Origin: Mycolicibacterium pulveris
GTDB taxonomy: Bacteria; Actinomycetota; Actinomycetes; Mycobacteriales; Mycobacteriaceae
Assembly: GCF_010725725.1 (NCBI RefSeq)
Contig: NZ_AP022599.1
Location: 4,278,001-4,342,000, forward strand
Length of the DNA stretch: 64,000 nt
Direction of reading: 5' to 3'
The notes beneath the pieces were generated by a model. It saw only the letters and a program-made list of their open reading frames with translations, was not told where the DNA came from and searched no databases. The position numbers were made by a program, and so were the translations under genes. Below, piece after piece: positions 1 to 64,000 of this stretch; within the stretch, counting starts at the first letter, position 1, and each line of letters begins with the position of its first letter.

Positions 1-1
1 G

Positions 2-3000
2 TTGAAGCTGGACCGTCAAGGCACCGCCGAACTGTCAGAGGCCGCGCGCGCCCGCGGTGTCACCGTGAACACCCTGATGCAGATGGCATGGGCCACACTG
101 TTGTCGGCGTTCACCGACCGCAGCGATGTGGTGTTCGGGGTGACGGTGTCCGGGCGCCCAGGTGAGCTCACCGGCGTGGAGACGATGGTCGGGCTGTTCA
201 TCAACACGGTGCCACTACGGGTGCGGCTGGACCCGGTGGCGTCGGTCGGTGCGCAATGCCGCGCGGTGCAGCGGGAGGCCGCGCTGTTGCGCGATCACAG
301 CCACGTGCCGCACGCGGAGCTGCGGGCGCTGGGCGGTGTCGGAGAGATGTTCGACAGCCTGCTGGTGTACGAGAACTTTCCACCGGGAGGGCTGGTCGGG
401 GGCGGCGATTTCACCGCCAACGGCGCGACGTTCCGTCCGGCGGCGCTGGAGAGCCTGTCGCACTTCCCGGTCACCATCGCCGCGCACATGGTCGACGACC
501 AACTGACCGTGCTGGTCGAAGCGATCGACGGGGCGCTCGGCCTGATGAGCGCTGAGTCGCTGGGCCGGCGTCTGCTGGCGACCGTGGAGCGTCTGATCAG
601 CCACTGGGACCGTCCGCTGCGCGACGTCAGCGTGCTGCTCGACGGTGAGGGCTCGCCGCCAGCCCAGATCGCCCCCGCCCCAACAGATGACGGTGTGCAT
701 ACGACCTTCACCGCCGTCGCGAACCGCAGGTTGGCATCGGTGGCCCTGAGCTGGCCCGGCGGTGAGCTGACCTTCCGCGAACTCGATGAAGCAGCCGACC
801 GGCTGGCCGCCGCGCTGGCGCGTCGTGGCGTCGAGCCCGAACGCCCGGTGGCGATCCGCCTCGCCCGCGGCCCCGAGTATGTGATCGCGATGTTCGCGGT
901 GTTGAAGGCCGGGGGCGTGATCGTTCCGCTCGACCCGTCCATGCCCGCCGACCGCGTCGCCGACATCCTGCAGCAGTGCGACGCGACCCTGGTCATCGAC
1001 GACACGCTCATCGCCGCGACCGCCGACGAACCGGTTGGGGATTTCGAACCCGTTGCGGCACAGCCGGGCCAGGCCGCCTATGTGGTGTTCACCTCGGGCA
1101 CCACCGGACGACCGAAGGGCGTCATCGGCACCCATCAGGCCCTGCTGGCCTACGCCGAGGACCACGCTGAGAATGTGTTGCGCCCCGCGGCGGCCCGGCT
1201 GCGGCATCCGCTGCGGGTCGCCCACGCGTGGTCGTTCGCGTTCGACGCCGCCTGGCAGCCGCTGGCCGCGCTGCTGGATGGGCACGCCGTTCACATCGTC
1301 GACGGCGACGTGCAGCGGGATGCCGAGGCGTTGGTGCAGACGATCGGGCGGTACGGCATCGACATGATCGACACCACCCCGTCGATGTTCGCCCAACTGC
1401 ACGCCGAAGGCCTGCTCACCACGGTGCCCCTCGGGGTGCTCGCGCTGGGCGGGGAGGCCGTCGGCGTCCCGGCATGGAACCTGATCCGCCACGAATGCGC
1501 CCGCACCGGCATGGCGGCCTACAACTGTTACGGCCCAACCGAAACCACGGTGGAAGCCGTCGTCGCCACCATCGCCGATCACGAGCAACCCACGATCGGG
1601 CGGCCGACCTCGCCCAGCCGCGCCTATGTCCTGGACTCCTGGCTGCGGCCGGTGCCCGACGGTGTCGCCGGCGAGCTGTACCTGGCCGGTGGCCAGGTGA
1701 CCCGCGGTTACCACGGCAGGCCGGGGGAGACGGCGAGCCGATTCGTCGCCGACCCGTTCGTAGCCGGGCAGCGGATGTACCGCACCGGCGATGTGGTGCG
1801 CCGCCAGGTCGACGGTGCACTGCAGTTCCTGGGTCGCAGCGATGCCCAGCTGAAAGTTCGCGGCTTCCGGGTGGAGCCCAGCGAGATCGCCGCGGTGCTG
1901 CACAGTCATCCGGCGGTGCACCACGTCCACGTCGCGGTGCGCAGAAAACGCGGGGGGCCACGGTTGACCGCCTACGTGGCCGCCGACCCGGCGCCCGCCG
2001 TGGCCGAACTGCGCAACCTGCTGGCAAAGCGGTTGCCGCGCTATATGGTTCCGCACGCCATCGTCGTCGTCGACCAGATACCGCTGACCTCGCACGGCAA
2101 GGTCGACGACGCCGCGCTGGGCGCCATCGCCGTCGACGACGGCCCGGCTATCGCCGCCGAAACCGAAACCGAGACCGCCCTCGTCGAGGTGCTCGCCGAG
2201 CTGTTGGACTGCGTCGAGGTCGACGTCACCGCGGACTTCCTGGCGCTCGGGTTGGACAGCATCGTGGCGCTCTCGGTGGTGCAGGCCGCGCGGCGACGCG
2301 GGATTCCGTTGCGGGCCCGGCTGATGCTGGAATGCGGAACCATCCGCGAACTCGCGGCCGCGATCGACAACGAGTCGGTCGGCGTCCAACGCGACGACGA
2401 CCACGAGGACGGCCCGATCCCCGTGCTGCCCAACGTGCATTGGCTCTACGAACACGGCGACCCGCGCCGGCTCGCGCAGACCGAGGCGATCTGGCTGCCC
2501 GACGGCATCACCGGCGAACACCTGCAGCAGATGTTGCGAACGGTTGTCGACGGACACGAGGTGCTTCGTTGCCGGCTCGACGTCGACACGATGACGCTCG
2601 TGCCCCACGAACCGGGCGACATCCTGACCGAGGCGATAGTCGACGGCGACCTGACCCAAGCAGTCGCCCGCCACACCGAGGAGTCCGTGCAACGCCTTGA
2701 CCCGCAACGGGGTTCGATGCTGTCGGCGGTGTGGCTGCGCCGACCCGACGGGCCCGACGTGCTGGTGCTCACCGCTCACGTGCTCGCGCTGGACCCGGCG
2801 TCATGGCGGATCGTGCTCGGTGAGCTCGACGCGGCGTGGCACACGATCGCCGCAGGCAACACGCCGGCACCGATGCGCGAACACACCAGCTTCCGAAAGT
2901 GGGCCCGCCTGCTGGGTGAGCGGGCACAGCAGCTGCAGACCTGCGATTTCTGGGCCGCACAACTCGACGGCGAGGACCCCGCGATCGGCGCGCGGCGGCT

Positions 3001-3661
3001 GCAGCCGCAGACCGACCGGGTGGGTGACGTCGTCGTCACCGTTTCGGTCGCCGGCGCCGACGTCAGCGCCCGGCTGGTGTCCTCGGCGGTGCCGACCGCG
3101 CACCTGTTGGCGGTCGCGGCCGCGCGCACCGTCACCCGCTGGCGGCGGCATCGCGGACAGGACCCGCAGCCGACGCCGCTGCTGGCGCTGGAAACGCACG
3201 GCCGCGCCGACGGCATCGTCGGGGGCGCGGACATCTCCGACACCGTGGGCCTGCTCTCCGCGATCTACCCGCTGCGGGTGTCGTCGACGCAGGACCTGAC
3301 CGCCATCCCCGGCGATGGGATCGACTACGGTCTGCTGCGCTATCTGCGTGCCGACACCGCCGAGCGCCTGCGCGGCCACCGCGACCCCCAGCTGCTGCTG
3401 AACTTCCTCGGCCGCATCCACGTCGGGCTCGACGGCGGCGCGCTCAGGGTGGATCGCGAGTTGCTGAAGGACGTAACGCCGTTGCCCGAACCCGACCTCG
3501 CGGTCCGGCACGAGCTGACCATCATCGCCGCCGTCCTCGGCGCCGCCGACGCTCCCGTGTTGGCCACGCAGTGGCGCACGGTGCCCGAAGTCCTCTCGGC
3601 TGGCGATGTCGCCACTCTTCAGTCGCTGTGGCAGGAGTCATTACGAGAGGTGGTGTCATGA
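2..3661 (+). CDS. mbtF: Mycobactin nonribosomal peptide synthetase MbtF-like, 5'-truncated by window edge
   Basis: The reading frame is open at the window start, so the N-terminus lies outside. Visible order: C-terminal half of a condensation domain (residues 1-200 of the fragment, with the GLFINTVPLRV motif), an adenylation domain (about 235-705), a carrier domain with Ser in LGLDSI (about 751), and a second condensation/epimerization-type domain (about 800-1219). Adenylation motifs include FTSGTTGRPKG (about 362), YGPTETT (about 509), YRTGD (about 593), KVRGFRVEPSEIAAVL (about 617) and the A10 lysine in SHGKVDD. In mycobactin assembly MbtF adds the terminal lysine-derived unit. The stop overlaps the mbtG start (ATGA), and mbtG and mbtH follow, which supports the assignment. 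The last domain reads AHVLALDPASW where active E domains have HHxxxDGxSW, so the second His is Val; epimerization is unlikely. Confidence 0.93.
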   Translation: MKLDRQGTAELSEAARARGVTVNTLMQMAWATLLSAFTDRSDVVFGVTVSGRPGELTGVETMVGLFINTVPLRVRLDPVASVGAQCRAVQREAALLRDHSHVPHAELRALGGVGEMFDSLLVYENFPPGGLVGGGDFTANGATFRPAALESLSHFPVTIAAHMVDDQLTVLVEAIDGALGLMSAESLGRRLLATVERLISHWDRPLRDVSVLLDGEGSPPAQIAPAPTDDGVHTTFTAVANRRLASVALSWPGGELTFRELDEAADRLAAALARRGVEPERPVAIRLARGPEYVIAMFAVLKAGGVIVPLDPSMPADRVADILQQCDATLVIDDTLIAATADEPVGDFEPVAAQPGQAAYVVFTSGTTGRPKGVIGTHQALLAYAEDHAENVLRPAAARLRHPLRVAHAWSFAFDAAWQPLAALLDGHAVHIVDGDVQRDAEALVQTIGRYGIDMIDTTPSMFAQLHAEGLLTTVPLGVLALGGEAVGVPAWNLIRHECARTGMAAYNCYGPTETTVEAVVATIADHEQPTIGRPTSPSRAYVLDSWLRPVPDGVAGELYLAGGQVTRGYHGRPGETASRFVADPFVAGQRMYRTGDVVRRQVDGALQFLGRSDAQLKVRGFRVEPSEIAAVLHSHPAVHHVHVAVRRKRGGPRLTAYVAADPAPAVAELRNLLAKRLPRYMVPHAIVVVDQIPLTSHGKVDDAALGAIAVDDGPAIAAETETETALVEVLAELLDCVEVDVTADFLALGLDSIVALSVVQAARRRGIPLRARLMLECGTIRELAAAIDNESVGVQRDDDHEDGPIPVLPNVHWLYEHGDPRRLAQTEAIWLPDGITGEHLQQMLRTVVDGHEVLRCRLDVDTMTLVPHEPGDILTEAIVDGDLTQAVARHTEESVQRLDPQRGSMLSAVWLRRPDGPDVLVLTAHVLALDPASWRIVLGELDAAWHTIAAGNTPAPMREHTSFRKWARLLGERAQQLQTCDFWAAQLDGEDPAIGARRLQPQTDRVGDVVVTVSVAGADVSARLVSSAVPTAHLLAVAAARTVTRWRRHRGQDPQPTPLLALETHGRADGIVGGADISDTVGLLSAIYPLRVSSTQDLTAIPGDGIDYGLLRYLRADTAERLRGHRDPQLLLNFLGRIHVGLDGGALRVDRELLKDVTPLPEPDLAVRHELTIIAAVLGAADAPVLATQWRTVPEVLSAGDVATLQSLWQESLREVVS

Positions 3662-4992
3662 CCAGGTCCTCAACCCCGACATTGGTTGTGGTCGGTGCCG
3701 GGGTCAAGGCGGTCGCGGTCGCCGCCAAGGCCGCGGTGCTGCGTGAAATGGACATCGCCGTACCCCGCATCGTCGCCGTGGAACGCACTGCGGTGGCGGC
3801 CAATTGGCGGGCCGACGGTGGCTGGACCGACGGCCAGCACCGGCTCGGCACCAGCCCCGAGAAGGATGTCGGCTTTCCCTACCGGTCCTCGTTGGTGCCG
3901 CGCCGCAACGCCGAACTCGACGAGCGGATGACCAGGTACAGCTGGCAGTCCTACCTCATCGGAACCAACCAGTTCGCCGAATGGGTGGACCGCGGCAGGC
4001 CGGCGCCCACCCACAAGAAGTGGAGCCAGTATCTGCGCTGGGTCGCCGACAACGTCGACATGAACGTGATCTTCGGTGAGGTGCAGCGGATCTCGGTTGA
4101 CTCCGGCGCCAACGGGCAGCGCTGGGCGGTGCACACCGCGGATCAGTGCGTCGACGGCGACGGCCTGATGATCACCGGTCCCGGGCAGCCCGAGCGGTCG
4201 ATCCTTCCCGGCAACCCGCGGGTGTTGTCCATCGCCGAGTTCTGGCACCGCGCCGCGCAGTGTGAGCTGATCGCCGCCGAACGTGTGGCGGTGATCGGTG
4301 GTGGCGAGTCCGCCGCGTCGATGCTCAACGAGCTGTTCCGACACCGGGTTTCCACCATCACCGTGATCTCGCCGCAGGTGACGTTGTTCACCAGGGGCGA
4401 GGGTTTCTTCGAGAACACGCTGTTCTCGGATCCCACCGGCTGGACGGGCCTGACGCTCGACGAGCGTCGCGACGCGCTGACCCGGACCGACCGCGGCGTG
4501 TTCTCTGCCCGGGTGCAGGAGGCGCTGCTGTCCGATGACCGGATTCGGCACCTGCGCGGCCGGGTCGCGCACGCCGTGGCCCGCGACGGCCGAATCCGCT
4601 TGACGCTGAGCACGAATCAGGGCGCCGAACGCCTGGAAACCGTGCACGGATTCGACCTGGTGATCGACGGTTCGGGCGCCGATTCGGCGTGGTTCATACC
4701 GCTGCTTGGCCAGGACGCGCTGGATCTGCTCGAGATCGGTCTGGGCGGTCCGCTGACCGCCGATGCGCTGCAGGACGCCATCGGCTACGACCTCGCCGTC
4801 ACCAATGTCACCCCGAAGCTGTTTCTGCCCGCCCTGTCCGGGCTGACGCAGGGGCCCGGCTTTCCCAACCTGTCCTGTCTCGGGCTGCTGTCGGACCGGA
4901 TACTCGGCGCGGACATCGGTGCGGGCACCGAGCCCGACGACACCGCCGATCGAGCAACGAGGAGAAGCGATGAGCACCAACCCGTTCGATGA
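3658..4992 (+). CDS. mbtG: L-lysine N6-monooxygenase MbtG (mycobactin hydroxylation)
   Basis: A flavin-dependent N-hydroxylase of 444 aa that makes the hydroxamate of mycobactin by oxidising lysine nitrogen. The N-terminus has an FAD Rossmann segment ([15 protein letters not shown], residues 8-22) and mid-protein there is an NADPH-binding segment ([14 protein letters not shown], about 210). The ATG at 3658 overlaps the upstream synthetase stop as ATGA, which decides the start; an in-frame extension back to 3571 would lie inside mbtF. The 3' end overlaps the mbtH start by 23 bases, so the three genes look translationally coupled. Length matches the M. tuberculosis protein (about 431 aa). Confidence 0.93.
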
Positions 4993-5185
4993 CCCCGACG
5001 GCACGTTCTATGTGCTCGCCAACGACGAGGATCAGCACAGCCTGTGGCCCGGGTTCGCCGACCCGCCCGCTGGGTGGCGCGTCGTATTCGGTGAGGGCAC
5101 GCGCGAGGACTGCATGACCTACATCGAGCAGAACTGGACCGACATCCGGCCACGCAGCCTGAAGGCGGCCATCGGCGCGGGGTGA
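4970..5185 (+). CDS. mbtH: MbtH-like NRPS accessory protein
   Basis: A 71-aa protein with the MbtH family signature: [20 protein letters not shown], then [13 protein letters not shown] and a C-terminal DIRPRSL. MbtH proteins bind adenylation domains and are needed for their activity and solubility. The ATG at 4970 follows a GGAG ribosome site (4961-4964) and starts 23 bases before the mbtG stop. A longer frame starting at 4919 is just read-through of mbtG. This is the family's type member position, last in the mbt cluster. Confidence 0.95.
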
Positions 5186-5212
5186 CCGGGCGGCTGCTCT
5201 ACGTTGGGTGCC

Positions 5213-5869
5213 GTGGCATCCCCTGCGGCATCCCCGACGCGGCCGAGGACCCTCGCGGTCGGTGCGGCGTGTTGGATCGCCGCGGCCATCGGCTACGTCG
5301 TCCTCGAACTGCTGACCGCGGTGGCGTTACCCGGGTACAGCTACACCGGGCACTACATCAGCTCGCTCGGCGTTCCGGCGTGGTCACCGCGCGCATACCT
5401 GATCAACGCGGCGTTCTACGCCCAGGCGGTGCTGTTTCTCACCGGCGCGCTGCTGGTCGCCCGGTCGGTGCGGGGTCGCTTCAGCGCGGTGCTCGTCGTG
5501 CTGGCGGCGCTCACCGCCGTCGGCAACATCCTGGTCGGCACCGTGTACGGCGGTTCTGCGCTGTGGACCAACGGATTCGAATGGCTGCACGTGCTCGGCG
5601 CGTTCCTGGCGATACTGGGCGGCAACGCCGCGGCGCTGGCCGGCTCCCCCGTGGTGGCCCGCGTCACCGCTGCCCGATGGTATCTGCCGACCGGGGTGCT
5701 GATCGGGTTGGCGGGCATCGCGATCTTCGCGATGCTGCAGAACTACAACGACTGGACCGTGAACTACGCGCCGGTCGGGCTCGTCGAACGCGGCTGTGTG
5801 TACACGATCCTGATCTGGCAGCTGCTCAGCGGCCTGCTGTTGACGCTGGCCGCCGCGGCGGGCGACTAG
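5213..5869 (+). CDS. DUF998-family integral membrane protein
   Basis: About 218 aa, with six hydrophobic segments spread over the whole length. The YTGHYISSLG segment near residue 45 and the following aromatic and glycine pattern are typical of DUF998 proteins, whose function is unknown. A GTG at 5213 is chosen; a TTG at 5204 is an alternative and neither has a clear Shine-Dalgarno. The gene follows mbtH by 27 bases and may share its transcript, but nothing in the protein links it to siderophores. Its stop codon overlaps that of the convergent gene at 5866 (shared CTAG). Confidence 0.75.
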   Translation: MASPAASPTRPRTLAVGAACWIAAAIGYVVLELLTAVALPGYSYTGHYISSLGVPAWSPRAYLINAAFYAQAVLFLTGALLVARSVRGRFSAVLVVLAALTAVGNILVGTVYGGSALWTNGFEWLHVLGAFLAILGGNAAALAGSPVVARVTAARWYLPTGVLIGLAGIAIFAMLQNYNDWTVNYAPVGLVERGCVYTILIWQLLSGLLLTLAAAAGD

Positions 5870-6180
5870 ACCTGCCGGCCTAATGGCACGTCCATGTCGA
5901 ACACCCGGGCGTGAAGCACGGTGCGGTTGCGCAGCGCGGCCCGCACCGCGCGGTGCAGGCCATCCTCCAGATAGATGACGCCCTTCCACCGCACCGCGTG
6001 CGGAAACAGATCGCCGTAGAACGTCGAGTCCTCCGACAGCAACCGGTCCAGGGCCAGCACCGTCGTCGTCGTCACCAGCTCGTCGAGCCGGATCTGCCGC
6101 GGCGGGATCCGGGCCCACTGCCGGTGGGTCAGGCCATGATCGGGATACGGACGGCCCTCCCGGACGCCCTTGAAGATCAT
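5866..6180 (-). CDS. Conserved hypothetical protein, Rv2375-like (called VapB-like antitoxin in some annotations)
   Basis: A 104-aa protein on the minus strand beginning MIFKGVREGRPYPDHGLT. Position and orientation (between the mbt genes and hrcA, opposite to both) match M. tuberculosis Rv2375. The sequence has a central LDELVTTTTVLALDRLL helix and an EDGLHRAVRAAL segment. Some automated pipelines label the family as VapB antitoxin, but no PIN-domain toxin gene adjoins it here, so a toxin-antitoxin role is unsupported. The start ATG at 6180 sits about 150 bases upstream of and divergent from hrcA. Confidence 0.7.
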   Translation of the reverse strand: MIFKGVREGRPYPDHGLTHRQWARIPPRQIRLDELVTTTTVLALDRLLSEDSTFYGDLFPHAVRWKGVIYLEDGLHRAVRAALRNRTVLHARVFDMDVPLGRQV

Positions 6181-6326
6181 CTGGCCGACGTCCCCCGCAT
6201 CTGTGACTGGGGCAACGGCTTCACGCTGCGAAGGCTATCGCAAACCGGCGATCGCCACGCGCGCTGCGGCGGCGGGCTATCACCGCTGCTGATGACCGTA
6301 AACTGGATGGCGATTGGAGGTGAACC

Positions 6327-7358
6327 ATGGGGAGTGCCGAGGAGCGTCGCTTCGAGGTGCTGCGCGCTATCGTCGCTGACTTCGTGGCCACCAAAGAGCC
6401 GATCGGCTCCAAGTCCCTTGTGGAACGCCACAACCTCGGGGTCTCGAGCGCGACGGTCCGCAACGACATGGCCGTCCTCGAAGCCGAGGGCTACATCACC
6501 CAGCCGCACACCAGCTCGGGCCGGGTGCCCACCGAGAAGGGCTACCGCGAGTTCGTCGACCGGATTCACGACGTCAAGCCGTTGTCGGCGGCTGAACGAC
6601 GCGCGATCTTTTCGTTCCTGGAGTCCGGTGTCGATCTGGACGACGTGCTGCGCCGCGCCGTGCGGCTGTTGGCCCAGCTCACCCGCCAGGTGGCGATCGT
6701 TCAATATCCGACGCTGACCGCGTCGACCGTGCGCCGCCTAGAGGTCGTGCCGCTGACGCCGGCCCGGGTGTTGCTGGTGGTGATCACCGACTCCGGCCGC
6801 ATCGACCAGCGCATCGTCGAGCTCGGCGACACCATCGACGACCACGAACTCGGACAGCTCCGTGACCTGCTGGGCCAGGCGCTGGAGGGCAAACCGCTGT
6901 CGGCCGCGTCGGCGGCGGTGGCCGAGCTGGCGGCGCAGCTGGACGGGACCGGTGGCCTGTCGGACGCGATCGGTCGCGCGGCCACCGTGCTGGTGGAAAC
7001 CCTCGTCGAACACCGCGAGGAGCGGCTGCTGCTGGGCGGCACCGCCAACCTGACCCGCAACACCGCCGATTTCGGCGGCAACCTCCGCTCCGTGCTCGAG
7101 GCGCTGGAGGAACAGGTCGTGGTGCTGCGGCTGCTGGCCGCGCAGCAGGAGGCGGGCAAGGTCACCGTGCGTATCGGCCACGAAACCGAGGCCGAGGAGA
7201 TGTCGACGACGTCGGTGGTGAGCACCGCCTACGGTAGTGCGGGCAAGGTGTATGGCGGCATGGGCGTGTTGGGACCCACCCGGATGGACTATCCGGGAAC
7301 TATCGCTAATGTCGCTGCGGTTGCTCTTTATATCGGCGAAGTCTTAGGCAGCCGATAG
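6327..7358 (+). CDS. hrcA: Heat-inducible transcription repressor HrcA
   Basis: A 343-aa protein. The N-terminal winged-helix region includes [20 protein letters not shown] (about 29-48) and [17 protein letters not shown], which are HrcA hallmarks; the C-terminus has the conserved [20 protein letters not shown] (about 315-334). HrcA represses groEL/groES-class heat-shock genes at CIRCE operators. A strong GGAGGTGA site at 6316-6323 precedes the ATG. I see no CIRCE (TTAGCACTC-N9-GAGTGCTAA) in the 146-base upstream gap, so autoregulation is not evident. dnaJ2 follows 41 bases downstream, the usual actinobacterial pairing. Confidence 0.96.
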
Positions 7359-7370
7359 GTCAAGCAGCAG

Positions 7371-7390
7371 ACAGACAGGCACAGACAGGC
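7371..7390 (+). repeat. Tandem decamer ACAGACAGGC x2 upstream of dnaJ2
   Basis: Two perfect adjacent copies of ACAGACAGGC, followed by the related AGGTCAGGC, fill the hrcA-dnaJ2 gap where a ribosome-binding site would be expected. No role is known to me; replication slippage is the simplest origin. Confidence 0.8.
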
Positions 7391-7399
7391 AGGTCAGGC

Positions 7400-8545
7400 G
7401 TGGCACGCGACTACTACGGGCTGCTCGGGGTGAGCAAGGGCGCCAGCGATTCCGAGATCAAGCGCGCCTATCGGAAGCTGGCGCGTGAACTGCATCCCGA
7501 CGTCAACCCCGACGAAGAGGCCCAGGCGCGGTTCAAGGAGATCAGCGTCGCCTACGAGGTACTCAGCGATCCGGAGAAACGCCGCATCGTCGACCTGGGC
7601 GGCGATCCGCTCGAGTCCGCGGGCGCCGCGGGCAACGGGTTCGCCGGCTTCGGCGGGCTCGGCGACGTGTTCGAGGCGTTCTTCGGCGGCGGCGCGACGT
7701 CGCGCGGGCCGATCGGCCGGGTGCGGCCCGGCTCGGACTCGCTGCTGCGGATGCGGCTGACCCTGGAGGAGTGCGCGACCGGGGTGACCAAGCAGGTCAC
7801 CGTCGACACCGCGGTGTTGTGCGATCTGTGCCACGGCAAGGGCACCCACGGCGACTCGCGGCCGGTCACCTGCGACACCTGCGGCGGGCACGGCGAGATC
7901 CAGACCGTGCAGCGCTCGCTGCTCGGGCAGGTCATGACGTCGCGGCCGTGCCCGGTGTGCGGCGGGGTCGGCGAGGTCATCCCCGACCCGTGCCACCGCT
8001 GCGGCGGCGACGGCCGGGTGCGTGCGCGGCGCGACATCAGCGTCAAGATCCCCGCGGGCGTCGGCGACGGGATGCGGGTGCGGCTGGCCGCCCAGGGCGA
8101 GGTCGGGCCCGGCGGCGGACCCGCGGGCGACCTGTACGTCGAGGTGCACGAAAAGCCGCACGAGGTGTTCGTGCGTGACGGCGACGACCTGCATTGCACG
8201 ATCTCGGTGCCGATGGTCGACGCCGCGTTGGGCACCACCGTCACCGTCGACGCGATCATCGACGGCCCGACCGAGATCACCATCGCGCCCGGCACCCAGC
8301 CCGGACAGGTGACGACGCTGCGCGGCCACGGCATGCCCCACCTGCGCAGCGGGGTGCGCGGCGACCTGCACGCCCACATCGAGGTCGTCGTGCCGTCGCG
8401 GCTGGATCACGAGGACACCGAGCTGCTGCGCAAGCTGCGGGAACGCCGCGGCGACGCCGCCGAGGTGCGCTCCACCAACGGGTCGTCGCCGTCGTCGGGC
8501 GGGGGACTGTTCTCCCGGCTGCGCGAAACGTTCAGCGGCCGCTGA
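7400..8545 (+). CDS. dnaJ2: Co-chaperone DnaJ (DnaJ2)
   Basis: A 381-aa protein. The J domain (residues 1-65) holds YYGLLGV and the HPD tripeptide in [16 protein letters not shown] Gly/Phe-rich linker (about 75-100) precedes four CxxCxGxG-type zinc repeats ([32 protein letters not shown], about 137-212) and the C-terminal substrate-binding domains. It stimulates DnaK ATPase in protein folding. The GTG start at 7400 gives the canonical [11 protein letters not shown]-terminus. It lies directly downstream of hrcA, as in M. tuberculosis Rv2374c-Rv2373c. Confidence 0.96.
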
Positions 8546-8645
8546 TGGGCTTGCGTCGGTCACCCTTTCCGCGAATTCTGCACCAGGGCGGTGATCGCCG
8601 CCGGCTGACGACCCTGCGGCAGAAATCGGTGCCGCGGTAAGACCG

Positions 8646-9395
8646 ATGACCGACGCGTTGTTCTACGTCGACGCGCTACCCGAGCCGGGCGGGTTGGCCG
8701 TGGTGGACGGCGACGAGGGCTTTCACGCCGCCAACGTGCGCCGCATCCGCGCAGGTGAACGCCTGGATCTCGGCGACGGCGCCGGAGAGGTGGCGCACTG
8801 CGTCGTCGAGGAGACGGGCAAGGCCCGGCTGACTGCGCGGGTGCTGGATCGGCGCCGCGTCCCGCCCGCCCGCCCGGCGGTCACCGTCGTGCAGGCGCTC
8901 CCCAAGTCCGACCGCGCCGAGCTGGCCGTCGAACTGGCGACCGAGGCCGGAGCCGATGCGTTTCTCGCCTGGCAGGCGACCCGCTGCGTGGCCCGCTGGG
9001 ACAAAGCGGCCAAGGTCGACAAGGGGCTGCGGCGCTGGGCCGCGGTGGCCCGCTCAGCGGCCCGCCAGTCGCGGCGGCCCTACATTCCCGACATCGCAGG
9101 CGTGGTGTCGACGGCGCAGCTGGCGGCGCGGGTCCGAGACGAGGTGGCGGCGGGTGCGGCGGTGCTGGTGTTGCACGAATCGGCCATGCAGCCACTCGCC
9201 GACGTCGCACTGGCGCAAGCGGATTCGCTGATGCTGATCGTCGGACCGGAAGGCGGTGTCGCCGACGAGGAGATCGCGGCACTCGGCGACGCCGGCGCGA
9301 TTGCGGTGCGGCTGGGCCCCACGGTGCTGCGGACGTCGACGGCGGCGGCGGTCGCGCTCGGCGCCCTGGGTGTGCTGACCGGCCGGTGGGGCTGA
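8646..9395 (+). CDS. rsmE: 16S rRNA (uracil1498-N3)-methyltransferase RsmE
   Basis: A 249-aa SPOUT-class methyltransferase. The family signature near the C-terminus is plain: [14 protein letters not shown] (about 198-211) and [16 protein letters not shown] (about 223-238), which form the knotted S-adenosylmethionine site; the N-terminal part is a PUA-like RNA-binding domain. It methylates U1498 in helix 44 of 16S rRNA. It begins 101 bases after dnaJ2 and precedes phoH, matching the order around Rv2372c. Confidence 0.95.
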
Positions 9396-9453
9396 GCCGG
9401 GCGTCTGCGGTAAACATTGGGAAGCGTCGCGGCCCGGCGGTAAACTGGGGATT

Positions 9454-9470
9454 CCTGGCAAACCGCCAGG
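9454..9470 (+). promoter_or_regulatory. Hairpin in the phoH upstream region
   Basis: CCTGGC-AAACC-GCCAGG forms a perfect 6-bp stem with a 5-base loop, 32 bases before the phoH start. Two similar segments with GCGGTAAAC lie just upstream. The hairpin could lie in the 5' leader; no function is assigned. Confidence 0.4.
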
Positions 9471-9501
9471 CCAGAACACAGAAAGCAGGCACTGAACCCT
9501 C

Positions 9502-10551
9502 TTGACGCCCCGCGAGAACGCTGACTCGTCGCAGGCTGAGCAGTCTCCCGAGTCGGTACGCAGCAGCATCGATGTTCCGCCCGACCTCGTCGTGGGCCTT
9601 CTGGGTTCCGCCGACGAGAATCTTCGCGCCCTCGAGCGCATCCTGGCGGCCGATATCCATGTCCGCGGCAACGCGCTGACCCTGTCCGGGGAACCGGCCG
9701 ACGTCGCGCTGGCCGAGCGGGTGGTTTCCGAGTTGATGGCGATCGTGGCCAGCGCCCAGTCGCTGACCCCCGACGTCGTACGACACAGCGTGAACATGCT
9801 CACCGGCGCGGGCAACGAGTCGCCCGCCGAGGTGCTGACCCTCGACATTCTGTCGCGGCGCGGCAAGACGATCCGGCCAAAAACGCTGAACCAGAAGCGT
9901 TACGTCGACGCCATCGACGCACACACCATCGTCTTCGGCGTCGGCCCGGCGGGCACCGGCAAGACGTATCTGGCAATGGCCAAGGCGGTCAGCGCATTAC
10001 AGGCCAAGCAGGTCAACCGGATCATCCTGACCCGGCCGGCCGTCGAGGCGGGGGAGCGGCTCGGTTTCCTGCCCGGCACGCTCAGCGAGAAGATCGACCC
10101 CTATCTGCGGCCGCTCTACGATGCGCTGCACGACATGATGGATCCGGAGCTGATCCCAAAGCTGATGAGCGCCGGGGTGATTGAGGTCGCACCGCTGGGA
10201 TATATGCGGGGCCGGACCCTCAATGACGCGTTCATCATCTTGGACGAGGCGCAGAACACCACCGCCGAGCAGATGAAGATGTTCCTGACCCGGCTGGGGT
10301 TCAACTCGAAAATCGTTGTCACAGGCGATATCACGCAGGTGGACCTGGCCGGCGGCGCCAACTCGGGACTGCGCGCGGCGATGCGCATTCTCGAAGGCAT
10401 CGACGACATCCACTTCGCCGAACTCACCAGCGCCGACGTCGTGCGCCACCGGCTGGTCTCAGAGATCGTGGACGCCTACGCACGACACGACGAGCCCACC
10501 CAGCTGAACCGGGCCCAGCGGCGCGCCATGGCGAACAGGTCACAACGGTAG
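9502..10551 (+). CDS. phoH: PhoH-like ATPase (PhoH1)
   Basis: A 349-aa protein with an N-terminal KH-like region (about 25-100) and a P-loop ATPase domain: Walker A GPAGTGKTYLAMAKA (about 150-164), Walker B FIILDEAQN (about 245) and a TGDITQVDL motif (about 275). PhoH proteins are cytoplasmic ATPases linked to RNA metabolism and are encoded next to ybeY in many bacteria, as here with a 6-base gap. The start is TTG at 9502, giving an N-terminus like that of M. tuberculosis Rv2368c; no strong ribosome site is seen. Confidence 0.93.
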   Translation: MTPRENADSSQAEQSPESVRSSIDVPPDLVVGLLGSADENLRALERILAADIHVRGNALTLSGEPADVALAERVVSELMAIVASAQSLTPDVVRHSVNMLTGAGNESPAEVLTLDILSRRGKTIRPKTLNQKRYVDAIDAHTIVFGVGPAGTGKTYLAMAKAVSALQAKQVNRIILTRPAVEAGERLGFLPGTLSEKIDPYLRPLYDALHDMMDPELIPKLMSAGVIEVAPLGYMRGRTLNDAFIILDEAQNTTAEQMKMFLTRLGFNSKIVVTGDITQVDLAGGANSGLRAAMRILEGIDDIHFAELTSADVVRHRLVSEIVDAYARHDEPTQLNRAQRRAMANRSQR

Positions 10552-10557
10552 CCCGAT

Positions 10558-11094
10558 ATGAGCATTGAGGTGTCCAACGAGTCGGGCATCGACGTCTCCG
10601 AAGACGAACTGATCAGCGTCGCCCGCTTCGTCATCCGCAAGATGAACGTGCATCCGGCCGCGGAGCTGTCGATGGTGCTGCTCGACACCGCCGCGATGGC
10701 CGACCTGCACATGCGGTGGATGGACCTGCCCGGCCCCACCGACGTGATGAGCTTTCCGATGGACGAGCTCGAACCGGGCGGGCGGCCCGACGCGCCGGAG
10801 CCGGGCCCGGCGATGCTCGGCGACATCGCGCTGTGCCCGGAGTTCGCCGCCGAGCAGGCCGCTGCGGCCGGCCACTCGCTGGGTCAGGAGCTGGCCCTGC
10901 TGACCGTGCACGGCGTGCTGCACCTGCTCGGGTACGACCACGCCGAACCCGATGAGGAACGCGAGATGTTCGCGCTGCAGCGCCAACTGCTTGAAGAGTG
11001 GGTGGCCGAACAGGTCGAGTCCTATCACCAGCACCGCCAGTTCGAGAAGGAACGCAGGCTGCTGGACAACTCCCGATACTTCGACGAACCGTGA
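10558..11094 (+). CDS. ybeY: Endoribonuclease YbeY (rRNA maturation)
   Basis: A 178-aa metalloprotein with the family zinc signature [11 protein letters not shown] (about 121-131), where the three His bind the metal, and the upstream [11 protein letters not shown] motif (about 60). YbeY takes part in 16S rRNA 3'-end maturation and ribosome quality control. It sits between phoH and the CNNM-type gene and overlaps the latter by four bases (GTGA), indicating an operon through to era. Confidence 0.95.
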
Positions 11095-12380
11095 CCGGCG
11101 CAGGGCAGCTGATCGCCGCGGTCGTGCTCGTCGTGCTCGGCGGGCTGTTCGCGGCCATCGACGCCGCCCTGAGCACCGTGTCGCAGGCGCGCGTCGAGGA
11201 ACTGCAGCGCGAGGAACGCCCCGGCGCGGTTCGGCTGGCCAAGGTGATGGCCGAACGGCCCCGCTACATCAACCTCATCGTGCTGCTGCGCATCACCTGC
11301 GAGGTGGGGGCGACGGTGCTGCTGGCGGCGTATCTGGACGGCCATCTCGGCGTGACGTGGGGGCTGTTCGCCGCGGCGGCGATCATGGTGGTGGTCAGCT
11401 TCGTGGTCATCGGCGTCGGCCCGCGCACCGTGGGCCGGCAGCACGCGTACACGATCGCGTTGCTGGCCGCGCTTCCGCTGCAAGCGGTTTCGCTGCTGCT
11501 GACCCCGATCAGCCGGCTGCTGGTGCTGATCGGCAACGCGCTCACACCCGGCCGCGGGTTCCGTAACGGCCCGTTCGCCTCCGAGATCGAGCTGCGCGAG
11601 GTCGTCGACCTGGCCCAGCAGCGCGGCGTGGTGGCCGACGACGAGCGACGGATGATCCAGTCGGTGTTCGAGCTCGGCGACACCCCGGCCCGCGAGGTGA
11701 TGGTGCCCCGCACCGAGATGGTGTGGATCGAGGCCGACAAGTCCGCGGGCCAAGCCACCTCGCTCGCGGTGCGCAGCGGACACTCCCGGATCCCGGTGAT
11801 CGGCGAGAACGTCGACGACATCGTCGGGGTGGTGTACCTCAAAGACCTCGTGCAGCGCACCTATTACTCCACCAACGGCGGCCGCGACACCAAGGTGTCC
11901 GACGTGATGCGGCCCGCGGTGTTCGTGCCGGACTCCAAACCGCTCGACGAGCTGCTGCGGGAGATGCAGCGCGACCGCAACCACATGGCGCTGCTGGTCG
12001 ACGAGTACGGCGCCATCGCGGGCCTGGTCACCATCGAAGACGTGCTGGAGGAGATCGTCGGCGAGATCGTCGACGAATACGACGCCGGCGAGACCGTTCC
12101 GGTGGAGGACCTGGGCGACAACCGCTATCGCGTGTCGGCGCGGCTGTCGATCGAGGACCTCGGCGAGCTCTACGACATCGAGTTCGACGAGGATCTCGAC
12201 GTCGACACCGTCGGCGGGCTGGTGGCGCTCGAGCTCGGACGCGTGCCGCTGCCCGGCGCCGAGGTCGTCTGGGACGGGCTGCGGCTGCGCGCCGAGGGCG
12301 GTCCCGACCACCGCGGCCGGGTGCGCATCGGTACCGTCCTGGTCAGCCCGACCGAGCCGGCACCCGAGGAGACGCAATGA
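11091..12380 (+). CDS. Hemolysin C/CNNM-type membrane protein with CBS domains
   Basis: 429 aa from a GTG that overlaps the ybeY stop (GTGA). The N-terminal DUF21/CNNM transmembrane domain (about 1-150, at least three hydrophobic spans) is followed by a CBS pair (about 200-325, with [13 protein letters not shown] and [20 protein letters not shown]) and a CorC_HlyC domain at the C-terminus. The family is implicated in Mg/Co ion efflux or homeostasis. The corresponding M. tuberculosis gene is Rv2366c. The next small gene overlaps it by four bases. Confidence 0.9.
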
Positions 12381-12694
12381 GTGAACTCGACCCCGAGGAC
12401 GCCAAGCTGGTGACGCTGGCTCGCGGCGCGATGGGCCGGGCCGAAGCGGCCAGCGGCGCCGCGGTGCGCGACGTCGACGGCCGCACCTACGCCGGGGCGC
12501 CGGTCGCGTTGGACACGCTGCGGCTCACCGCCCTGCAGGCGGCGGTCGCCGCCGCGGTGTCCAGCGGGGCGACCGGGCTGGAAGCCGCGGTGCTCGTCGG
12601 CGGAACCGTCGACGACGCCGGCGTCGCCGCGGTGCGTGAGCTGTCGGCCGACGCGGCGGTCATCGTCACCGACCGCTCGGGGCGCCCCGCATGA
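12377..12694 (+). CDS. Conserved hypothetical, Rv2365c-like (cytidine deaminase-fold)
   Basis: A 105-aa protein starting at an ATG that overlaps the previous stop (ATGA). It has a [20 protein letters not shown] segment and an alanine-rich helix reminiscent of the cytidine/blasticidin deaminase fold, but the Cys/His zinc ligands of active deaminases are absent: I see no CxxC and no HAE. It is therefore probably non-catalytic. Its place between the CNNM gene and era matches Rv2365c. Confidence 0.75.
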
Positions 12695-12698
12695 CGCT

Positions 12699-12754
12699 CG
12701 AGACTGCGCACAGATCGCGAACCCGGCCGAAAACGCGATCTCTCCGCAGTCTCG
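12699..12754. repeat. Interrupted inverted repeat in the gap before era
   Basis: CGAGACTGCG (12699-12708) and GATCGCG (12713-12719) are matched in inverse order by CGCGATC (12734-12740) and CGCAGTCTCG (12745-12754), so most of the 79-base gap can fold into one stem with internal loops. It could terminate or attenuate transcription into era, or be a relic of a short palindromic element. Confidence 0.7.
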
Positions 12755-12773
12755 GCGCGAGGAGTGGGGTGCA

Positions 12774-13685
12774 GTGAGCGAATTTCGTTCCGGTTTCGTA
12801 TGTTTCGTGGGGCGGCCGAACACCGGCAAGTCGACGCTGACCAACGCGCTGGTCGGCGCGAAGGTCGCCATCACGTCGAACCGGCCGCAGACCACCCGGC
12901 ACACGATCCGCGGCATCGTGCACCGCGACGACTTTCAGATCGTCCTCGTCGACACCCCTGGGCTGCACCGGCCGCGGACCCTGCTCGGCCAGCGGCTCAA
13001 CGATCTGGTGAAAGACACCTACTCCCAGGTCGACGTGATCGGGCTGTGCATCCCCGTCGATGAGAAGATCGGACCGGGCGACCGCTGGATTTACCAGCAG
13101 ATCCGCGCCGTCGCCCCCGACACCACGCTGGTCGCGATCGTGACCAAGATCGACAAGGTGGCCAAGGACCGGGTGGCCGCCCAGCTGGTCGCGGTCAGCG
13201 AACTGGTGGGCCCCGACGCCGAAATCGTGCCGGTGTCGGCGACCACCGGCGAGAACGTCGACGTGCTGATCGATGTGCTGGCCGCCCAACTGCCGCCGGG
13301 CCCGGCGTTCTATCCCGACGGGGAGCTGACCGACGAGCCCGAGGAGACGCTGATGGCCGAGCTGATCCGCGAGGCTGCGCTCGAAGGGGTGCGCGAGGAA
13401 CTGCCGCATTCGCTGGCCGTCGTCATCGAGGAGGTCAGCCCGCGCGAGGGCCGCTCGCCCGAACAAGGGGAGCTGATTGACGTGCGCGCCAACCTGTTCG
13501 TCGAGCGGGACAGCCAGAAGGGCATCGTCATCGGCAAGGGCGGCGCCCGGCTACGCGAGGTCGGCACCGCCGCGCGCACGTCGATCGAGAAGCTGCTGGG
13601 CACCAAGGTGTTCCTGGACCTTCGGGTCAAGGTCGCCAAGAACTGGCAGCGCGACCCCAAACAGCTGGGCCGGCTGGGCTTCTAG
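12774..13685 (+). CDS. era: GTPase Era
   Basis: A 303-aa protein. The GTPase domain has G1 GRPNTGKST (about 12-20), G3 DTPGLH (about 59-64), G4 TKID (about 123) and G5-region SATTGEN; the C-terminal KH domain has the GKGGARLREVG loop (about 250-260). Era binds 16S rRNA and assists 30S assembly. The GTG at 12774 follows GAGGAG and gives the usual length; an in-frame extension to 12636 runs through the upstream gene and is rejected. It is the last plus-strand gene before the minus-strand CAP/amidase pair. Confidence 0.96.
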   Translation: MSEFRSGFVCFVGRPNTGKSTLTNALVGAKVAITSNRPQTTRHTIRGIVHRDDFQIVLVDTPGLHRPRTLLGQRLNDLVKDTYSQVDVIGLCIPVDEKIGPGDRWIYQQIRAVAPDTTLVAIVTKIDKVAKDRVAAQLVAVSELVGPDAEIVPVSATTGENVDVLIDVLAAQLPPGPAFYPDGELTDEPEETLMAELIREAALEGVREELPHSLAVVIEEVSPREGRSPEQGELIDVRANLFVERDSQKGIVIGKGGARLREVGTAARTSIEKLLGTKVFLDLRVKVAKNWQRDPKQLGRLGF

Positions 13686-13689
13686 CTCG

Positions 13690-14253
13690 TCAGCCCGGGG
13701 CGCCTGCGCCCGGCTGACCGAACGGCCGCTGTCCGGGCACGTTGACCGGCGGGGCGCCGTCGCCCTTGCCGTAGACCGCGACCACGACGGTGCGGTCGAT
13801 CAGGTTCTCCGACCACACGCCGATGTCGACGTTGGCGCAGTCGGACATGATCGCGTGGTAGTCGGGCCGGTGATACCACTGGTTGATCAACTCGACACCG
13901 CTGATGGCCAGCGCCGGGTTGATCGCGACGGTCTCGGCGACGTCACCGGCGTAGCCGGCCCTGCGCGCCCGGTCCGTCACCGTGGAGCCGTCCGAGCCGA
14001 TGTCGCCGTTGAGCGCGCGGTTGTGCAGCACGTCGTTGGTGTGCCACTGGGCGGCCAACCGCAGCTTCGGGTTGATCTTGATGTCGGTGTCGCACCCGGC
14101 CTGGTGTTGCATGGTGTAGACGTTGGCGACCACACCGTCGTTGAGCCGCTTGTTGTCGGCGTTCGCCGCGGGCGTGCCAGCCAGCAGCCCGCCCGCGACG
14201 GCCAGGACCGGAACCGCGTATGCACAGCGTCGCGCGTTCATGACCGGAAACAT
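13690..14253 (-). CDS. Exported CAP/SCP-domain protein
   Basis: A 187-aa secreted protein. Residues 1-30 form a signal peptide ending in AANA. The mature part contains a CAP-like domain with PKLRLAAQWHTNDVLHNRAL (about 64-83), a second histidine in QWYHRPDY and a VGVWSENL-like strand, as in bacterial SCP/PR-1-like proteins of unclear function. The ATG at 14253 overlaps the amidase stop (TAATG), so translation is likely coupled; a second ATG at 14241 lacks a ribosome site. Confidence 0.85.
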   Translation of the reverse strand: MFPVMNARRCAYAVPVLAVAGGLLAGTPAANADNKRLNDGVVANVYTMQHQAGCDTDIKINPKLRLAAQWHTNDVLHNRALNGDIGSDGSTVTDRARRAGYAGDVAETVAINPALAISGVELINQWYHRPDYHAIMSDCANVDIGVWSENLIDRTVVVAVYGKGDGAPPVNVPGQRPFGQPGAGAPG

Positions 14254-15737
14254 TACGCGACCTCGTCGGAGATGGGGTCGACAACGTCGGGTTCATCTCG
14301 CACCGTCGGCTCGGGGTCCGGTCCGGCGGTCCACCACCGCGGCGGTTGCTTGATTGCCCACCCGTTGATCGCCTCGAGTTCCGCGGCCAGCGACACCAGC
14401 AGCGGCTCGCTGTTGGCGGGACCCATCAACTGGACCCCGATCGGCAGCCCCGACGAGGTGAACCCCGCGGGCACGTTGATCGACGGCCAGCCCAGCAGGT
14501 TCCACGGCCAGGTCACCGGGCACGCCTTGATCATCGTGCGGTCCGTGGAGAGCCCGCCGCGGTGGTCGAAGTCGTGCACCAGCGGCGGCGGCTGCGCGGT
14601 CGTCGGCGCCAGCACCACGTCGGCGATGTTGAAGATCCATCCCATCCGGCGTTGGGCGGCGGCCTCGCGGGCCCGCGCCTTGCGCAACACGTTCTCCGAA
14701 AGCAACCGGCCCATCCGCAGGTTGGACTTGGTGCGCGCATCCAGCGAGACGCCGTAGCCGAGCCGGTCGGCCCAGTCCAGCAGCCCCGACGTCGAGCGGG
14801 ACAGGAAATTCCACGACATGCCGAGGCTGTAGCTGGGGTCGGCCTCGATCACGGTGTGGCCGAGTTCGCCCAGCTGAGCCGCGACGGCCTCCATCGCGGC
14901 CCGGATCTCGGGATGCAAGGTGGCGCGGAAGACCGTGAAGGGAAACTTGGTCGACATCGCGACCCGCAGCGGGCCGGGCGCTTGGCCGACCGACTCCGAC
15001 ACCCGCACCGGCGGCGGCTGATGCAGATCGCCGGGCACGTTGCCGGAGGCGGCGTCGAGCACGATCGCGGCGTCGGCCACGGTCCGGGCCAGCACCCCGT
15101 TGACGGTGATGCCGTTGAACGCCTCGGGCAGCGGCCAGGTAGAGATGCGGCCGCGCTGCGGCTTGATGCCGACCAGATGGGTCCACGCCGCCGGAATCCG
15201 TACGCTGCCCGCGCCGTCCGAGCCGATCGCCACGGTGACCAGCCCGGCTGCGACGGCGGCGGCGCTGCCCCCCGACGAGCCGCCGGGGGTGTGGTCACGC
15301 GACCACGGGTTGCGGGTGTGGCCGAACGCCGGCCCGCTGGTGAACGGCCATTGACCCAACTCGCAGGTGTTGGTCTTACCCACGATCACCGCCCCGGCCG
15401 CGCGCAGCCGCCGCACCACCTCGGCGTCCTCGGTGGCCGGGCCGACCGCGCCGTCGGCGCCGAAGCGGGTCGGAACCCCTGCGACGTCGACGTCGTCCTT
15501 GACCGCGATCGGGATCCCGAGAAGCGGAAGGTGTTCACCCGCCGCGCGTTTGCGGTCCGCGGCCGCGGCATCGGCGAGAGCCTGCTCGGTCAAGACCACA
15601 CGAAACGCGTTGAGCGTGGGCTGGCTGGCCTCGATCGCGTCAAGCGACTGCCGCACCAGTTCGGTGGACGTGACCGAGCCGCTCGCCAGCTGGAACAGCT
15701 GCTGTGTGAGAGTAGGGAATCGGGCAGTGTCGACCAT
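14253..15737 (-). CDS. amiA2: Amidase signature-family amidase (AmiA2-like)
   Basis: A 494-aa enzyme with the Ser-cisSer-Lys triad context: lysine in AVKDDVDVAG (about 80) and the Gly/Ser-rich GGSSGGSAAAVAAGL signature (about 150-164), followed by the nucleophile region IGSDGAGSVRIPAA (about 169-182). Members hydrolyse carboxamides; the substrate here cannot be read from sequence. Orientation opposite to era and divergent from recO matches Rv2363. The CAP-domain gene is coupled downstream. Confidence 0.92.
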   Translation of the reverse strand: MVDTARFPTLTQQLFQLASGSVTSTELVRQSLDAIEASQPTLNAFRVVLTEQALADAAAADRKRAAGEHLPLLGIPIAVKDDVDVAGVPTRFGADGAVGPATEDAEVVRRLRAAGAVIVGKTNTCELGQWPFTSGPAFGHTRNPWSRDHTPGGSSGGSAAAVAAGLVTVAIGSDGAGSVRIPAAWTHLVGIKPQRGRISTWPLPEAFNGITVNGVLARTVADAAIVLDAASGNVPGDLHQPPPVRVSESVGQAPGPLRVAMSTKFPFTVFRATLHPEIRAAMEAVAAQLGELGHTVIEADPSYSLGMSWNFLSRSTSGLLDWADRLGYGVSLDARTKSNLRMGRLLSENVLRKARAREAAAQRRMGWIFNIADVVLAPTTAQPPPLVHDFDHRGGLSTDRTMIKACPVTWPWNLLGWPSINVPAGFTSSGLPIGVQLMGPANSEPLLVSLAAELEAINGWAIKQPPRWWTAGPDPEPTVRDEPDVVDPISDEVA

Positions 15738-15801
15738 CGCCTAACAGGATATCGGCGCTGCGTAACACGGAACTGTCAGATTGCAGTGGGAGACTGTATC
15801 G

Positions 15802-16683
15802 ATGCGGTTGTATCGGGACCGGGCGGTGGTGCTGCGCCAGCACAAGCTCGGTGAGGCCGACCGAATCGTCACCCTGCTCACCCGCCAGCACGGGTTGGTG
15901 CGCGCGGTGGCCAAGGGGGTGCGGCGCACCCGCAGCAAGTTCGGGGCCCGGCTGGAGCCGTTCGCGCACATCGACGTTCAGCTGCATCCCGGCCGGAATC
16001 TCGACATCGTCACCCAGGTGCAGTCCATCGATGCGTTCGCTGCCGACATCGTCAGCGACTACGGCCGCTACACCTGTGCGTGCGCCATGCTGGAGACCGC
16101 GGAACGGTTGGCGGGAGAGGAGCGGGTGCCGATGCCCGCGCTGCACCGGCTGACCGTGTCGGCGTTGCGCGCGGTGGCCGACGGCGGCCGGCCCCGTGAA
16201 CTCGTGCTGGACGCTTACCTGTTGCGTGCCATGGGGATCGCGGGGTGGGCGCCGGCGCTGACCGAGTGCGCCCGCTGCGCCACCCCCGGGCCGCACCGCG
16301 CGTTCCACGTTGCCGCGGGCGGAAGCGTGTGCGTGCACTGCCGCCCGTCGGGGTCGGTGACCCCGCCGCAGGGCGTGCTGGACCTGATGGTCGCCCTGCA
16401 CGACGGGGACTGGGAGTATGCGGAAGCGACGTCGGCGTCGTACCGCAGCCAGGCCAGCGGGCTGGTCGCCGCGCATCTACAGTGGCACCTGGAACGCCAG
16501 CTGCGGACGTTGCCGCTGGTCGAACGGGTCTATCGGGTGGACAGGACCCTGGCTGATCACCGCGCAGCGGTGGCTGCCGATCACCGCGCCTCCCTGTTCA
16601 GGCAGGATGTGGCCCATGGCAGTGAAGAGGGCCGGACAAAGGACGCGCAAGGTGACCTACCCCCAACTGCCTCCGGCGCCTGA
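15802..16683 (+). CDS. recO: DNA repair protein RecO
   Basis: A 293-aa protein with the N-terminal OB fold ([20 protein letters not shown]) and a central Cys cluster resembling the RecO zinc site ([13 protein letters not shown] ... CVHC, about 155-180). RecO anneals SSB-coated DNA and loads RecA with RecR in gap repair. The ATG at 15802 is chosen over an in-frame TTG at 15781. The start of uppS lies inside its 3' end. Confidence 0.95.
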
Positions 16684-17515
16684 CGACTATCCGACGTTTC
16701 CCGACAAGTCGACGTGGCCCGTGGTCTTTCCCGAGATCCCGGCGGGCACCAACGGCCGGTTCGCCCGGCCGCCCCAGCACACCTCGAAGGCGGCCGCGCC
16801 GCGAATCCCGGCCGACCAGGTGCCCAACCACGTCGCCGTCGTGATGGACGGCAACGGCCGCTGGGCCACCCAGCGCGGGCTGCACCGCACCGAGGGGCAC
16901 AAGATGGGTGAGGCGGTCCTCATCGACATCACCTGCGGCGCAATCGAAATCGGCATCAAACACCTGACGGTGTATGCCTTCTCGACGGAGAACTGGAAGC
17001 GCAGCACCGAGGAGGTGCGCTTCCTGATGGGCTTCAACCGGGAAGTGGTGCGTCGCCGCCGGGAGAACCTCAACGACATGGGCGTGCGGATGCGCTGGGT
17101 GGGGTCACGGCCTCGGATGTGGCGCAGCGTGATCAAGGAGTTCGACATCGCCGAGCAGATGACGGTGGGCAACGACGTCATCACGATCAACTACTGCGTG
17201 AACTACGGCGGTCGCACTGAGATCGTCGAGGCGGCGCGTTCGCTGGCCCAGCTGGCGGCGGACGGCAAGATCAAACCGTCACGGATCACCGAGGCGACGT
17301 TCGCCAAGCATCTGCACCGCGCCGACATCCCCGACGTCGACCTGTTCATCCGGACCTCAGGCGAGCAGCGCGCGAGCAACTTCCTGCTGTGGCAGGCGGC
17401 CTACGCCGAGTTCGTCTTCCAGGACAAACTGTGGCCGGACTACGATCGCCGCGATCTGTGGGCGGCCTGCGAGGAGTACGTGCAACGCAACCGACGCTTC
17501 GGCAGAGCCGAATGA
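16616..17515 (+). CDS. uppS: Decaprenyl/polyprenyl diphosphate synthase (cis-prenyltransferase) UppS
   Basis: A 299-aa cis-prenyltransferase that makes the polyprenyl-phosphate carrier for cell-wall synthesis. Motifs: [18 protein letters not shown] (about 76-93, catalytic Asp in MDGNGRWA), [11 protein letters not shown] (about 121), and the C-terminal [20 protein letters not shown] (about 245-264). The N-terminal [16 protein letters not shown] extension is typical of mycobacterial Rv2361c. The ATG at 16616 lies within recO; a GTG at 16652 is an alternative start. Confidence 0.95.
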
Positions 17516-17537
17516 TGTACCTGAGCGGCAGAGCCTG

Positions 17538-17963
17538 ATGGAGCTCCAGGATCGCCTGGTCGCGGTGCTCGCGGAGATCATGCCCGTGCATCGGGAGGAG
17601 GATGGGGCGCTCACCGTGCAGCACGACGAGACGTTGGCGTCGCTGCGCGCGGTGACGATCGCCGAGGGCCTGGAAATGGTTTCGCTGACCCAGATCCTGG
17701 CGTGGGATCTGCCGTTGGACGCCAAGCTGCGGGCCAAGGTGGCCGAGCACGCGCACAAGACGCTGCTGGGCACCGTGTCGCTGAACGCCAAGAGCGCACC
17801 CAAGGAGATCGCCGCGGGCGCCAAGCGCAACTCCAAGAAGGCCGCGGATGTGTTGCTGCGCTACAACTTTCCCGCCGCGGGCCTCACCGACGACGCGCTG
17901 CGTACCCTGATCCTGATGGTGTTGGCCACCGGCGCCGACGTGCGTCGTGCGTTAGTCGGCTGA
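17538..17963 (+). CDS. Conserved hypothetical protein, Rv2360c-like
   Basis: A 141-aa soluble protein starting MELQDRLVAVLAEIMPVHRE, apparently mostly alpha-helical, with no motif I can tie to an activity. Length and position just after uppS match M. tuberculosis Rv2360c. It begins 22 bases after uppS, probably in the same operon, and its 3' end overlaps the convergent zur gene by 12 bases. Confidence 0.8.
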   Translation: MELQDRLVAVLAEIMPVHREEDGALTVQHDETLASLRAVTIAEGLEMVSLTQILAWDLPLDAKLRAKVAEHAHKTLLGTVSLNAKSAPKEIAAGAKRNSKKAADVLLRYNFPAAGLTDDALRTLILMVLATGADVRRALVG

Positions 17964-18359
17964 GCAGTCGCCGCAGCGCCCGAAGATCTCGATGGTGTGG
18001 CTGACGTCGGAGAAACCGTGTTCTCTGGCGACGTCGGCGGCCCAGGTCTCCACGTCGCGGCCCTGGATCTCCACGGTCGCGCCGCATGCCCGGCACACCA
18101 GGTGGTGATGGTGGTCCTCTGAGCAGCGGCGGTACACGGCCTCGCCGGTGTCGGTGCGCAGCGTGTCGACGACGCCGGCGGCAGCCATCTGCTGCAGCGT
18201 GCGGTAGACGGTGGTCAGCCCGATGCCCTCGCCGCGCCGGCGCAGTTCGTCGTGCAGTTCCTGAGCGGAACGAAAGCCGTCGACCTTGTCGAGCAGCGCG
18301 GCGATCGCGGCGCGCTGCCGTGTCGAGCGGACCCCGGTCGGGATCGGCGTCGAGGTCAT
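17952..18359 (-). CDS. zur: Zinc uptake regulator Zur (FurB)
   Basis: A 135-aa Fur-family repressor. The winged helix ([35 protein letters not shown], about 60) is followed by [11 protein letters not shown] (about 84-94) and a C-terminal CGDC, giving the paired CxxC structural zinc site. In mycobacteria Zur represses zinc uptake and zinc-free ribosomal paralogue genes. The ATG at 18359 overlaps the smtB stop (ATGA), so smtB-zur is one operon as in Rv2358-Rv2359. Confidence 0.95.
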
Positions 18360-18763
18360 GGGTGGACCTCGCCCGCGTGGGTGACGGCGGCGACGACGAT
18401 CTCGGCCAGGTGCTCGTCGACCAGCCGATACATCACCTCGCGGCCCGACCGTTCCCCGGCCACCACGCCGGCGGCCTTGAGAATGCGCAGATGCTGGCTG
18501 ACCAACGGCTGCGGCACCCCGAGCGCGTCGACGAGCTCGTGCACGCAGCGGCTCGACTCCCGCAACTGCAGCACGATCGCGATGCGTACCGGCGCGGCCA
18601 GCGCGCGCAGCAGGTCGCCGGAGGTGTCCAGGACGTCGCGCGGCGGCAGCTCGGGTGACGGCGCGCCGCCGTGGTCGTGGGCGACGTCGTCGACGGCGTC
18701 GGAGGTGTCGGAGGTGGCCCCGGCGTTTCCGGCGTTTCCGGACAAAGTGGAAACGATTTTCAT
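18356..18763 (-). CDS. smtB: ArsR/SmtB-family zinc-responsive repressor
   Basis: 135 aa from the ATG at 18763 (18781 is an alternative giving six more residues). The winged helix reads [20 protein letters not shown] then [20 protein letters not shown], and the C-terminal helix [19 protein letters not shown] carries the alpha-5 metal-site pattern DxHx(10)HxxxxH. SmtB derepresses the smtB-zur operon under high zinc. A 20-bp perfect palindrome lies just upstream of the start. An acidic, His-containing N-terminal tail (AHDHGGAP) may also bind metal. Confidence 0.93.
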
Positions 18764-18777
18764 TATGCCGCCACCAT

Positions 18778-18797
18778 ACATGCGTGGTCACGCATGT
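18778..18797. promoter_or_regulatory. Perfect palindrome upstream of smtB: candidate SmtB operator
   Basis: ACATGCGTGGTCACGCATGT is a perfect 9-2-9 inverted repeat lying 15 bases upstream of the smtB ATG and 37 bases upstream of glyS on the other strand. Position and symmetry fit an ArsR/SmtB-type operator, which the M. tuberculosis smtB-zur operon is known to have. Binding is inferred. Confidence 0.7.
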
Positions 18798-18833
18798 CAA
18801 CGGGCCGCGCGCGGGTCGCTAGGCTGTGTGCCC

Positions 18834-20231
18834 GTGGCTCCATCTTCTTCGATCATCGATACGGTCGCAAACCTCGCCAAGCGTCGCGGCCTCGTCTTTC
18901 AATCGGGCGAGATCTACGGCGGAACCAGGTCGGCGTGGGACTTCGGCCCGCTCGGCGTGGAGCTCAAGGAGAACATCAAGCGGCAGTGGTGGCGCGCGGT
19001 GGTCACCGCCCGCGAGGACGTCGTCGGCCTCGACAGCGCGATCATCCTGCCGCGCGAGGTGTGGGTGGCCTCCGGCCATGTCGACGTGTTCAACGACCCG
19101 CTGGTGGAGTGCCTCAACTGCCACAAGCGGCACCGGCAGGATCACCTGCAGGAGGCGTACGCCGACAAGAAGGGCATCGACGACCCCGATTCGGTGCCCA
19201 TGTCGGAGATCGCCTGCCCGGACTGCGGCACCAAGGGGCAGTGGACCGAACCGCGCGACTTCAACATGATGCTCAAGACCTACCTCGGTCCGATCGAGAC
19301 CGAGGAGGGTTTGCACTACCTGCGGCCCGAGACCGCTCAGGGCATCTTCGTCAACTTCGCCAACGTGGTGACGACCGCCCGGAAGAAGCCGCCGTTCGGA
19401 ATCGCCCAGACCGGCAAGAGCTTTCGCAACGAGATCACGCCCGGCAACTTCATCTTCCGGACCCGGGAGTTCGAGCAGATGGAGATGGAGTTCTTCGTCG
19501 AGCCGTCGACGGCGCGCGAGTGGCACCAGTACTGGATCGACGAACGCCTGCAGTGGTACGTCGACCTCGGTATCGACCGCGACAACCTGCGGCTCTACGA
19601 GCATCCCAAGGAAAAGTTGTCGCACTACTCCGAACGCACGGTCGACATCGAGTACAAGTTCGGGTTCGCGGGCAGCAGCCCGTGGGGTGAGCTGGAGGGC
19701 GTCGCCAACCGCACCGACTTCGACTTGTCCACGCACAGCAAGCATTCCGGTGTCGACCTGTCGTTCTACGACCAGGCCAACGACACTCGCTATGTGCCGT
19801 ATGTCATCGAACCCGCAGCGGGGCTGACCCGGTCGTTCATGGCGTTCCTCATCGACGCGTACGCCGAGGACGAGGCGCCCAACGCCAAGGGCGGGGTGGA
19901 CAAGCGCACCGTGCTGCGGCTGGATGCGCGGCTGGCGCCGATCAAGGCCGCGGTGCTGCCGCTTTCGCGGCATGCCGACCTTTCGCCGAAGGCGCGCGAC
20001 CTCGCCGCCGAACTGCGCAAGTACTGGAACGTTGAGTTCGACGACGCCGGCGCGATCGGCAGGCGGTACCGCCGCCAGGACGAGATCGGTACGCCGTTCT
20101 GCGTGACGGTCGACTTCGACACGCTCGAGGACCAGGCGGTGACGATCCGCGAACGCGATTCGATGACCCAGGATCGTGTCGCGCTCGACACCGTGAGCGA
20201 CTACCTGGCCGCCCGCCTCAAAGGCTGCTAG
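18834..20231 (+). CDS. glyS: Glycyl-tRNA synthetase (alpha2 type)
   Basis: A 465-aa class II aminoacyl-tRNA synthetase. Visible: [20 protein letters not shown] (about 23-42), a zinc-type Cys pair (CLNCHKRH) with a second CPDCGTKG, motif 2 [20 protein letters not shown] (about 197-216), and a C-terminal anticodon-binding domain with [20 protein letters not shown] (about 404-423). It charges tRNA-Gly. The GTG at 18834 gives the expected length; longer in-frame extensions run through the divergent smtB gene. Confidence 0.96.
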
Positions 20232-20241
20232 CGCCATCACG

Positions 20242-20301
20242 GCGAGCGTGCGTGTCGGAGGGCGACACGCCGCGAAAATCCGCGAGTTCACGCACGCTCG
20301 C
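20242..20301. repeat. 60-bp imperfect palindrome, copy 1 (flanks the AbiEi/DUF559 gene)
   Basis: The arms GCGAGCGTGCGTG (20242-20254) and CACGCACGCTCGC (20289-20301) are perfect inverted complements. The inner sequence, including GGGCGACACGCCG and GAAAATC, is nearly repeated in reverse orientation at 21279-21336. It begins 10 bases after the glyS stop. Confidence 0.9.
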
Positions 20302-20392
20302 GGCCAATCGAGGTGTCCCCAACCGGGAATTCATCCACAACCGGGCTCGCATGTGCGCGGGGCCGGCCCGCCGGGCGCTGAGGATCATCGCC

Positions 20393-21280
20393 ATGACTGG
20401 CGATATCGCGGCGCTCTTCGACACCCAGAACGGCGTCGTCACCACGGCTCAACTGTTGGCGGCGATGGGACGCAGCCGGCTCGACACCAAGATTCGCACC
20501 GGTGAACTGGTGAAGGTCTGGCCCGGCATTTACAGCCGCGACGAGCCCGACACCGGCGTGCGGCTCGCGGGCCTCGACCTTCGTGCCGAAGAGCCCGTCG
20601 CGATCTGCCTCGGAACCGCTGCGGCGGCGTACGGGTTCGACACCGAAGGGGTCGTCGACCTGCATGTGCTCAACCCCGACGGACACCAGTTGCGAAACTC
20701 CGACGGGTTGGTCGTGCATCGGCGCGAAGGCGCGCCGCTGGGCGTGGTCGACGGCCGACCCGCGACCATGCCGGAGTGGACGGCCGTCGAGGTCGCTCGC
20801 GGCCTACGTCGTCCCCGTGCGCTGGCCACCCTCGACGCCGCCCTGCGCAGCGGCACATGTGATGCCCGTCAGCTGCGTGTCGCGGCCGCGCAGCAAGCGG
20901 GCAGGCGCGGCATTGTGGCCGTGCGCGAACTGATCCCGCTCGCACGGGCCGAAGCAGAGTCGCCGATGGAAAGCGAGGCGCGGCTGGTCATGATCGACGG
21001 CGGACTGGCGCCGACAGAGCTGCAGTTCGAGATCGTTGACCGCGATTTCAGAACGTGGCGAGTCGATTTCGCGTGGCCCGAGGGCAAGCTCGCCGTCGAA
21101 TACGACGGGTTCGATTGGCACAGCGACCAGGACCAGTTTCGCCGGGACCGCTTGAAGCGGGCTGCCCTGCAGGAGGTCGGCTGGAGTGTGCTGTCGGTGG
21201 TGTTCGACGACGTGCGGCATCGGCCGTGGGAGATGCTGCGGCGTATCGAGACCGAGTTGCGGCGGACGCGGGCGGCGTGA
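20393..21280 (+). CDS. AbiEi-like winged-helix / DUF559 nuclease-fold protein
   Basis: A 295-aa protein. The N-terminal part (GVVTTAQLLAAMGRSRLDTK, then GELVKVWPGIYS, about 15-55) resembles the AbiEi/type IV antitoxin winged helix. The C-terminal part resembles DUF559, a PD-(D/E)xK Vsr-like endonuclease fold: ESEARL (about 187), WRVDFAWPEGKLAVEYDGFD (about 222-241) and RDRLKRAALQEVGW. Asp in VDFAWPE and Glu in VEYDG would be the catalytic pair. Such genes are common in actinobacteria with unproven function. No partner toxin gene adjoins it. Inverted copies of a palindromic repeat flank it on both sides, the downstream copy starting within its stop codon. Confidence 0.72.
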   Translation: MTGDIAALFDTQNGVVTTAQLLAAMGRSRLDTKIRTGELVKVWPGIYSRDEPDTGVRLAGLDLRAEEPVAICLGTAAAAYGFDTEGVVDLHVLNPDGHQLRNSDGLVVHRREGAPLGVVDGRPATMPEWTAVEVARGLRRPRALATLDAALRSGTCDARQLRVAAAQQAGRRGIVAVRELIPLARAEAESPMESEARLVMIDGGLAPTELQFEIVDRDFRTWRVDFAWPEGKLAVEYDGFDWHSDQDQFRRDRLKRAALQEVGWSVLSVVFDDVRHRPWEMLRRIETELRRTRAA

Positions 21281-21336
21281 GCGTGCGTAAAGTCGCGATT
21301 TTCCCCGGCGTGTCGCCCTCTGACACGCACGCTCGC
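21279..21336. repeat. 58-bp imperfect palindrome, copy 2 (inverted relative to copy 1)
   Basis: GAGCGTGCGT (21279-21288) pairs with ACGCACGCTC (21325-21334). Reverse-complemented, the unit matches 20242-20301 at most positions by eye, including the inner GGGCGACACGCCG and GAAAATC blocks. It overlaps the stop codon of the upstream gene. Confidence 0.9.
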
Positions 21337-21372
21337 GCAGAAGGTCGCGCAGAAGGTCGCGCCGAAGGTGAC
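21337..21372 (+). repeat. Three tandem 12-bp units (GCAGAAGGTCGC)
   Basis: Two perfect copies of GCAGAAGGTCGC are followed by a degenerate third, GCCGAAGGTGAC, immediately after palindrome copy 2 and just before the stop of the minus-strand TPM-domain gene. Copy number could vary between strains. Confidence 0.85.
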
Positions 21373-21381
21373 ACCTAGAGG

Positions 21382-23355
21382 CTAGAAGCGGCCGCCGCCG
21401 CCCGAGAAGCCGCCGCCGGAGCCGCCGAACGAACCGGGGCTGAACCCGCCCCCACCGAAGCCGCCGAAGCCGCCGCGCATCGCGCCGCCCAACATGTTGC
21501 CGATGAGGATGCCGCCGATGACCGCGCCCATGTTCCCGCCGCCGCCACCGTACGGGCCCATGTAACTGCGCCGCGCCTGCTCGACGTCGGCGTTGGCCAA
21601 CGCCTGAGCCTGGGCGGCCAGCATCGCCGCGCCGTTGGCATGCGCGATCGCCTCGGCGGGATCGGTCGACCGCTTGGCCTCCGCGGCACCGATCTGCCGC
21701 ACCGCCTCCGCGAGGCGCGTACGCGCCTCCGGACCGATGGTGCCGCGTCGGGTGTCGATGAAATCCGATACCGACCGCACCCGTGACCGCGCGGTGAACA
21801 ACGCCTCCTCGAGCGCCCGGTTCAGCCGTTCGGCGGCCTCCCGTTCCTGTTCGACGGCGGCCAACAGCCGATCCAGGTCGGCGTCGGCCTTCGTCAGCTC
21901 GGTGAACGTGCCGAGCGGGTCGACCGTTCCGGCGCGCTGCGCGGCGGCGACGGCGGCCGCCGCGGCGTCTCGGGCAGCCGTCAGCTGATCGGCCTGCGGC
22001 ACCGACCCCTGCGCCAGCAACGCGCCCGCTTGCTCGATACCGGCCTTGATGTCCTCGATCGCGGCAGGCAGCGCCGCCGCAGCGCGCCGGATGTCGCTGG
22101 CCGCGCTGTCCACCGCATCCAGTAACGAATTGGCCTGTCCCAGCGCCGATTCGCCGGCCCGCACGCTCTCGACGAGCTCGGTTTGCCGGCCTGCCACGGG
22201 CCGCTCGGCCAACTCCCGAGCGCGGCCGATGTTGCGGTCGGCGAACTCGAGCAGCTCCTTGGCTGTGTCCACGTTGTCGGCCACCGACGCCAGCGCCGCG
22301 GCGTCGAACTCGTTGTGCAGTTCAGCCAGCTTCTGCTGCGACGGGCCGATCCGCGCGGTGATGTCGACGAGCTGCTGGGTCATCTTGTTCAGCCGTGCCG
22401 GCGCGTTGATCACGAGGTCGCGCAGCCGGGCGAACTCCTCCTTGCGCGCATCGAGTTCGCGGTCCGCCTTGGCCGCCGCCACCACCACGCGCGTCAACAG
22501 GTCCCGACGTTGCGCCGGGGTCTCGGGAATCGCGTCGTCGAGCTGCTGGCGCACGTTGAACGCTTGCATCAGAGTGGTTTTCGCGTTGCGTACCGCCTCC
22601 GCGAACGGGGCGGTCTGCGCCTCCCCGAACTCTTCGACGGCCAGCTCGAGCTCGTGTTCGCTGGTGCGCACCGCGTTGTCGACCTCGACCACCATCGTCC
22701 GGGACAGGTCGTCGAGGGCATCGAGCGACACCGCCGCCAACGCGTTCGGATCCGTCGGGTCCACCCGGCGCGCCGCCGCGAACTCGGCCTCGCGGCGCTT
22801 GCGACGTCGACGTCGGCTCCACAGCCACAGGCCCAGCACGGCGACGGCGATGACGGCCAGCGCCACCAGCACCGGCACCCAGCCGATCCCGCCCCCCGCG
22901 GGGGAGTTCAGCCCGGTGGCCGCCGCGACCGCCGCGCCCGCCCAGTCGCCGCGGCGCAGCGCCGGTTCGATGTCGTCGCGCTGCAACGCCGCGGCGTCGG
23001 ATTGGTCCATCACCGCCGAGGGCACCTGAAAGGCGTAGGCGCGTTCGCCCGTGGCCACCGCCAGCAGCGCATCGCGGTCACCGAAGTCGCTGAGCTGCAT
23101 GGTGGTTCGCGCCCATGACACGGGGCTTTGGCTGAAGCTGTCGACATAGACCACCCACAGCCGGACGCGTTTGTCGGTGTAGAGCTGCTCCACGGCGGCC
23201 TCGACCTGGGCGCGCTGGTCGGGCGACAGCACGCCTGCGCGGTCGGTGACGTAGCCCGGCACCCGGAACGGTGGTTCGGCAGCGGCCGTCGGCGCCAGAA
23301 GGGTACCGGCGACGAACACCGTGAACACGAGGCTGAGCAGACGGGCGAGGCGCAT
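21382..23355 (-). CDS. Membrane-anchored TPM-domain protein with coiled-coil and Gly-rich tail (Rv2345-like)
   Basis: A 657-aa protein. A signal peptide (about 1-27, ending TAAAE) leads into an extracytoplasmic TPM domain (about 28-155, with [20 protein letters not shown]). One transmembrane helix follows (about 180-202, [21 protein letters not shown]), then a basic RRRRRKRRE stop-transfer, a long Ala/Glu-rich helical region likely coiled coil (about 210-590), and a C-terminal tail of Gly/Phe repeats (about 600-657). TPM domains occur in proteins linked to photosystem or membrane-complex maintenance, some with phosphatase activity; the role here is unknown. It is divergent from dgt. Confidence 0.85.
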
Positions 23356-23427
23356 GATCGCCAATGTAATGCGGCGCGCGTCCTCACCACGCGCTACCCG
23401 CGAACACGGCTGGCAGACTGTGGTGCG

Positions 23428-24684
23428 GTGGCAGCGAATTCCGATCCGTACAACGACCTCGACCGCGAGCGGCTGGTGGTCGAACCGCCCAAGGCTGCCG
23501 GTCTGCCGGGCACCGACAACGAGCACCGCACCGACTTCGCCCGCGACCGGGCCCGCGTGCTGCACAGCGCGGCGCTGCGCCGGCTGGCCGACAAGACGCA
23601 GGTCGTCGGGCCCCGCCAGAGCGAGACGCCGCGCACCCGGTTGACCCACTCGCTGGAGGTGGCCCAGATCGGCCGCGGGATGGCCATCGGGCTGGGTTGC
23701 GACCCCGACCTCGTCGACCTCGCCGGGCTGGCGCACGACATCGGCCATCCGCCGTACGGGCACAACGGTGAGCGCGCGCTGAACCAGATCGCCGCCGAGC
23801 ACGGGGGCTTCGAAGGCAACGCCCAGAACATTCGGATCCTGACCCGTCTCGAGCCGAAAACCCTTGACGCGCAGAACCACAGCGCGGGCCTGAACCTGAC
23901 GCGCGCGGCGTTGGACGCCGTCACGAAGTATCCGTGGCGTCGCGACGGGCGGCAGCGCAAGTTCGGCTTCTACGAGGACGACGCGGCGGCCGCCGACTGG
24001 ATCCGGTTGGGTGCTCCGGCGCGCCGGCCGTGCCTGGAGGCCCAGATCATGGACTGGGCCGACGACGTCGCCTACTCGGTGCACGACGTCGAGGACGGCG
24101 TCATCTCGGGTCGCATCGACATGCGGGTGCTGGCCGACGCCGACGCGGTCGCCGTCCTCGCCCGGCTCGGCGAATCCAGCGGGATGGGCGCGGGTCTGCC
24201 CGCCGACGATCTGGCGGCGGCCGCGGCGCGGCTGTCGAACCTGCCGGTGGTCGCCGCTGTCGGCAAGTACGACGGCACCCTGGGCGCGTCCGTGGCGCTG
24301 AAGCGGTTGACCAGCGAGTTGGTCGGACGCTTCGCGTCGGCGGCGATCGCGGCCACCCGGGAGGTCGCCGGGCAGGGCCCGTTGGTGCGGTACGCCGCCG
24401 ACCTGGCCGTGCCCGACCTGGTGCGCGCGGAGGTCGCGGTGCTCAAGATCCTGGCGCTGCAGTTCATCATGTCCGACCCGAGGCACCTGGAACTGCAGGC
24501 CCAGCAGCGGGAACGCATCCACCGCGTCGCGGACTGGCTGCTCGCCGGAGCGCCCGCGACGCTGGACCCGATCTTCGTCCCAGCGTTCAACGCCGCCGCC
24601 GACGACGGTGCGCGGGTCCGGGTGATCGTCGACCAGATCGCGTCCTACACCGAGGGTCGTCTGGAACGGCTCGAACCCGCATAA
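23428..24684 (+). CDS. dgt: Deoxyguanosinetriphosphate triphosphohydrolase-like HD protein
   Basis: A 418-aa HD-domain hydrolase: [16 protein letters not shown] (about 71-86), [15 protein letters not shown] (about 104-118, the HD pair plus further His) and a later Asp in [13 protein letters not shown] (about 209). The family cleaves dNTPs to nucleoside and triphosphate. The GTG at 23428 gives the expected N-terminus; it lies 40 bases upstream of dnaG, the mycobacterial order Rv2344c-Rv2343c. Confidence 0.93.
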
Positions 24685-24724
24685 GGATGCTCGGGCGCCG
24701 AGGCCCTCGGCCTAGACTGTGCGC

Positions 24725-26653
24725 GTGGCAGGCCGCATTCCCGATCGTGACATCGCGGCCATTCGTGAACGCATCCGCATCGAAGACGTCGTTGGGGATT
24801 ACGTGCAGCTGCGCCGGGCCGGCGCGGACTCGATGAAGGGGCTGTGCCCGTTCCACGACGAGAAGACGCCGTCGTTTCACGTGCGCCCCAACCACGGCCA
24901 CTTCCACTGCTTCGGCTGCGGCGAGGGTGGCGACGTCTACGCCTTCATCCAGAAGATCGAACACGTCAGCTTCGTCGAATCGGTCGAACTGCTCGCCGAC
25001 CGCGTCGGCTACACGATCACCTACACCGGCGCCTCGGCGACCAACGTGCAGCGTGACCGCGGCAGCCGCAGCCGGCTGCTGGCCGCCAACGCGGCCGCTC
25101 AGGAGTTCTACGCCGAAGCGCTGCAGTCCGAGGAGGCCGCGCCGGCGCGCCAATTCCTGCTCGACCGCAACTTCGATGCCGAGGCCGCCGCCCGGTTCGG
25201 CTGCGGCTTCGCGCCGTCGGGCTGGGATATGTTGACAAAGCACCTGTTGCGCAAGGGTTTCGAGTTCAAGGAGCTCGAGGCCGCCGGGCTGTCGCGGGAA
25301 GGGCGCCGTGGCCCCATGGATCGCTTTCACCGCAGGCTGCTGTGGCCGATCCGGGCCAGCAGCGGCGAGGTGATCGGGTTCGGTGCCCGGCGGATCTTCG
25401 ACGACGACCCGATGGAGGCCAAGTACGTCAACACCCCTGAGACCGTGCTGTACAAGAAGTCCTCGGTGTTGTTCGGACTGGATCTGGCCAAGCGCGACAT
25501 CGCCAAATCGCACCGCGCCGTCGTCGTCGAGGGCTACACCGACGTGATGGCCATGCACCTGGCCAACGAGACCACCGCGGTGGCCTCCTGCGGCACCGCG
25601 TTCGGCGATGGGCACCTGTCGCTGCTGCGCCGGCTGATGATGGACGACAACTGGTACCGCGGCGAGCTGATCTTCGTGTTCGACGGTGACGAGGCCGGCC
25701 AGGCGGCGGCGCTGAAGGCGTTCGACGGCGACCAACAGGTCGCCGGAAAGTCCTTCGTGGCAATCGCTTCCGATGGGATGGACCCGTGCGACCTGCGGCT
25801 GAAATCCGGCGACAAGGCGCTGCGGGACCTGGTGGCCCGGCGCATCCCGATGTTCGAGTTCGCCATCCGCAGCCTCATCCCCGACGGCGACGTGCTCGAC
25901 AACGACCCGCAGGCTCAGGTCGACGCGCTGCGCCAGTGCGTGCCGCTGGTGGCCCGGATCCGTGACTACGCGCTGCGCGACGAGTACGCGCGCCGGCTGG
26001 CCGGCTGGACGGGATGGCGCGACGAGGGCCAGGTGCTGTCGCGGGTGCGCGAGGAGGCCCAGAAGCGCGGCATGCCCGACCGCGGCCGGCGGCGCCGCGC
26101 GACGACCGAAGCCCCGCCGCGACGGGCCGCCGCGCAGCCGGAGGCGGCCGCCGCGCGGCCCGACCCCAACGATCCGACCCTGTGGCCGCAGCGGGAGGCG
26201 CTCAAGGCGGCGCTTCAGTACCCGGCGCTGGCCGGGCCGGTGTTCGATTCGCTGACCGTGGAGAGCTTCACCCATCCTGGCTACGCGGCCGTGCGAGCGG
26301 CGATCGAGGCCGCGGGCGGCGCGTCGGCGGGGCTGTCGGGCGCACAGTGGATCGAGGTCGTCCGCGACAAGACCGCGGCCCCGGCCGCGGCGAGCTTGGT
26401 CAACGAGCTCGGGGTGGAGGCCATCAACGTCGACGACGACGAACGGCTGCCGCGCTACATCGGTGGGGTGCTGGCCCGGCTGCAGGAAGTGTGGGTGGGA
26501 CGCCAGATCGCCGAGGTCAAGTCGAAACTGCAGCGCATGTCGCCGGTCGATCGGGGCGACGAGTACCACGCGCTGTTCGGGGATCTGGTGGCGATGGAGG
26601 CCTATCGCCGCAGCCTGCTGGAACAGGCCAGCGGCGACGACATGACTGCGTGA
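24725..26653 (+). CDS. dnaG: DNA primase DnaG
   Basis: A 642-aa primase. The N-terminal CHC2 zinc finger is clear (LCPFHDEKTPSFHV then HFHCFGCGEGGD, about 40-75). The TOPRIM core has AVVVEGYTDVMAMH (about 262-275) and FVFDGDEAGQAA (about 318-329). The C-terminal region, rich in Arg/Ala/Pro near 455-480 then helical, is the helicase-interacting part. The GTG at 24725 matches mycobacterial homologs (AGRIPDRDI N-terminus); a GTG two codons earlier is possible. Confidence 0.96.
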   Translation: MAGRIPDRDIAAIRERIRIEDVVGDYVQLRRAGADSMKGLCPFHDEKTPSFHVRPNHGHFHCFGCGEGGDVYAFIQKIEHVSFVESVELLADRVGYTITYTGASATNVQRDRGSRSRLLAANAAAQEFYAEALQSEEAAPARQFLLDRNFDAEAAARFGCGFAPSGWDMLTKHLLRKGFEFKELEAAGLSREGRRGPMDRFHRRLLWPIRASSGEVIGFGARRIFDDDPMEAKYVNTPETVLYKKSSVLFGLDLAKRDIAKSHRAVVVEGYTDVMAMHLANETTAVASCGTAFGDGHLSLLRRLMMDDNWYRGELIFVFDGDEAGQAAALKAFDGDQQVAGKSFVAIASDGMDPCDLRLKSGDKALRDLVARRIPMFEFAIRSLIPDGDVLDNDPQAQVDALRQCVPLVARIRDYALRDEYARRLAGWTGWRDEGQVLSRVREEAQKRGMPDRGRRRRATTEAPPRRAAAQPEAAAARPDPNDPTLWPQREALKAALQYPALAGPVFDSLTVESFTHPGYAAVRAAIEAAGGASAGLSGAQWIEVVRDKTAAPAAASLVNELGVEAINVDDDERLPRYIGGVLARLQEVWVGRQIAEVKSKLQRMSPVDRGDEYHALFGDLVAMEAYRRSLLEQASGDDMTA

Positions 26654-26713
26654 GTGCCTGTAACGCGATAGGGTGAGCTCGCTATAAAACCGTCGGGGAA
26701 CGGTCAGAAAGGC

Positions 26714-27013
26714 GTGCTCGTGACATCGACCAACAACCGGCTGCGGCGGCGCGTTGCTGCCGGCGCCATCGCGGTGGCGGCCGTCGCGGCGCCGTTCGTG
26801 TCATCCGCGCTGGTCACCGCCGCTCCTGACGTTCAGGCGGCGCCGTGTCTTGCCTGGTTCGGCAACAAGGAAGACGGCCGGTGCCTCGGCTACTCCACCG
26901 GCAACGGCGTCAATGTCGGTACGCCGGAGATCGGCCTCTACGGCCCCAACGGCCCGGGTTTCAGCACCGGCCCGCTGTTGCCGGGCACCACCATCACCGA
27001 GGGCATCAACTAG
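26714..27013 (+). CDS. Small secreted protein of unknown function (Rv2342-like position)
   Basis: A 99-aa protein with an Arg-rich n-region, a hydrophobic stretch (AAGAIAVAAVAAPFVSSALV) and a likely signal-peptidase site near VQA-AP. The short mature part has two Cys (APCLAWFGNKEDGRCLGYST) that could form a disulfide, then a Gly/Pro-rich tail. GTG at 26714 or 26720 could be the start. Its stop codon overlaps that of the convergent gene (CTAG). Confidence 0.75.
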   Translation: MLVTSTNNRLRRRVAAGAIAVAAVAAPFVSSALVTAAPDVQAAPCLAWFGNKEDGRCLGYSTGNGVNVGTPEIGLYGPNGPGFSTGPLLPGTTITEGIN

Positions 27014-27264
27014 CGGCGCTGGCCGCGCTGCGCGGCGTCGGGCCCGATGACCGTAATGTCGGGGTCGATCTCGGTCAGGGTGACCATCGCCGGGTCCGGT
27101 GAGACCCGGTCGGCGATCTTGCGTCGACCCGCATCGATCACGGCCTTGGCGGCAGGGCTCTCGGTGACCGCTTTGTAGGTCCCGGCGATCTGTTCGTACC
27201 GACGCCGGCCAGCCTTCGAGCCCAACACGTAGCCGACAGCCAATACGACGAGATACCGGATCAC
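27010..27264 (-). CDS. Small membrane-associated conserved hypothetical protein
   Basis: 84 aa from a GTG at 27264 preceded by a GGGAGGGG ribosome site. The N-terminal segment VIRYLVVLAVGYVLGSKAGR is a single membrane helix with a GSKAGRRRYEQI motif seen in short actinobacterial YtxH-like membrane proteins; the rest is polar. Function is unknown. Confidence 0.75.
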   Translation of the reverse strand: MIRYLVVLAVGYVLGSKAGRRRYEQIAGTYKAVTESPAAKAVIDAGRRKIADRVSPDPAMVTLTEIDPDITVIGPDAAQRGQRR

Positions 27265-27412
27265 AGGGCCCCTCCCAGTCGACGTTGCGTACCCGTCCAT
27301 CCTGCCTCACCCGGCGGGGTGCGTGCCGGGTGGCGGCGTATTGGCGGGCCGCGCGGCACGTAAGCTAGAGTCATCCCTCGATCCGCGGACGTCTACCTTC
27401 GCGGGTGAGCGA

Positions 27413-27485
<73 letters not shown>

Positions 27486-27488
27486 CCA

Positions 27489-27771
27489 TCACGGCAAAAT
27501 TCACGCGCTCGGCCGCCGAGAGCGATAATGTGGTCGCGATCACAGAAGCGTCCTCGGGGGCGACACCGGTCAGGACGCCGACGTGTTCACACCGCGCGAC
27601 AAAACGACCGTGCGCGCCCGGAGCTTCGGCGGCACGGCCCTGCCTGAGCGCGGCACGAGACACCACAGCTCGACGCTGACAGGCGGAGAGCACTTCGGGC
27701 GCCGGCCCGTCACCGAGCAGGTGGCGGGCCGACGCGTTCGTAGGCCCGCGGCGCTGGGCCCCCTCTTTCGC
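27489..27771. other. Gene-free gap after tRNA-Asn
   Basis: About 280 bases with only short overlapping frames on both strands, none with a ribosome site or recognisable protein. No integrase or attachment repeat of the tRNA 3' end was seen here. It ends at the large palindrome at 27772. Confidence 0.6.
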
Positions 27772-27829
27772 CGAGCAGACGTGAACACCCCCTGAATTGC
27801 CCGAATTTGGGGGCGTTCACGTCTGCTCG
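27772..27829. terminator. Large near-perfect palindrome between tRNA-Asn and the acyl-CoA dehydrogenase 3' end
   Basis: CGAGCAGACGTGAACACCCC (27772-27791) is matched by GGGGCGTTCACGTCTGCTCG (27810-27829) with one mismatch; one more C-G pair extends the stem inward, leaving a loop of about 16 bases. It ends 11 bases from the stop of the minus-strand gene, as a factor-independent terminator would, but has no T tract. It could also be a repetitive palindromic element. Confidence 0.65.
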
Positions 27830-27839
27830 CGCAGACGGC

Positions 27840-29762
27840 TTACGTGTCGACGATGTTCTCCGGGTGCAGCATCTCGGCGTAGCGCAGCGGCTCCGGGATT
27901 CCGAACCCGTCGACCAGCAACTCCGCGTACGGGCGCAGGTTGCGGCAGCGTTCGTTGATCCCGCGGGTCACCGCCTTGGCGCGCTCCGTGGACAAGAACC
28001 GGTGCTCCATGTACCAGGCGCGGTCCTCTTCGAACACCGACAGCGCATACAGGTCGCAGACCATGTCGAGGATCTTGCGGGCTTCGGGGTCCTCGCACAC
28101 GTCGATGCCCGCCACGAACGCCTCGAGGATGACGCGGTCGATGTGGGCGCGTGCGGCGTGCAGCACGTGATCCTGCACGGCATTGAACGCGTCGAACGCG
28201 CTCATCTCCTTGGACTTGCCCTGCAGCCGGCGCGCCACCGTGGACAGCATGTACTCTTCGCGGTCCTCGAACATCTTGATCTGGGTGCCGCGGTTGAACA
28301 GGCTGCCCTCTTCCTCGTTGTCCTGCCGGTTGTCCAGAATCGTCTGGATGATCGGTTGTGCGGCAGTGCGTTTCAGGACGCGGGTGCCGACGGTCTCGGC
28401 GGCGAAGCGCACCCATTCCACCGGGCTCATGCTCTTGACGTCGTCGGCGTAATCGGTCAGCAACTGCTTGGCGACCAGCTGGGTCAGCACATGGTTGTCA
28501 CCTTCGAACGTGGTGAACACGTCGGTGTCGGCCTTCAGCGCGATCAACCGGTTCTCGGCCATGTAGCCGGCGCCGCCGCAGGCCTCCCGCGCCTCCTGGA
28601 TCGCGCGGGTGGCATGCCAGGTGTTGGCCGCTTTCAACCCGGCGGCGCGTGCCTCCAACTCGCGCTGCTCCTCGGGATCCGGGTCATCGGACGTCTGCAG
28701 TTCGTGGCACTTGGCCACAAGTTCGTTCTGCGCGAACTGCAGCGCATACGACTCGGCGATCAGCGGCAGCAGCCGACGCTGATGCACCAGGTAGTCCATG
28801 ATGAGCACTTCGTCGTCGGTGTCGGGCTCGGTGAATTGCCTGCGCTGCAACGCATATCGCGTGGCGATGTCGAGCGCGACCCGCGCCGCGGCGGCCGCGC
28901 TTCCGCCGACCGTGACCCTCCCGCGGATCAGCGTGCCCAGCATCGTGAAGAACCGGCGGTTCGGGTTCTCGATCGGCGAGGAGTAGGTGCCGTCCTCGGC
29001 CACGTCAGCGTACTTGTTGAGCAGGTTCTCCCGTGGAACGCGCACGCGGTCGAACTGGATGCGCCCGTTGTCCACACCGGGCAGGCCGCCCTTGTAGTGG
29101 TTGTCCGAGGTGGTCACGCCCGGCAGATCGTTGCCCTCGTCGTCGCGGAGCGGCACCACGAAGCAGTGCACCCCGTGGCACTGGCCGTCGGGGGTGATCA
29201 GTTGGGCGAAAACCGCTGCCACCCGAGCGGTTTCGGCCGCACCGCCGATGTAGTCCTTGCGGGAGGTGCGGGTGGGGGAGTCGATGATGAACTCCTGGGT
29301 GGCGGGGTCGTAAGTCGCGGTGGTCTCCAACGACTGCACGTCGCTGCCGTGGCCGGTCTCGGTCATCGCGAAGCAGCCGAGCAGCTCCAGGTTGATGATC
29401 TTCGGCACGTACTTCTCGTGATGGCGTTTGGTGCCGAGGTTCTCGATGGCCCCGCCGAACAGCCCCCACTGCACACCGGCCTTCACCATCAGCGACAAGT
29501 CGGACATCGCCAGCATCTCGATCTGGGTGACCGCCGCGCCGACGTTCCCGTTGCCGCCGTGCTCCTTCTTGAACCCGTCCTCGGCCGCGCCCCTGGCGGC
29601 CATGATCTTCATCTGCTCGGCGACTTTGGTGCGGGCGATGACGGTGTTCGGGGTGTAGTGCGGACGGAACACCTCGCTGGAGAGTTCCTCGCGCACCTGG
29701 TTCTTCACGTCGCGCCAACGGCCGTCGAGCGCATTGCGCAGGTGCTCTGCGGTGGTGGTCAT
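27840..29762 (-). CDS. Acyl-CoA dehydrogenase/oxidase family flavoprotein
   Basis: A 640-aa protein, longer than the usual 380-aa acyl-CoA dehydrogenase. The flavin/substrate region reads CFAMTETGHGSDVQSLETTA (about 141-160) and TRTSRKDYIGGAAET, close to the acyl-CoA oxidase pattern TELGHGSNVxxxETTA. A C-terminal helical domain (about 460-640) with ACGGAGYMAENRL before it also fits the oxidase-like ACOX architecture. It would introduce the alpha-beta double bond in fatty acyl-CoA. The ATG at 29762 is chosen; upstream in-frame codons lie in the promoter of the divergent VIT gene. Confidence 0.88.
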   Translation of the reverse strand: MTTTAEHLRNALDGRWRDVKNQVREELSSEVFRPHYTPNTVIARTKVAEQMKIMAARGAAEDGFKKEHGGNGNVGAAVTQIEMLAMSDLSLMVKAGVQWGLFGGAIENLGTKRHHEKYVPKIINLELLGCFAMTETGHGSDVQSLETTATYDPATQEFIIDSPTRTSRKDYIGGAAETARVAAVFAQLITPDGQCHGVHCFVVPLRDDEGNDLPGVTTSDNHYKGGLPGVDNGRIQFDRVRVPRENLLNKYADVAEDGTYSSPIENPNRRFFTMLGTLIRGRVTVGGSAAAAARVALDIATRYALQRRQFTEPDTDDEVLIMDYLVHQRRLLPLIAESYALQFAQNELVAKCHELQTSDDPDPEEQRELEARAAGLKAANTWHATRAIQEAREACGGAGYMAENRLIALKADTDVFTTFEGDNHVLTQLVAKQLLTDYADDVKSMSPVEWVRFAAETVGTRVLKRTAAQPIIQTILDNRQDNEEEGSLFNRGTQIKMFEDREEYMLSTVARRLQGKSKEMSAFDAFNAVQDHVLHAARAHIDRVILEAFVAGIDVCEDPEARKILDMVCDLYALSVFEEDRAWYMEHRFLSTERAKAVTRGINERCRNLRPYAELLVDGFGIPEPLRYAEMLHPENIVDT

Positions 29763-29878
29763 ACCCCACGGTATCCCGCCGCGGGACAACGCAAACGTGA
29801 TGCGGCAAACGCAGGTGAACCTGAGTGGATCCGGCCGAATCAGGTGGGGTTCAATCGACGACATGAGAGAGTGCGGAC

Positions 29879-30598
29879 ATGCCTGAGTGGGAGGCGCCCA
29901 CCGGCGTGCCGCACCTGACCACCCACCGGCACGCCGACGTCACCGGCGGCTGGCTGCGCGCGGCCACCTTCGGTGCGATGGACGGCCTCGTCAGCAACAC
30001 CGCGCTGATCGCCGGCGTCGCCGCCGCCGCCGACGCGCCGACCGTGGTGATCAGCGGCATCGCCGGGCTGCTGGCGGGTGCCTTCTCGATGGCCATGGGG
30101 GAGTACACATCGGTGACCACCGCCAACGAGCAGATCGACTCTGAGGTCCTCGTGGAGCGTCGCTCCTTCCGCAAGCACCCACAAGCCGAAAAGTCGGAGC
30201 TGATAGCCATGCTGACGGAGATGGGCATGACGCGCGAGACCGCGACGAAGGCCACCGAGGAGGTGCACCGCGACGAGAACCGCGCGTTGAACTTCCACCT
30301 GGTGCAGGAACTGGGGGTCGATCCCGAGGAGAAGCCGTCACCGTGGGTGGCGGCCGGCTCGTCGTTCGTGCTGTTCGCGATCGGTGCGATCATTCCGCTG
30401 ATCCCGTACCTGCTCGGTTACGAAACGTTGTGGGCCGGGCTGGCGTGCGGCGGCCTGGGACTGCTCATCGCCGGCGCCATGGCTGCCCGGATCACCCGCA
30501 GACCATTGTGGTTTGGGGCGTTGCGGCAGTTGGCGTTCGGCACCGTCGCCATCACGGCGACCTACCTGGTCGGAACGCTCTTCGATACGGCGGTCTAG
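29879..30598 (+). CDS. VIT1/CCC1-family membrane transporter (iron/manganese)
   Basis: A 239-aa protein. The first helix region holds the family signature LRAATFGAMDGLVSNTALIA (about 23-42) and AFSMAMGEYTSV (about 68-79); a polar, acidic, helical stretch (about 85-145) corresponds to the cytoplasmic metal-binding domain, and three more hydrophobic segments follow. Family members move Fe2+ or Mn2+ out of the cytoplasm or into vacuoles. The next gene starts inside its stop (TAGTG). Confidence 0.88.
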   Translation: MPEWEAPTGVPHLTTHRHADVTGGWLRAATFGAMDGLVSNTALIAGVAAAADAPTVVISGIAGLLAGAFSMAMGEYTSVTTANEQIDSEVLVERRSFRKHPQAEKSELIAMLTEMGMTRETATKATEEVHRDENRALNFHLVQELGVDPEEKPSPWVAAGSSFVLFAIGAIIPLIPYLLGYETLWAGLACGGLGLLIAGAMAARITRRPLWFGALRQLAFGTVAITATYLVGTLFDTAV

Positions 30599-31692
30599 TG
30601 CGAGCTGTTCGCCTGATCGCGTTCGCGGGTACCGCACTGCTCTGCGCGTGCGGTGTTTCGGGCACCACGAACGTCGACGGGCCGCACTACCTCGGTGCGC
30701 TGAAGCTCGAGGACGACGCGACTTTCGACGGCACAGTGATCGGCGGGCTGTCCGGACTGAGCTACGACCCCGACCGCGACCTGTACTACATCATCAGCGA
30801 CGACCGATCCGAGGAGAACCCGGCCCGCTTCTACACGGCGCGGATCACGCTGTCGGACAACGGAGTCGAAGCCGTCGAGTTCGTCTCGACACACCCTCTG
30901 CTGGACGACGACGGCAAGCCGTTCCAACCGTTGGACGCCGACGCGCGACCGCCGGTGGTGCCGCCGGACCCCGAGGGCATCGCCTTCGACGTTGGCCGCC
31001 AGCGGTTGTACTGGTCCAGCGAGGGCGAACGGAAGCGCGACGCGCTGCTCGATCCGTCGGTGCGGATCGCCGGCCTCGACGGCGGCTACCTCGGCGAGTT
31101 CGCCCTGCCGCCCATGCTGCGCATGTCCGGCGAGAAAGCCGGGCCGAGGCGCAACCGCGCGCTGGAGGGGCTCACGCTCACGCCCGACGGCCGCTACCTG
31201 TGGGCGGCGATGGAGGGCCCACGCTACGAGGACGGGGAGCTACCCACCGAAAGCGACGGTGCGCTGGTCAGGTTCACCAAGTTCGACGTGGAAACTCGCG
31301 CCGCAACAGCGCAATACGCCTACCCAGTCGATGAGCTCGACACGGGCCCGCGTGGTGACAACGGGGTCTCTGAGCTGCTGGCCCTCGACGACGACGGCGA
31401 GTTCCTGGTACTGGAACGCGGATACGGCACGCACGTTCAGGCGCGTCTCTATCGGGTCAGCGTCGGCGACGCCGAGGATGTGCTGAACCGGCCGTCGCTG
31501 CGCGACGCACCGGTGCGAACGATGACCAAGACCCCGCTCGTCGACCTGACCGACGTCGTCGACCCGCTGGACAACGTGGAGGGTATCACGCTGGGCCCGC
31601 CGCTACCCGATGGACGCCAGTCGCTGGTACTGGTCAGCGACGACAACTTCTCGGCCAAGCAGTTCACCCAGTTCCTGGCGTTCGCGCTCTAA
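30598..31692 (+). CDS. Esterase-like/phytase-family lipoprotein
   Basis: A 364-aa exported protein. The GTG start overlaps the VIT stop (TAGTG). A short signal with a possible lipobox (LLCAC, Cys near 19) precedes a beta-propeller-like domain of the esterase-like phytase family (PF13449 type): GLSGLSYDPDRDLYYIISDD (about 46-65), PDPEGIAFD (about 122) and NRALEGLTLTPDGRYLWAAM (about 185-204). Substrate unknown. Its stop overlaps that of the convergent marR gene. Confidence 0.82.
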   Translation: MRAVRLIAFAGTALLCACGVSGTTNVDGPHYLGALKLEDDATFDGTVIGGLSGLSYDPDRDLYYIISDDRSEENPARFYTARITLSDNGVEAVEFVSTHPLLDDDGKPFQPLDADARPPVVPPDPEGIAFDVGRQRLYWSSEGERKRDALLDPSVRIAGLDGGYLGEFALPPMLRMSGEKAGPRRNRALEGLTLTPDGRYLWAAMEGPRYEDGELPTESDGALVRFTKFDVETRAATAQYAYPVDELDTGPRGDNGVSELLALDDDGEFLVLERGYGTHVQARLYRVSVGDAEDVLNRPSLRDAPVRTMTKTPLVDLTDVVDPLDNVEGITLGPPLPDGRQSLVLVSDDNFSAKQFTQFLAFAL

Positions 31693-32180
31693 GTGTGATT
31701 TCGGCGCGCTCGTGGCCCCTCAGGGTCGGTAAGCGCGCCGAAATCGCTCCCCGGCTGAGGCGACGCGGCGTCCTCGAGGAGGCGTCGCAGCACCACGACT
31801 GCCTCGCCGAGCGTCTTGCGGTCGGCGTCGTCGAGGCACTCCAGGTACGGGTCGATGGCCGCACCGCGCTGTACCCGAACCTGGCGCAGGGTCTCCACGC
31901 CCTTGGGTGTGATGCGGATCAGCACGGCGCGCGCGTCCTCGGGGTCGACGGTGCGCGACACCAGCCCGGCTTCTTCGAGCCGACGCACCTGGGTGGTCAT
32001 CGTCGGCTGCGAGCAGTGGTCGAGCGCGGCCAGGTCCGAGATGCGGGCCTCACCGCAGTCTTCAATGGTGGACAGCAGCCGCGCCTGCGCAAAACCGAGC
32101 GGCATCCTGGCCCGCTGGGTGGCCAGTCGGTTGAGCCGGGCAACGACAGCCAGCAGGTCGGCTCCGAGGGTCGACGACAT
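31689..32180 (-). CDS. MarR-family transcriptional regulator (Rv2327-like)
   Basis: A 163-aa regulator with the MarR winged helix: GEARISDLAALDHCSQPTMT (about 47-66), RRLEEAGLVSRTVDPEDARA (about 70-89) and a VLIRITPKG wing. It is divergent from the ECF transporter genes, as Rv2327 is in M. tuberculosis, and likely regulates them; an A/T-rich palindrome in the gap is a candidate site. Its C-terminal codons are formed by one side of the palindrome at 31697-31745. Confidence 0.9.
   Translation of the reverse strand: MSSTLGADLLAVVARLNRLATQRARMPLGFAQARLLSTIEDCGEARISDLAALDHCSQPTMTTQVRRLEEAGLVSRTVDPEDARAVLIRITPKGVETLRQVRVQRGAAIDPYLECLDDADRKTLGEAVVVLRRLLEDAASPQPGSDFGALTDPEGPRARRNHT
31697..31745. terminator. 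14-bp-arm palindrome between convergent lipoprotein and marR genes
   Basis: GATTTCGGCGCGCT (31697-31710) and AGCGCGCCGAAATC (31732-31745) are perfect inverted complements around a 21-base loop. It starts five bases after the lipoprotein stop and lies inside the 3' end of marR, so it may act as a terminator for the plus-strand pair while supplying the tail codons of MarR. Confidence 0.65.
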
Positions 32181-32194
32181 GCCGCCATGATTAC

Positions 32195-32207
32195 ATAGCT
32201 TTGCTAT
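32195..32207. promoter_or_regulatory. Candidate MarR operator in the divergent promoter region
   Basis: ATAGC-TTT-GCTAT is a perfect 5-3-5 palindrome in an A/T-rich stretch, 15 bases upstream of the marR ATG and about 80 bases from the transporter ATG. Binding by the adjacent MarR protein is inferred from position. Confidence 0.55.
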
Positions 32208-32288
32208 ATTTTCCGGATTTCGTGGGCGGCGTCCCCGGCACAACTGCGCCGATGGAGCTCGACGCGTTTGGACTGGCAGAATCGTGTA

Positions 32289-34334
32289 ATGACCGTGACC
32301 GAGGAATCGAGGCCGTCTCGGCGGACCGGTTCCTTGGTTCCCGGCGAACTCGCGCAGGCCTCGGTGATGGCGGCGCTGACGGCGGCGACCGCGATCATCG
32401 CCGTCGTCGTCCCGTTCGCGGCCGGGTTGGCGCTGCTTGGCACCGTCCCGATGGGTCTGCTCGCCTACCGCTACCGGTTGCGCGTGCTCATCACCGCTGC
32501 CGTGGCCGGCGGCATCATCGCGTTCCTCATCGCCGGGCTCGGCGGGTTCATGACGGTCTTCAACTGCGCCTACATCGGCGGGCTCACCGGCATCGTCAAG
32601 CGCCGCGGCCGCGGCACCCCGACCGTGGTGCTGGTCGCGGTCATCGCCGGCGCGGTGTTCGGCGCGGCCACCGTGATAGCGCTGGCCATCCTGGTGCGGC
32701 TGCGTACCCTGATCTTCGACACGGTCACCGCCAACGTCGACGGCGTCGCCGCCATCCTCGCCCGCATCCCGGATATGCAGGGCGTGGCCGATCGGCTCAA
32801 GCGTGACTTCGCGACCGCGCTGGACTACTGGCCGTTCCTGTTCTTCGGCGCCGGGGTGCTGTCGATCACGATGGTCAGCGTGCTGGGTTGGTGGGCGCTT
32901 TCGCGGGTGATGTCGCGACTGCTCGGCATCCCCGATGTGCACAAATTGGAATCCTCCACCGACACCGGCGTCGTGGCACCGGTGCCTGCCCGCCTGCGCG
33001 ACGTCCGGTTCCGCTACCCCAACGCCGACGTCGACGCGCTCGGTCCCGTGTCGCTGACCGTGGAACCAGGCGAATACCTCGCCGTGACAGGGGCGAACGG
33101 GTCCGGCAAGACGACGTTGATGTTGGTGTTGGCTGGTCGCGAACCCACGTCGGGCAGCGTCGAGCGGCCCGGCGCCGTGGGCCTCGGCCGAATCGGCGGC
33201 ACCGCGGTGATCATGCAGCATCCCGAGAGCCAGGTGCTGGGCACGCGGGTCGCCGACGACGTCGTCTGGGGGTTGCCGCCGGGCAAGACCATCGACGTAC
33301 AGCAGTTGCTCGCCGAGGTCGGGCTCGATGGGCTGGCCGAGCGGGACACCGGTGGGCTCTCCGGCGGTGAGCTGCAGCGCCTGGCCGTGGCGGCCGCCCT
33401 GGCCCGCGAACCTTCGCTGCTGATCGCCGATGAGGTCACCAGCATGGTTGACCAGCAGGGCCGCGAGTCGTTGGTGTCGGTGCTCTCCGGACTGACCAAA
33501 CGCCACCGCATGTCGCTGGTGCACATCACCCACTACAACGCCGAGGCCGACAACGCCGACCGGACCATCGACCTGACCGGAAATGGCGCGGCCGACAACA
33601 CCGAGATGGTGGAGACGACGGCGGCGCCCGCCGCCACCGTCGTCCCGGGCCGCCGGTCCGCAACCCCGGTGCTCGAACTCATCGACGTCGGCCACGAATA
33701 CGGCAGCGGAACCCCCTGGGCCGCCGTCGCATTGCGCGACATCAACTTCACCGTGCATGAGGGCGACGGTGTGTTGATTCATGGCCTCAACGGGTCCGGC
33801 AAGTCGACGCTGGCCTGGATCATGGCCGGCCTGACCGTGCCCACCGTCGGCGAGTGCCTGCTCGATGGCGCCCCGGCCTCCGAGCAGGTTGGGGCCGTCG
33901 CGCTGTCATTCCAAGCCGCGCGGCTGCAGTTGATGCGCAGCCATGTGGGCCACGAAATCGCCTCGGCCGCAGGATTTCCCGTCGACGACCACGCCAGGGT
34001 GGCCGAAGCCCTTACCATGGTCGGGCTGGATCCGGCGTTGGCCAAACGGCGCATCGATCAACTCAGTGGCGGTCAGATGCGCCGCGTGGTGCTGGCCGGA
34101 TTGCTGGCCCGATCACCTCGGGCGCTCATCCTCGACGAACCGCTGGCCGGTCTCGACGCCGCCAGCCAGCGCGGTCTGCTGCGGTTGCTGGAGGACCTGC
34201 GGCGCAACGCCGGCCTGACCGTCGTCGTGATCTCGCATGACTTCACCGGGCTGGAAGAGTTGTGCCCGCGCACGCTGCACCTGGAATGCGGTGCGCTGGT
34301 CGCGGCGCCCTCCGCGGCGGGAGGCATGTCATGA
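32289..34334 (+). CDS. ECF-type ABC transporter: DUF2232-like membrane domain fused to two ATPase domains
   Basis: A 681-aa fusion. Residues 1-215 hold about six hydrophobic helices resembling DUF2232/substrate-binding S-type components. ATPase 1 (about 235-445) has Walker [10 protein letters not shown], signature [10 protein letters not shown] and Walker B LLIADEVT. ATPase 2 (about 460-681) has Walker [11 protein letters not shown], signature [10 protein letters not shown] and Walker [12 protein letters not shown]. With the downstream EcfT this makes a complete energy-coupling-factor importer, probably for a vitamin or cofactor; the substrate is not readable. Architecture and order match M. 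tuberculosis Rv2326c. The stop overlaps the next start (ATGA). Confidence 0.88.
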
Positions 34335-35167
34335 CGGCGTTCGCCACCCGGCGCCAGCCCAAACCGGTCGTGCTGCTGCGACCCGTGCCGGGCGACAGCG
34401 TCATCCACCAACTGTGGGCCGGCACCAAACTGGCCGTGGTGGCCGGCATCGGCGTCCTGCTCACCTTCTATCCGGGCTGGGTGCCGATCGGCGCGGTGGC
34501 CGTGCTGGTGCTGACGGCCGCGCGGCTGGCCCGCATTCCGCGCGGCGTGCTGCCGACGATCCCGGGCTGGCTGTGGGTGCTGTTGGTGCTCGGCGGCGTC
34601 ACCGCCGCGTTCGCCGGCGGCAGTCCGATCATCGACGTGGGCTCGGTCGAGTTCGGGCTCGGTGGGCTGCTCAACTTCCTGCGCATCACGGCGCTGTCGA
34701 TCGTGTTGCTGGGCCTCGGGGTGATGGTGTCGTGGACCACCAACGTCGCCGAGATCGCCCCGGCTGTCGCGGCATTGGGCCGGCCGCTGCGTGTGCTGCG
34801 CATCCCCGTGGACGAATGGGCAGTCACGTTGACCTTGGCGTTGCGTGCGTTCCCGATGCTGATCGACGAGTTGCGGGTGCTCTACGCGGCGCGCCGGCTG
34901 CGGCCCAAACAGCGACCGCAGACCAGGCGTGGACGCCACCGTCGCTGGTGGATCGAGGCCATCGACCTGCTCGCGGCGGCGATCGTCGTCGCGCTGCGGC
35001 GTGCCGACGAGATGGGCGACGCGATCACCGCGCGTGGCGGCGCGGGTCAGATCTCGGCGGCGCCGTCGCGACCGAAACGGGCTGACTGGGTGGCGTTCTC
35101 GATCGTCGCCGTGGTGTGCGGCGCCGCACTGGCGCTGGAACTGACGGTGGCGGGCACCAGCGCGTAG
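34331..35167 (+). CDS. ECF transporter transmembrane component EcfT (CbiQ-like)
   Basis: A 278-aa membrane protein with five or more helices. The coupling-helix signatures are present: [20 protein letters not shown] (about 172-191) and [20 protein letters not shown] (about 216-235) with the [12 protein letters not shown] motif typical of EcfT. The start overlaps the fused ATPase gene by four bases, so the two are co-translated. Corresponds to Rv2325c. Confidence 0.9.
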
Positions 35168-35191
35168 GGCTTGCCCACTAAATTGGAGGCC

Positions 35192-36709
35192 GTGACAGCG
35201 AGCCGACGCGTCGACGCCGACTTTCTCGAGCTGCCGCGACATGCCCTTGCCGATACGGCGTTGTCCGCGGCCGTGGCCGCCGGAGCCAGCCACGCCGATC
35301 TGCGCATTCACGCGATCACGACCGAGTACGTGCAGATGCGCGACGGGGAGCTGGAGACCGCCGTCGTCAACCGCGAGATCGGTCTGGCGGTGCGGGTGAT
35401 CGTCGACGGCACCTTGGGGTTCGCCTCGCACGCCGAGCTCAGCGCCGAGGTCGCGGCCGACACCGCTCGCCGCGCCGTCGGCGTGGCGAGGACGCTGGCC
35501 CCGCTCAACGCCGAACGCATCGAACTGGCCGCCGAGCCGGTGTATTCCGACGTCACCTGGGTGTCGGGCTACCGGATCGACCCGTTCACCGTGGCGTCGA
35601 CGGACAAGCTCGCCGTACTGGGCGAGTACTCCGGGCGGCTGCTGGCCGCCGACGGTGTGGATCACGTGTCGGCCGGGGTCAACGCCGTCAAGGAACAGAC
35701 GTTCTACGCCGACACCTTCGGCTCGTCGATCACGCAGCAGCGGGTGCGGGTGCTGCCGATGCTGGAGGCGGTCACGGTCGACCCCGCCGCGGGCACATTC
35801 GAGACCATGCGCTCACTGTGCCCGCCGTCCGCGCGCGGCTGGGAGGTCTTGGCCGGTGACGACGTGTGGAGCTGGTCAGCGGAGCTGGCCGAGCTTCCCG
35901 AACTGCTCGCCGAGAAGGTCAAGGCGCCCAGCGTCGTCGCGGGCCCGACGGATCTGGTGATCGATCCATCCAACCTGTGGCTGACGATCCACGAATCGAT
36001 CGGGCACGCAACCGAATACGACCGCGCGATCGGTTATGAGGCCGCGTACGCGGGCACGTCGTTCGCCACACCGGACAAGCTGGGCACCATGCGCTACGGT
36101 TCGCCGGTGATGAACGTGACCGCCGACCGCACCGTCGAATACGGCCTGGCCACGGTCGGATACGACGACGAGGGCGTGCGCGCACAGAGCTGGGACCTGG
36201 TGCGCGACGGCGTCTTCGTGGGCTATCAACTGGACCGGGTGTTCGCGCCGCGGTTGGGTGTTGCGCGCTCCAACGGATGCTCCTATGCCGACTCCCCGCA
36301 CCACGTACCGATCCAGCGGATGGCCAACGTGTCGCTGCAGCCGGCCGCCGAGGATGTCAGCACCGAGGACCTGATCGCCCGGGTGGACGACGGCATCTAC
36401 ATCGTGGGCGACAAGAGCTGGTCAATCGACATGCAGCGCTACAACTTCCAGTTCACCGGTCAACGGTTCTTCCGGATTCGGGGCGGCAGGCTGGACGGTC
36501 AGGTGCGCGACGTGGCGTACCAGTCGAGCACGACGGACTTCTGGGGCTCGCTGGAGGCCGTCGGCGGGCCGTCGACCTGGCGCCTCGGCGGGGCGTTCAA
36601 CTGCGGCAAGGCCCAACCGGGGCAGGTGGCGCCGGTCAGCCACGGCAGCCCGTCGGCGTTGTTCCGCGGCATCAACGTGCTCAACACGCGTGCCGAGGCG
36701 GGGAGGTAA
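35192..36709 (+). CDS. tldD: TldD-type metalloprotease subunit
   Basis: A 505-aa protein of the TldD/PmbA family. The zinc motif is IHESIGHATEYDRAIGYEA (about 266-284), a HExxxH variant with a following Glu. TldD-TldE heterodimers cleave unfolded peptides and mature certain ribosomal peptides. The GTG at 35192 follows a GGAGG site (35184-35188). The partner gene starts three bases after its stop, so the two form an operon. Confidence 0.92.
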   Translation: MTASRRVDADFLELPRHALADTALSAAVAAGASHADLRIHAITTEYVQMRDGELETAVVNREIGLAVRVIVDGTLGFASHAELSAEVAADTARRAVGVARTLAPLNAERIELAAEPVYSDVTWVSGYRIDPFTVASTDKLAVLGEYSGRLLAADGVDHVSAGVNAVKEQTFYADTFGSSITQQRVRVLPMLEAVTVDPAAGTFETMRSLCPPSARGWEVLAGDDVWSWSAELAELPELLAEKVKAPSVVAGPTDLVIDPSNLWLTIHESIGHATEYDRAIGYEAAYAGTSFATPDKLGTMRYGSPVMNVTADRTVEYGLATVGYDDEGVRAQSWDLVRDGVFVGYQLDRVFAPRLGVARSNGCSYADSPHHVPIQRMANVSLQPAAEDVSTEDLIARVDDGIYIVGDKSWSIDMQRYNFQFTGQRFFRIRGGRLDGQVRDVAYQSSTTDFWGSLEAVGGPSTWRLGGAFNCGKAQPGQVAPVSHGSPSALFRGINVLNTRAEAGR

Positions 36710-36712
36710 CCC

Positions 36713-38089
36713 GTGATCGGTGCACAACAGGTCATCGACACCGCGCTGGCCGAGGCGGCTCGGCTGGCGAAGGCCGACGAGACGATCGTGTTGGTCACCG
36801 ACCGGCTCGATGCGTCGCTGCGCTGGGCAGGCAATTCGATGACCACCAACGGTGAGTCGACCAGCCGCAGCACCACGGTGATATCGATTGTGCGCCAAGG
36901 TAAAGAGGCGCGGGTGGGATCGGTACGGTCCAGCGAGGTGGATCCTGGCGTCATCGCCGGCCTGGTAGCCGCATCGCAGGAGGCGGCCGCGTCGGCGCCC
37001 GAAGCGCGCGACAGCGCCGAGCCGTTGGAGGCGACCGAGGCGCCGCAGGACTGGGACTCTCCAGTACCCGGCACCGGCACCGAAGTGTTCCTGCCGCTGG
37101 CGGACACCCTCGCCAGGCGGGGTTTTCGCGGCCGGGACCAGCTGTACGGCTACGCCAGGCACGTCATGGAGACGACTTTCGTGGCGACGTCGAACGGGTT
37201 GCGACGGCGCTACACCCAGCCGACGGGTTCGGTGGAGATCAACGCGAAACGCGACGGTGCGAGCGCATGGGTGGGGGTGAGCACACCCGACTTCATCGAT
37301 GTGCCAACGGAATCGATGCTCGACGAGCTGTCGGTGCGACTGGACTGGGCGCAGCGGACGGTGGAGCTGCCCGCCGGACGGTACGAGACGATCCTGCCGC
37401 CGTCGACGGTGGCCGACCTGATGATCTACCTGACCTGGACGATGGACGGGCGCGGCGCCCAAGAGGGCCGCACCGCGCTGTCGGCGCCCGGCGGGGGAAC
37501 GCGGGTGGGGGAGAAGCTCACCGACCTGCCGCTGACCCTGTACTCCGATCCGTACGCGAGCGGGCTGGAGTGCACCCCGTTCGTGGCGACCACGACGTCC
37601 TCGGAGCGGATCTCGGTGTTCGACAACGGTATGGACATCGGCCGGGTGGACTGGATCCGCGACGGCGTGATCAACGCGTTGGCGTACCCCCGCGCGGCCG
37701 CTGCGGAGTTCGGCGCCCCGGTGGCGGTGCCTGCCGACAACCTGCTGATGACCGGTGGCACGGCGAGCCTGGCCGACATGATCGCCAACACCGAGCGCGG
37801 GCTGCTGCTGACCACGTTGTGGTACATCCGTGAGGTCGACCCGGCGGTGCTGCTGCTCACCGGGCTCACCCGCGACGGTGTCTACCTCGTCGAGGACGGT
37901 GAGGTGACCGCGGCCGTCAACAACTTCCGGTTCAACGAGAGCCCGCTGGATCTGCTGCGCCGCGCGTCGGAGGCCGGGACGACCGAGGTCACGTTGCCGC
38001 GGGAATGGGGCGACTGGGCGACCCGCGCGGCGATGCCGACGCTGCGGATCCCGGACTTTCACATGTCGTCGGTGAGCCAGGCGCAATAA
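36713..38089 (+). CDS. tldE: TldE/PmbA-type metalloprotease partner
   Basis: A 458-aa protein paralogous to TldD but lacking a HExxxH motif, as is normal for the TldE/PmbA subunit. It contains LLMTGGTASLADMIANTERG (about 343-362) and TRDGVYLVEDGEVTAAVNNF (about 386-405), conserved C-terminal segments of the family. It forms the heterodimer with the product of the preceding gene. The GTG start at 36713 lies three bases after the tldD stop. Confidence 0.9.
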   Translation: MIGAQQVIDTALAEAARLAKADETIVLVTDRLDASLRWAGNSMTTNGESTSRSTTVISIVRQGKEARVGSVRSSEVDPGVIAGLVAASQEAAASAPEARDSAEPLEATEAPQDWDSPVPGTGTEVFLPLADTLARRGFRGRDQLYGYARHVMETTFVATSNGLRRRYTQPTGSVEINAKRDGASAWVGVSTPDFIDVPTESMLDELSVRLDWAQRTVELPAGRYETILPPSTVADLMIYLTWTMDGRGAQEGRTALSAPGGGTRVGEKLTDLPLTLYSDPYASGLECTPFVATTTSSERISVFDNGMDIGRVDWIRDGVINALAYPRAAAAEFGAPVAVPADNLLMTGGTASLADMIANTERGLLLTTLWYIREVDPAVLLLTGLTRDGVYLVEDGEVTAAVNNFRFNESPLDLLRRASEAGTTEVTLPREWGDWATRAAMPTLRIPDFHMSSVSQAQ

Positions 38090-38096
38090 TCCTCAG

Positions 38097-38942
38097 ATGG
38101 ACACAGTGGAACTGGCCGACAGGCTGGCGGGGCTGGTGGCGATGTCATCGGCCGACCGCGGCCTGGACACGCTGATCCGGTTGACGTGCGCCGAGGCATC
38201 GGGGTTACCGCCGCTGCCGGTGGAGGCTGACCCTGGGGACGGGCCCGCCGAGCGTGACCCGGTGGTGGCGGCGTTCGCCGAGCAGTTCGTGGTCGATGTG
38301 TCGCAGATCAGTGACACGCAGCGTGCGCAACTTTGGTCAGCGTTGGGCGACAACGCGTTTCGCGCGGTGGTGGCGATCTTCATCGCCGACTTCGTCCCGC
38401 GGGTGTGGGCGGGATGTGAAGCGTTGCGGCTGGGCCGGCCCGGTGCACGCGAGGTCGTGGACTGGGATCACGACGGCGATCCGATCGATGCGCTGCTGAA
38501 CGGGTTCGTGCCCGCGGTGGCCCGGGTACGGGGTCTTGACCCGGTGACTACGGAGGTCGTGCGGTTGCGCGGGGCCACGCAGCACAACTGCCGGCTGTGC
38601 AAGTCGCTGCGGGAGAGCACGGCGCTGGACGCGGGCGGGTCGGAGGAGATGTACCGCCAGATCGAGCGGTATGAATCGGCCGAGTGGCTCACGGAGGCGC
38701 AGAAGGCGGCGCTGCGATACGTCGACGCGCTGATCTGGTCGCCGGCGCGGATATCGGCGGAGGTGGCCGACGGTGTGCGGAAACATTTCTCCGAGGAGCA
38801 GGCGTTTGAACTGACGTTGGACGTCATGCGCAACGCCGCCAACAAGATCGCGGTGTCGCTGGGCGCCGATGCGCCGCGGGTGGCCGAGGGCACCGAGCGG
38901 TACCTGCTCGACGCCGACGGGCAGACGGTGTACGCCAGCTAG
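38097..38942 (+). CDS. Carboxymuconolactone decarboxylase/AhpD-like protein
   Basis: A 281-aa protein, mostly helical, with an AhpD-type CxxC in EVVRLRGATQHNCRLCKSLR (about 151-170). AhpD-family proteins use this Cys pair for peroxide reduction or thiol relay; here the length suggests two related halves. It begins seven bases after tldE and may be co-transcribed. A strong hairpin follows 43 bases after the stop. Confidence 0.8.
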   Translation: MDTVELADRLAGLVAMSSADRGLDTLIRLTCAEASGLPPLPVEADPGDGPAERDPVVAAFAEQFVVDVSQISDTQRAQLWSALGDNAFRAVVAIFIADFVPRVWAGCEALRLGRPGAREVVDWDHDGDPIDALLNGFVPAVARVRGLDPVTTEVVRLRGATQHNCRLCKSLRESTALDAGGSEEMYRQIERYESAEWLTEAQKAALRYVDALIWSPARISAEVADGVRKHFSEEQAFELTLDVMRNAANKIAVSLGADAPRVAEGTERYLLDADGQTVYAS

Positions 38943-38984
38943 GGGCCGGGGGTCTTGGGGGTGCTACCGGCGATTGCCAACCTC

Positions 38985-39003
38985 TGAGCGAAAAATTCGC
39001 TCA
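38985..39003. terminator. Hairpin downstream of the AhpD-like gene
   Basis: TGAGCGAA-AAA-TTCGCTCA is a perfect 8-3-8 inverted repeat just after the last gene of the conserved core. It fits a terminator, without a clear T run, and marks the left edge of the accessory region. Confidence 0.65.
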
Positions 39004-39020
39004 ATCGAGCCGCGGCGGTA

Positions 39021-39050
39021 GGTCGCGGGGTTCAAGCCCCGCCCGCCCCG
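39021..39050 (+). other. tRNA T-arm/acceptor-like fragment at the boundary of the accessory region
   Basis: GCGGGG-TTCAAG-CCCCGC makes a perfect hairpin that resembles a T arm with its TTCAA loop, preceded by GGTC and followed by CGCCCC as in a 3' acceptor strand. No upstream D or anticodon arm is present, and the loop is one base short of a canonical T loop. It may be a partial tRNA copy left as an integration scar, or simply a coincidental hairpin. Confidence 0.35.
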
Positions 39051-39946
39051 TGGTCGTGGGCGGTGCGGACGTCGGAGAGGAGCTGTGTACGCACCGAGGT
39101 GTCGACATGATCGGATTCACCGGTTCGACGGCGACCGGTCGACGCATCCGGGAACTGTCGGCGGCAACGATGAAACGCGCACAGCTGGAACTAGGCGGCA
39201 AGAGTGCGCACATCGTTCTCGACGATGTCACGGAAAGTGGCGTTGCCGGAATAGGATTCGGACAAGTGCTGATGCATGCCGGGCAGGCATGCACCGTCAC
39301 ATCGCGACTTCTGTTGCCCGAGCACCTGCTCGACGCGTATGTCGATGGCGTCAAAGCCATGGCGCCAATGATCACGGTCGGGGACCCGCGTGATCCCAGC
39401 GCTGTCGTCGGCCCGCTTATCAGGGATCAGCAGCGTCAACGAGTTGAGTCCTTCGTTCTGGCCGGGGTGCAGGAAGGCGCGCGGCTGGTGGCCGGCGGCA
39501 AACGTCCCGAACATCTCGCACGCGGCTTCTACTATGAACCGACGGCATTTGTTGGCTGCCGCAGCGACATGCGCTTATGCCAGGAAGAGGTGTTCGGTCC
39601 TGTGCTGGCGGTGATGACCTACCGCTCCGAAGAGGAAGCCATCCGCATCGCGAACGATTCCATTTACGGTCTGGCAGGTCTGGTGATGACGCGCAACGCC
39701 GCAAGGGGTTTCAACGTCGCGAGGCAGGTCAGGACAGGCACCATCATGGTGCAGCCTCTCGCGCCCGGTGCCGATCTTGGCGCCAATCCCGGTGGCGGTC
39801 AGGGCCCCGGCTGGTCTCTACCGACGCGCGGCATGTTCAACGGCGGGGGACCCTTCGGCGGCTTCAAGCAAAGCGGCCTCGGCCGCGAGCAGGGGCGCTG
39901 GGGCTTCGAGGAATACACCGAGTTGAAGTCAATCACCATGATGTAG
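39050..39946 (+). pseudogene. Aldehyde dehydrogenase, N-terminally truncated remnant
   Basis: 298 codons that align with the C-terminal three fifths of an NAD-dependent aldehyde dehydrogenase: GFTGSTATGRRI (about 21-32), the general-base region LELGGKSAHIVLDD (about 46-59), the nucleophile in GQACTVTSR (about 80), CQEEVFGPVLAVMTY (about 182) and FGGFKQSGLGREQGRWGFEE (about 272-291). The first 200 or so residues, with most of the Rossmann fold, are missing, and the frame opens right at the hairpin fragment at 39021-39050. A complete enzyme is about 490 aa, so this is probably non-functional. Confidence 0.85.
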
Positions 39947-40014
39947 CCGCACCGTACGTTCGAGGACGTGCCGCGTCGTGGTGCGTCCGCACTCCGGTCC
40001 GGAAAGGTCGCGTT

Positions 40015-41161
40015 ATGGAACTTCTCAAGGATGTCCGAGTTCTCGAGGTGTGACTGTTCTCCGCGGATGCGCTGGGTGGTCATCTGGCTGACCTCGGCGC
40101 AGAGGTGATCAAGGTAGAGCCGCCCGGCGGCGGTGGTTTCCGCGGTCCGGCGGTACAGGGCGGCGAGCTGCAGGACGCCCCAGTGGAACCGCGGTAAGAA
40201 GAGCGTGGCGATAAACCTCAAGACTACTGAGGGGCAAGAGGCATTCCGCCGGCTGGCCGCGACATCGGCAGTGGTGATCGACGGGCTTCGGTACGGAACT
40301 GCACACCGTCTTGGTTTCGGCTACGACGAGGTCGTCGCCGTCAACCCGTCGGTTGTCTACTGCGTTCTCAATGGCATGGGCAGTTATGGGCCGTATACCC
40401 GGTTGGCCACCCACGGGCTGTCCTTCGACTGTTTCGCGGGGTTGAGTCCGCCGATCATCGAGGCGGACGGAACTCCACGTCTTTCGGGAGCGGCGACAGG
40501 CACAACAGGTGTTTTGGCGGGGCCGCTGTACGCAGCGATGGGTGTACTCGCCGGGCTGCACGCTGCGGGGCGAGACGGCACGGCGCAGTACATCGAAGTA
40601 GCCCAAGTCGATGCCGCGATCAACCGGAACTTTCAACACCTCTCGGCGCTGGCCAATGGTCAACCGGACTACGGCGAGGGAATCCGCGCTTCGCTTAGAT
40701 ACCAGTACTACGAAACGCGCGATGGCAACTATGTGGTGTTCATCGCCCTCGAGGACAAGTTCTGGCGGAGGTTCTGCGAGTCACTCGACAGGATGGATCT
40801 GTATGAACCGGGGCGCCAGAAGCCGGGAGAGGATGTTGAGGCAGAGGCCTGGCTGCGCAACGAGTTGACCGCGATCTTCAAGGCCCGCACTCGCAGGGAA
40901 TGGACCGATTTCTTTATCGCGACCGATATCGCTGGTGCGCCAGCGTTTTTGGGCGCCGATCTGTTGGACGACGACCACACGAAGGCTCGCCGACTTGTCT
41001 ATGAGCAAGCACAGCCTGACGGGACCTCGAAGAGGATGGTGGGCACGTGCATAAAGACCAATCCCGATGACGGATTCGCACCGCCAGCAGCGCCACACGT
41101 CGGGCAGCATACGGAAGAGGTGCTCACCCGCCTGGCAGGCTACGACGCGGCCGGAATTTGA
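40015..41161 (+). pseudogene. Class III CoA transferase (CaiB/BaiF), broken by a stop and a frameshift
   Basis: The N-terminus is encoded from an ATG at 40015 (MELLKDVRVLEV), but an in-frame TGA follows at 40051. The same frame then continues with family sequence (HLADLGAEVIKVEPP) until another stop near 40195, while from about 40185 the family resumes in a different frame (NRGKKSVAINLKTTEGQEAF) and runs to 41161. The remainder carries QYIEVAQVDAAINRNF with the expected catalytic Asp region. Two independent lesions mean no full product from this locus. The aldehyde dehydrogenase remnant lies immediately upstream. Confidence 0.88.
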
Positions 41162-41291
41162 GCAGCTACGTGCGACGGGCACGATCTGAACATCTTCGCG
41201 CCCATCCGAAGTCAAGACTGCCGGGGTTTCTCCTAGTCGCGGTGACGCCGGCTAGGGACTCATGATCCCGTGGTGCTCGTGATTGCACTCC
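41162..41291. other. Intergenic gap with a GGGA-N7-TCCC palindrome
   Basis: No gene is seen. GGGACTCATGATCCC at 41255-41269 resembles a DosR box with one extra central base, but no plausible plus-strand gene follows closely. Confidence 0.4.
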
Positions 41292-41492
41292 TCAATCGCT
41301 GAATTCGACTCCCCCGGGAGGGTGATTCACCGCCGTCACCTTGACCCACGTCCCAGCCGGGTAATAGACGACCTTCGCGGTTTCGGCTTCGCGGACTCCA
41401 AGGACACCGGCCACGATGGCGAACGAGTCGTTGTCGGTGAATGCCAGCTCATGCGTGCCTCCGCGAGTGGGCACTTCCACTGTGAATGACAT
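41292..41492 (-). CDS. Possible small hypothetical protein
   Basis: A 66-codon frame on the minus strand starting MSFTVEVPTRGGTHELAFTD and ending HPPGGVEFSD. Composition is protein-like (alternating hydrophobic strands, few Arg runs, unlike shadow frames), suggesting a small beta-rich cytoplasmic protein. No clear ribosome site precedes the ATG and I do not recognise the family. An overlapping plus-strand frame (41283-41489) looks less natural. Confidence 0.45.
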   Translation of the reverse strand: MSFTVEVPTRGGTHELAFTDNDSFAIVAGVLGVREAETAKVVYYPAGTWVKVTAVNHPPGGVEFSD

Positions 41493-41943
41493 AGACGGAG
41501 TGTTGCATCGATAGCCCGACCAAGCAGCGGTTGACGCATTCCGTTGCCGGGGCGACGGTGCACGACTGTTCGCCAGGTTCGCCAGCTGAGGCCGCCGCGG
41601 CAGTCAAGAGCGCGCGAATCTGCTCCCTCCGCCTCCCGCCCCAATGACCCGGGAAGGTGTCTGCGAACCAACGGCACCCGACCTGACTTTGCTAGCGCCC
41701 AACGTCACTGTCTCAGAGGCTCAAGGACCCTTGATGGCGGACATGAAGATCCTCATCTGCCGCTACACGGTCCCCGCGCGGGCCCTGGCGTGGCTCGGCG
41801 TGGTGCAGTGCAGTACATCTCGTGGGGTCAAATGTCGCTCGGTTTTTGGGCCAAAGGACCCTGGCCGGGTTGGTCGAGGCAATTGAGTATCGAGCTATCA
41901 GGAGTCGGACCATCCGGGTTCCGGTCGATTCGAGGAGGACATC
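41493..41943. other. Gap upstream of the CBS-domain gene
   Basis: About 450 bases with no gene I can support. It holds short overlapping frames only. The DosR-box-like site at 41845-41864 lies near its right end, and the ribosome site GAGGAGG (41934-41940) of the next gene closes it. Confidence 0.5.
41845..41864. promoter_or_regulatory. DosR-box-like palindrome upstream of the hrp1-like gene
   Basis: TTTGGGCCAAAGGACCCTGG (reverse complement CCAGGGTCCTTTGGCCCAAA) matches 12 of 20 positions of the published DosR consensus TTSGGGACTWWAGTCCCSAA and keeps the GGG/CCC cores. It lies 80 bases before the ATG of a gene whose M. tuberculosis counterpart, hrp1, is DosR-controlled. Confidence 0.55.
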
Positions 41944-42378
41944 ATGACCACCGTCCGCGAGATCATGCACACCGGGGCTACCTGTGTGGACGAGCATGAG
42001 ACGTTGACCGCCGCCGCCCAGAAGATGCGTGATCAGGGTATCGGTGCGTTGCCGATCTGCGGAGACGACGAGCGCCTGAAGGGCATGCTCACCGACCGCG
42101 ACATCGTCGTCAGGGGCATCGCCGCCGGGCGCGATCCCAACACGACCACCGTCGGCGAGCTGGCCCAGGGCTATATCTACCGCGTCGACGCCGACGCCAG
42201 TGTCGAGGAGATGCTCAACGTCATGGAAGAGCACCAGGTCCGACGGCTGGCCGTGATGGACGATGACCGCTTGGTCGGCATCGTCAGCGAGGCCGACGTG
42301 GCGCGGCACCTGCCCGAACACATGGTCGCGCAGTACGCCAAGTCGATCTGTGCCCCGTTGGCCATCGCCAGCCAGTGA
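41944..42378 (+). CDS. hrp1: CBS-domain protein, hypoxic response protein 1-like
   Basis: A 144-aa protein made of two CBS motifs: TVREIMHTGATCVDEHETLT (about 3-22) with GALPICGDDERLKGMLTDRD (about 35-54), and VRRLAVMDDDRLVGIVSEAD (about 99-118) with VARHLPEH. This matches the hrp1 (Rv2626c) class, secreted or cytosolic dimers of unproven ligand that are strongly induced by hypoxia in M. tuberculosis. The Cys in GATCVDEHE near the N-terminus is conserved in Hrp1. A strong GAGGAGG site precedes the ATG. Confidence 0.88.
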   Translation: MTTVREIMHTGATCVDEHETLTAAAQKMRDQGIGALPICGDDERLKGMLTDRDIVVRGIAAGRDPNTTTVGELAQGYIYRVDADASVEEMLNVMEEHQVRRLAVMDDDRLVGIVSEADVARHLPEHMVAQYAKSICAPLAIASQ

Positions 42379-42389
42379 CCCTTTGACAC

Positions 42390-42872
42390 GTGACCAGCAC
42401 CATGAGCGCTTCGTATGAGGACGATCCGGCGGCGGGCGAGAACGGCGTGGACGCAGAGAACCAGTTGCAGCCGCTGGACACGCTGATCGATCAGGACGTC
42501 GACGACATCCTCGATGTGGGGTATTCGCCCCCGGAGCGGATGTCGGGGTATGACCCACTTCGTCCCCCGGCGGGTATGAATCAGCTGCTCGCGCAGGAGG
42601 AACCGGATCCGGCATCACGGATCAACGTCCCGCTCGACGAAGCCGAGCGACGACGGGCCGAGGCCGCCGTGCTCGAAGTGGAGTTTCCGCGGCGAGGCGA
42701 AGTCGGAACCCAGCGCGCAGGCCGACTTGTAGCGCCGGACCTGGGGGTTGGCGAAGACACCGAGCCAGAACTGGTGGCCGAGGACGTCGGCATCAGTGGC
42801 GGCGCGGCCACCGCGGAAGAAGCCGCCGTGCACATCATCGAAGAGGAAACCGAGGACGGCGGACACGGTTGA
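42390..42872 (+). CDS. DUF5709-like acidic protein
   Basis: A 160-aa, strongly acidic protein. Residues 28-65 (LDTLIDQDVDDILDVGYSPP ... GYDP) match the DUF5709 pattern found in actinobacteria. The rest is Glu-rich and probably disordered, ending AAVHIIEEETEDGGHG. A GTG at 42390 (12 bases after hrp1-like) is the probable start. Function unknown; close spacing suggests co-transcription with the CBS protein. Confidence 0.75.
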   Translation: MTSTMSASYEDDPAAGENGVDAENQLQPLDTLIDQDVDDILDVGYSPPERMSGYDPLRPPAGMNQLLAQEEPDPASRINVPLDEAERRRAEAAVLEVEFPRRGEVGTQRAGRLVAPDLGVGEDTEPELVAEDVGISGGAATAEEAAVHIIEEETEDGGHG

Positions 42873-42923
42873 CAACCTCGCAATCGCGTCGGTGGCCGGG
42901 CTCGTGATGGCAGCCCCTGCACA

Positions 42924-42943
42924 TTAGGGACGCATGACCCTGG
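42924..42943. promoter_or_regulatory. DosR-box-like palindrome upstream of the Rv1733c-like remnant
   Basis: TTAGGGACGCATGACCCTGG matches 12 of 20 positions of the DosR consensus, including the GGGAC and G.CCC cores, and lies 17 bases before the GTG of the remnant gene, whose M. tuberculosis counterpart is in the DosR regulon. Confidence 0.55.
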
Positions 42944-42959
42944 GGGTCGCCAATCTTCG

Positions 42960-43196
42960 GTGATGATCACCATGTCGAGTCACGACCGCGAAGGACTCAA
43001 AGGAGTCCTGATGGAACCTTTGCGGATGCGCTGGCCGCGGGGGCCAATACGGTGGCTATTCAGCCGTAACCCGTTGGTGCGTTGGGTGGACCGCCTCGAG
43101 GCAGTCATTGTGCTGATCACCGCCTCGGCGGCTTTGATGGCCGTTCCGGTCGCGGGCGCGGTGGGCACCGCGGTCCACTCACCGCGCCTGCTGTGA
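42960..43196 (+). pseudogene. Rv1733c-like membrane protein, truncated after the first helix
   Basis: 78 codons. FSRNPLVRWVDRLEAVIVLI (about 34-53) followed by a hydrophobic helix and AGAVGTAVHSPR is very close to the N-terminal part of Rv1733c, a DosR-induced membrane antigen of about 210 aa. Here a TGA stops the frame just after the first helix and I see no continuation of the family in the next 200 bases in any frame. It is either a decayed gene or a shortened single-helix product. Confidence 0.7.
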
Positions 43197-43341
43197 GCAA
43201 AAAACTTCTCGTCATGCCAGCCGACATTAGAAGCCGGTCATAGCAGTCAGCAGAGCCTTAGGTCCCGAGTATTCACGGCAGCCTCCAAGGCGTTTCCTCG
43301 GCATTCCAAGGAGTTACGAGTTATGACCGCTGATGGCCCGG
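43197..43341. other. Gap between the Rv1733c-like remnant and the DUF4193 gene promoter
   Basis: No gene is recognised. A half-site AGGTCCCGA occurs near 43260 and a full DosR-like box follows at 43342. Confidence 0.4.
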
Positions 43342-43361
43342 ATCGGGACCTCCGACCCTAT
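43342..43361. promoter_or_regulatory. DosR-box-like palindrome upstream of the DUF4193 gene
   Basis: ATCGGGACCTCCGACCCTAT keeps the GGGAC and GACCC cores of the DosR box and lies 70 bases before the ATG of the DUF4193 protein. Confidence 0.45.
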
Positions 43362-43431
43362 TAAGGCTCCGACATGTCGTGGTCTGATCGGCGACTACGC
43401 CCGCGGATCTCAGGTGGAAAGGAGGCGCACG

Positions 43432-43764
43432 ATGGGTGCCACACGGACCCGGCGCAGGTCAGAGACGTTACTCAAAGATGCGACGGCCTCGCTGCCGATG
43501 GATAGCGGTGAGGCGATGCTCAGTGAATTGCTACCCGGCCATGGGCGGGCAGCGACACGGTTCGTCGTCGACGAAACCGAGGAGCCCGACGCGGCGGGGC
43601 TGCTCGCTTTGGACAGCTCGGAGTTGATCGCCGACGACATGATCGTGCCGGTCATACCAAAACGAGCCGACGAGTTCACGTGCTCGAAGTGCTTCCTCAT
43701 TCACCACATCAGCCGGTCGGCTACCTCGGCTGACGGTCAGCCGACCTGCACCGACTGCGCGTAG
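43432..43764 (+). CDS. DUF4193-family zinc-ribbon protein
   Basis: A 110-aa protein. The C-terminal part VIPKRADEFTCSKCFLIHHI (about 75-94) with a closing CTDCA gives the CxxC...CxxC zinc ribbon that defines DUF4193 in actinobacteria. The N-terminal half is variable and acidic. The ATG at 43432 has a strong AAAGGAGG site. Family members are often encoded in essential core regions; this extra copy lies within the dormancy-like cluster. Confidence 0.85.
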   Translation: MGATRTRRRSETLLKDATASLPMDSGEAMLSELLPGHGRAATRFVVDETEEPDAAGLLALDSSELIADDMIVPVIPKRADEFTCSKCFLIHHISRSATSADGQPTCTDCA

Positions 43765-43798
43765 CAGGGACCGGAAGCAGCCTGAAGGCCTCGTTGAA

Positions 43799-43833
43799 GG
43801 CCTTGGTCCCAGGCCGATATGGCCATTGGACCC
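43799..43833. promoter_or_regulatory. Two DosR-like half-boxes in tandem upstream of the phosphoribosyltransferase-hydrolase gene
   Basis: GGCCTTGGTCCC (43799-43810) and GGCCATTGGACCC (43821-43833) are near-repeats starting 22 bases apart, about two helical turns. Reverse-complemented they read GGGACCAAGGCC and GGGTCCAATGGCC, the pattern of weaker DosR sites. They end 36 bases before the ATG. Confidence 0.5.
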
Positions 43834-43869
43834 TTCTGCAGGCACGCGTCGGCACGGCAGACTCGCGCC

Positions 43870-45279
43870 ATGACAAGCATGGACGACCGTAACGACGCGC
43901 AGGGTCGACCGGGTCGCCGGCTGGCCTGGTTACGCGCTGACAACAGACCGTTTGAGGACCGTGTCGATGCCGGGCGTCAGCTGGGCACGCGCCTGGATTC
44001 CTTCCGTGGCCAGGACGTGGTCGTGCTGGGTCTGCCGCGAGGCGGAGTGCCGGTTGCCTTCGAAGTCGCACGGAGGCTACAGGCACCGCTGGATGTTCTG
44101 GTGGTGCGCAAACTCGGGGTGCCGTATCAGCCCGAACTTGCGTTCGGCGCCATCGGCGAGGACGGCGTGCGGGTGGTCAACAACGCTGTCGTAGAACAGA
44201 CCCGGCTGAGCCAAGACGACATGGAGGCGGTGGAACGCGCGGAGCGGCGCGAGTTGGAGCGGCGCTCGGAGAGGTTCCGCGGTGACCACGGCCGGATCTC
44301 ACTCGGCGGGCGAGTGGCCATCATCGTCGACGACGGCGTGGCCACCGGTGCGACGGCGAAGGCGGCCTGCCAGGTCGCCCGTGCCGAGGGCGCCAGTCGG
44401 GTGGTGTTGGCGGTTCCGATTGGCCCAGACGATGTCGCCGAGAGGTTCGCCGACTACGCCGACGAGATTGTCTGCCTGCAGACCCCCCCGTTCTTCTACG
44501 CAGTCGGGCAGGGGTACCGCAATTTCACCCAAACCTCCGACGATGAGGTGATCGCGCTGCTCGACCGAGCCCGCGCCGACTTCGCCGACGCGGCCGCGGC
44601 AAGTGTCGCCGGCAACCCACGACTCGGTGACGGGGAAGTCGAGGTCCGTGCCGGGGAGGTGACGGTGAACGGGCATCTGACGGTGCCCGAGCAGCCCATC
44701 GGGATCGTGGTCTTCGCCCACGGTAGTGGCAGCAGCCGCCACAGCCCCCGTAATCGTTACGTCGCCGAGGTGTTGAACCGCGCCGGGCTGGCGACCCTGC
44801 TGTTCGACCTGCTCACCCCGGCCGAGGAGGTGGACCGTGCCAACGTCTTCGACATCGACTTGCTGGCCGAGCGACTCGTCGGCGTCACTCAGTGGCTGAC
44901 CGACCAGCCCGACACCGCGACGCTGCCGGTCGGCTACTTCGGAGCCAGCACCGGGGCGGGCGCAGCGTTGGTCGCCGCCGCCGATCCGCGGGTGCGGGTG
45001 GCCGCGGTGGTCTCCCGCGGCGGACGGCCCGACCTGGCAGGTCAGGCGCTGAGCAAGGTGCACGCGCCCACGCTGCTGATTGTGGGAGGACATGACAACC
45101 TGGTCCTCGAACTGAATCGTCGGGCCGAAGCAGCGATCCCGGCACCCTGCAGGCTCGAGGTGATTCCTGGGGCCACCCACCTGTTCGAAGAACCGGGTGC
45201 TCTCGACCAGGTGGCGGTGTTGGCCCGCGACTGGTTCATCGACCACTTGAGCCGAATGGCCGCGAGCGCCAATCCGTAG
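43870..45279 (+). CDS. Phosphoribosyltransferase fused to an alpha/beta hydrolase (Rv0571c-like)
   Basis: A 469-aa fusion. The N-terminal phosphoribosyltransferase domain (about 25-220) has LGLPRGGVPVAFEVA and the PRPP loop VAIIVDDGVATGATA (about 153-167). The C-terminal dienelactone-hydrolase-like domain (about 265-465) has VVFAHGSGSSRHS, nucleophile elbow GASTGAGA (about 358-365) and a late His in GATHLFEEPG. The M. tuberculosis homolog Rv0571c is DosR-induced. Substrate unknown; the fusion suggests cleavage and salvage of a ribosylated compound, which is inference. Confidence 0.85.
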   Translation: MTSMDDRNDAQGRPGRRLAWLRADNRPFEDRVDAGRQLGTRLDSFRGQDVVVLGLPRGGVPVAFEVARRLQAPLDVLVVRKLGVPYQPELAFGAIGEDGVRVVNNAVVEQTRLSQDDMEAVERAERRELERRSERFRGDHGRISLGGRVAIIVDDGVATGATAKAACQVARAEGASRVVLAVPIGPDDVAERFADYADEIVCLQTPPFFYAVGQGYRNFTQTSDDEVIALLDRARADFADAAAASVAGNPRLGDGEVEVRAGEVTVNGHLTVPEQPIGIVVFAHGSGSSRHSPRNRYVAEVLNRAGLATLLFDLLTPAEEVDRANVFDIDLLAERLVGVTQWLTDQPDTATLPVGYFGASTGAGAALVAAADPRVRVAAVVSRGGRPDLAGQALSKVHAPTLLIVGGHDNLVLELNRRAEAAIPAPCRLEVIPGATHLFEEPGALDQVAVLARDWFIDHLSRMAASANP

Positions 45280-45476
45280 CAGAACGAAAAGCTGACGTGC
45301 ACACCATATCTGGGGTCGAGGCGTGGTAGTCCAGCCGCGACGAGTGCATCAGGGAGGCGGTGCTCGGTGCCGCCGAAAGCTACCGGTGGACGTGAGCTAA
45401 GCGCCGCGGGCACCTGGTCAGCGGCCCCTAGTCGCGGGATTCGCCGCACCCCGTTGTTCTCCGTCCTGTGGCAAAG

Positions 45477-45505
45477 TATTATGTCCGACATTAATTTAGT
45501 TAACT
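45477..45505. promoter_or_regulatory. Candidate GntR operator upstream of fadD (site a)
   Basis: ATGTCCGACAT (45481-45491) is a perfect 5-1-5 palindrome flanked by A/T-rich sequence with TTAACTG. It lies 46 bases before the ATG of the first acyl-CoA ligase and shares its core with five other promoter sites in this island. Confidence 0.65.
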
Positions 45506-45536
45506 GTTTAGGCTCGCGTACGGCTGGAGACGATTC

Positions 45537-47198
45537 ATGAGCAGCCCCGCACAGATCATGGCCTCGCCGTCACTCGGCGACATGACGGTGGGCGAAGCGC
45601 TTGCGATGGCAGCCTCGGCTCGTCCGGACGCTCCCTACATCACCGCCGGCTCGGCAGAGCTCTCCTTCGCCGAACTCTGGCAGAGCAGTGGGCGGTTGGC
45701 GACCGGGCTCGTCGAACTCGGGTTGCGCAAGGGTGACCACGTCACCACTGCGGTGACCAACCGCATCGAATGGGTGGTGATCGCGTTCGCGCTCGCCCGG
45801 CTGGGCGTGGTCAATGTCCTTGCGAATCCCCGATATCGCGCAGGTGAGTTGGCCTACCTGGTGGCTCACTCTCGGTCTCGCTTCGTCATCTCCGACCGCG
45901 CCCTCGACACGGATTTCGACTCTGCTCTCACCCACGAGTTGATGGTGCTGGGTGGGTCTGGCAGCGCCTCCGGGGTGGACCGTCTCCAGGTCGAAAGTGC
46001 GCACGGCCGGCCGGATCCGCGGTGGAAAGCGCTGTTGGAAACGCCCGTCGACACGAGCGCCATTGCCAGCGTGGCCGGGACTCTCAATGCCGACGACGTG
46101 CTCTATATCCTCTACACCTCGGGCACCACCGGTCGGCCCAAGGGCAGCATGACCCGACACGGCGCCGCCCTGTTGAATGCCTTCAACAGCGGAGAGCGCA
46201 TGGGTTTCGACAGCGGTGATCGACTTCTGTGCTATCTGACCATGACGCACTGCTTCGGCGCGGTGAACGCACTGCTGAACACGCTCACCCACCAGTGCCG
46301 TCTCGATATCCTGAACGAATTCGATCCGGGTGTGGTCCTGGATCTGATCGAAGAGCGGCAGATCACCGCGATCTACGGTGTGCCAACCCACTTCACCATG
46401 CTCTGTGACGCGGCCGCGCAGGGCCCCGCTCGAGATCTCCACACCCTGGTCAAAGGCTGCTGCGGTGGTGGCGAGATCACACCGGAACTACAGGCGGCGA
46501 TCGCCGCCCACCTGGGCATCGAATCACTCACCCACGCCTATGGCATGAGCGAATCGACGGCGATCATCAGCCAGAGCCTGCACTCCTGGCCCCGCGAGCG
46601 CCGATTGGGCACTGCCGGTCTACCGCTGCCCGGTGTCGAAGTGCGCATCACGGATCCCGAGACCGGTATGGAATGCCCGACCGGATCCGCCGGAGAGATC
46701 GCCATACGCGGATTCAACGTCCACGCCGGCTACTTCATGCTCGACCCCGATCCCTCGCTACGAGAAGATGGTTGGTGGGAAACCGGTGACATCGGCGTGC
46801 GCGGACCCGACGGAGCGATCACGATCCGCGGCCGGTCCAAGGACATGTACAAGACCGGCGGTTTCAACGTCTACCCTGTCGAGGTCGAGACATGCTTGGC
46901 CCGGCATCCAGCGGTCGGTGACGTGGCCGTGGTCGGTGTGCCCGATCGGCGCAAGCAGGAGGTCGGGGCTGCCTTCGTCGTGCCCGTACCCGAAACGACG
47001 GTCGACCCCGAGGAGTTGCGGGCGTTGGCCCGTTCCGAGCTCGTTGGATACAAGGTTCCCGAATACGTCTTCCTCGTCGAGGAGCTACCGCGCAGTTCGG
47101 CCACGCTCAAGGTGCAAAAGCACGTGCTACGGGAGCGTGCCCGAAGCCTGCTCGAAACCGCCCACTCCGCGGCGTCGGCCCGCATCGGTTCGTCGTGA
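45537..47198 (+). CDS. Acyl-CoA synthetase (FadD-type AMP ligase)
   Basis: A 553-aa adenylate-forming ligase activating a carboxylic acid to its CoA thioester. Motifs: YILYTSGTTGRPKGSM (about 184-199), YGMSEST (about 334), WWETGDIGVRGPDG (about 412), DMYKTGGFNVYPVEVE (about 435-450) and a C-terminal Lys in SATLKVQKHVL. It is the first gene of a plus-strand operon; the crotonase gene starts inside its stop (GTGA). Substrate not identifiable. Confidence 0.93.
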   Translation: MSSPAQIMASPSLGDMTVGEALAMAASARPDAPYITAGSAELSFAELWQSSGRLATGLVELGLRKGDHVTTAVTNRIEWVVIAFALARLGVVNVLANPRYRAGELAYLVAHSRSRFVISDRALDTDFDSALTHELMVLGGSGSASGVDRLQVESAHGRPDPRWKALLETPVDTSAIASVAGTLNADDVLYILYTSGTTGRPKGSMTRHGAALLNAFNSGERMGFDSGDRLLCYLTMTHCFGAVNALLNTLTHQCRLDILNEFDPGVVLDLIEERQITAIYGVPTHFTMLCDAAAQGPARDLHTLVKGCCGGGEITPELQAAIAAHLGIESLTHAYGMSESTAIISQSLHSWPRERRLGTAGLPLPGVEVRITDPETGMECPTGSAGEIAIRGFNVHAGYFMLDPDPSLREDGWWETGDIGVRGPDGAITIRGRSKDMYKTGGFNVYPVEVETCLARHPAVGDVAVVGVPDRRKQEVGAAFVVPVPETTVDPEELRALARSELVGYKVPEYVFLVEELPRSSATLKVQKHVLRERARSLLETAHSAASARIGSS

Positions 47199-48040
47199 CG
47201 GGCGCAGCCTTGCGAACCGCAGACACAAATCTTGTTGTCGAGCAACATGATCGGGTGACGGTACTGACACTCAACCGGCCCGATACCCACAATGCGATCT
47301 CGTTCGATCTGGCGTGCGCGATCGCGGACGCCGTCGAGGCCGCCGGCACAGAGGATCGGACGCGCGTTGTCGTCATCCGGGGGGCCGGCAAGTCCTTCTC
47401 GGCGGGTTATGACCTCGGAACCGGCTCCTACGGCTCGCGCTCTTCCGATGAGAACGCCAAGTATCTGCGCGAGCTGTCCAGGCAGTGGGAACGGGTGTAC
47501 CGCTGCTCGATACCCGTGATCGCACAGGTGCACGGCTATTGTCTGGCCGGGGGAACCGATCTCGCGGGACACTGTGACATCACCGTGGTGGCCGACGACG
47601 CCACCATCGGAGTTCCCGCGGTGCGGTCCATGGGGGTGGCGCTTTCCCAGATGTGGCTCTACCACGTTGGGCCCCAGTGGACCAAGCGGCTACTTCTGAC
47701 CGGCGACACCATCACCGGAAGGCTGGCCGCCCGTATCGGTTTCGCGCTTGCGTCGGTGCCCGCCGCGGACCTGGGCGAAGAGGTCATGCGGTTGGCGCAC
47801 CGAATATCGCTCGTCGAACGAGAGATGCTCATCGGTAACAAGCGGGTCATCAACCACGGTATCGACCTGATGGGACGCGAGGCCCTTCACGACATGGCTG
47901 CTCAGCAAGACGCTCTGGCTCATGAAACCCCGCCGGCGCGCGCATTCGCCGCGCTGATCCGCCAAGAGGGACTGCAAGCCGCCCTGCGAGCTCGCGACGA
48001 GCCATTTGGACACTCGCGGCTGGATGTCCACTGTGAGTGA
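47195..48040 (+). CDS. Crotonase-superfamily protein lacking the canonical catalytic glutamates
   Basis: A 281-aa protein with crotonase features: LTLNRPDTHNAISFDLACAI (about 19-38), the oxyanion segment IRGAGKSFSAGYDL (about 60-73) and AQVHGYCLAGGTDLAGHCDI (about 110-129). In enoyl-CoA hydratases one Glu lies in GGGxELA and one in GxPE; here these read GGTDLAG and GVPAVRSMG, so both are replaced (Asp and Ala). Another activity such as isomerisation, C-C bond cleavage or hydrolysis is more likely. The start GTG overlaps fadD, and the next gene overlaps its 3' end. Confidence 0.88.
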   Translation: MTGAALRTADTNLVVEQHDRVTVLTLNRPDTHNAISFDLACAIADAVEAAGTEDRTRVVVIRGAGKSFSAGYDLGTGSYGSRSSDENAKYLRELSRQWERVYRCSIPVIAQVHGYCLAGGTDLAGHCDITVVADDATIGVPAVRSMGVALSQMWLYHVGPQWTKRLLLTGDTITGRLAARIGFALASVPAADLGEEVMRLAHRISLVEREMLIGNKRVINHGIDLMGREALHDMAAQQDALAHETPPARAFAALIRQEGLQAALRARDEPFGHSRLDVHCE

Positions 48041-49208
48041 ACCTTTCGACAATTTCCCGGGGACCTACGCGTGGGATGTCGACGAGCGATCCTTTCGCGC
48101 CGAGATCCGCGACTACCTGACCCAGGACCCTGCACCGATTTTCGACCGCTTCGACCTCAAGACCTCGCTGGCGGAGATGCTGGCCTGGCACCGGAGGCTG
48201 GCGGCCGCCGGGTTTCCTCTGCCGAATTGCCCGACCGAATTCGGCGGTCGGCCACGGTCGGTCGGCATGCAGCTGGTCCAGGCCGAGGAGATGGCGGCGG
48301 TCGGAGCCAACTTCGCGGTCAACATCGTGGGTATCTCCATGCTGACCCCGCTGCTGATGGCATTGGGCAGCGCCGAGCAGCAAGCGCGCTGGCTTCCGCC
48401 GGTGGCGCACGGAGAAGAGTTGTGGTGCCAGCTCTTCAGCGAACCCGAAGCGGGGTCCGATCTGTTCGGTATGCGAACGACGGCGATCATCGACGGTGCG
48501 GACCTGCGGGTCACCGGCCAGAAGATCTGGAGTAGCACCGCGGAGCATGCCGACTTCGGATTGATGCTCGCGCGCACCGAACCGGGGTCGACAGGCCGAC
48601 GCGGGATCGGTTGTTTCGTGGTCGACATGAAATCGCCGGGGATCGACGTACGTCCGATCAAGCAGATGGGTGGCTCGACGGAGTTCGCCGAGGTGTTTTT
48701 CGACGATGTGACCGTGCCGGTGGCCAACCTGATCGGGACGCCTGGCGACGGCGCGGATGCGGCGCTGAAAGTGTTGGCGGCCGAGCGTAGCGGCTTGGCG
48801 ATGGGAAGCTACGCCGTCTTCGCCGCGCAGTTCCAGGAACTGGTCCGGCTGTGCGCGTCGCGGGGCACAAGCGGGCATCGCCACGCCCTGGCCAAGCTGT
48901 GGGAGGCGTTGGCGGTGCAGCGACTCAACGCCATCCGACAGGCCGGTGCAGAAACCGAAGAGCCGACGCGGGTGATGGCTCTGGCCGCCGCCGGCAAGCT
49001 GCGCGGCGGCACGCTGTCGGTGATGATGCAGGATCTCCGCGCCGAACTGCTCGGCATGGAGATAGCGGCCGTCGATCCGAGCGACCAGGCCGCGGCACTG
49101 GTCAGCGAGCGGTTCGTCAGTTCGCTCGGACTGAGCCTGGGTGGGGGCACCCATCAGATGCAACGCAACGCGATCGCCGAGGGGCTGCTGAAAATGCCGC
49201 GTTCCTAA
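48024..49208 (+). CDS. Acyl-CoA dehydrogenase, first of an adjacent pair
   Basis: 394 aa from ATG 48024 (GTG 48033 is an alternative; both overlap the crotonase gene end). Family features: LWCQLFSEPEAGSDLFGMRT (about 133-152), GQKIWSSTAEHADFGLMLAR (about 166-185) and the C-terminal GGGTHQMQRNAIAEGLLKMP (about 373-392). It oxidises an acyl-CoA at alpha-beta with FAD. Adjacent paired genes in actinobacterial steroid catabolism encode alpha2beta2 heterotetramers, so this and the next gene may do the same. Confidence 0.92.
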   Translation: MSTVSEPFDNFPGTYAWDVDERSFRAEIRDYLTQDPAPIFDRFDLKTSLAEMLAWHRRLAAAGFPLPNCPTEFGGRPRSVGMQLVQAEEMAAVGANFAVNIVGISMLTPLLMALGSAEQQARWLPPVAHGEELWCQLFSEPEAGSDLFGMRTTAIIDGADLRVTGQKIWSSTAEHADFGLMLARTEPGSTGRRGIGCFVVDMKSPGIDVRPIKQMGGSTEFAEVFFDDVTVPVANLIGTPGDGADAALKVLAAERSGLAMGSYAVFAAQFQELVRLCASRGTSGHRHALAKLWEALAVQRLNAIRQAGAETEEPTRVMALAAAGKLRGGTLSVMMQDLRAELLGMEIAAVDPSDQAAALVSERFVSSLGLSLGGGTHQMQRNAIAEGLLKMPRS

Positions 49209-49242
49209 CCTCCACGACGGGGACACACGATCGGAGGGTGAC

Positions 49243-50379
49243 ATGCGTTTGCAGCGCAGTGACGAACAGCACGACTTGCGAGACGCGGTGCGCGGTCTCT
49301 TCGCCGATTGCGCCGCAGAGCCTGAAGTGCGTCGCCTCATGGACACGGCCGAAGGCTGGGATTCCGTGGTCTGGTCGCAGATATCCGCGATGGGGCTGGT
49401 CAGCCTTGCGATACCAGAGACCTTCGGCGGCGACGGCGGCGGGTGGGACGACGTGGGCGTGGTACTGGAGGAAGCGGGACGATGCCTGCTGTGCGCGCCT
49501 TACTTCTCGACCGTCATGCTGGGGGTGAACACCCTATTGGCATCGAACGATACCGCAGCACAACGCGATTACCTCCCGGCGATTGCGAACGGCGATCTGA
49601 CGGCGACCTTGGCGGTGGTCGAGGACGCGGGCCGATGGGGTGAAGACGCGGTGGAGCTTCGCGCGACCCGAACCCCGACTGGGTATCGCCTCGACGGTCA
49701 CAAATCGTTCGTGATCGACGGTGCGACGGCAGGTCTCATTCTCGTCGCCGGACGAACGGCCCACGGCATCAGCGTATTTGCCGTCGAACGCGGTGCATCC
49801 GGGCTGAGTTGCGTTGGCCTGGACACGGTGGACCTCACTCGCAAACAGGCAAGGCTGGAGTTCGCGGGCACGCCGGCGCGGCTCGTCGGTGAAGAGACGG
49901 CGGGGTGGGCGCTCGTCGAGCACGTCGTCGATCGGGCGGCCATCGGGTTGGCCGCAGAGCAAGTCGGAGGGGCGCAACAAGCGCTGGATATGGCGGTGTC
50001 ATATGCCAAGGTGCGACACCAGTTCGGTCGTCCGATTGGATCATTCCAGGCCATCAAGCACGCGTGCGCCGACATGTTGGTCGACGTCGAGTCGGCGCGC
50101 AGCGTCGCGTATTACGGGCTATTGGCGGCTACGGAGCCAGCTAGCGACCTGTCGCTGATCGCCGCCCTGGCCAAGGCGCACTGTTCGGACGCGTATGCGC
50201 GGGTGGCATCGCAGTCGATCTTGGTGCACGGTGCCATCGGCTACACCTGGGAGCACGCGGCGCAGTTGCACTTCAAGCGCGCGAAGACCGGCCAGCTGAT
50301 GTTCGGTACCCCGACGGGCCATCGTGAAGCGGTCGCCGCCCGACTGTGCGCGACGGTGCATCACCTAGAACCCAAATGA
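49243..50379 (+). CDS. Acyl-CoA dehydrogenase, second of an adjacent pair
   Basis: A 378-aa protein, more divergent than its neighbour: the first-half flavin motif is reduced (VEDAGRWGEDAVELRATRTP, about 125-144), while the C-terminal half has VSYAKVRHQFGRPIGSFQAI (about 251-270) and VHGAIGYTWEHAAQLHFKRA (about 324-343), with Glu in the TWEH position used as catalytic base in such subunits. It probably pairs with the preceding enzyme. An ATG with GGAGG precedes; 34 bases separate the two genes. Confidence 0.9.
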   Translation: MRLQRSDEQHDLRDAVRGLFADCAAEPEVRRLMDTAEGWDSVVWSQISAMGLVSLAIPETFGGDGGGWDDVGVVLEEAGRCLLCAPYFSTVMLGVNTLLASNDTAAQRDYLPAIANGDLTATLAVVEDAGRWGEDAVELRATRTPTGYRLDGHKSFVIDGATAGLILVAGRTAHGISVFAVERGASGLSCVGLDTVDLTRKQARLEFAGTPARLVGEETAGWALVEHVVDRAAIGLAAEQVGGAQQALDMAVSYAKVRHQFGRPIGSFQAIKHACADMLVDVESARSVAYYGLLAATEPASDLSLIAALAKAHCSDAYARVASQSILVHGAIGYTWEHAAQLHFKRAKTGQLMFGTPTGHREAVAARLCATVHHLEPK

Positions 50380-50461
50380 ACCGATATGAAAAGGTCGGTC
50401 TCATGTTAATATATCAAATGTCCATGTTTAGACACGCCACCGTCGACTGGAAGGGAGTGGC
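50380..50461. promoter_or_regulatory. A/T-rich gap before the small membrane-protein genes
   Basis: The sequence TTAATATATCAAATGTCCATG and a nearby TTTAGACA make this the most A/T-rich spot of the operon, so a separate promoter is plausible. The ATGTCC element weakly resembles the island's GntR core but lacks the second half. Confidence 0.35.
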
Positions 50462-50596
50462 ATGTCGAGGTCCTATGAGAACCGCAGGCGGCGACAGGGG
50501 GTCTACGCATTCCTCGTCGCTTACCTGGGTCTTTTGCTGACGGTCATCGCGTTGGAGGCCGTGCGCAGTCATCAATTGGGCTACGGCCTGTTCTGA
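50462..50596 (+). CDS. 44-aa single-helix membrane peptide
   Basis: MSRSYENRRRRQGVYAFLVA followed by a hydrophobic helix (YLGLLLTVIAL) and a short tail ending HQLGYGLF. The basic N-terminus before the helix predicts an inside N-terminus. A strong GGAAGGGAG ribosome site lies eight bases upstream, and another tiny membrane gene follows 25 bases downstream, so it looks genuinely expressed. I do not recognise the family. Confidence 0.7.
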   Translation: MSRSYENRRRRQGVYAFLVAYLGLLLTVIALEAVRSHQLGYGLF

Positions 50597-50621
50597 AAGC
50601 CTGTTCTGAAAGGACGTTTCG

Positions 50622-50738
50622 ATGAACAACGCATATCTGCCGCTGCGCGACATCTTCTGGTACGGCGTGATGGTCGGCGCCGATGTCCTCATCGTCATGT
50701 TCTGGTGGTTCGTGATGAGCCGCCTCGGCGATCGCTGA
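50622..50738 (+). CDS. 38-aa single-helix membrane peptide
   Basis: MNNAYLPLRDIFWYGVMVGA then DVLIVMFWWFVMSRLGDR. One aromatic-rich transmembrane helix of about 20 residues ends in an Arg. AAAGGA (50609-50614) is a fitting ribosome site. Size and design resemble accessory peptides of respiratory or transport complexes, but no family is recognised. Confidence 0.7.
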   Translation: MNNAYLPLRDIFWYGVMVGADVLIVMFWWFVMSRLGDR

Positions 50739-50754
50739 GCGGGCGAGGTTGACG

Positions 50755-50949
50755 ATGATGGCTGAATCAGACAACTCTGCCCGATCAGGCTCCGCGCGCA
50801 TAGACGACGAGCAAGGTTTCGCCGACCTCGATCCCTTGGTCAAGTTCGGTGTCATACTCGCCGCCATTCTGTTTTGCGGCGTCATCATCGAGGGCGCGAT
50901 GTTGGTGCCCTATGCACTGATCCAAAACGGCTGGACACCAGGACGATAA
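50755..50949 (+). CDS. 64-aa single-helix membrane protein
   Basis: A polar, acidic N-terminus (MMAESDNSARSGSARIDDEQ) is followed by LDPLVKFGVILAAILFCGVI, a transmembrane helix, then EGAMLVPYALIQNGWTPGR. ATG at 50755 or 50758 is the likely start; a TTG at 50749 is possible. It ends 10 bases before the next gene, so the four membrane genes appear to form one unit. Confidence 0.7.
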   Translation: MMAESDNSARSGSARIDDEQGFADLDPLVKFGVILAAILFCGVIIEGAMLVPYALIQNGWTPGR

Positions 50950-50959
50950 GGAAAAGGTA

Positions 50960-51676
50960 ATGGCGACATCGCTGCAGCCGGCGAATGACCAGCTGGCCGA
51001 CGACCTCGATGCCCAGAGCGGGCAGCTTCGGCGGGCCGAGAAGTGGTTCTTCGCCGGTGTCATCATCACTGGCTCAGTGCTCGTGGGACCCCTGGGCCTA
51101 CCGGTGCTGATCTACGGCATCTATCAACTACGAAAGATCTCCAAGCTCGGGCGGCACGCGGTCCGGCCCTGGCATGTCTCGGTGATCGGGGCATTCGCGA
51201 TCATCGATGCGGCAGCGAATTTCGTTGGATGGTCATTCTGTACGTTCGCCGCTCGAACCGGGGTGGGATGGTCGTTCTTGCGGGACGGTTACGGGTTCGG
51301 CTTCGACGGTTTCTATCACGTCGATTACGGCTCCACGTTCATGATCAACGGGGTGGCAGGGCCCGGTGAACAAGCCTTCATCTTCATGGCGATGTTCGTG
51401 CTCTGGCCGATGCGGCTATGTGCGGCCTGGGCCTTCCTGAAGATGAAGCGCTGGGGATTCCGCTGGATGATCACCACCACCTGGATGCTCGTGTTGTTCT
51501 GGGTGGGTTGGACAACCAATGGCTTGATGTACTTCGACGAGCGCTTCGGTGCAATCGGTGATCCCGCGTTCGGCTACCTCGGCTGGTGGCTGTTCAACAG
51601 TGTCTACATCCTTGGTCCGGTGGTCATGGTTCCGTACCTCTACACCGTGAATAAGGAACTGTGGAGCGAGGAGTGA
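50960..51676 (+). CDS. Five-helix integral membrane protein of unknown family
   Basis: A 238-aa protein with an AAGGAAAAGG ribosome site. Hydrophobic segments at about 31-55, 72-95, 135-158, 166-188 and 202-226; loops carry many aromatic residues (for example GYGFGFDGFYHVDYG, about 108-122) and the end is YLYTVNKELWSEE. His and Asp/Glu residues lie near the membrane surface, but no known catalytic motif is recognised. It closes the operon with two acyl-CoA dehydrogenases and three tiny membrane proteins, and could be a membrane oxidoreductase or transporter core. Confidence 0.75.
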   Translation: MATSLQPANDQLADDLDAQSGQLRRAEKWFFAGVIITGSVLVGPLGLPVLIYGIYQLRKISKLGRHAVRPWHVSVIGAFAIIDAAANFVGWSFCTFAARTGVGWSFLRDGYGFGFDGFYHVDYGSTFMINGVAGPGEQAFIFMAMFVLWPMRLCAAWAFLKMKRWGFRWMITTTWMLVLFWVGWTTNGLMYFDERFGAIGDPAFGYLGWWLFNSVYILGPVVMVPYLYTVNKELWSEE

Positions 51677-51701
51677 TGGCTTCGGCGAACGTGACGGTCA
51701 A

Positions 51702-53687
51702 TTAGCGGGCTTCGTCCTCGTGGTCCTCGAGGACCACGAGGACCTCGCCGCTGTTCACTTGGTCACCGGGGGTGATCCTCACGGCGACGACCGTGGCGGG
51801 CCCGGTCGCGGTGATGGTGTGTTCCATTTTCATCGCTTCCAAAACCACCAGGGAATCACCTTTGACCACACGCGCACCCACTTCCACGTTGACCCTCACA
51901 GCGATGCCGGGCATCGGCGCCACCAGGGAGCCGGCCTCGATTCGAGACTCCGGTTCGGCGAAGCGATTCCGCACGCCCAAGGCCCGCACCGATTCCGGAC
52001 CTGTGACATAAATGCGATCGGCCGCGAACTCGACGGTCAGCCTGCGGCGCACGCCGTCCACCGTGATGTCGACCAGATTCGGCGAGCTCTGGTGAACTGT
52101 CAGATTCGGCCTCGTGTCGTCCAGAGTGATGTCATATCCGTTGTGGCGAACCAGAAGCCGCACCGAGTGGGCGGTATCGCCGTCCTGCAGAAGCACTTCC
52201 TGCGGAACGGCCGGGGTCGATCGGAAGCCGGCAGGCAAGCTTCGCAGCACCGGCGCAGTGTCGCGACCGTGCTCGACCACCGCCAGCGCGGCGGCGAGGA
52301 GATAGGCCGAGGATGCCCCGGCCGCCTCTCGGCGCGCCTCCTCCACGAGGTCAGCCGGTGGGTGGTCGGACAGAAACGATGTGGTGGTGTCGCCGCGGCG
52401 GTAGGCGGGATCACGCAGGATGCCGACGAGTAGGTCACGGTTGGACGTGACACCGTCCACGCACGCATGTTGGAGCGTTGTGGCGAGGGCTCCTGCGGCC
52501 TCCGCGCGGGAGTCGCGGTGCGCGATGACTTTGGCCAGCAGCGGGTCGTAGTGGATCGACACCTCCGACCCGGTGCCGACGCCGGTATCCACCCGGATAC
52601 CGGGCGGGTCCGGGATGGCGAATCGAGCAAGGGTTCCCGAGGCCGGCAGGAAACCCGCCTCGACATCCTCGGCGTAGAGCCGCGCCTCGATCGCATGCCC
52701 GCGGACGTGAAAATCGGTCAACTCCTGGGGTAGTCGGCCACCCGCGGCGACGATGAGCTGAAGGCGAACGAGATCCAGACCGGTGGTGAGCTCGGTGACC
52801 GGATGTTCGACCTGCAGGCGGGTGTTCATCTCCAGGAAGTAGAACTCGCCATCGGTATCCAGGAGAAACTCGACGGTGCCCGCCCCGACATAGTCGATGG
52901 CCTTGGCGGCGGCGACAGCCGCGGCGCCCATGGCCTCGCGCAGCGGCGGGTCCACGGCGGGCGATGGAGCTTCTTCGATGATCTTCTGATACCGGCGCTG
53001 TATCGAGCACTCGCGTTCTCCGAGATGGAATACCTGGCCGTGCTCGTCGCCGAACACCTGGATCTCGATATGCCTGGCCCCGCGCAGATAGCGTTCCAGA
53101 AACACCGTGTCGTCACCGAACGCCGCGCGCGCTTCGCGACGGCACGCCGCGACATGCGCGTCGAGGGTGGCCTCGTCGTGCACCAGCCGCATCGCCTTTC
53201 CGCCGCCCCCGGCACTGGCCTTGACCAACAGCGGGTAACCGACTCGCCGGCCAGCCGCCGCGACGTCATCGGAGCCTGTGAGCTCGGCCGACGGCAGCAG
53301 CGGTACACCGGCGTTCGCCATCGTTCGCTTGGCCTCGGTCTTGGATCCCATGCGACGGATCGCCTCGGGGGAGGGACCGATGAACGTGATATCCGCGTCC
53401 GCGCACCGCTGTGCGAACGACGCGTTCTCGGCGAGGAAGCCATAGCCGGGATGGATGGCGTCGGCTCTGGCGTGCCGGGCGGCCTCGAGCACCCGCTCGA
53501 TGTCGAGATAGCTCTCGGCGGCGCTATAGCCGGGCAGGCGCACTGCGACGTCGGCATCGCGGACATGGGATGAGTCCGCGTCGGCATCGGAGTACACCGC
53601 GGCGACCCCGATGCCAAGTTCACGGCATGTGCGGGTGATGCGGCGGGCGATTTCGCCCCGGTTGGCGATCAGGATGCGGTGGAACAC
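51702..53687 (-). CDS. Biotin-dependent acyl-CoA carboxylase alpha subunit (biotin carboxylase + BCCP)
   Basis: 661 aa from a GTG at 53687. The biotin carboxylase half has HRILIANRGEIARRI (2-16), the ATP-grasp glycine loop KASAGGGGKAMRLV (about 159-172), RYQKIIEEAPSP (about 234) and EMNTRLQVEHPVTE (about 287-300). The C-terminal carrier domain holds the biotinylation site VLEAMKMEHTI (about 621). It supplies carboxybiotin to the beta subunit encoded divergently at 53794. The intergenic region contains candidate operator b. Confidence 0.95.
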   Translation of the reverse strand: MFHRILIANRGEIARRITRTCRELGIGVAAVYSDADADSSHVRDADVAVRLPGYSAAESYLDIERVLEAARHARADAIHPGYGFLAENASFAQRCADADITFIGPSPEAIRRMGSKTEAKRTMANAGVPLLPSAELTGSDDVAAAGRRVGYPLLVKASAGGGGKAMRLVHDEATLDAHVAACRREARAAFGDDTVFLERYLRGARHIEIQVFGDEHGQVFHLGERECSIQRRYQKIIEEAPSPAVDPPLREAMGAAAVAAAKAIDYVGAGTVEFLLDTDGEFYFLEMNTRLQVEHPVTELTTGLDLVRLQLIVAAGGRLPQELTDFHVRGHAIEARLYAEDVEAGFLPASGTLARFAIPDPPGIRVDTGVGTGSEVSIHYDPLLAKVIAHRDSRAEAAGALATTLQHACVDGVTSNRDLLVGILRDPAYRRGDTTTSFLSDHPPADLVEEARREAAGASSAYLLAAALAVVEHGRDTAPVLRSLPAGFRSTPAVPQEVLLQDGDTAHSVRLLVRHNGYDITLDDTRPNLTVHQSSPNLVDITVDGVRRRLTVEFAADRIYVTGPESVRALGVRNRFAEPESRIEAGSLVAPMPGIAVRVNVEVGARVVKGDSLVVLEAMKMEHTITATGPATVVAVRITPGDQVNSGEVLVVLEDHEDEAR

Positions 53688-53720
53688 GGAATCCTCTCGG
53701 CAGGCGACGGAGACAGTAAG

Positions 53721-53740
53721 TATAATGTCCAACAGTTAAA
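53721..53740. promoter_or_regulatory. Candidate GntR operator between the carboxylase genes (site b)
   Basis: TATAATGTCCAACAGTTAAA contains ATGTCCAACAG, the same half-palindrome as the sites at 45481 and 60048. It sits in the divergent promoter region of the alpha and beta subunit genes. Confidence 0.6.
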
Positions 53741-53793
53741 TCTATCGCGGTATTGTTTCACATGCCATCGGCGTCGAAGTGGACAGGAGGGCC

Positions 53794-55392
53794 ATGCAGC
53801 GGCTCATGACGTCGGTTGATCAGGGGTCAGCCAACTACGTCGACAACCGAAACGCGATGGAGCAGGCGCTGGCCGAATTGCGGACACACCTGGACGAGTC
53901 GTTGGTCGGGGGTGGCGAAAAATACGTCGCGCGACACCGCGAACGCGGGCGCCTGCTGCCCAGGGAGCGCATCGAACTGCTCGTGGACATCGGAAGCCCG
54001 ATGATCGAGCTGTCACCGCTGGCCGCCGCAGGGACCGGATTTCCGACGGGCGGCAGCGTCGTGACCGCGATCGGTGTCGTCGAGGGAGTGGAGTGTGCGC
54101 TGATCGCCAGCGACCCCACTGTGCGGGGCGGCGCGATCAACCCGATATCGGTGACCAAGATTCTTCGGGCCATGGACATCGCCCGAGAGAACAGGTTGCC
54201 GTTACTGTTTCTGGTCGAGTCCGGGGGCGCGGACCTGCCCAGCCAGGGTGACTTTTATCTGCGGGGTGGCAACCAGTACCGCCATCTCACCCAGATGTCG
54301 GCGTTGGGTGTCCCCACTGTGGCGTTGGTCTTCGGCAACGCCACCGCTGGCGGTGCCTACGTTCCCGGCATGTGTGACTACACCATTCTGATCAAGAACC
54401 AGAGCAAGGTATTTCTCGGCGGGCCACCGCTGGTGAAAATGGCCACCGGGGAGGAGTCTGACGATGAGACGCTGGGCGGCGCGGAGATGCATGCTCGCGA
54501 CTCCGGACTGTGCGACTACCTGGCCGACGACGAGATGGATTGTATTCGGCTTGCCAGACAGATTATTTCGCACCTTGGATGGCGCAAGCTCGGTCCGGAG
54601 CCCGGGCCTGTGGTGGAGCCACTGGCGGATCCGGACGATCTGCTCGGCATCGCGTCGGCAGATCCGAAGGTGCCCTTCGATGTCCGCGAAGTTCTCGCCC
54701 GAATCGTTGACGGTAGCGAGTTCGACGAATTCAAGCCCTATTACGGCCAGGCGCTGCTGACCGGGTGGGCGCGTATCCACGGCTATCTGGTGGGGATCCT
54801 GGCCAACAAGCAGGGCGTGCTGTTCTCTGAAGAGTCCGAGAAGGCATCGCAATTCATTCAATTGGCGAACCAGATGGATCAGCCGCTGATATTCATCCAC
54901 AACTGCACCGGGTTCATGGTCGGCGCCGAGTACGAGAAGCGGGGCATCGTCAAGGACGGGGCGAAGATGATCAACGCGGTAGCCAACAGCACCGTGCCGC
55001 ACATCGCGTTGATGGCCGGCGCGTCCTACGGTGCCGGCAACTACGGCATGTCCGGGCGGCCGTTCAATCCCCGGTTTGCCTTCTCCTGGCCGACGGCACG
55101 AGTTGCTGTGATGGGCGGAACGCAATTGGCAGGGGTGCTCTCGATCGTGGCGCGCCAATCCGCGCAGGCTCAGGGCAAGCCGTTCGACGAGGATGCCGAC
55201 GCGAAGATGAGGCAAGCCATCGAGGCGCAGATCGAGGCCGAGTCCACGGCGCTCTTCAACACTGCCCGCATCTACGACGACGGGATCATCGACCCCAGGG
55301 ATACCCGGCACGTGCTCGGCATGGCGTTGTCGGTGACCCATTCCGCCGAGGTGCGCGGGGTCAAAGGGGGCTACGGCGTGTTCCGCATGTAG
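53794..55392 (+). CDS. Acyl-CoA carboxylase beta subunit, methylcrotonyl/geranyl-CoA carboxylase type
   Basis: 532 aa from ATG 53794, which lies very close to an AGGAGG site; ATG 53806 is an alternative. Carboxyltransferase features: RERGRLLPRERIELLVD (about 46), FLVESGGADLPSQGDFYLRG (about 139-158), FGNATAGGAYVPGM (about 182) and, in the second half, FIHNCTGFMVGAEYEKRGIV (about 368-387) and GASYGAGNYGMSGRPFNPRF (about 411-430), the pattern of MCC/GCC beta chains rather than propionyl-CoA carboxylase. It transfers CO2 to an unsaturated branched acyl-CoA. Confidence 0.9.
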   Translation: MQRLMTSVDQGSANYVDNRNAMEQALAELRTHLDESLVGGGEKYVARHRERGRLLPRERIELLVDIGSPMIELSPLAAAGTGFPTGGSVVTAIGVVEGVECALIASDPTVRGGAINPISVTKILRAMDIARENRLPLLFLVESGGADLPSQGDFYLRGGNQYRHLTQMSALGVPTVALVFGNATAGGAYVPGMCDYTILIKNQSKVFLGGPPLVKMATGEESDDETLGGAEMHARDSGLCDYLADDEMDCIRLARQIISHLGWRKLGPEPGPVVEPLADPDDLLGIASADPKVPFDVREVLARIVDGSEFDEFKPYYGQALLTGWARIHGYLVGILANKQGVLFSEESEKASQFIQLANQMDQPLIFIHNCTGFMVGAEYEKRGIVKDGAKMINAVANSTVPHIALMAGASYGAGNYGMSGRPFNPRFAFSWPTARVAVMGGTQLAGVLSIVARQSAQAQGKPFDEDADAKMRQAIEAQIEAESTALFNTARIYDDGIIDPRDTRHVLGMALSVTHSAEVRGVKGGYGVFRM

Positions 55393-55419
55393 GCCCGGAG
55401 GTCGGTGCTTGCCAATGCG

Positions 55420-56181
55420 TCACCGCAGTGGCGGTTCGTGCAGCTCCGTTTGCCGCACGAGCCAGTCCGTGGCGTCCCGCGCGAGAATGGTCAGCTCGTC
55501 CGGCGCGCAACGCAGGCACGGCGACACGACGGTTCCGAGCACGGCAATAACGTCGTCGCGGTAACGTGTCGGCACCGCACCGATATCGACAACCACGGTG
55601 GTGGCCCCCACCGCATCACGGCGACGCCTGATGTCCTGCAACGCCGCCGCGTCGGGGACCACCGTTCCATGGGCCCATGCGAGGAACATCATCGAATCGC
55701 CCTGTGTCAGTGGGTCTGCCGTCCCCAGTGTCGAGCCAGCGTCGATCGTCCAGGTAGGAATGCTCGGCTGCACGGGTGCAGGGGTCACCGGCATCACCCG
55801 ACCGTCGTCGAGCGACCATCCCGTCCACGCGCCGAGGATCGCAGCGAGATCCTCGCGCCAGCCCTCGTCCGAGTGAATGCGCAGTATCAGCTCGAGCCGA
55901 CCTCCCGACATCGCATCCAGGACGCCGATGTCCTCGGCGATCCGCAGGGGCGCCGCCGAGCCGCGCAACGTGAGCACCACCGGGATTCGAAGGTGTCGGG
56001 TGCAGGTGGCGACGGCGCCCGCCGCGGCCATCACGTACGTGTCGTCGCTGTTCGGGGGCCCGGGCCTGATTGACCCCACGACGAGGGCATCGATGTTGTG
56101 GTTCTGGGCGACCCCGGCCAGGCGCCGGATCTCGGCGGCGTCCGCGCCGGGTGCCGACACAGCGAGCCGCGGGGCGCTCAC
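55420..56181 (-). CDS. LLM (luciferase-like) oxidoreductase family protein, short
   Basis: A 253-aa TIM-barrel-type protein: NHNIDALVVGSIRPGPPN (about 29-46), VLTLRGSAAPLRIAEDIGVL (about 70-89) and DAMSGGRLELILRI (about 90-103), as in flavin- or F420-dependent LLM enzymes, though shorter than usual (about 300-350 aa). It overlaps the preceding LLM gene by four bases (ATGA), so the two are probably subunits or sequential enzymes. Confidence 0.8.
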   Translation of the reverse strand: MSAPRLAVSAPGADAAEIRRLAGVAQNHNIDALVVGSIRPGPPNSDDTYVMAAAGAVATCTRHLRIPVVLTLRGSAAPLRIAEDIGVLDAMSGGRLELILRIHSDEGWREDLAAILGAWTGWSLDDGRVMPVTPAPVQPSIPTWTIDAGSTLGTADPLTQGDSMMFLAWAHGTVVPDAAALQDIRRRRDAVGATTVVVDIGAVPTRYRDDVIAVLGTVVSPCLRCAPDELTILARDATDWLVRQTELHEPPLR

Positions 56182-57164
56182 GCGCGCCTCCCGAGCTGCG
56201 GTAAGACCTCGTCCGCGAGCAGATCCAGACAGCGGCGCAGCGCGTTGCCGGTGACGCCGTCGAAGCGCACCCGCAGCGCCAGGGTGTCCGCCCCGGCGTC
56301 GATGAGCCGGCCGAGGCGGTCGACGACTTCCCCCGGGCTGCCGAAGATGGCCTGCCTTGTCATCTGCTCGGCGAGCGAGTCACGGTGTGCGCGCTGCGCA
56401 ACGGGATCATCAAGCCAGAAATTGGAGTAATGCCGCCACATTTCGAGCAACCGGCCCCTGGCCCACCGCACCATCGCCGGATCGGTGTCCACCCAGCACT
56501 CCCGCATCGCACCGAACCTCGGCGGTGGTCCAGCGCGCCGCTTCAGGTTCTCCGCCCAGGTATCCCGCATCGTCGAGAGGTTGCGGCTTGTCACGGTGGG
56601 CATGAGCAGTACCGAGGCGCCGAATCGCGCCGCCCGCGCGATACCGTCGGGAACACCTGTGCCAACCCATAAGTCGACGGGCCCCGTCCGCTCCCGCAGC
56701 GCGGCGCTGTCCAGCTGCGCCACCCGCTCTTCGGTGAGCCTCACCCGATCCGCAGGGCGTACCCGCGCAGCTGCGAATTCCACAGCGCGGTAACCGATCC
56801 CGACCCCCAGCCGGAATCGGTTCGGCGCAAGCGATGCGAGCGCGGCGGTTCCTTCCGCGATGCGTGCCGCGGTGTGAAAGGGCACGACCATCACGCCGGA
56901 GGCGATCCGCAGGGAGCTGGTAGCGCTCAACAGGCCCGCGGCAGCCGGGAAGAGCGAGGGGCAATAGCCGTCGTAGGAGAGGTGATGCTCACCCATCCAA
57001 AGGGTGTCGAACCCGAGCTGTTCGACGACGCGGGCCTCCGCCACCGCCTCCTCGTAGACCTTCGGGCGTGGGATCGGACGCATGTAGGTCGATTGCATGC
57101 TCCAGAAACCCACGCCGACCTCGAGAGCCCGTGTCGGCGTGCTGGCGGGTTCACGGACGGTCAA
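56178..57164 (-). CDS. LLM-class (F420- or flavin-dependent) oxidoreductase
   Basis: About 328 aa if a TTG at 57164 is the start (preceded by GGGGGTG). GFDTLWMGEHHLSYDGYCPS (about 47-66) and ASGVMVVPFHTAARIAEGTA (about 83-102) plus RFRLGVGIGYRAVEF are typical of LLM proteins; WMGEHH is the cofactor-site segment. No ATG fits at the expected N-terminus (EVGVGFWSMQST). The gene is divergent from the second fadD, with the perfect palindromic operator in the gap. Confidence 0.87.
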   Translation of the reverse strand: MTVREPASTPTRALEVGVGFWSMQSTYMRPIPRPKVYEEAVAEARVVEQLGFDTLWMGEHHLSYDGYCPSLFPAAAGLLSATSSLRIASGVMVVPFHTAARIAEGTAALASLAPNRFRLGVGIGYRAVEFAAARVRPADRVRLTEERVAQLDSAALRERTGPVDLWVGTGVPDGIARAARFGASVLLMPTVTSRNLSTMRDTWAENLKRRAGPPPRFGAMRECWVDTDPAMVRWARGRLLEMWRHYSNFWLDDPVAQRAHRDSLAEQMTRQAIFGSPGEVVDRLGRLIDAGADTLALRVRFDGVTGNALRRCLDLLADEVLPQLGRRA

Positions 57165-57209
57165 GCAACACCCCCACGTCACGGCCTTGGCAAGTTTCAA
57201 GGCTCCGGT

Positions 57210-57224
57210 TATTGTCGGACAATA
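57210..57224. promoter_or_regulatory. Perfect palindromic GntR operator candidate (site c)
   Basis: TATTGTC-G-GACAATA is a perfect 7-1-7 inverted repeat in the 86-base divergent promoter between the LLM and fadD genes. TTGTCGGACAA fits the FadR-subfamily consensus TNGTNNNACNA exactly. Confidence 0.75.
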
Positions 57225-57250
57225 CCGTGCCGCAGAGGAGTGGGTCGCGC

Positions 57251-58801
57251 ATGCTACTGAGTTCGATCGTCCACGGAGCCGCCATCCGCCGCCCGGCCTA
57301 CCCCGCCCTCGTCTGCGACGGCAACCGGTGGACATTCTGGGAACTCTCCGACCGGGTCAGCAAGCTGGCGGCCGGTCTGAGCATGCTCACCGAGCCGGGG
57401 GAGCGCGTGGCGATTCTGGCGGACAACTGTGTGGAGTACATCGACTGCCTGTACGGGGTATCGCAGGCCGGAAACACCCTTGCCCCGATCAACCAGCGGT
57501 TGGCCGTACCGGAGATCGAGTACGTGCTGTCCGACGCCGAACCGGCAGTGTTGATCGTTGGCAGCGAATACTACGAGCGGTTGGGCGAAATCCGTTCGGT
57601 CGTCCCGTCGATACGGCACGTCGTTGTCATTGGCGATGTCATTGGCGATGCACCACCTGGCGCATTGAGCTACCGATCACTGCTGAGTTCTACGGTGCTG
57701 GATCCATCGCGCGCGCACAGCGACGACAACGAGGTTGCCTGGCTGGTCTACACGTCGGGAACCACGGGTCGGCCGAAAGGCGCGATGCTGACCCATCGCA
57801 ACATCATCAGCGCGATGCTGAACGCGATGATCGAGTGGAAGCCGGACCGAGACGACCGCCAACTGTTCTGCTTTCCGCTGTGTCATGTCGCGGCGTTCAT
57901 CCCCCTCATGTACCACCTGCGGCAGGCCACGGTCGTGTTGATGCCCTCCTTTGACCCGGCCGTATTCCTGCGTCTCGTCGAGGAATACGAGATCACCCAT
58001 ACCGGCCTGGCACCGACGATGCTCAACTTCCTGTTGCAGCACCCCGACATCAACAGCGCTCGCCTCGACTCGGTCGAGCTTGTGGTCTACGGGTCGGCCC
58101 CGATGTCGCCCACGTTGTTGGAGAACGGAATCAAACGCTTCGGCGAAGTCTTCGTCCAGACTTACGGAATGACCGAACTCTCGGGCAACGTTCTGGTTTT
58201 GGGATTGGATCATCACCACCGCGCCATCACCGGAGAACCCGAATTGTTGGCCGCCGCGGGACAGATGGAATGCCTCGCGACGGTGCGGCTGGTCGACGAC
58301 GACATGAAAGACGTGGCGGTCGGTGACGTCGGTGAGATCGTCGTCTCGGGCGACCAGGTGATGAAAGGTTACTGGCGCGCCGAGGAGGCCACCGCGGAAG
58401 TTCTCGTCGACGGCTGGCTGCGCACCGGCGACCTCGCCAGGATGGATGAGGAGGGCCTGGTGTACGTCGTGGACCGAAAGAAGGACATGATCATCACCGG
58501 CGGAGAGAACGTCTACCCGCGCGAGGTCGAAGACGTCATCGCCCGGTTGCCGGGGCTGAGCGAGGTCGCCGTCATCGGGCTTCCCGACGATCGCTGGGGC
58601 GAGGCGGTCACCGCGGTTGTCGTTCCGCGCGCCGGTCAGACGGTCAAAGCTGAGGACGTGCGTGCGGCCTGCCGGGACTCCCTGGCGGGTTTCAAGGTGC
58701 CCAAGCGGGTCGAGTTCACCGACGAGCTGCCACGTAATGCAGCAGGCAAGGTAGTCAAAACGCTTCTGCGCGACCGATTCCTGGAACCGGGGAACGCATG
58801 A
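57251..58801 (+). CDS. Acyl-CoA synthetase (second FadD-type ligase)
   Basis: A 516-aa adenylate-forming enzyme. Motifs: WLVYTSGTTGRPKGAML (about 164-180), QTYGMTELSGN (about 302), GWLRTGDLARMDEEG (about 389), IITGGENVYPREVEDVI (about 414-430) and the C-terminal Lys in PRNAAGKVVKTLL. It differs clearly from the ligase at 45537, implying a different acid or a later step. ATG 57251 follows GAGGAG. It faces the CoA-transferase gene tail to tail. Confidence 0.93.
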   Translation: MLLSSIVHGAAIRRPAYPALVCDGNRWTFWELSDRVSKLAAGLSMLTEPGERVAILADNCVEYIDCLYGVSQAGNTLAPINQRLAVPEIEYVLSDAEPAVLIVGSEYYERLGEIRSVVPSIRHVVVIGDVIGDAPPGALSYRSLLSSTVLDPSRAHSDDNEVAWLVYTSGTTGRPKGAMLTHRNIISAMLNAMIEWKPDRDDRQLFCFPLCHVAAFIPLMYHLRQATVVLMPSFDPAVFLRLVEEYEITHTGLAPTMLNFLLQHPDINSARLDSVELVVYGSAPMSPTLLENGIKRFGEVFVQTYGMTELSGNVLVLGLDHHHRAITGEPELLAAAGQMECLATVRLVDDDMKDVAVGDVGEIVVSGDQVMKGYWRAEEATAEVLVDGWLRTGDLARMDEEGLVYVVDRKKDMIITGGENVYPREVEDVIARLPGLSEVAVIGLPDDRWGEAVTAVVVPRAGQTVKAEDVRAACRDSLAGFKVPKRVEFTDELPRNAAGKVVKTLLRDRFLEPGNA

Positions 58802-58822
58802 CTCCGGCCGCCGGTCGGCCGA

Positions 58823-60019
58823 CTACGTGTCGGGGTTGAGCTCGGCGAGCACCTCGCCGGTGTGCTCGCCGAGGCCGGGTGCCGGCAACCTGATGTCCCG
58901 GCTGGGGTGGGACCGAAGACGCCACGGGGGTCCCACCATTTCGGTTGGCCCGGCGATCGGATGGTCGGCCTTGATGATCGACTCGCGGTATTCCAGCTGC
59001 GGATCGTTGACGACCTCGGTAAGGGTGTGAATCGCTGACGACGGCACGCCCAACTCGGCGAACCGTGCCAGCCATTCGGTCGCCGGTCGACGCCGGAGAT
59101 GCTCGGCGACGGTGGCAACCACTCGCGGGCGGTTGCGTTGGCGTCCTGCGGTGGTGGCGAGTTCGGGATCGGCAGCCAACTGGTCGTCGCCAAGCGCCGA
59201 GCACAGACGTCGCCACATCATGTCGTTGCCCGCGGCCACGACGATCGGCCGGTCCTTGGTGGCGAAGCTCTGGTACGGGGTCAAGACCGAGTCGGTTGCG
59301 CCACAGGGGCGTGGTTCCTCGGCCCCGGCGAGAAACGCGGCGACCCTCGGGGCCATCAGGAACAGTGCCGAGTCCAACAACGAGATGTCGACGACATCGC
59401 CGTGCCCGGTGCGTCGCTGGTGGTACACCGCGCAGGCGATGGCGAAGGATGCGACGAGTCCGGCCACCGAGTCCGACAGAGCGGTACTGACCCGCTGTGG
59501 TGAGTCCGGTGACGCGCCCGTCACGCTCATCAGACCCGAACGTGCCTGGGCTATCAGGTCATAGCCGGACAGTGCGGAGTCCGGTCCGTCGAGGCCGAAT
59601 CCGGAGATGAGGCAGTAGACCAGGTCTGGGTGGCGCTGTGTCACCTCATCGGGGGCCAGCCCGAGCCGGTCGAGCTTCGACGGATTGAAGCTGGTGATGA
59701 GGACATCGCTGGCGGCGAGCAATCGCTGCAACGCCTCGGCGCCCTCGGAGGTCTTCAAGTCGAGGCATACGCCGCGCTTGTTCCGGTTTGCCGACAGAAA
59801 CCACGTGGAGGCGCCGTTCACGAACGGCGGGCCCCAGCGGCGGGTGTCGTCGCCGTGTGGGTCTTCGACCTTGACGACCGAGGCGCCCATGTCGGCGAGC
59901 AGCATCGTGGCCGTGGGCCCGGCGTAGGACCCGGTCAGATCGAGGACCCGCACGTCCGACAGCGGCAAATTCCTGTCGTCGGATTGGTCTTCGAGCCCCT
60001 TCTCCTGCCCGACGGACAT
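58823..60019 (-). CDS. Class III CoA transferase (CaiB/BaiF)
   Basis: A 398-aa protein: LSDVRVLDLTGSYAGPTATM (about 19-38), LLADMGASVVKVEDPHGDDT, LSANRNKRGVCLDLKTSEGA (about 74-93) and GDVVDISLLDSALFL (about 186), where Asp carries the acyl intermediate. It moves CoA between acids. Unlike the broken homolog at 40015, this copy is intact. A short upstream extension exists; the MSVGQEKG start is preferred. Confidence 0.92.
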   Translation of the reverse strand: MSVGQEKGLEDQSDDRNLPLSDVRVLDLTGSYAGPTATMLLADMGASVVKVEDPHGDDTRRWGPPFVNGASTWFLSANRNKRGVCLDLKTSEGAEALQRLLAASDVLITSFNPSKLDRLGLAPDEVTQRHPDLVYCLISGFGLDGPDSALSGYDLIAQARSGLMSVTGASPDSPQRVSTALSDSVAGLVASFAIACAVYHQRRTGHGDVVDISLLDSALFLMAPRVAAFLAGAEEPRPCGATDSVLTPYQSFATKDRPIVVAAGNDMMWRRLCSALGDDQLAADPELATTAGRQRNRPRVVATVAEHLRRRPATEWLARFAELGVPSSAIHTLTEVVNDPQLEYRESIIKADHPIAGPTEMVGPPWRLRSHPSRDIRLPAPGLGEHTGEVLAELNPDT

Positions 60020-60045
60020 TGCGCAGCCCCTCCCATGCCAAGGAC

Positions 60046-60062
60046 GACTGTTCGACATTATC
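60046..60062. promoter_or_regulatory. Candidate GntR operator in the CoA-transferase/gntR divergent region (site d)
   Basis: On the minus strand the sequence reads ATAATGTCGAACAGTC, nearly identical to the site between the carboxylase genes. It lies about 30 bases upstream of the CoA-transferase start; position is accurate to about one base. Confidence 0.6.
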
Positions 60063-60196
60063 ACATTGAGGTCAAGGGCCGACAGTTTGAGCGTGGGCCG
60101 GGAATCGACACGCCCGGTGTATTGTTGGAAACCACGAGGTCAATAGGGTTCAATAGGCATCAATCGCCGTTACTTAGGACACCGAAAGGGTGTGAA

Positions 60197-60925
60197 TTGA
60201 CGACCGCAGACATTGCATCTTCACCCTTCACACCGAAGGCTGTACAACGACCGCGGCAACAGGTCGAAGAGCAGATTCGCGCCGCGATCCGCAACGGTGT
60301 GGTCAAGACTGGACAGAAGCTGCCCACCGAGGTGGCGCTCTCTCGCGATTTCGGCGTTTCGCGCACCACCGTCCGGGAGGCGCTGCGCTCACTGGTGGCC
60401 GATGGCCTGATCGAAAAGGTGCCGGGTGCGGGCGGTGGCAGCTTCGTTCGCGCGCTCGACCACAACACCTTCGGCGAAGAACTCGGACAGGACATGCAGA
60501 ACCTGATCCGGGTTGGATCGATTGCATTCCGTGAAGCCGCCGACGTCCGTCGGATGCTCGAAATTCCCTGCGTCCGACTGGCCGCGGAGAATCGGACAGC
60601 TGAGCAAGCCGCCGAGTTGCGCGACATCGTCGACCAGGAGAAGAAGTTGTCGCACGACGATCCGGCGGTGCCAGAGTTGGACGTGCGTTTTCATTCGGTG
60701 ATCGCCGCGGCATCGGGAAACCGCGTCGCGGCGGCGTTCGTTCAGGCGCTGCATCAGGTCACCGAACCGGTCCACCATCTCGACCTCAACGCCCAGGTGG
60801 GCGAGCGGACCGTGCGTCAGCACATGGCGATCGTGCGAGCCATCGAGAAGCAGAATCCCGACGCTGCGGAGAAGGCCATGATCGATCACCTGAGCTACCT
60901 GGAAGGGCACCTGCTGCCGGACTGA
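60197..60925 (+). CDS. GntR-family transcriptional regulator (FadR subfamily)
   Basis: 242 aa from a TTG at 60197 with AAAGGG eight bases upstream. The winged helix (about 13-85) has GQKLPTEVALSRDFGVSRTT (about 41-60) followed by VREALRSLVADGLIEKVPGA. The C-terminal FCD domain (about 100-240) has PELDVRFHSVIAAASGN (about 160) and RQHMAIVRAIEKQNPDAAEK with the metal-site His pattern. FadR-type proteins bind TNGTNNNACNA palindromes and respond to acyl-CoA or carboxylates. Matching sites occur throughout this island, so it is the likely local regulator, including of itself. Confidence 0.92.
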   Translation: MTTADIASSPFTPKAVQRPRQQVEEQIRAAIRNGVVKTGQKLPTEVALSRDFGVSRTTVREALRSLVADGLIEKVPGAGGGSFVRALDHNTFGEELGQDMQNLIRVGSIAFREAADVRRMLEIPCVRLAAENRTAEQAAELRDIVDQEKKLSHDDPAVPELDVRFHSVIAAASGNRVAAAFVQALHQVTEPVHHLDLNAQVGERTVRQHMAIVRAIEKQNPDAAEKAMIDHLSYLEGHLLPD

Positions 60926-60940
60926 ACCGAACCTTGAGGT

Positions 60941-60966
60941 AAAAGACCGACAGTTGACAGTCGGCG
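60941..60966. promoter_or_regulatory. Candidate GntR operator upstream of ribBA (site e)
   Basis: GACCGACAG followed directly by TTGACAGTCGG gives two overlapping copies of the TGTC/GACA core. It lies in the 120-base gap between gntR and ribBA, so ribBA may have its own regulated promoter. Confidence 0.5.
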
Positions 60967-61045
60967 TCTCCTTGGATTGACTGGAGGGGCTGACGCGTCG
61001 GCACTGTCGCGGTGCCCTGCGGTCGGCTGGGCGAGGAGGACTTCG

Positions 61046-62356
61046 GTGACGACTGGGCGTTTCGCGGGCGCCGTGTCGAAAGACCCCGGTGATCGACTCG
61101 CCGCGGGTGCGGCCTCCGCGGTCTGGTCCGCCGTGCGTGCGCTTGCCGCGGGCGGCATGGTGATCGTCGCCGACGACGTGGAGCGCGAGAACGAGGGCGA
61201 TCTCGTGATGGCGGCCGAGTTCGCGACCGTCGACGACCTGGATTTTCTGGTCCGGTATTCGACCGGGATCATCTGTGTCCCAATGCTCGGCGATCGGCTC
61301 GATGCGTTGCGGTTGCCTCCGATGGTGCGCGACAACGAGGACACGCACGACACCGCGTTCACCGTGTCGGTGGATCATCGCAGCACCACAACGGGTGTCT
61401 CGGCGGTGGATCGGAGCCGGACGATCCGCGCGTTGGCCGATCCGCGGGCGGCGGCAACCGATTTCCGCCGTCCCGGCCATGTCTTTCCGTTGCGTTATCG
61501 CGAGGGCGGGGTGCTGAGCCGGCCAGGTCACACCGAGGCATCGATCGACCTGTTGCGGCTGGCCGGCTTGTCAGAGGTCGCGGTCATCGGCGAGATCGTC
61601 GGTGCCGCCGGGCAGATGGCGCACGGCCCCGAGCTGGCCGCCTTCGCGCGCGAGCACAACCTGCCGATGCTCACGGTCGCTGATCTGATCGAATACCGCA
61701 GGGCCACCGAGCGACTCGTTGCGCTGGCGGGCAGTTCCTGGTTACCGACCCGCTTCGGCGAGTTCCGGGCCCACGCATACCGTTCGCTCGTCGACGGCAC
61801 CGAGCACCTTGCGCTGGTGATGGGCGATGTTCACGACCCCGCCAGGTCGGAGATCCTGGTGCGCATGCACAGCGAGTGCCTCACCGGAGACGTGGTCGGA
61901 TCGTTGCGCTGCGACTGCGGCACCCAATTCGAGCGGGCGCTGACGGAGATCGCCACCGAGGGCTGCGGGGTGATGGTCTATCTGCGGGGTCACGAGGGGC
62001 GCGGGATCGGGCTGGGTTACAAGCTGCGCGCCTACACGCTTCAGGAAAGCGGCCGCGACACGGTCGACGCCAACACCGATCTCGGCCTCCCTGTCGATGC
62101 ACGGACTTACGAGGTGGGGGCATCGATTCTCGCCGCGCTCGGTATCTCGCGGGTGCGGCTGATCACCAACAACCCGGCCAAATGTGTCGAGCTCGAGCAG
62201 CGCGGGATCGCCGTTGCCGAACGGGTGTCGCTGCCCTCGACCGTGACCGAAAGCAACCTCAGCTATCTACGCGCCAAGCGCGACCGGATGGGGCACAAGC
62301 TCGATCTGCCCGAGCCGCCCCACGATCGCCAGGTTCTTGTCGATCTTCTGAACTGA
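61046..62356 (+). CDS. ribBA: Bifunctional riboflavin biosynthesis protein RibBA
   Basis: A 436-aa two-domain enzyme. The N-terminal 3,4-dihydroxy-2-butanone-4-phosphate synthase domain (about 25-225) has VADDVERENEGDLVMAAEFA (about 45-64) and RPGHTEASIDLLRLAGL. The C-terminal GTP cyclohydrolase II domain (about 230-430) has the zinc site SECLTGDVVGSLRCDCGTQF (about 275-294), GHEGRGIGLGYKLRAYTLQ (about 314) and LITNNPAKC. It makes both riboflavin precursors. Position inside a catabolic cluster, apart from any rib operon, suggests a dedicated flavin (or F420 precursor) supply. No FMN riboswitch is apparent upstream. The GTG at 61046 follows GAGGAGG. Confidence 0.94.
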   Translation: MTTGRFAGAVSKDPGDRLAAGAASAVWSAVRALAAGGMVIVADDVERENEGDLVMAAEFATVDDLDFLVRYSTGIICVPMLGDRLDALRLPPMVRDNEDTHDTAFTVSVDHRSTTTGVSAVDRSRTIRALADPRAAATDFRRPGHVFPLRYREGGVLSRPGHTEASIDLLRLAGLSEVAVIGEIVGAAGQMAHGPELAAFAREHNLPMLTVADLIEYRRATERLVALAGSSWLPTRFGEFRAHAYRSLVDGTEHLALVMGDVHDPARSEILVRMHSECLTGDVVGSLRCDCGTQFERALTEIATEGCGVMVYLRGHEGRGIGLGYKLRAYTLQESGRDTVDANTDLGLPVDARTYEVGASILAALGISRVRLITNNPAKCVELEQRGIAVAERVSLPSTVTESNLSYLRAKRDRMGHKLDLPEPPHDRQVLVDLLN

Positions 62357-62444
62357 CCGACCCGCTCCGAACCGAAAAACACTGCGTTCACCCGGCCCGA
62401 GGCGACGGTTTCGTCCATCTCGGAGCAACGCATTCGCCCCATTA

Positions 62445-62500
62445 GGTATTAAGTCCGACAGTTGACTCATTTAGTCAAATCGGTTAATGTCGGTCAACAG
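62445..62500. promoter_or_regulatory. Two candidate GntR operators upstream of the esterase gene (sites f1, f2)
   Basis: TATTAAGTCCGACAGTTGAC (62447-62466) and TTAATGTCGGTCAACAG (62484-62500) flank an A/T-rich stretch just before the ribosome site GGGAGGAG. Both hold the TGTC/GACA core. Confidence 0.6.
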
Positions 62501-62522
62501 TTTTCCGGGAGGAGAGGCGGCG

Positions 62523-63428
62523 ATGTCAACCAGCGACGGCCAGCACGACGTTGCGCGAGCCTTCGCCATGTGGCGCGCGATGTTGCCCGAGCATCCCGAT
62601 CCGACGATTGATGAGTTCCGCGCCGGCTACGACGCGATGTTTCGAGACTTCCCGATCGATCCGGATGCTCTGATCACCGAACTCGACGCCGGTGGTGTCC
62701 GATCGCTGCAGGTTCAAGCCGGCGATTACGAACCCAGCCGCTACGTGGTCTATTTCCACGGCGGTGGGCTGATGTGTGGCAACCCGGAAGGTGTGCGCTC
62801 AACGGCTGCTCGTGTCGCGCGCGCCGCGCGGGCCACCGTCCTCGTCCCCGATTACCGGCTGGCACCCGAGCATCCGTATCCGGCCGCGCTCGATGACGCC
62901 ACGGCGGCATGCCTTTCGCTGCCAAGCCGGCAGGACGGCGAGCCGGTCAGGATGGCCCTGCTCGGCGACTCGGCCGGTGGAGGGCTGGCGATCTCGTGCG
63001 CGATTCGGTTACACGACAACGGTCACGACCAACTCGCTGCACTCGCCGTGTGGTCTCCGTGGGTCGATATGACGGTGTCGGGTGCCACCATCGAGTCGAA
63101 GGCGACGGTCGATCCGATCGCCAGCGGCCAGTCGCTGACCATGTCGGCTACCGCCTATCTTCAGGGCCACGCGCCGACCGACCCGACGGTGTCACCGCTA
63201 TTCGCCGACCTGTCGGGGCTGCCGCCGCTGATGATCGAAGTGGGAACCGAAGAGGTACTGCTCGACGACGCTCGTCGGTTGGCGGCCAAGGCGCAGGACG
63301 ACGGTGTCGAAGTGACGCTCACCGTGGCCGACGGTTTGCCGCACGTCTATCAGTACTTCGCGTCGTTCCTGCCTGCGGCCCAGACCTCGATCGAACGCAC
63401 CGGTGCATTCATCGACAAGCACGCCTAG
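62523..63428 (+). CDS. Alpha/beta hydrolase of the hormone-sensitive-lipase (HSL) type
   Basis: A 301-aa esterase: oxyanion motif YFHGGGLMCGNPEGVRS (about 80-96), DYRLAPEHPYPAALDD (about 114-129), nucleophile elbow GDSAGGGLAIS (about 151-161), acid region MIEVGTEEVLLDD and His in GLPHVYQYF (about 277). Such enzymes cleave short-chain or cyclic esters and lactones, which would suit ring opening after Baeyer-Villiger-type oxidation. ATG 62523 follows GGGAGGAG. Confidence 0.9.
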   Translation: MSTSDGQHDVARAFAMWRAMLPEHPDPTIDEFRAGYDAMFRDFPIDPDALITELDAGGVRSLQVQAGDYEPSRYVVYFHGGGLMCGNPEGVRSTAARVARAARATVLVPDYRLAPEHPYPAALDDATAACLSLPSRQDGEPVRMALLGDSAGGGLAISCAIRLHDNGHDQLAALAVWSPWVDMTVSGATIESKATVDPIASGQSLTMSATAYLQGHAPTDPTVSPLFADLSGLPPLMIEVGTEEVLLDDARRLAAKAQDDGVEVTLTVADGLPHVYQYFASFLPAAQTSIERTGAFIDKHA

Positions 63429-63491
63429 ACAGGACCGTTGTCGGAACCGAGAAGACCAACCGCGAAAACCAAGAAGATAGGAGGCGCGTCG

Positions 63492-64000
63492 GTGACCCGA
63501 AAGTGCGGGATGTTGTTCGAGATGCCAGTCCCTCGGGAGCCACGGCCCGGAGAGAAGCACACTGCGTTCGACTCGGAGGGCCAACCCTACGAGGTCGAGG
63601 CGGCCTTCACGCCCGAATTGACCGAGCGCGCCTTCCACGACGTCGTCGAGCAAGCCATTCACGCCGAGAAGTGTGGCTATGACAGCGTGTGGTTCGTCGA
63701 ACACCACTTCTACGAAGAGGCCTCCCAGAGTTCGGCGCCCGATGTCATGCTGGCGCATATCGCCGCCAAGACCGAGCGCATTCGTCTCGGCCACGGCGTA
63801 CGCCTGCTGCCTTACAACTACAACCCGCCAATCCGGGCAGCGGAATCGGCTGCCGTGCTTGACATCTTGTCCAACGGACGGCTCGACTTCGGCACCGGCC
63901 GTAGCCTGAGCCGCCTTGAGCTCGAAGGCTTCGGCATCAATCCCGCCGACACTCGGGAACAGTGGGAGCACAGCCTGGACATCATCCTCGACTGCTGGAC
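63492..64000 (+). CDS. LLM-class flavin-dependent monooxygenase-like protein, cut by window end
   Basis: 169 codons are visible from a GTG at 63492 with AGGAGG upstream. KCGYDSVWFVEHHFYEEASQ (about 57-76) and RIRLGHGVRLLPYNYNPPIR (about 96-115), then LDILSNGRLDFGTGRSLSRLE, resemble bacterial-luciferase/alkanal monooxygenase-like members. It is the third LLM protein of the island and follows the esterase by 63 bases, probably in one transcript. The C-terminus is outside the window. Confidence 0.88.
   Translation, partial: MTRKCGMLFEMPVPREPRPGEKHTAFDSEGQPYEVEAAFTPELTERAFHDVVEQAIHAEKCGYDSVWFVEHHFYEEASQSSAPDVMLAHIAAKTERIRLGHGVRLLPYNYNPPIRAAESAAVLDILSNGRLDFGTGRSLSRLELEGFGINPADTREQWEHSLDIILDCW

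Follow-up and report, generated by a model that had tools for sequence, protein, structure and literature searches.

The window, the whole 64,000-nucleotide stretch of Mycolicibacterium pulveris DNA analysed here, carries a four-gene module encoding three one-helix proteins (P1, P2 and P3) and a 238-aa membrane protein (the core). The composition of this module is well supported, and the core is predicted to have a fold like that of EBP and TMEM97. We propose, with a probability of roughly 0.4, that the four proteins are the subunits of an EBP-like membrane enzyme that acts on cyclic compounds of isoprenoid or steroid-like nature, and that NorD/NorQ remodel it wherever this pair occurs. The pocket, the chemistry, the substrate and the chaperone role of NorD/NorQ in this reading are inferences.

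The first-pass annotation reported four consecutive frames of 44, 38, 64 and 238 aa, and all four are present on the forward strand. P1 (44 aa; 50462..50596) has an Arg-rich N-terminus followed by its helix, P2 (38 aa; 50622..50738) has an Asp within the helix and an aromatic FWW motif, P3 (64 aa; 50755..50949) has an IIEG..VP motif, and the core gene (238 aa) occupies 50960..51676. Translation of P3 from the first ATG gives 64 aa; a start at 50758 gives 63 aa, and the latter aligns with the relative in another genome of the genus (G255). The ribosome sites had been called good throughout, which holds for the purine-rich sites of P1, P2 and the core gene, and less so for P3, where the site (GAGG) is weaker. 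Each small frame contains a single strongly hydrophobic stretch (best 19-residue Kyte-Doolittle means of 2.3 for P1, 1.9 for P2 and 2.65 for P3), and the core is modelled with about five membrane helices, in line with the earlier description of three one-helix proteins and a five-helix protein. The earlier statement that none belongs to a recognised family is borne out as well. P1, P2 and P3 match no family in Pfam and NCBIfam at E<=1, collections whose models can miss very short proteins such as these, and this includes any curated family of known one-helix respiratory-complex subunits. Between P1 and P2 (window 50580-50620), CTGTTCTGAAAG is repeated as a short direct duplication, which is absent from G255.

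The four frames are real genes. All of them recur in the same order in G255, where the core is 87% identical, and pairwise Nei-Gojobori dN/dS values between the window and G255 are 0.16 (P1), 0.08 (P2), 0.34 (P3) and 0.10 (core), the small frames offering few sites; the adjoining FadE, the second acyl-CoA dehydrogenase, gives 0.12. Thus the small frames are conserved and under selection (0.08-0.34 over the four genes), which the first-pass annotation had named as the point on which its proposal would stand or fall. The loci that we examined contained 239 core hits, of which 163 were distinct. With profiles built from 9 (P1), 6 (P2) and 5 (P3) seeds, at least one of the three small proteins was matched (E<0.05) in the vicinity of 138 of the 163 distinct cores. 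This first round missed the P1 frames of the C type, the P1 and P2 parts of locus L043 and the small frames of a distant actinobacterium (G438), which we identified by visual inspection on the basis of gene order, length and the pattern of hydrophobicity. After these and the P2s of first cores were added as seeds (16, 16 and 10) and the flanks were widened, 162 of the 163 had P1, P2 and/or P3 relatives nearby at E<1e-3; the sole exception (L030) sits at a contig end. Because the profile seeds were drawn from the very loci counted, and these loci are mostly mycobacterial and related by descent, the counts do not represent independent events. The same stretches searched on the opposite strand gave no P1-P3 match at E<1e-3. 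That the small frames are chance open frames, as their very short length and absence from Pfam and NCBIfam might suggest, is contradicted already by the dN/dS values well below 1, and the relatives beside nearly every core, with none on the opposite strand, together with the existence of fusions, leave this explanation a negligible probability.

The modules of these 162 cores fall into four arrangements. P2 occurs alone, downstream, at 63 cores, the first cores of tandem loci (two of which are fragments of a single copy). Another 56 cores have P1 upstream and P3 downstream; these are mostly second cores of tandem loci, but the arrangement is also seen in single-core loci with NorD/NorQ (at least L027, L088, L093 and L172). 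P1 and P2 lie upstream and P3 downstream at 31 cores, and all three lie upstream at 12, the window included. P2 and P3 form one frame in L035, in L112 (Mycobacterium sp. URHB0044) and in the C-type loci (L036, L040, L041, L050 and L064), each time preceded by a separate P1-like frame; G318 and L112 retain P1 with P2 and P3 joined. In L043 a single frame of up to 220 aa combines all three, arranged as in the window. Fused frames usually mean that the separate counterparts work together. Given the P2-P3 fusions in several loci and the P1-P2-P3 fusion in one, P1, P2, P3 and the core likely form one membrane complex, a conclusion drawn from sequence features, namely the fusions, the gene order and the co-conservation; the first-pass suggestion that the four might form a membrane complex is supported to this extent. 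P3 is longer in the types other than C and D, for example 139 aa in L021 and 151 aa in L022, and many P3 relatives have an extra C-terminal domain that the P3 of the window does not have. This domain contains two conserved Cys and a WGIQP.P motif (L022:13280-13735, L021:9867-10286), and the long P3 of L022 has no Pfam match at E<=0.1.

In comparisons of predicted structures (VIA-align), EBP and TMEM97 rank first for both the window-type and the tandem-type core, TMEM97 being level with EBP for the window core model. The sole family hit of the window core is to Pfam EBP/EXPERA (PF05241) at 18.6 bits, below the cut-off of 25.7, and NCBIfam gave nothing. PF05241 did not match the first core of L022, and a six-frame search of the source genome (G000), which has four core copies, yielded no PF05241 match at E<=0.001. 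A sequence search of the PDB with alignment A1 returned two hits, both chance-like. Six residues, D83, N87, D116, E137, R152 and R195, are invariant in 161 of 161 aligned copies of the core. No His or Cys is invariant across these proteins, and the C and D types lack, at the corresponding positions, the His residues that nearly all A and B types keep. The core resembles EBP (sterol Delta8-Delta7 isomerase) and TMEM97, of the EXPERA superfamily, in its predicted fold of about five membrane helices, in its invariant acidic residues and in a context of hydrophobic ring compounds. In contrast to this likeness, it has no significant sequence similarity to EBP and no reliable residue alignment to it. 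The catalytic residues of EBP are His76, Glu80, Asp108, Glu122, Asn193 and Trp196 (PMC6549186, PMC4263179); the spacing of D83, N87, D116 and E137 appears roughly similar, and EBP His76 and Glu80 appear not to be matched. The module also differs from EBP in its three one-helix partners and its MoxR/VWA pair, neither of which is mentioned for EBP in the available excerpts of those two papers, and in its location in bacterial catabolic gene clusters.

A VWA protein and a MoxR ATPase (NorD and NorQ) are likewise encoded at many of the loci. In the tandem loci a VWA protein and a CbbQ/NorQ-type ATPase lie between the two cores, accompanied by TetR, P450 or short-chain dehydrogenase genes. The neighbours of the core in L022 have the combination that defines a MoxR/VWA couple, a CbbQ_C ATPase with an adjacent VWA protein (AAA_5, 126.5 bits; CbbQ_C, 74.4 bits; VWA, 24.1 bits against a cut-off of 23.8). 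G438 encodes P1, P2, P3, the core, NorD and NorQ consecutively, which is the order of the window plus the pair. In a hand-picked set of 28 genomes, 14 of the 17 with a core have a NorD and a NorQ that share 60% or more identity with the tandem pair, as against none of the 11 without, two of which have a more distant MoxR/VWA pair. The three core-positive genomes that deviate are G318 (where no pair was found at E<=1e-20), G091 (a distant pair only) and G183 (a core fragment, no pair). The modules of G318 and G091 thus occur without a cognate pair, and we reject the idea that NorD/NorQ are obligatory. No NorD/NorQ was found within the stretches read around the B-, C- and window-type loci compared. 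G000 and G255 each have a second, diverged pair of full-length NorD/NorQ genes (39-41% and 55% identical), located downstream of the window-type module at a distance of 13 kb in G000 (L186:4665-7060) and 18 kb in G255 (L187:12486-14938). In G000 this pair begins 0.7 kb past the window end, with a luciferase-like monooxygenase gene before it and a P450 gene after it. As described in excerpts of PMC9976466, NorQ/NorD insert FeB into cNOR, CbbQO acts on Rubisco, the RavA/ViaA MoxR/VWA pair works with fumarate reductase, a role in cofactor insertion is presumed for MoxR proteins, and qNOR, which is related to cNOR, needs no NorQD. The tandem locus resembles cNOR and its NorQ/NorD in that an ATPase/VWA pair sits beside genes for a putative membrane complex. 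It differs in that the core is not a recognised heme-copper NorB, since no curated family scores above cut-off and the NorB family did not match it in Pfam or NCBIfam at E<=1. The NorQ/NorD of ammonia oxidisers were discarded as a parallel, as those adjoin nirK in the excerpt of PMC4084955. If the core is an enzyme, it would be a possible new client for a MoxR/VWA machine.

The module lies in a catabolic neighbourhood. An apparent operon on the forward strand begins with an acyl-CoA synthetase (AMP-binding; 45537..47198), followed by a crotonase/enoyl-CoA hydratase (47195..48040) and a pair of acyl-CoA dehydrogenases (48006..49208, the true start of which may be inside the frame, and 49243..50379), and P1 begins 82 bases after the second of these. 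Facing the module on the reverse strand is a biotin carboxylase with BT_MCC_alpha and biotin carrier domains (51702..53732), followed by a carboxyltransferase (53779..55392, forward), two luciferase-like monooxygenase genes (55420..57335, reverse), and a RibBA-like flavin synthesis gene with an alpha/beta hydrolase (60977..63428, forward); CoA ligase and CoA transferase genes are also part of this context. The gene set at 51702-63428 points to a more extensive catabolic island, which might act on a terpenoid. At 43819-45279, phosphoribosyltransferase and alpha/beta hydrolase domains occur in one frame. The second dehydrogenase and P1 are separated in G255 by genes for an APH-type kinase and two DUF7064/7065 proteins (L062:9920-12997). 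Ecdysteroid-kinase-like genes, 41% identical to each other, occur near the modules of G318 and G438. The C-type module of G318 (L064:4985-10988) is beside KshA-type Rieske, SnoaL and amidohydrolase genes, and the C-type locus L065 is beside a short-chain dehydrogenase and a luciferase-like gene. Together, the genes around the module would fit the breakdown of cyclic isoprenoids or steroids.

A mechanism for such an enzyme could involve assembly of P1, P2, P3 and the 238-aa protein into one membrane complex, in which the EBP/TMEM97-like bundle of about five helices would hold a membrane-dissolved hydrophobic ring compound in its cavity. The three single helices would pack on the core as subunits that shape or close this cavity. 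The carboxylates and the amide of the core (D83, N87, D116 and E137) could carry out proton transfer, for instance a shift of a ring double bond, which would let later enzymes break the ring (monooxygenases, the CoA ligase, the acyl-CoA dehydrogenase pair, the crotonase and the acyl-CoA carboxylase). NorQ/NorD, where present, may remodel the complex to its active form.

Two other readings are close rivals of the EBP-like enzyme. The module could encode a membrane-bound metalloenzyme (oxygenase or oxidoreductase) with a hydrophobic compound as its substrate, whose metal NorD/NorQ insert as they do FeB in nitric oxide reductase. The pair adjoins the core in the tandem loci, some Nocardia, Rhodococcus phenolicus and G438, and is beside it in 16 of the 37 stretches compared, some of them from the same record. 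FeB insertion and the presumed role of MoxR proteins (PMC9976466) favour a metal, the invariant carboxylates are consistent with one, and the example of qNOR makes modules without the pair compatible with it. However, Rubisco and fumarate reductase as clients (PMC9976466) suggest that the pair need not signify metal insertion, and the lack of any invariant His or Cys in 161 cores, with the His of the A and B types absent from the C and D types, makes a metalloenzyme unlikely; a His-ligated metal in all members we reject on the same count. About equally improbable is a complex with no catalysis of its own, which either handles a hydrophobic substrate or product by binding, carrying or channelling it, or acts as a membrane scaffold for soluble monooxygenases. 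TMEM97 is a ligand-binding protein (sigma-2 receptor) in the structure entries matched, and the conserved C-terminal domain of many P3 relatives could dock a partner. Yet the strict invariance of D83, N87, D116, E137, R152 and R195 in 161 sequences exceeds the needs of a greasy channel, and none of the four proteins matched a transporter family in Pfam or NCBIfam.

The first-pass annotation had also raised the possibility that electrons pass from the two acyl-CoA dehydrogenases to the four proteins, an idea that the closeness of the genes on the same strand would allow and that the same dehydrogenase pair in G255, which precedes the module there with three genes between, might favour. We now consider this very improbable. 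The constant neighbours in the tandem and G438 loci are NorD/NorQ and not a dehydrogenase, with the reservation that several B-type loci have acyl-CoA dehydrogenase relatives within some kb. Moreover, Pfam and NCBIfam (E<=1) revealed no flavin, heme, iron-sulphur or other redox-cofactor family for the four proteins, and the core models like EBP/TMEM97. The other first-pass suggestion, movement of the substrate, is compatible with these results.

Returning to the EBP-like enzyme, we tentatively suggest that the modules represent a new enzyme class of several subunits, with an EBP-like core, three one-helix subunits (fused in some lineages) and a MoxR/VWA activation system of its own, that performs a hitherto unassigned step of terpenoid or steroid breakdown in mycobacteria, Nocardia and relatives and escaped notice in part because gene finders pass over subunits so small. 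If the core is an enzyme, an EBP-like fold would serve bacterial catabolism. The fusions in relatives reveal where the tiny subunits belong, and these can therefore serve directly as a test set for the annotation of small proteins. Neither the core nor its partners are named above cut-off by any model in Pfam or NCBIfam. In print, an excerpt of PMC4818103 describes a genomic island in which a TetR gene is accompanied by genes for three hypothetical proteins homologous to an M. rhodesiae EBP, and one of PMC9903846 lists PF05241 for Mycobacterium, Mycolicibacterium, Microbacterium and Nocardia. Small subunits, fusions and a link to NorD/NorQ all go unmentioned in the excerpts on these mycobacterial EBP-like proteins. 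Searches of open-licence PMC papers gave no account of the module, its small subunits, the fusions or the NorD/NorQ link.

Core relatives are encoded in 164 of the 297 genomes searched in the genus (drawn from a larger group), thus in over half, often as a tandem pair of cores accompanied by NorD/NorQ. The subtype of the window is rare in the genus: among these genomes it occurs only in G000, G255 and G318, and the next best match is 43% identical. The core of G318 is 45-47% identical and that of L112 44% identical. The four copies of G000 comprise that of the window, one single core and a tandem pair. A search across the taxonomic order matched 27 of 298 genomes (one, G830, falsely), and one across the phylum matched 9 of 396 genomes, in 3 of 236 genera, with only the best 7-9 candidates per genome scored in both. 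The G830 match was excluded as a distant relative, as it is a 384-aa protein matched over one short stretch, with no P1-P3 nearby at E<0.05. Two PF05241 matches, one of them above cut-off, are found in another genus of the family (G945; L189 and L190). They were also dismissed, since the core profile matches neither, and P1-P3 relatives are absent at E<0.05 from the stretch around them that was examined. A contig scan with a single core protein as the query found no relative, and one with alignment A1 found 343, the best 80 of which include named relatives in Mycobacterium, Mycolicibacterium, Mycolicibacter, Nocardia and Rhodococcus phenolicus. The plasmid collection contains one core relative, in a Mycobacterium branderi record, where it is annotated as a hypothetical protein.
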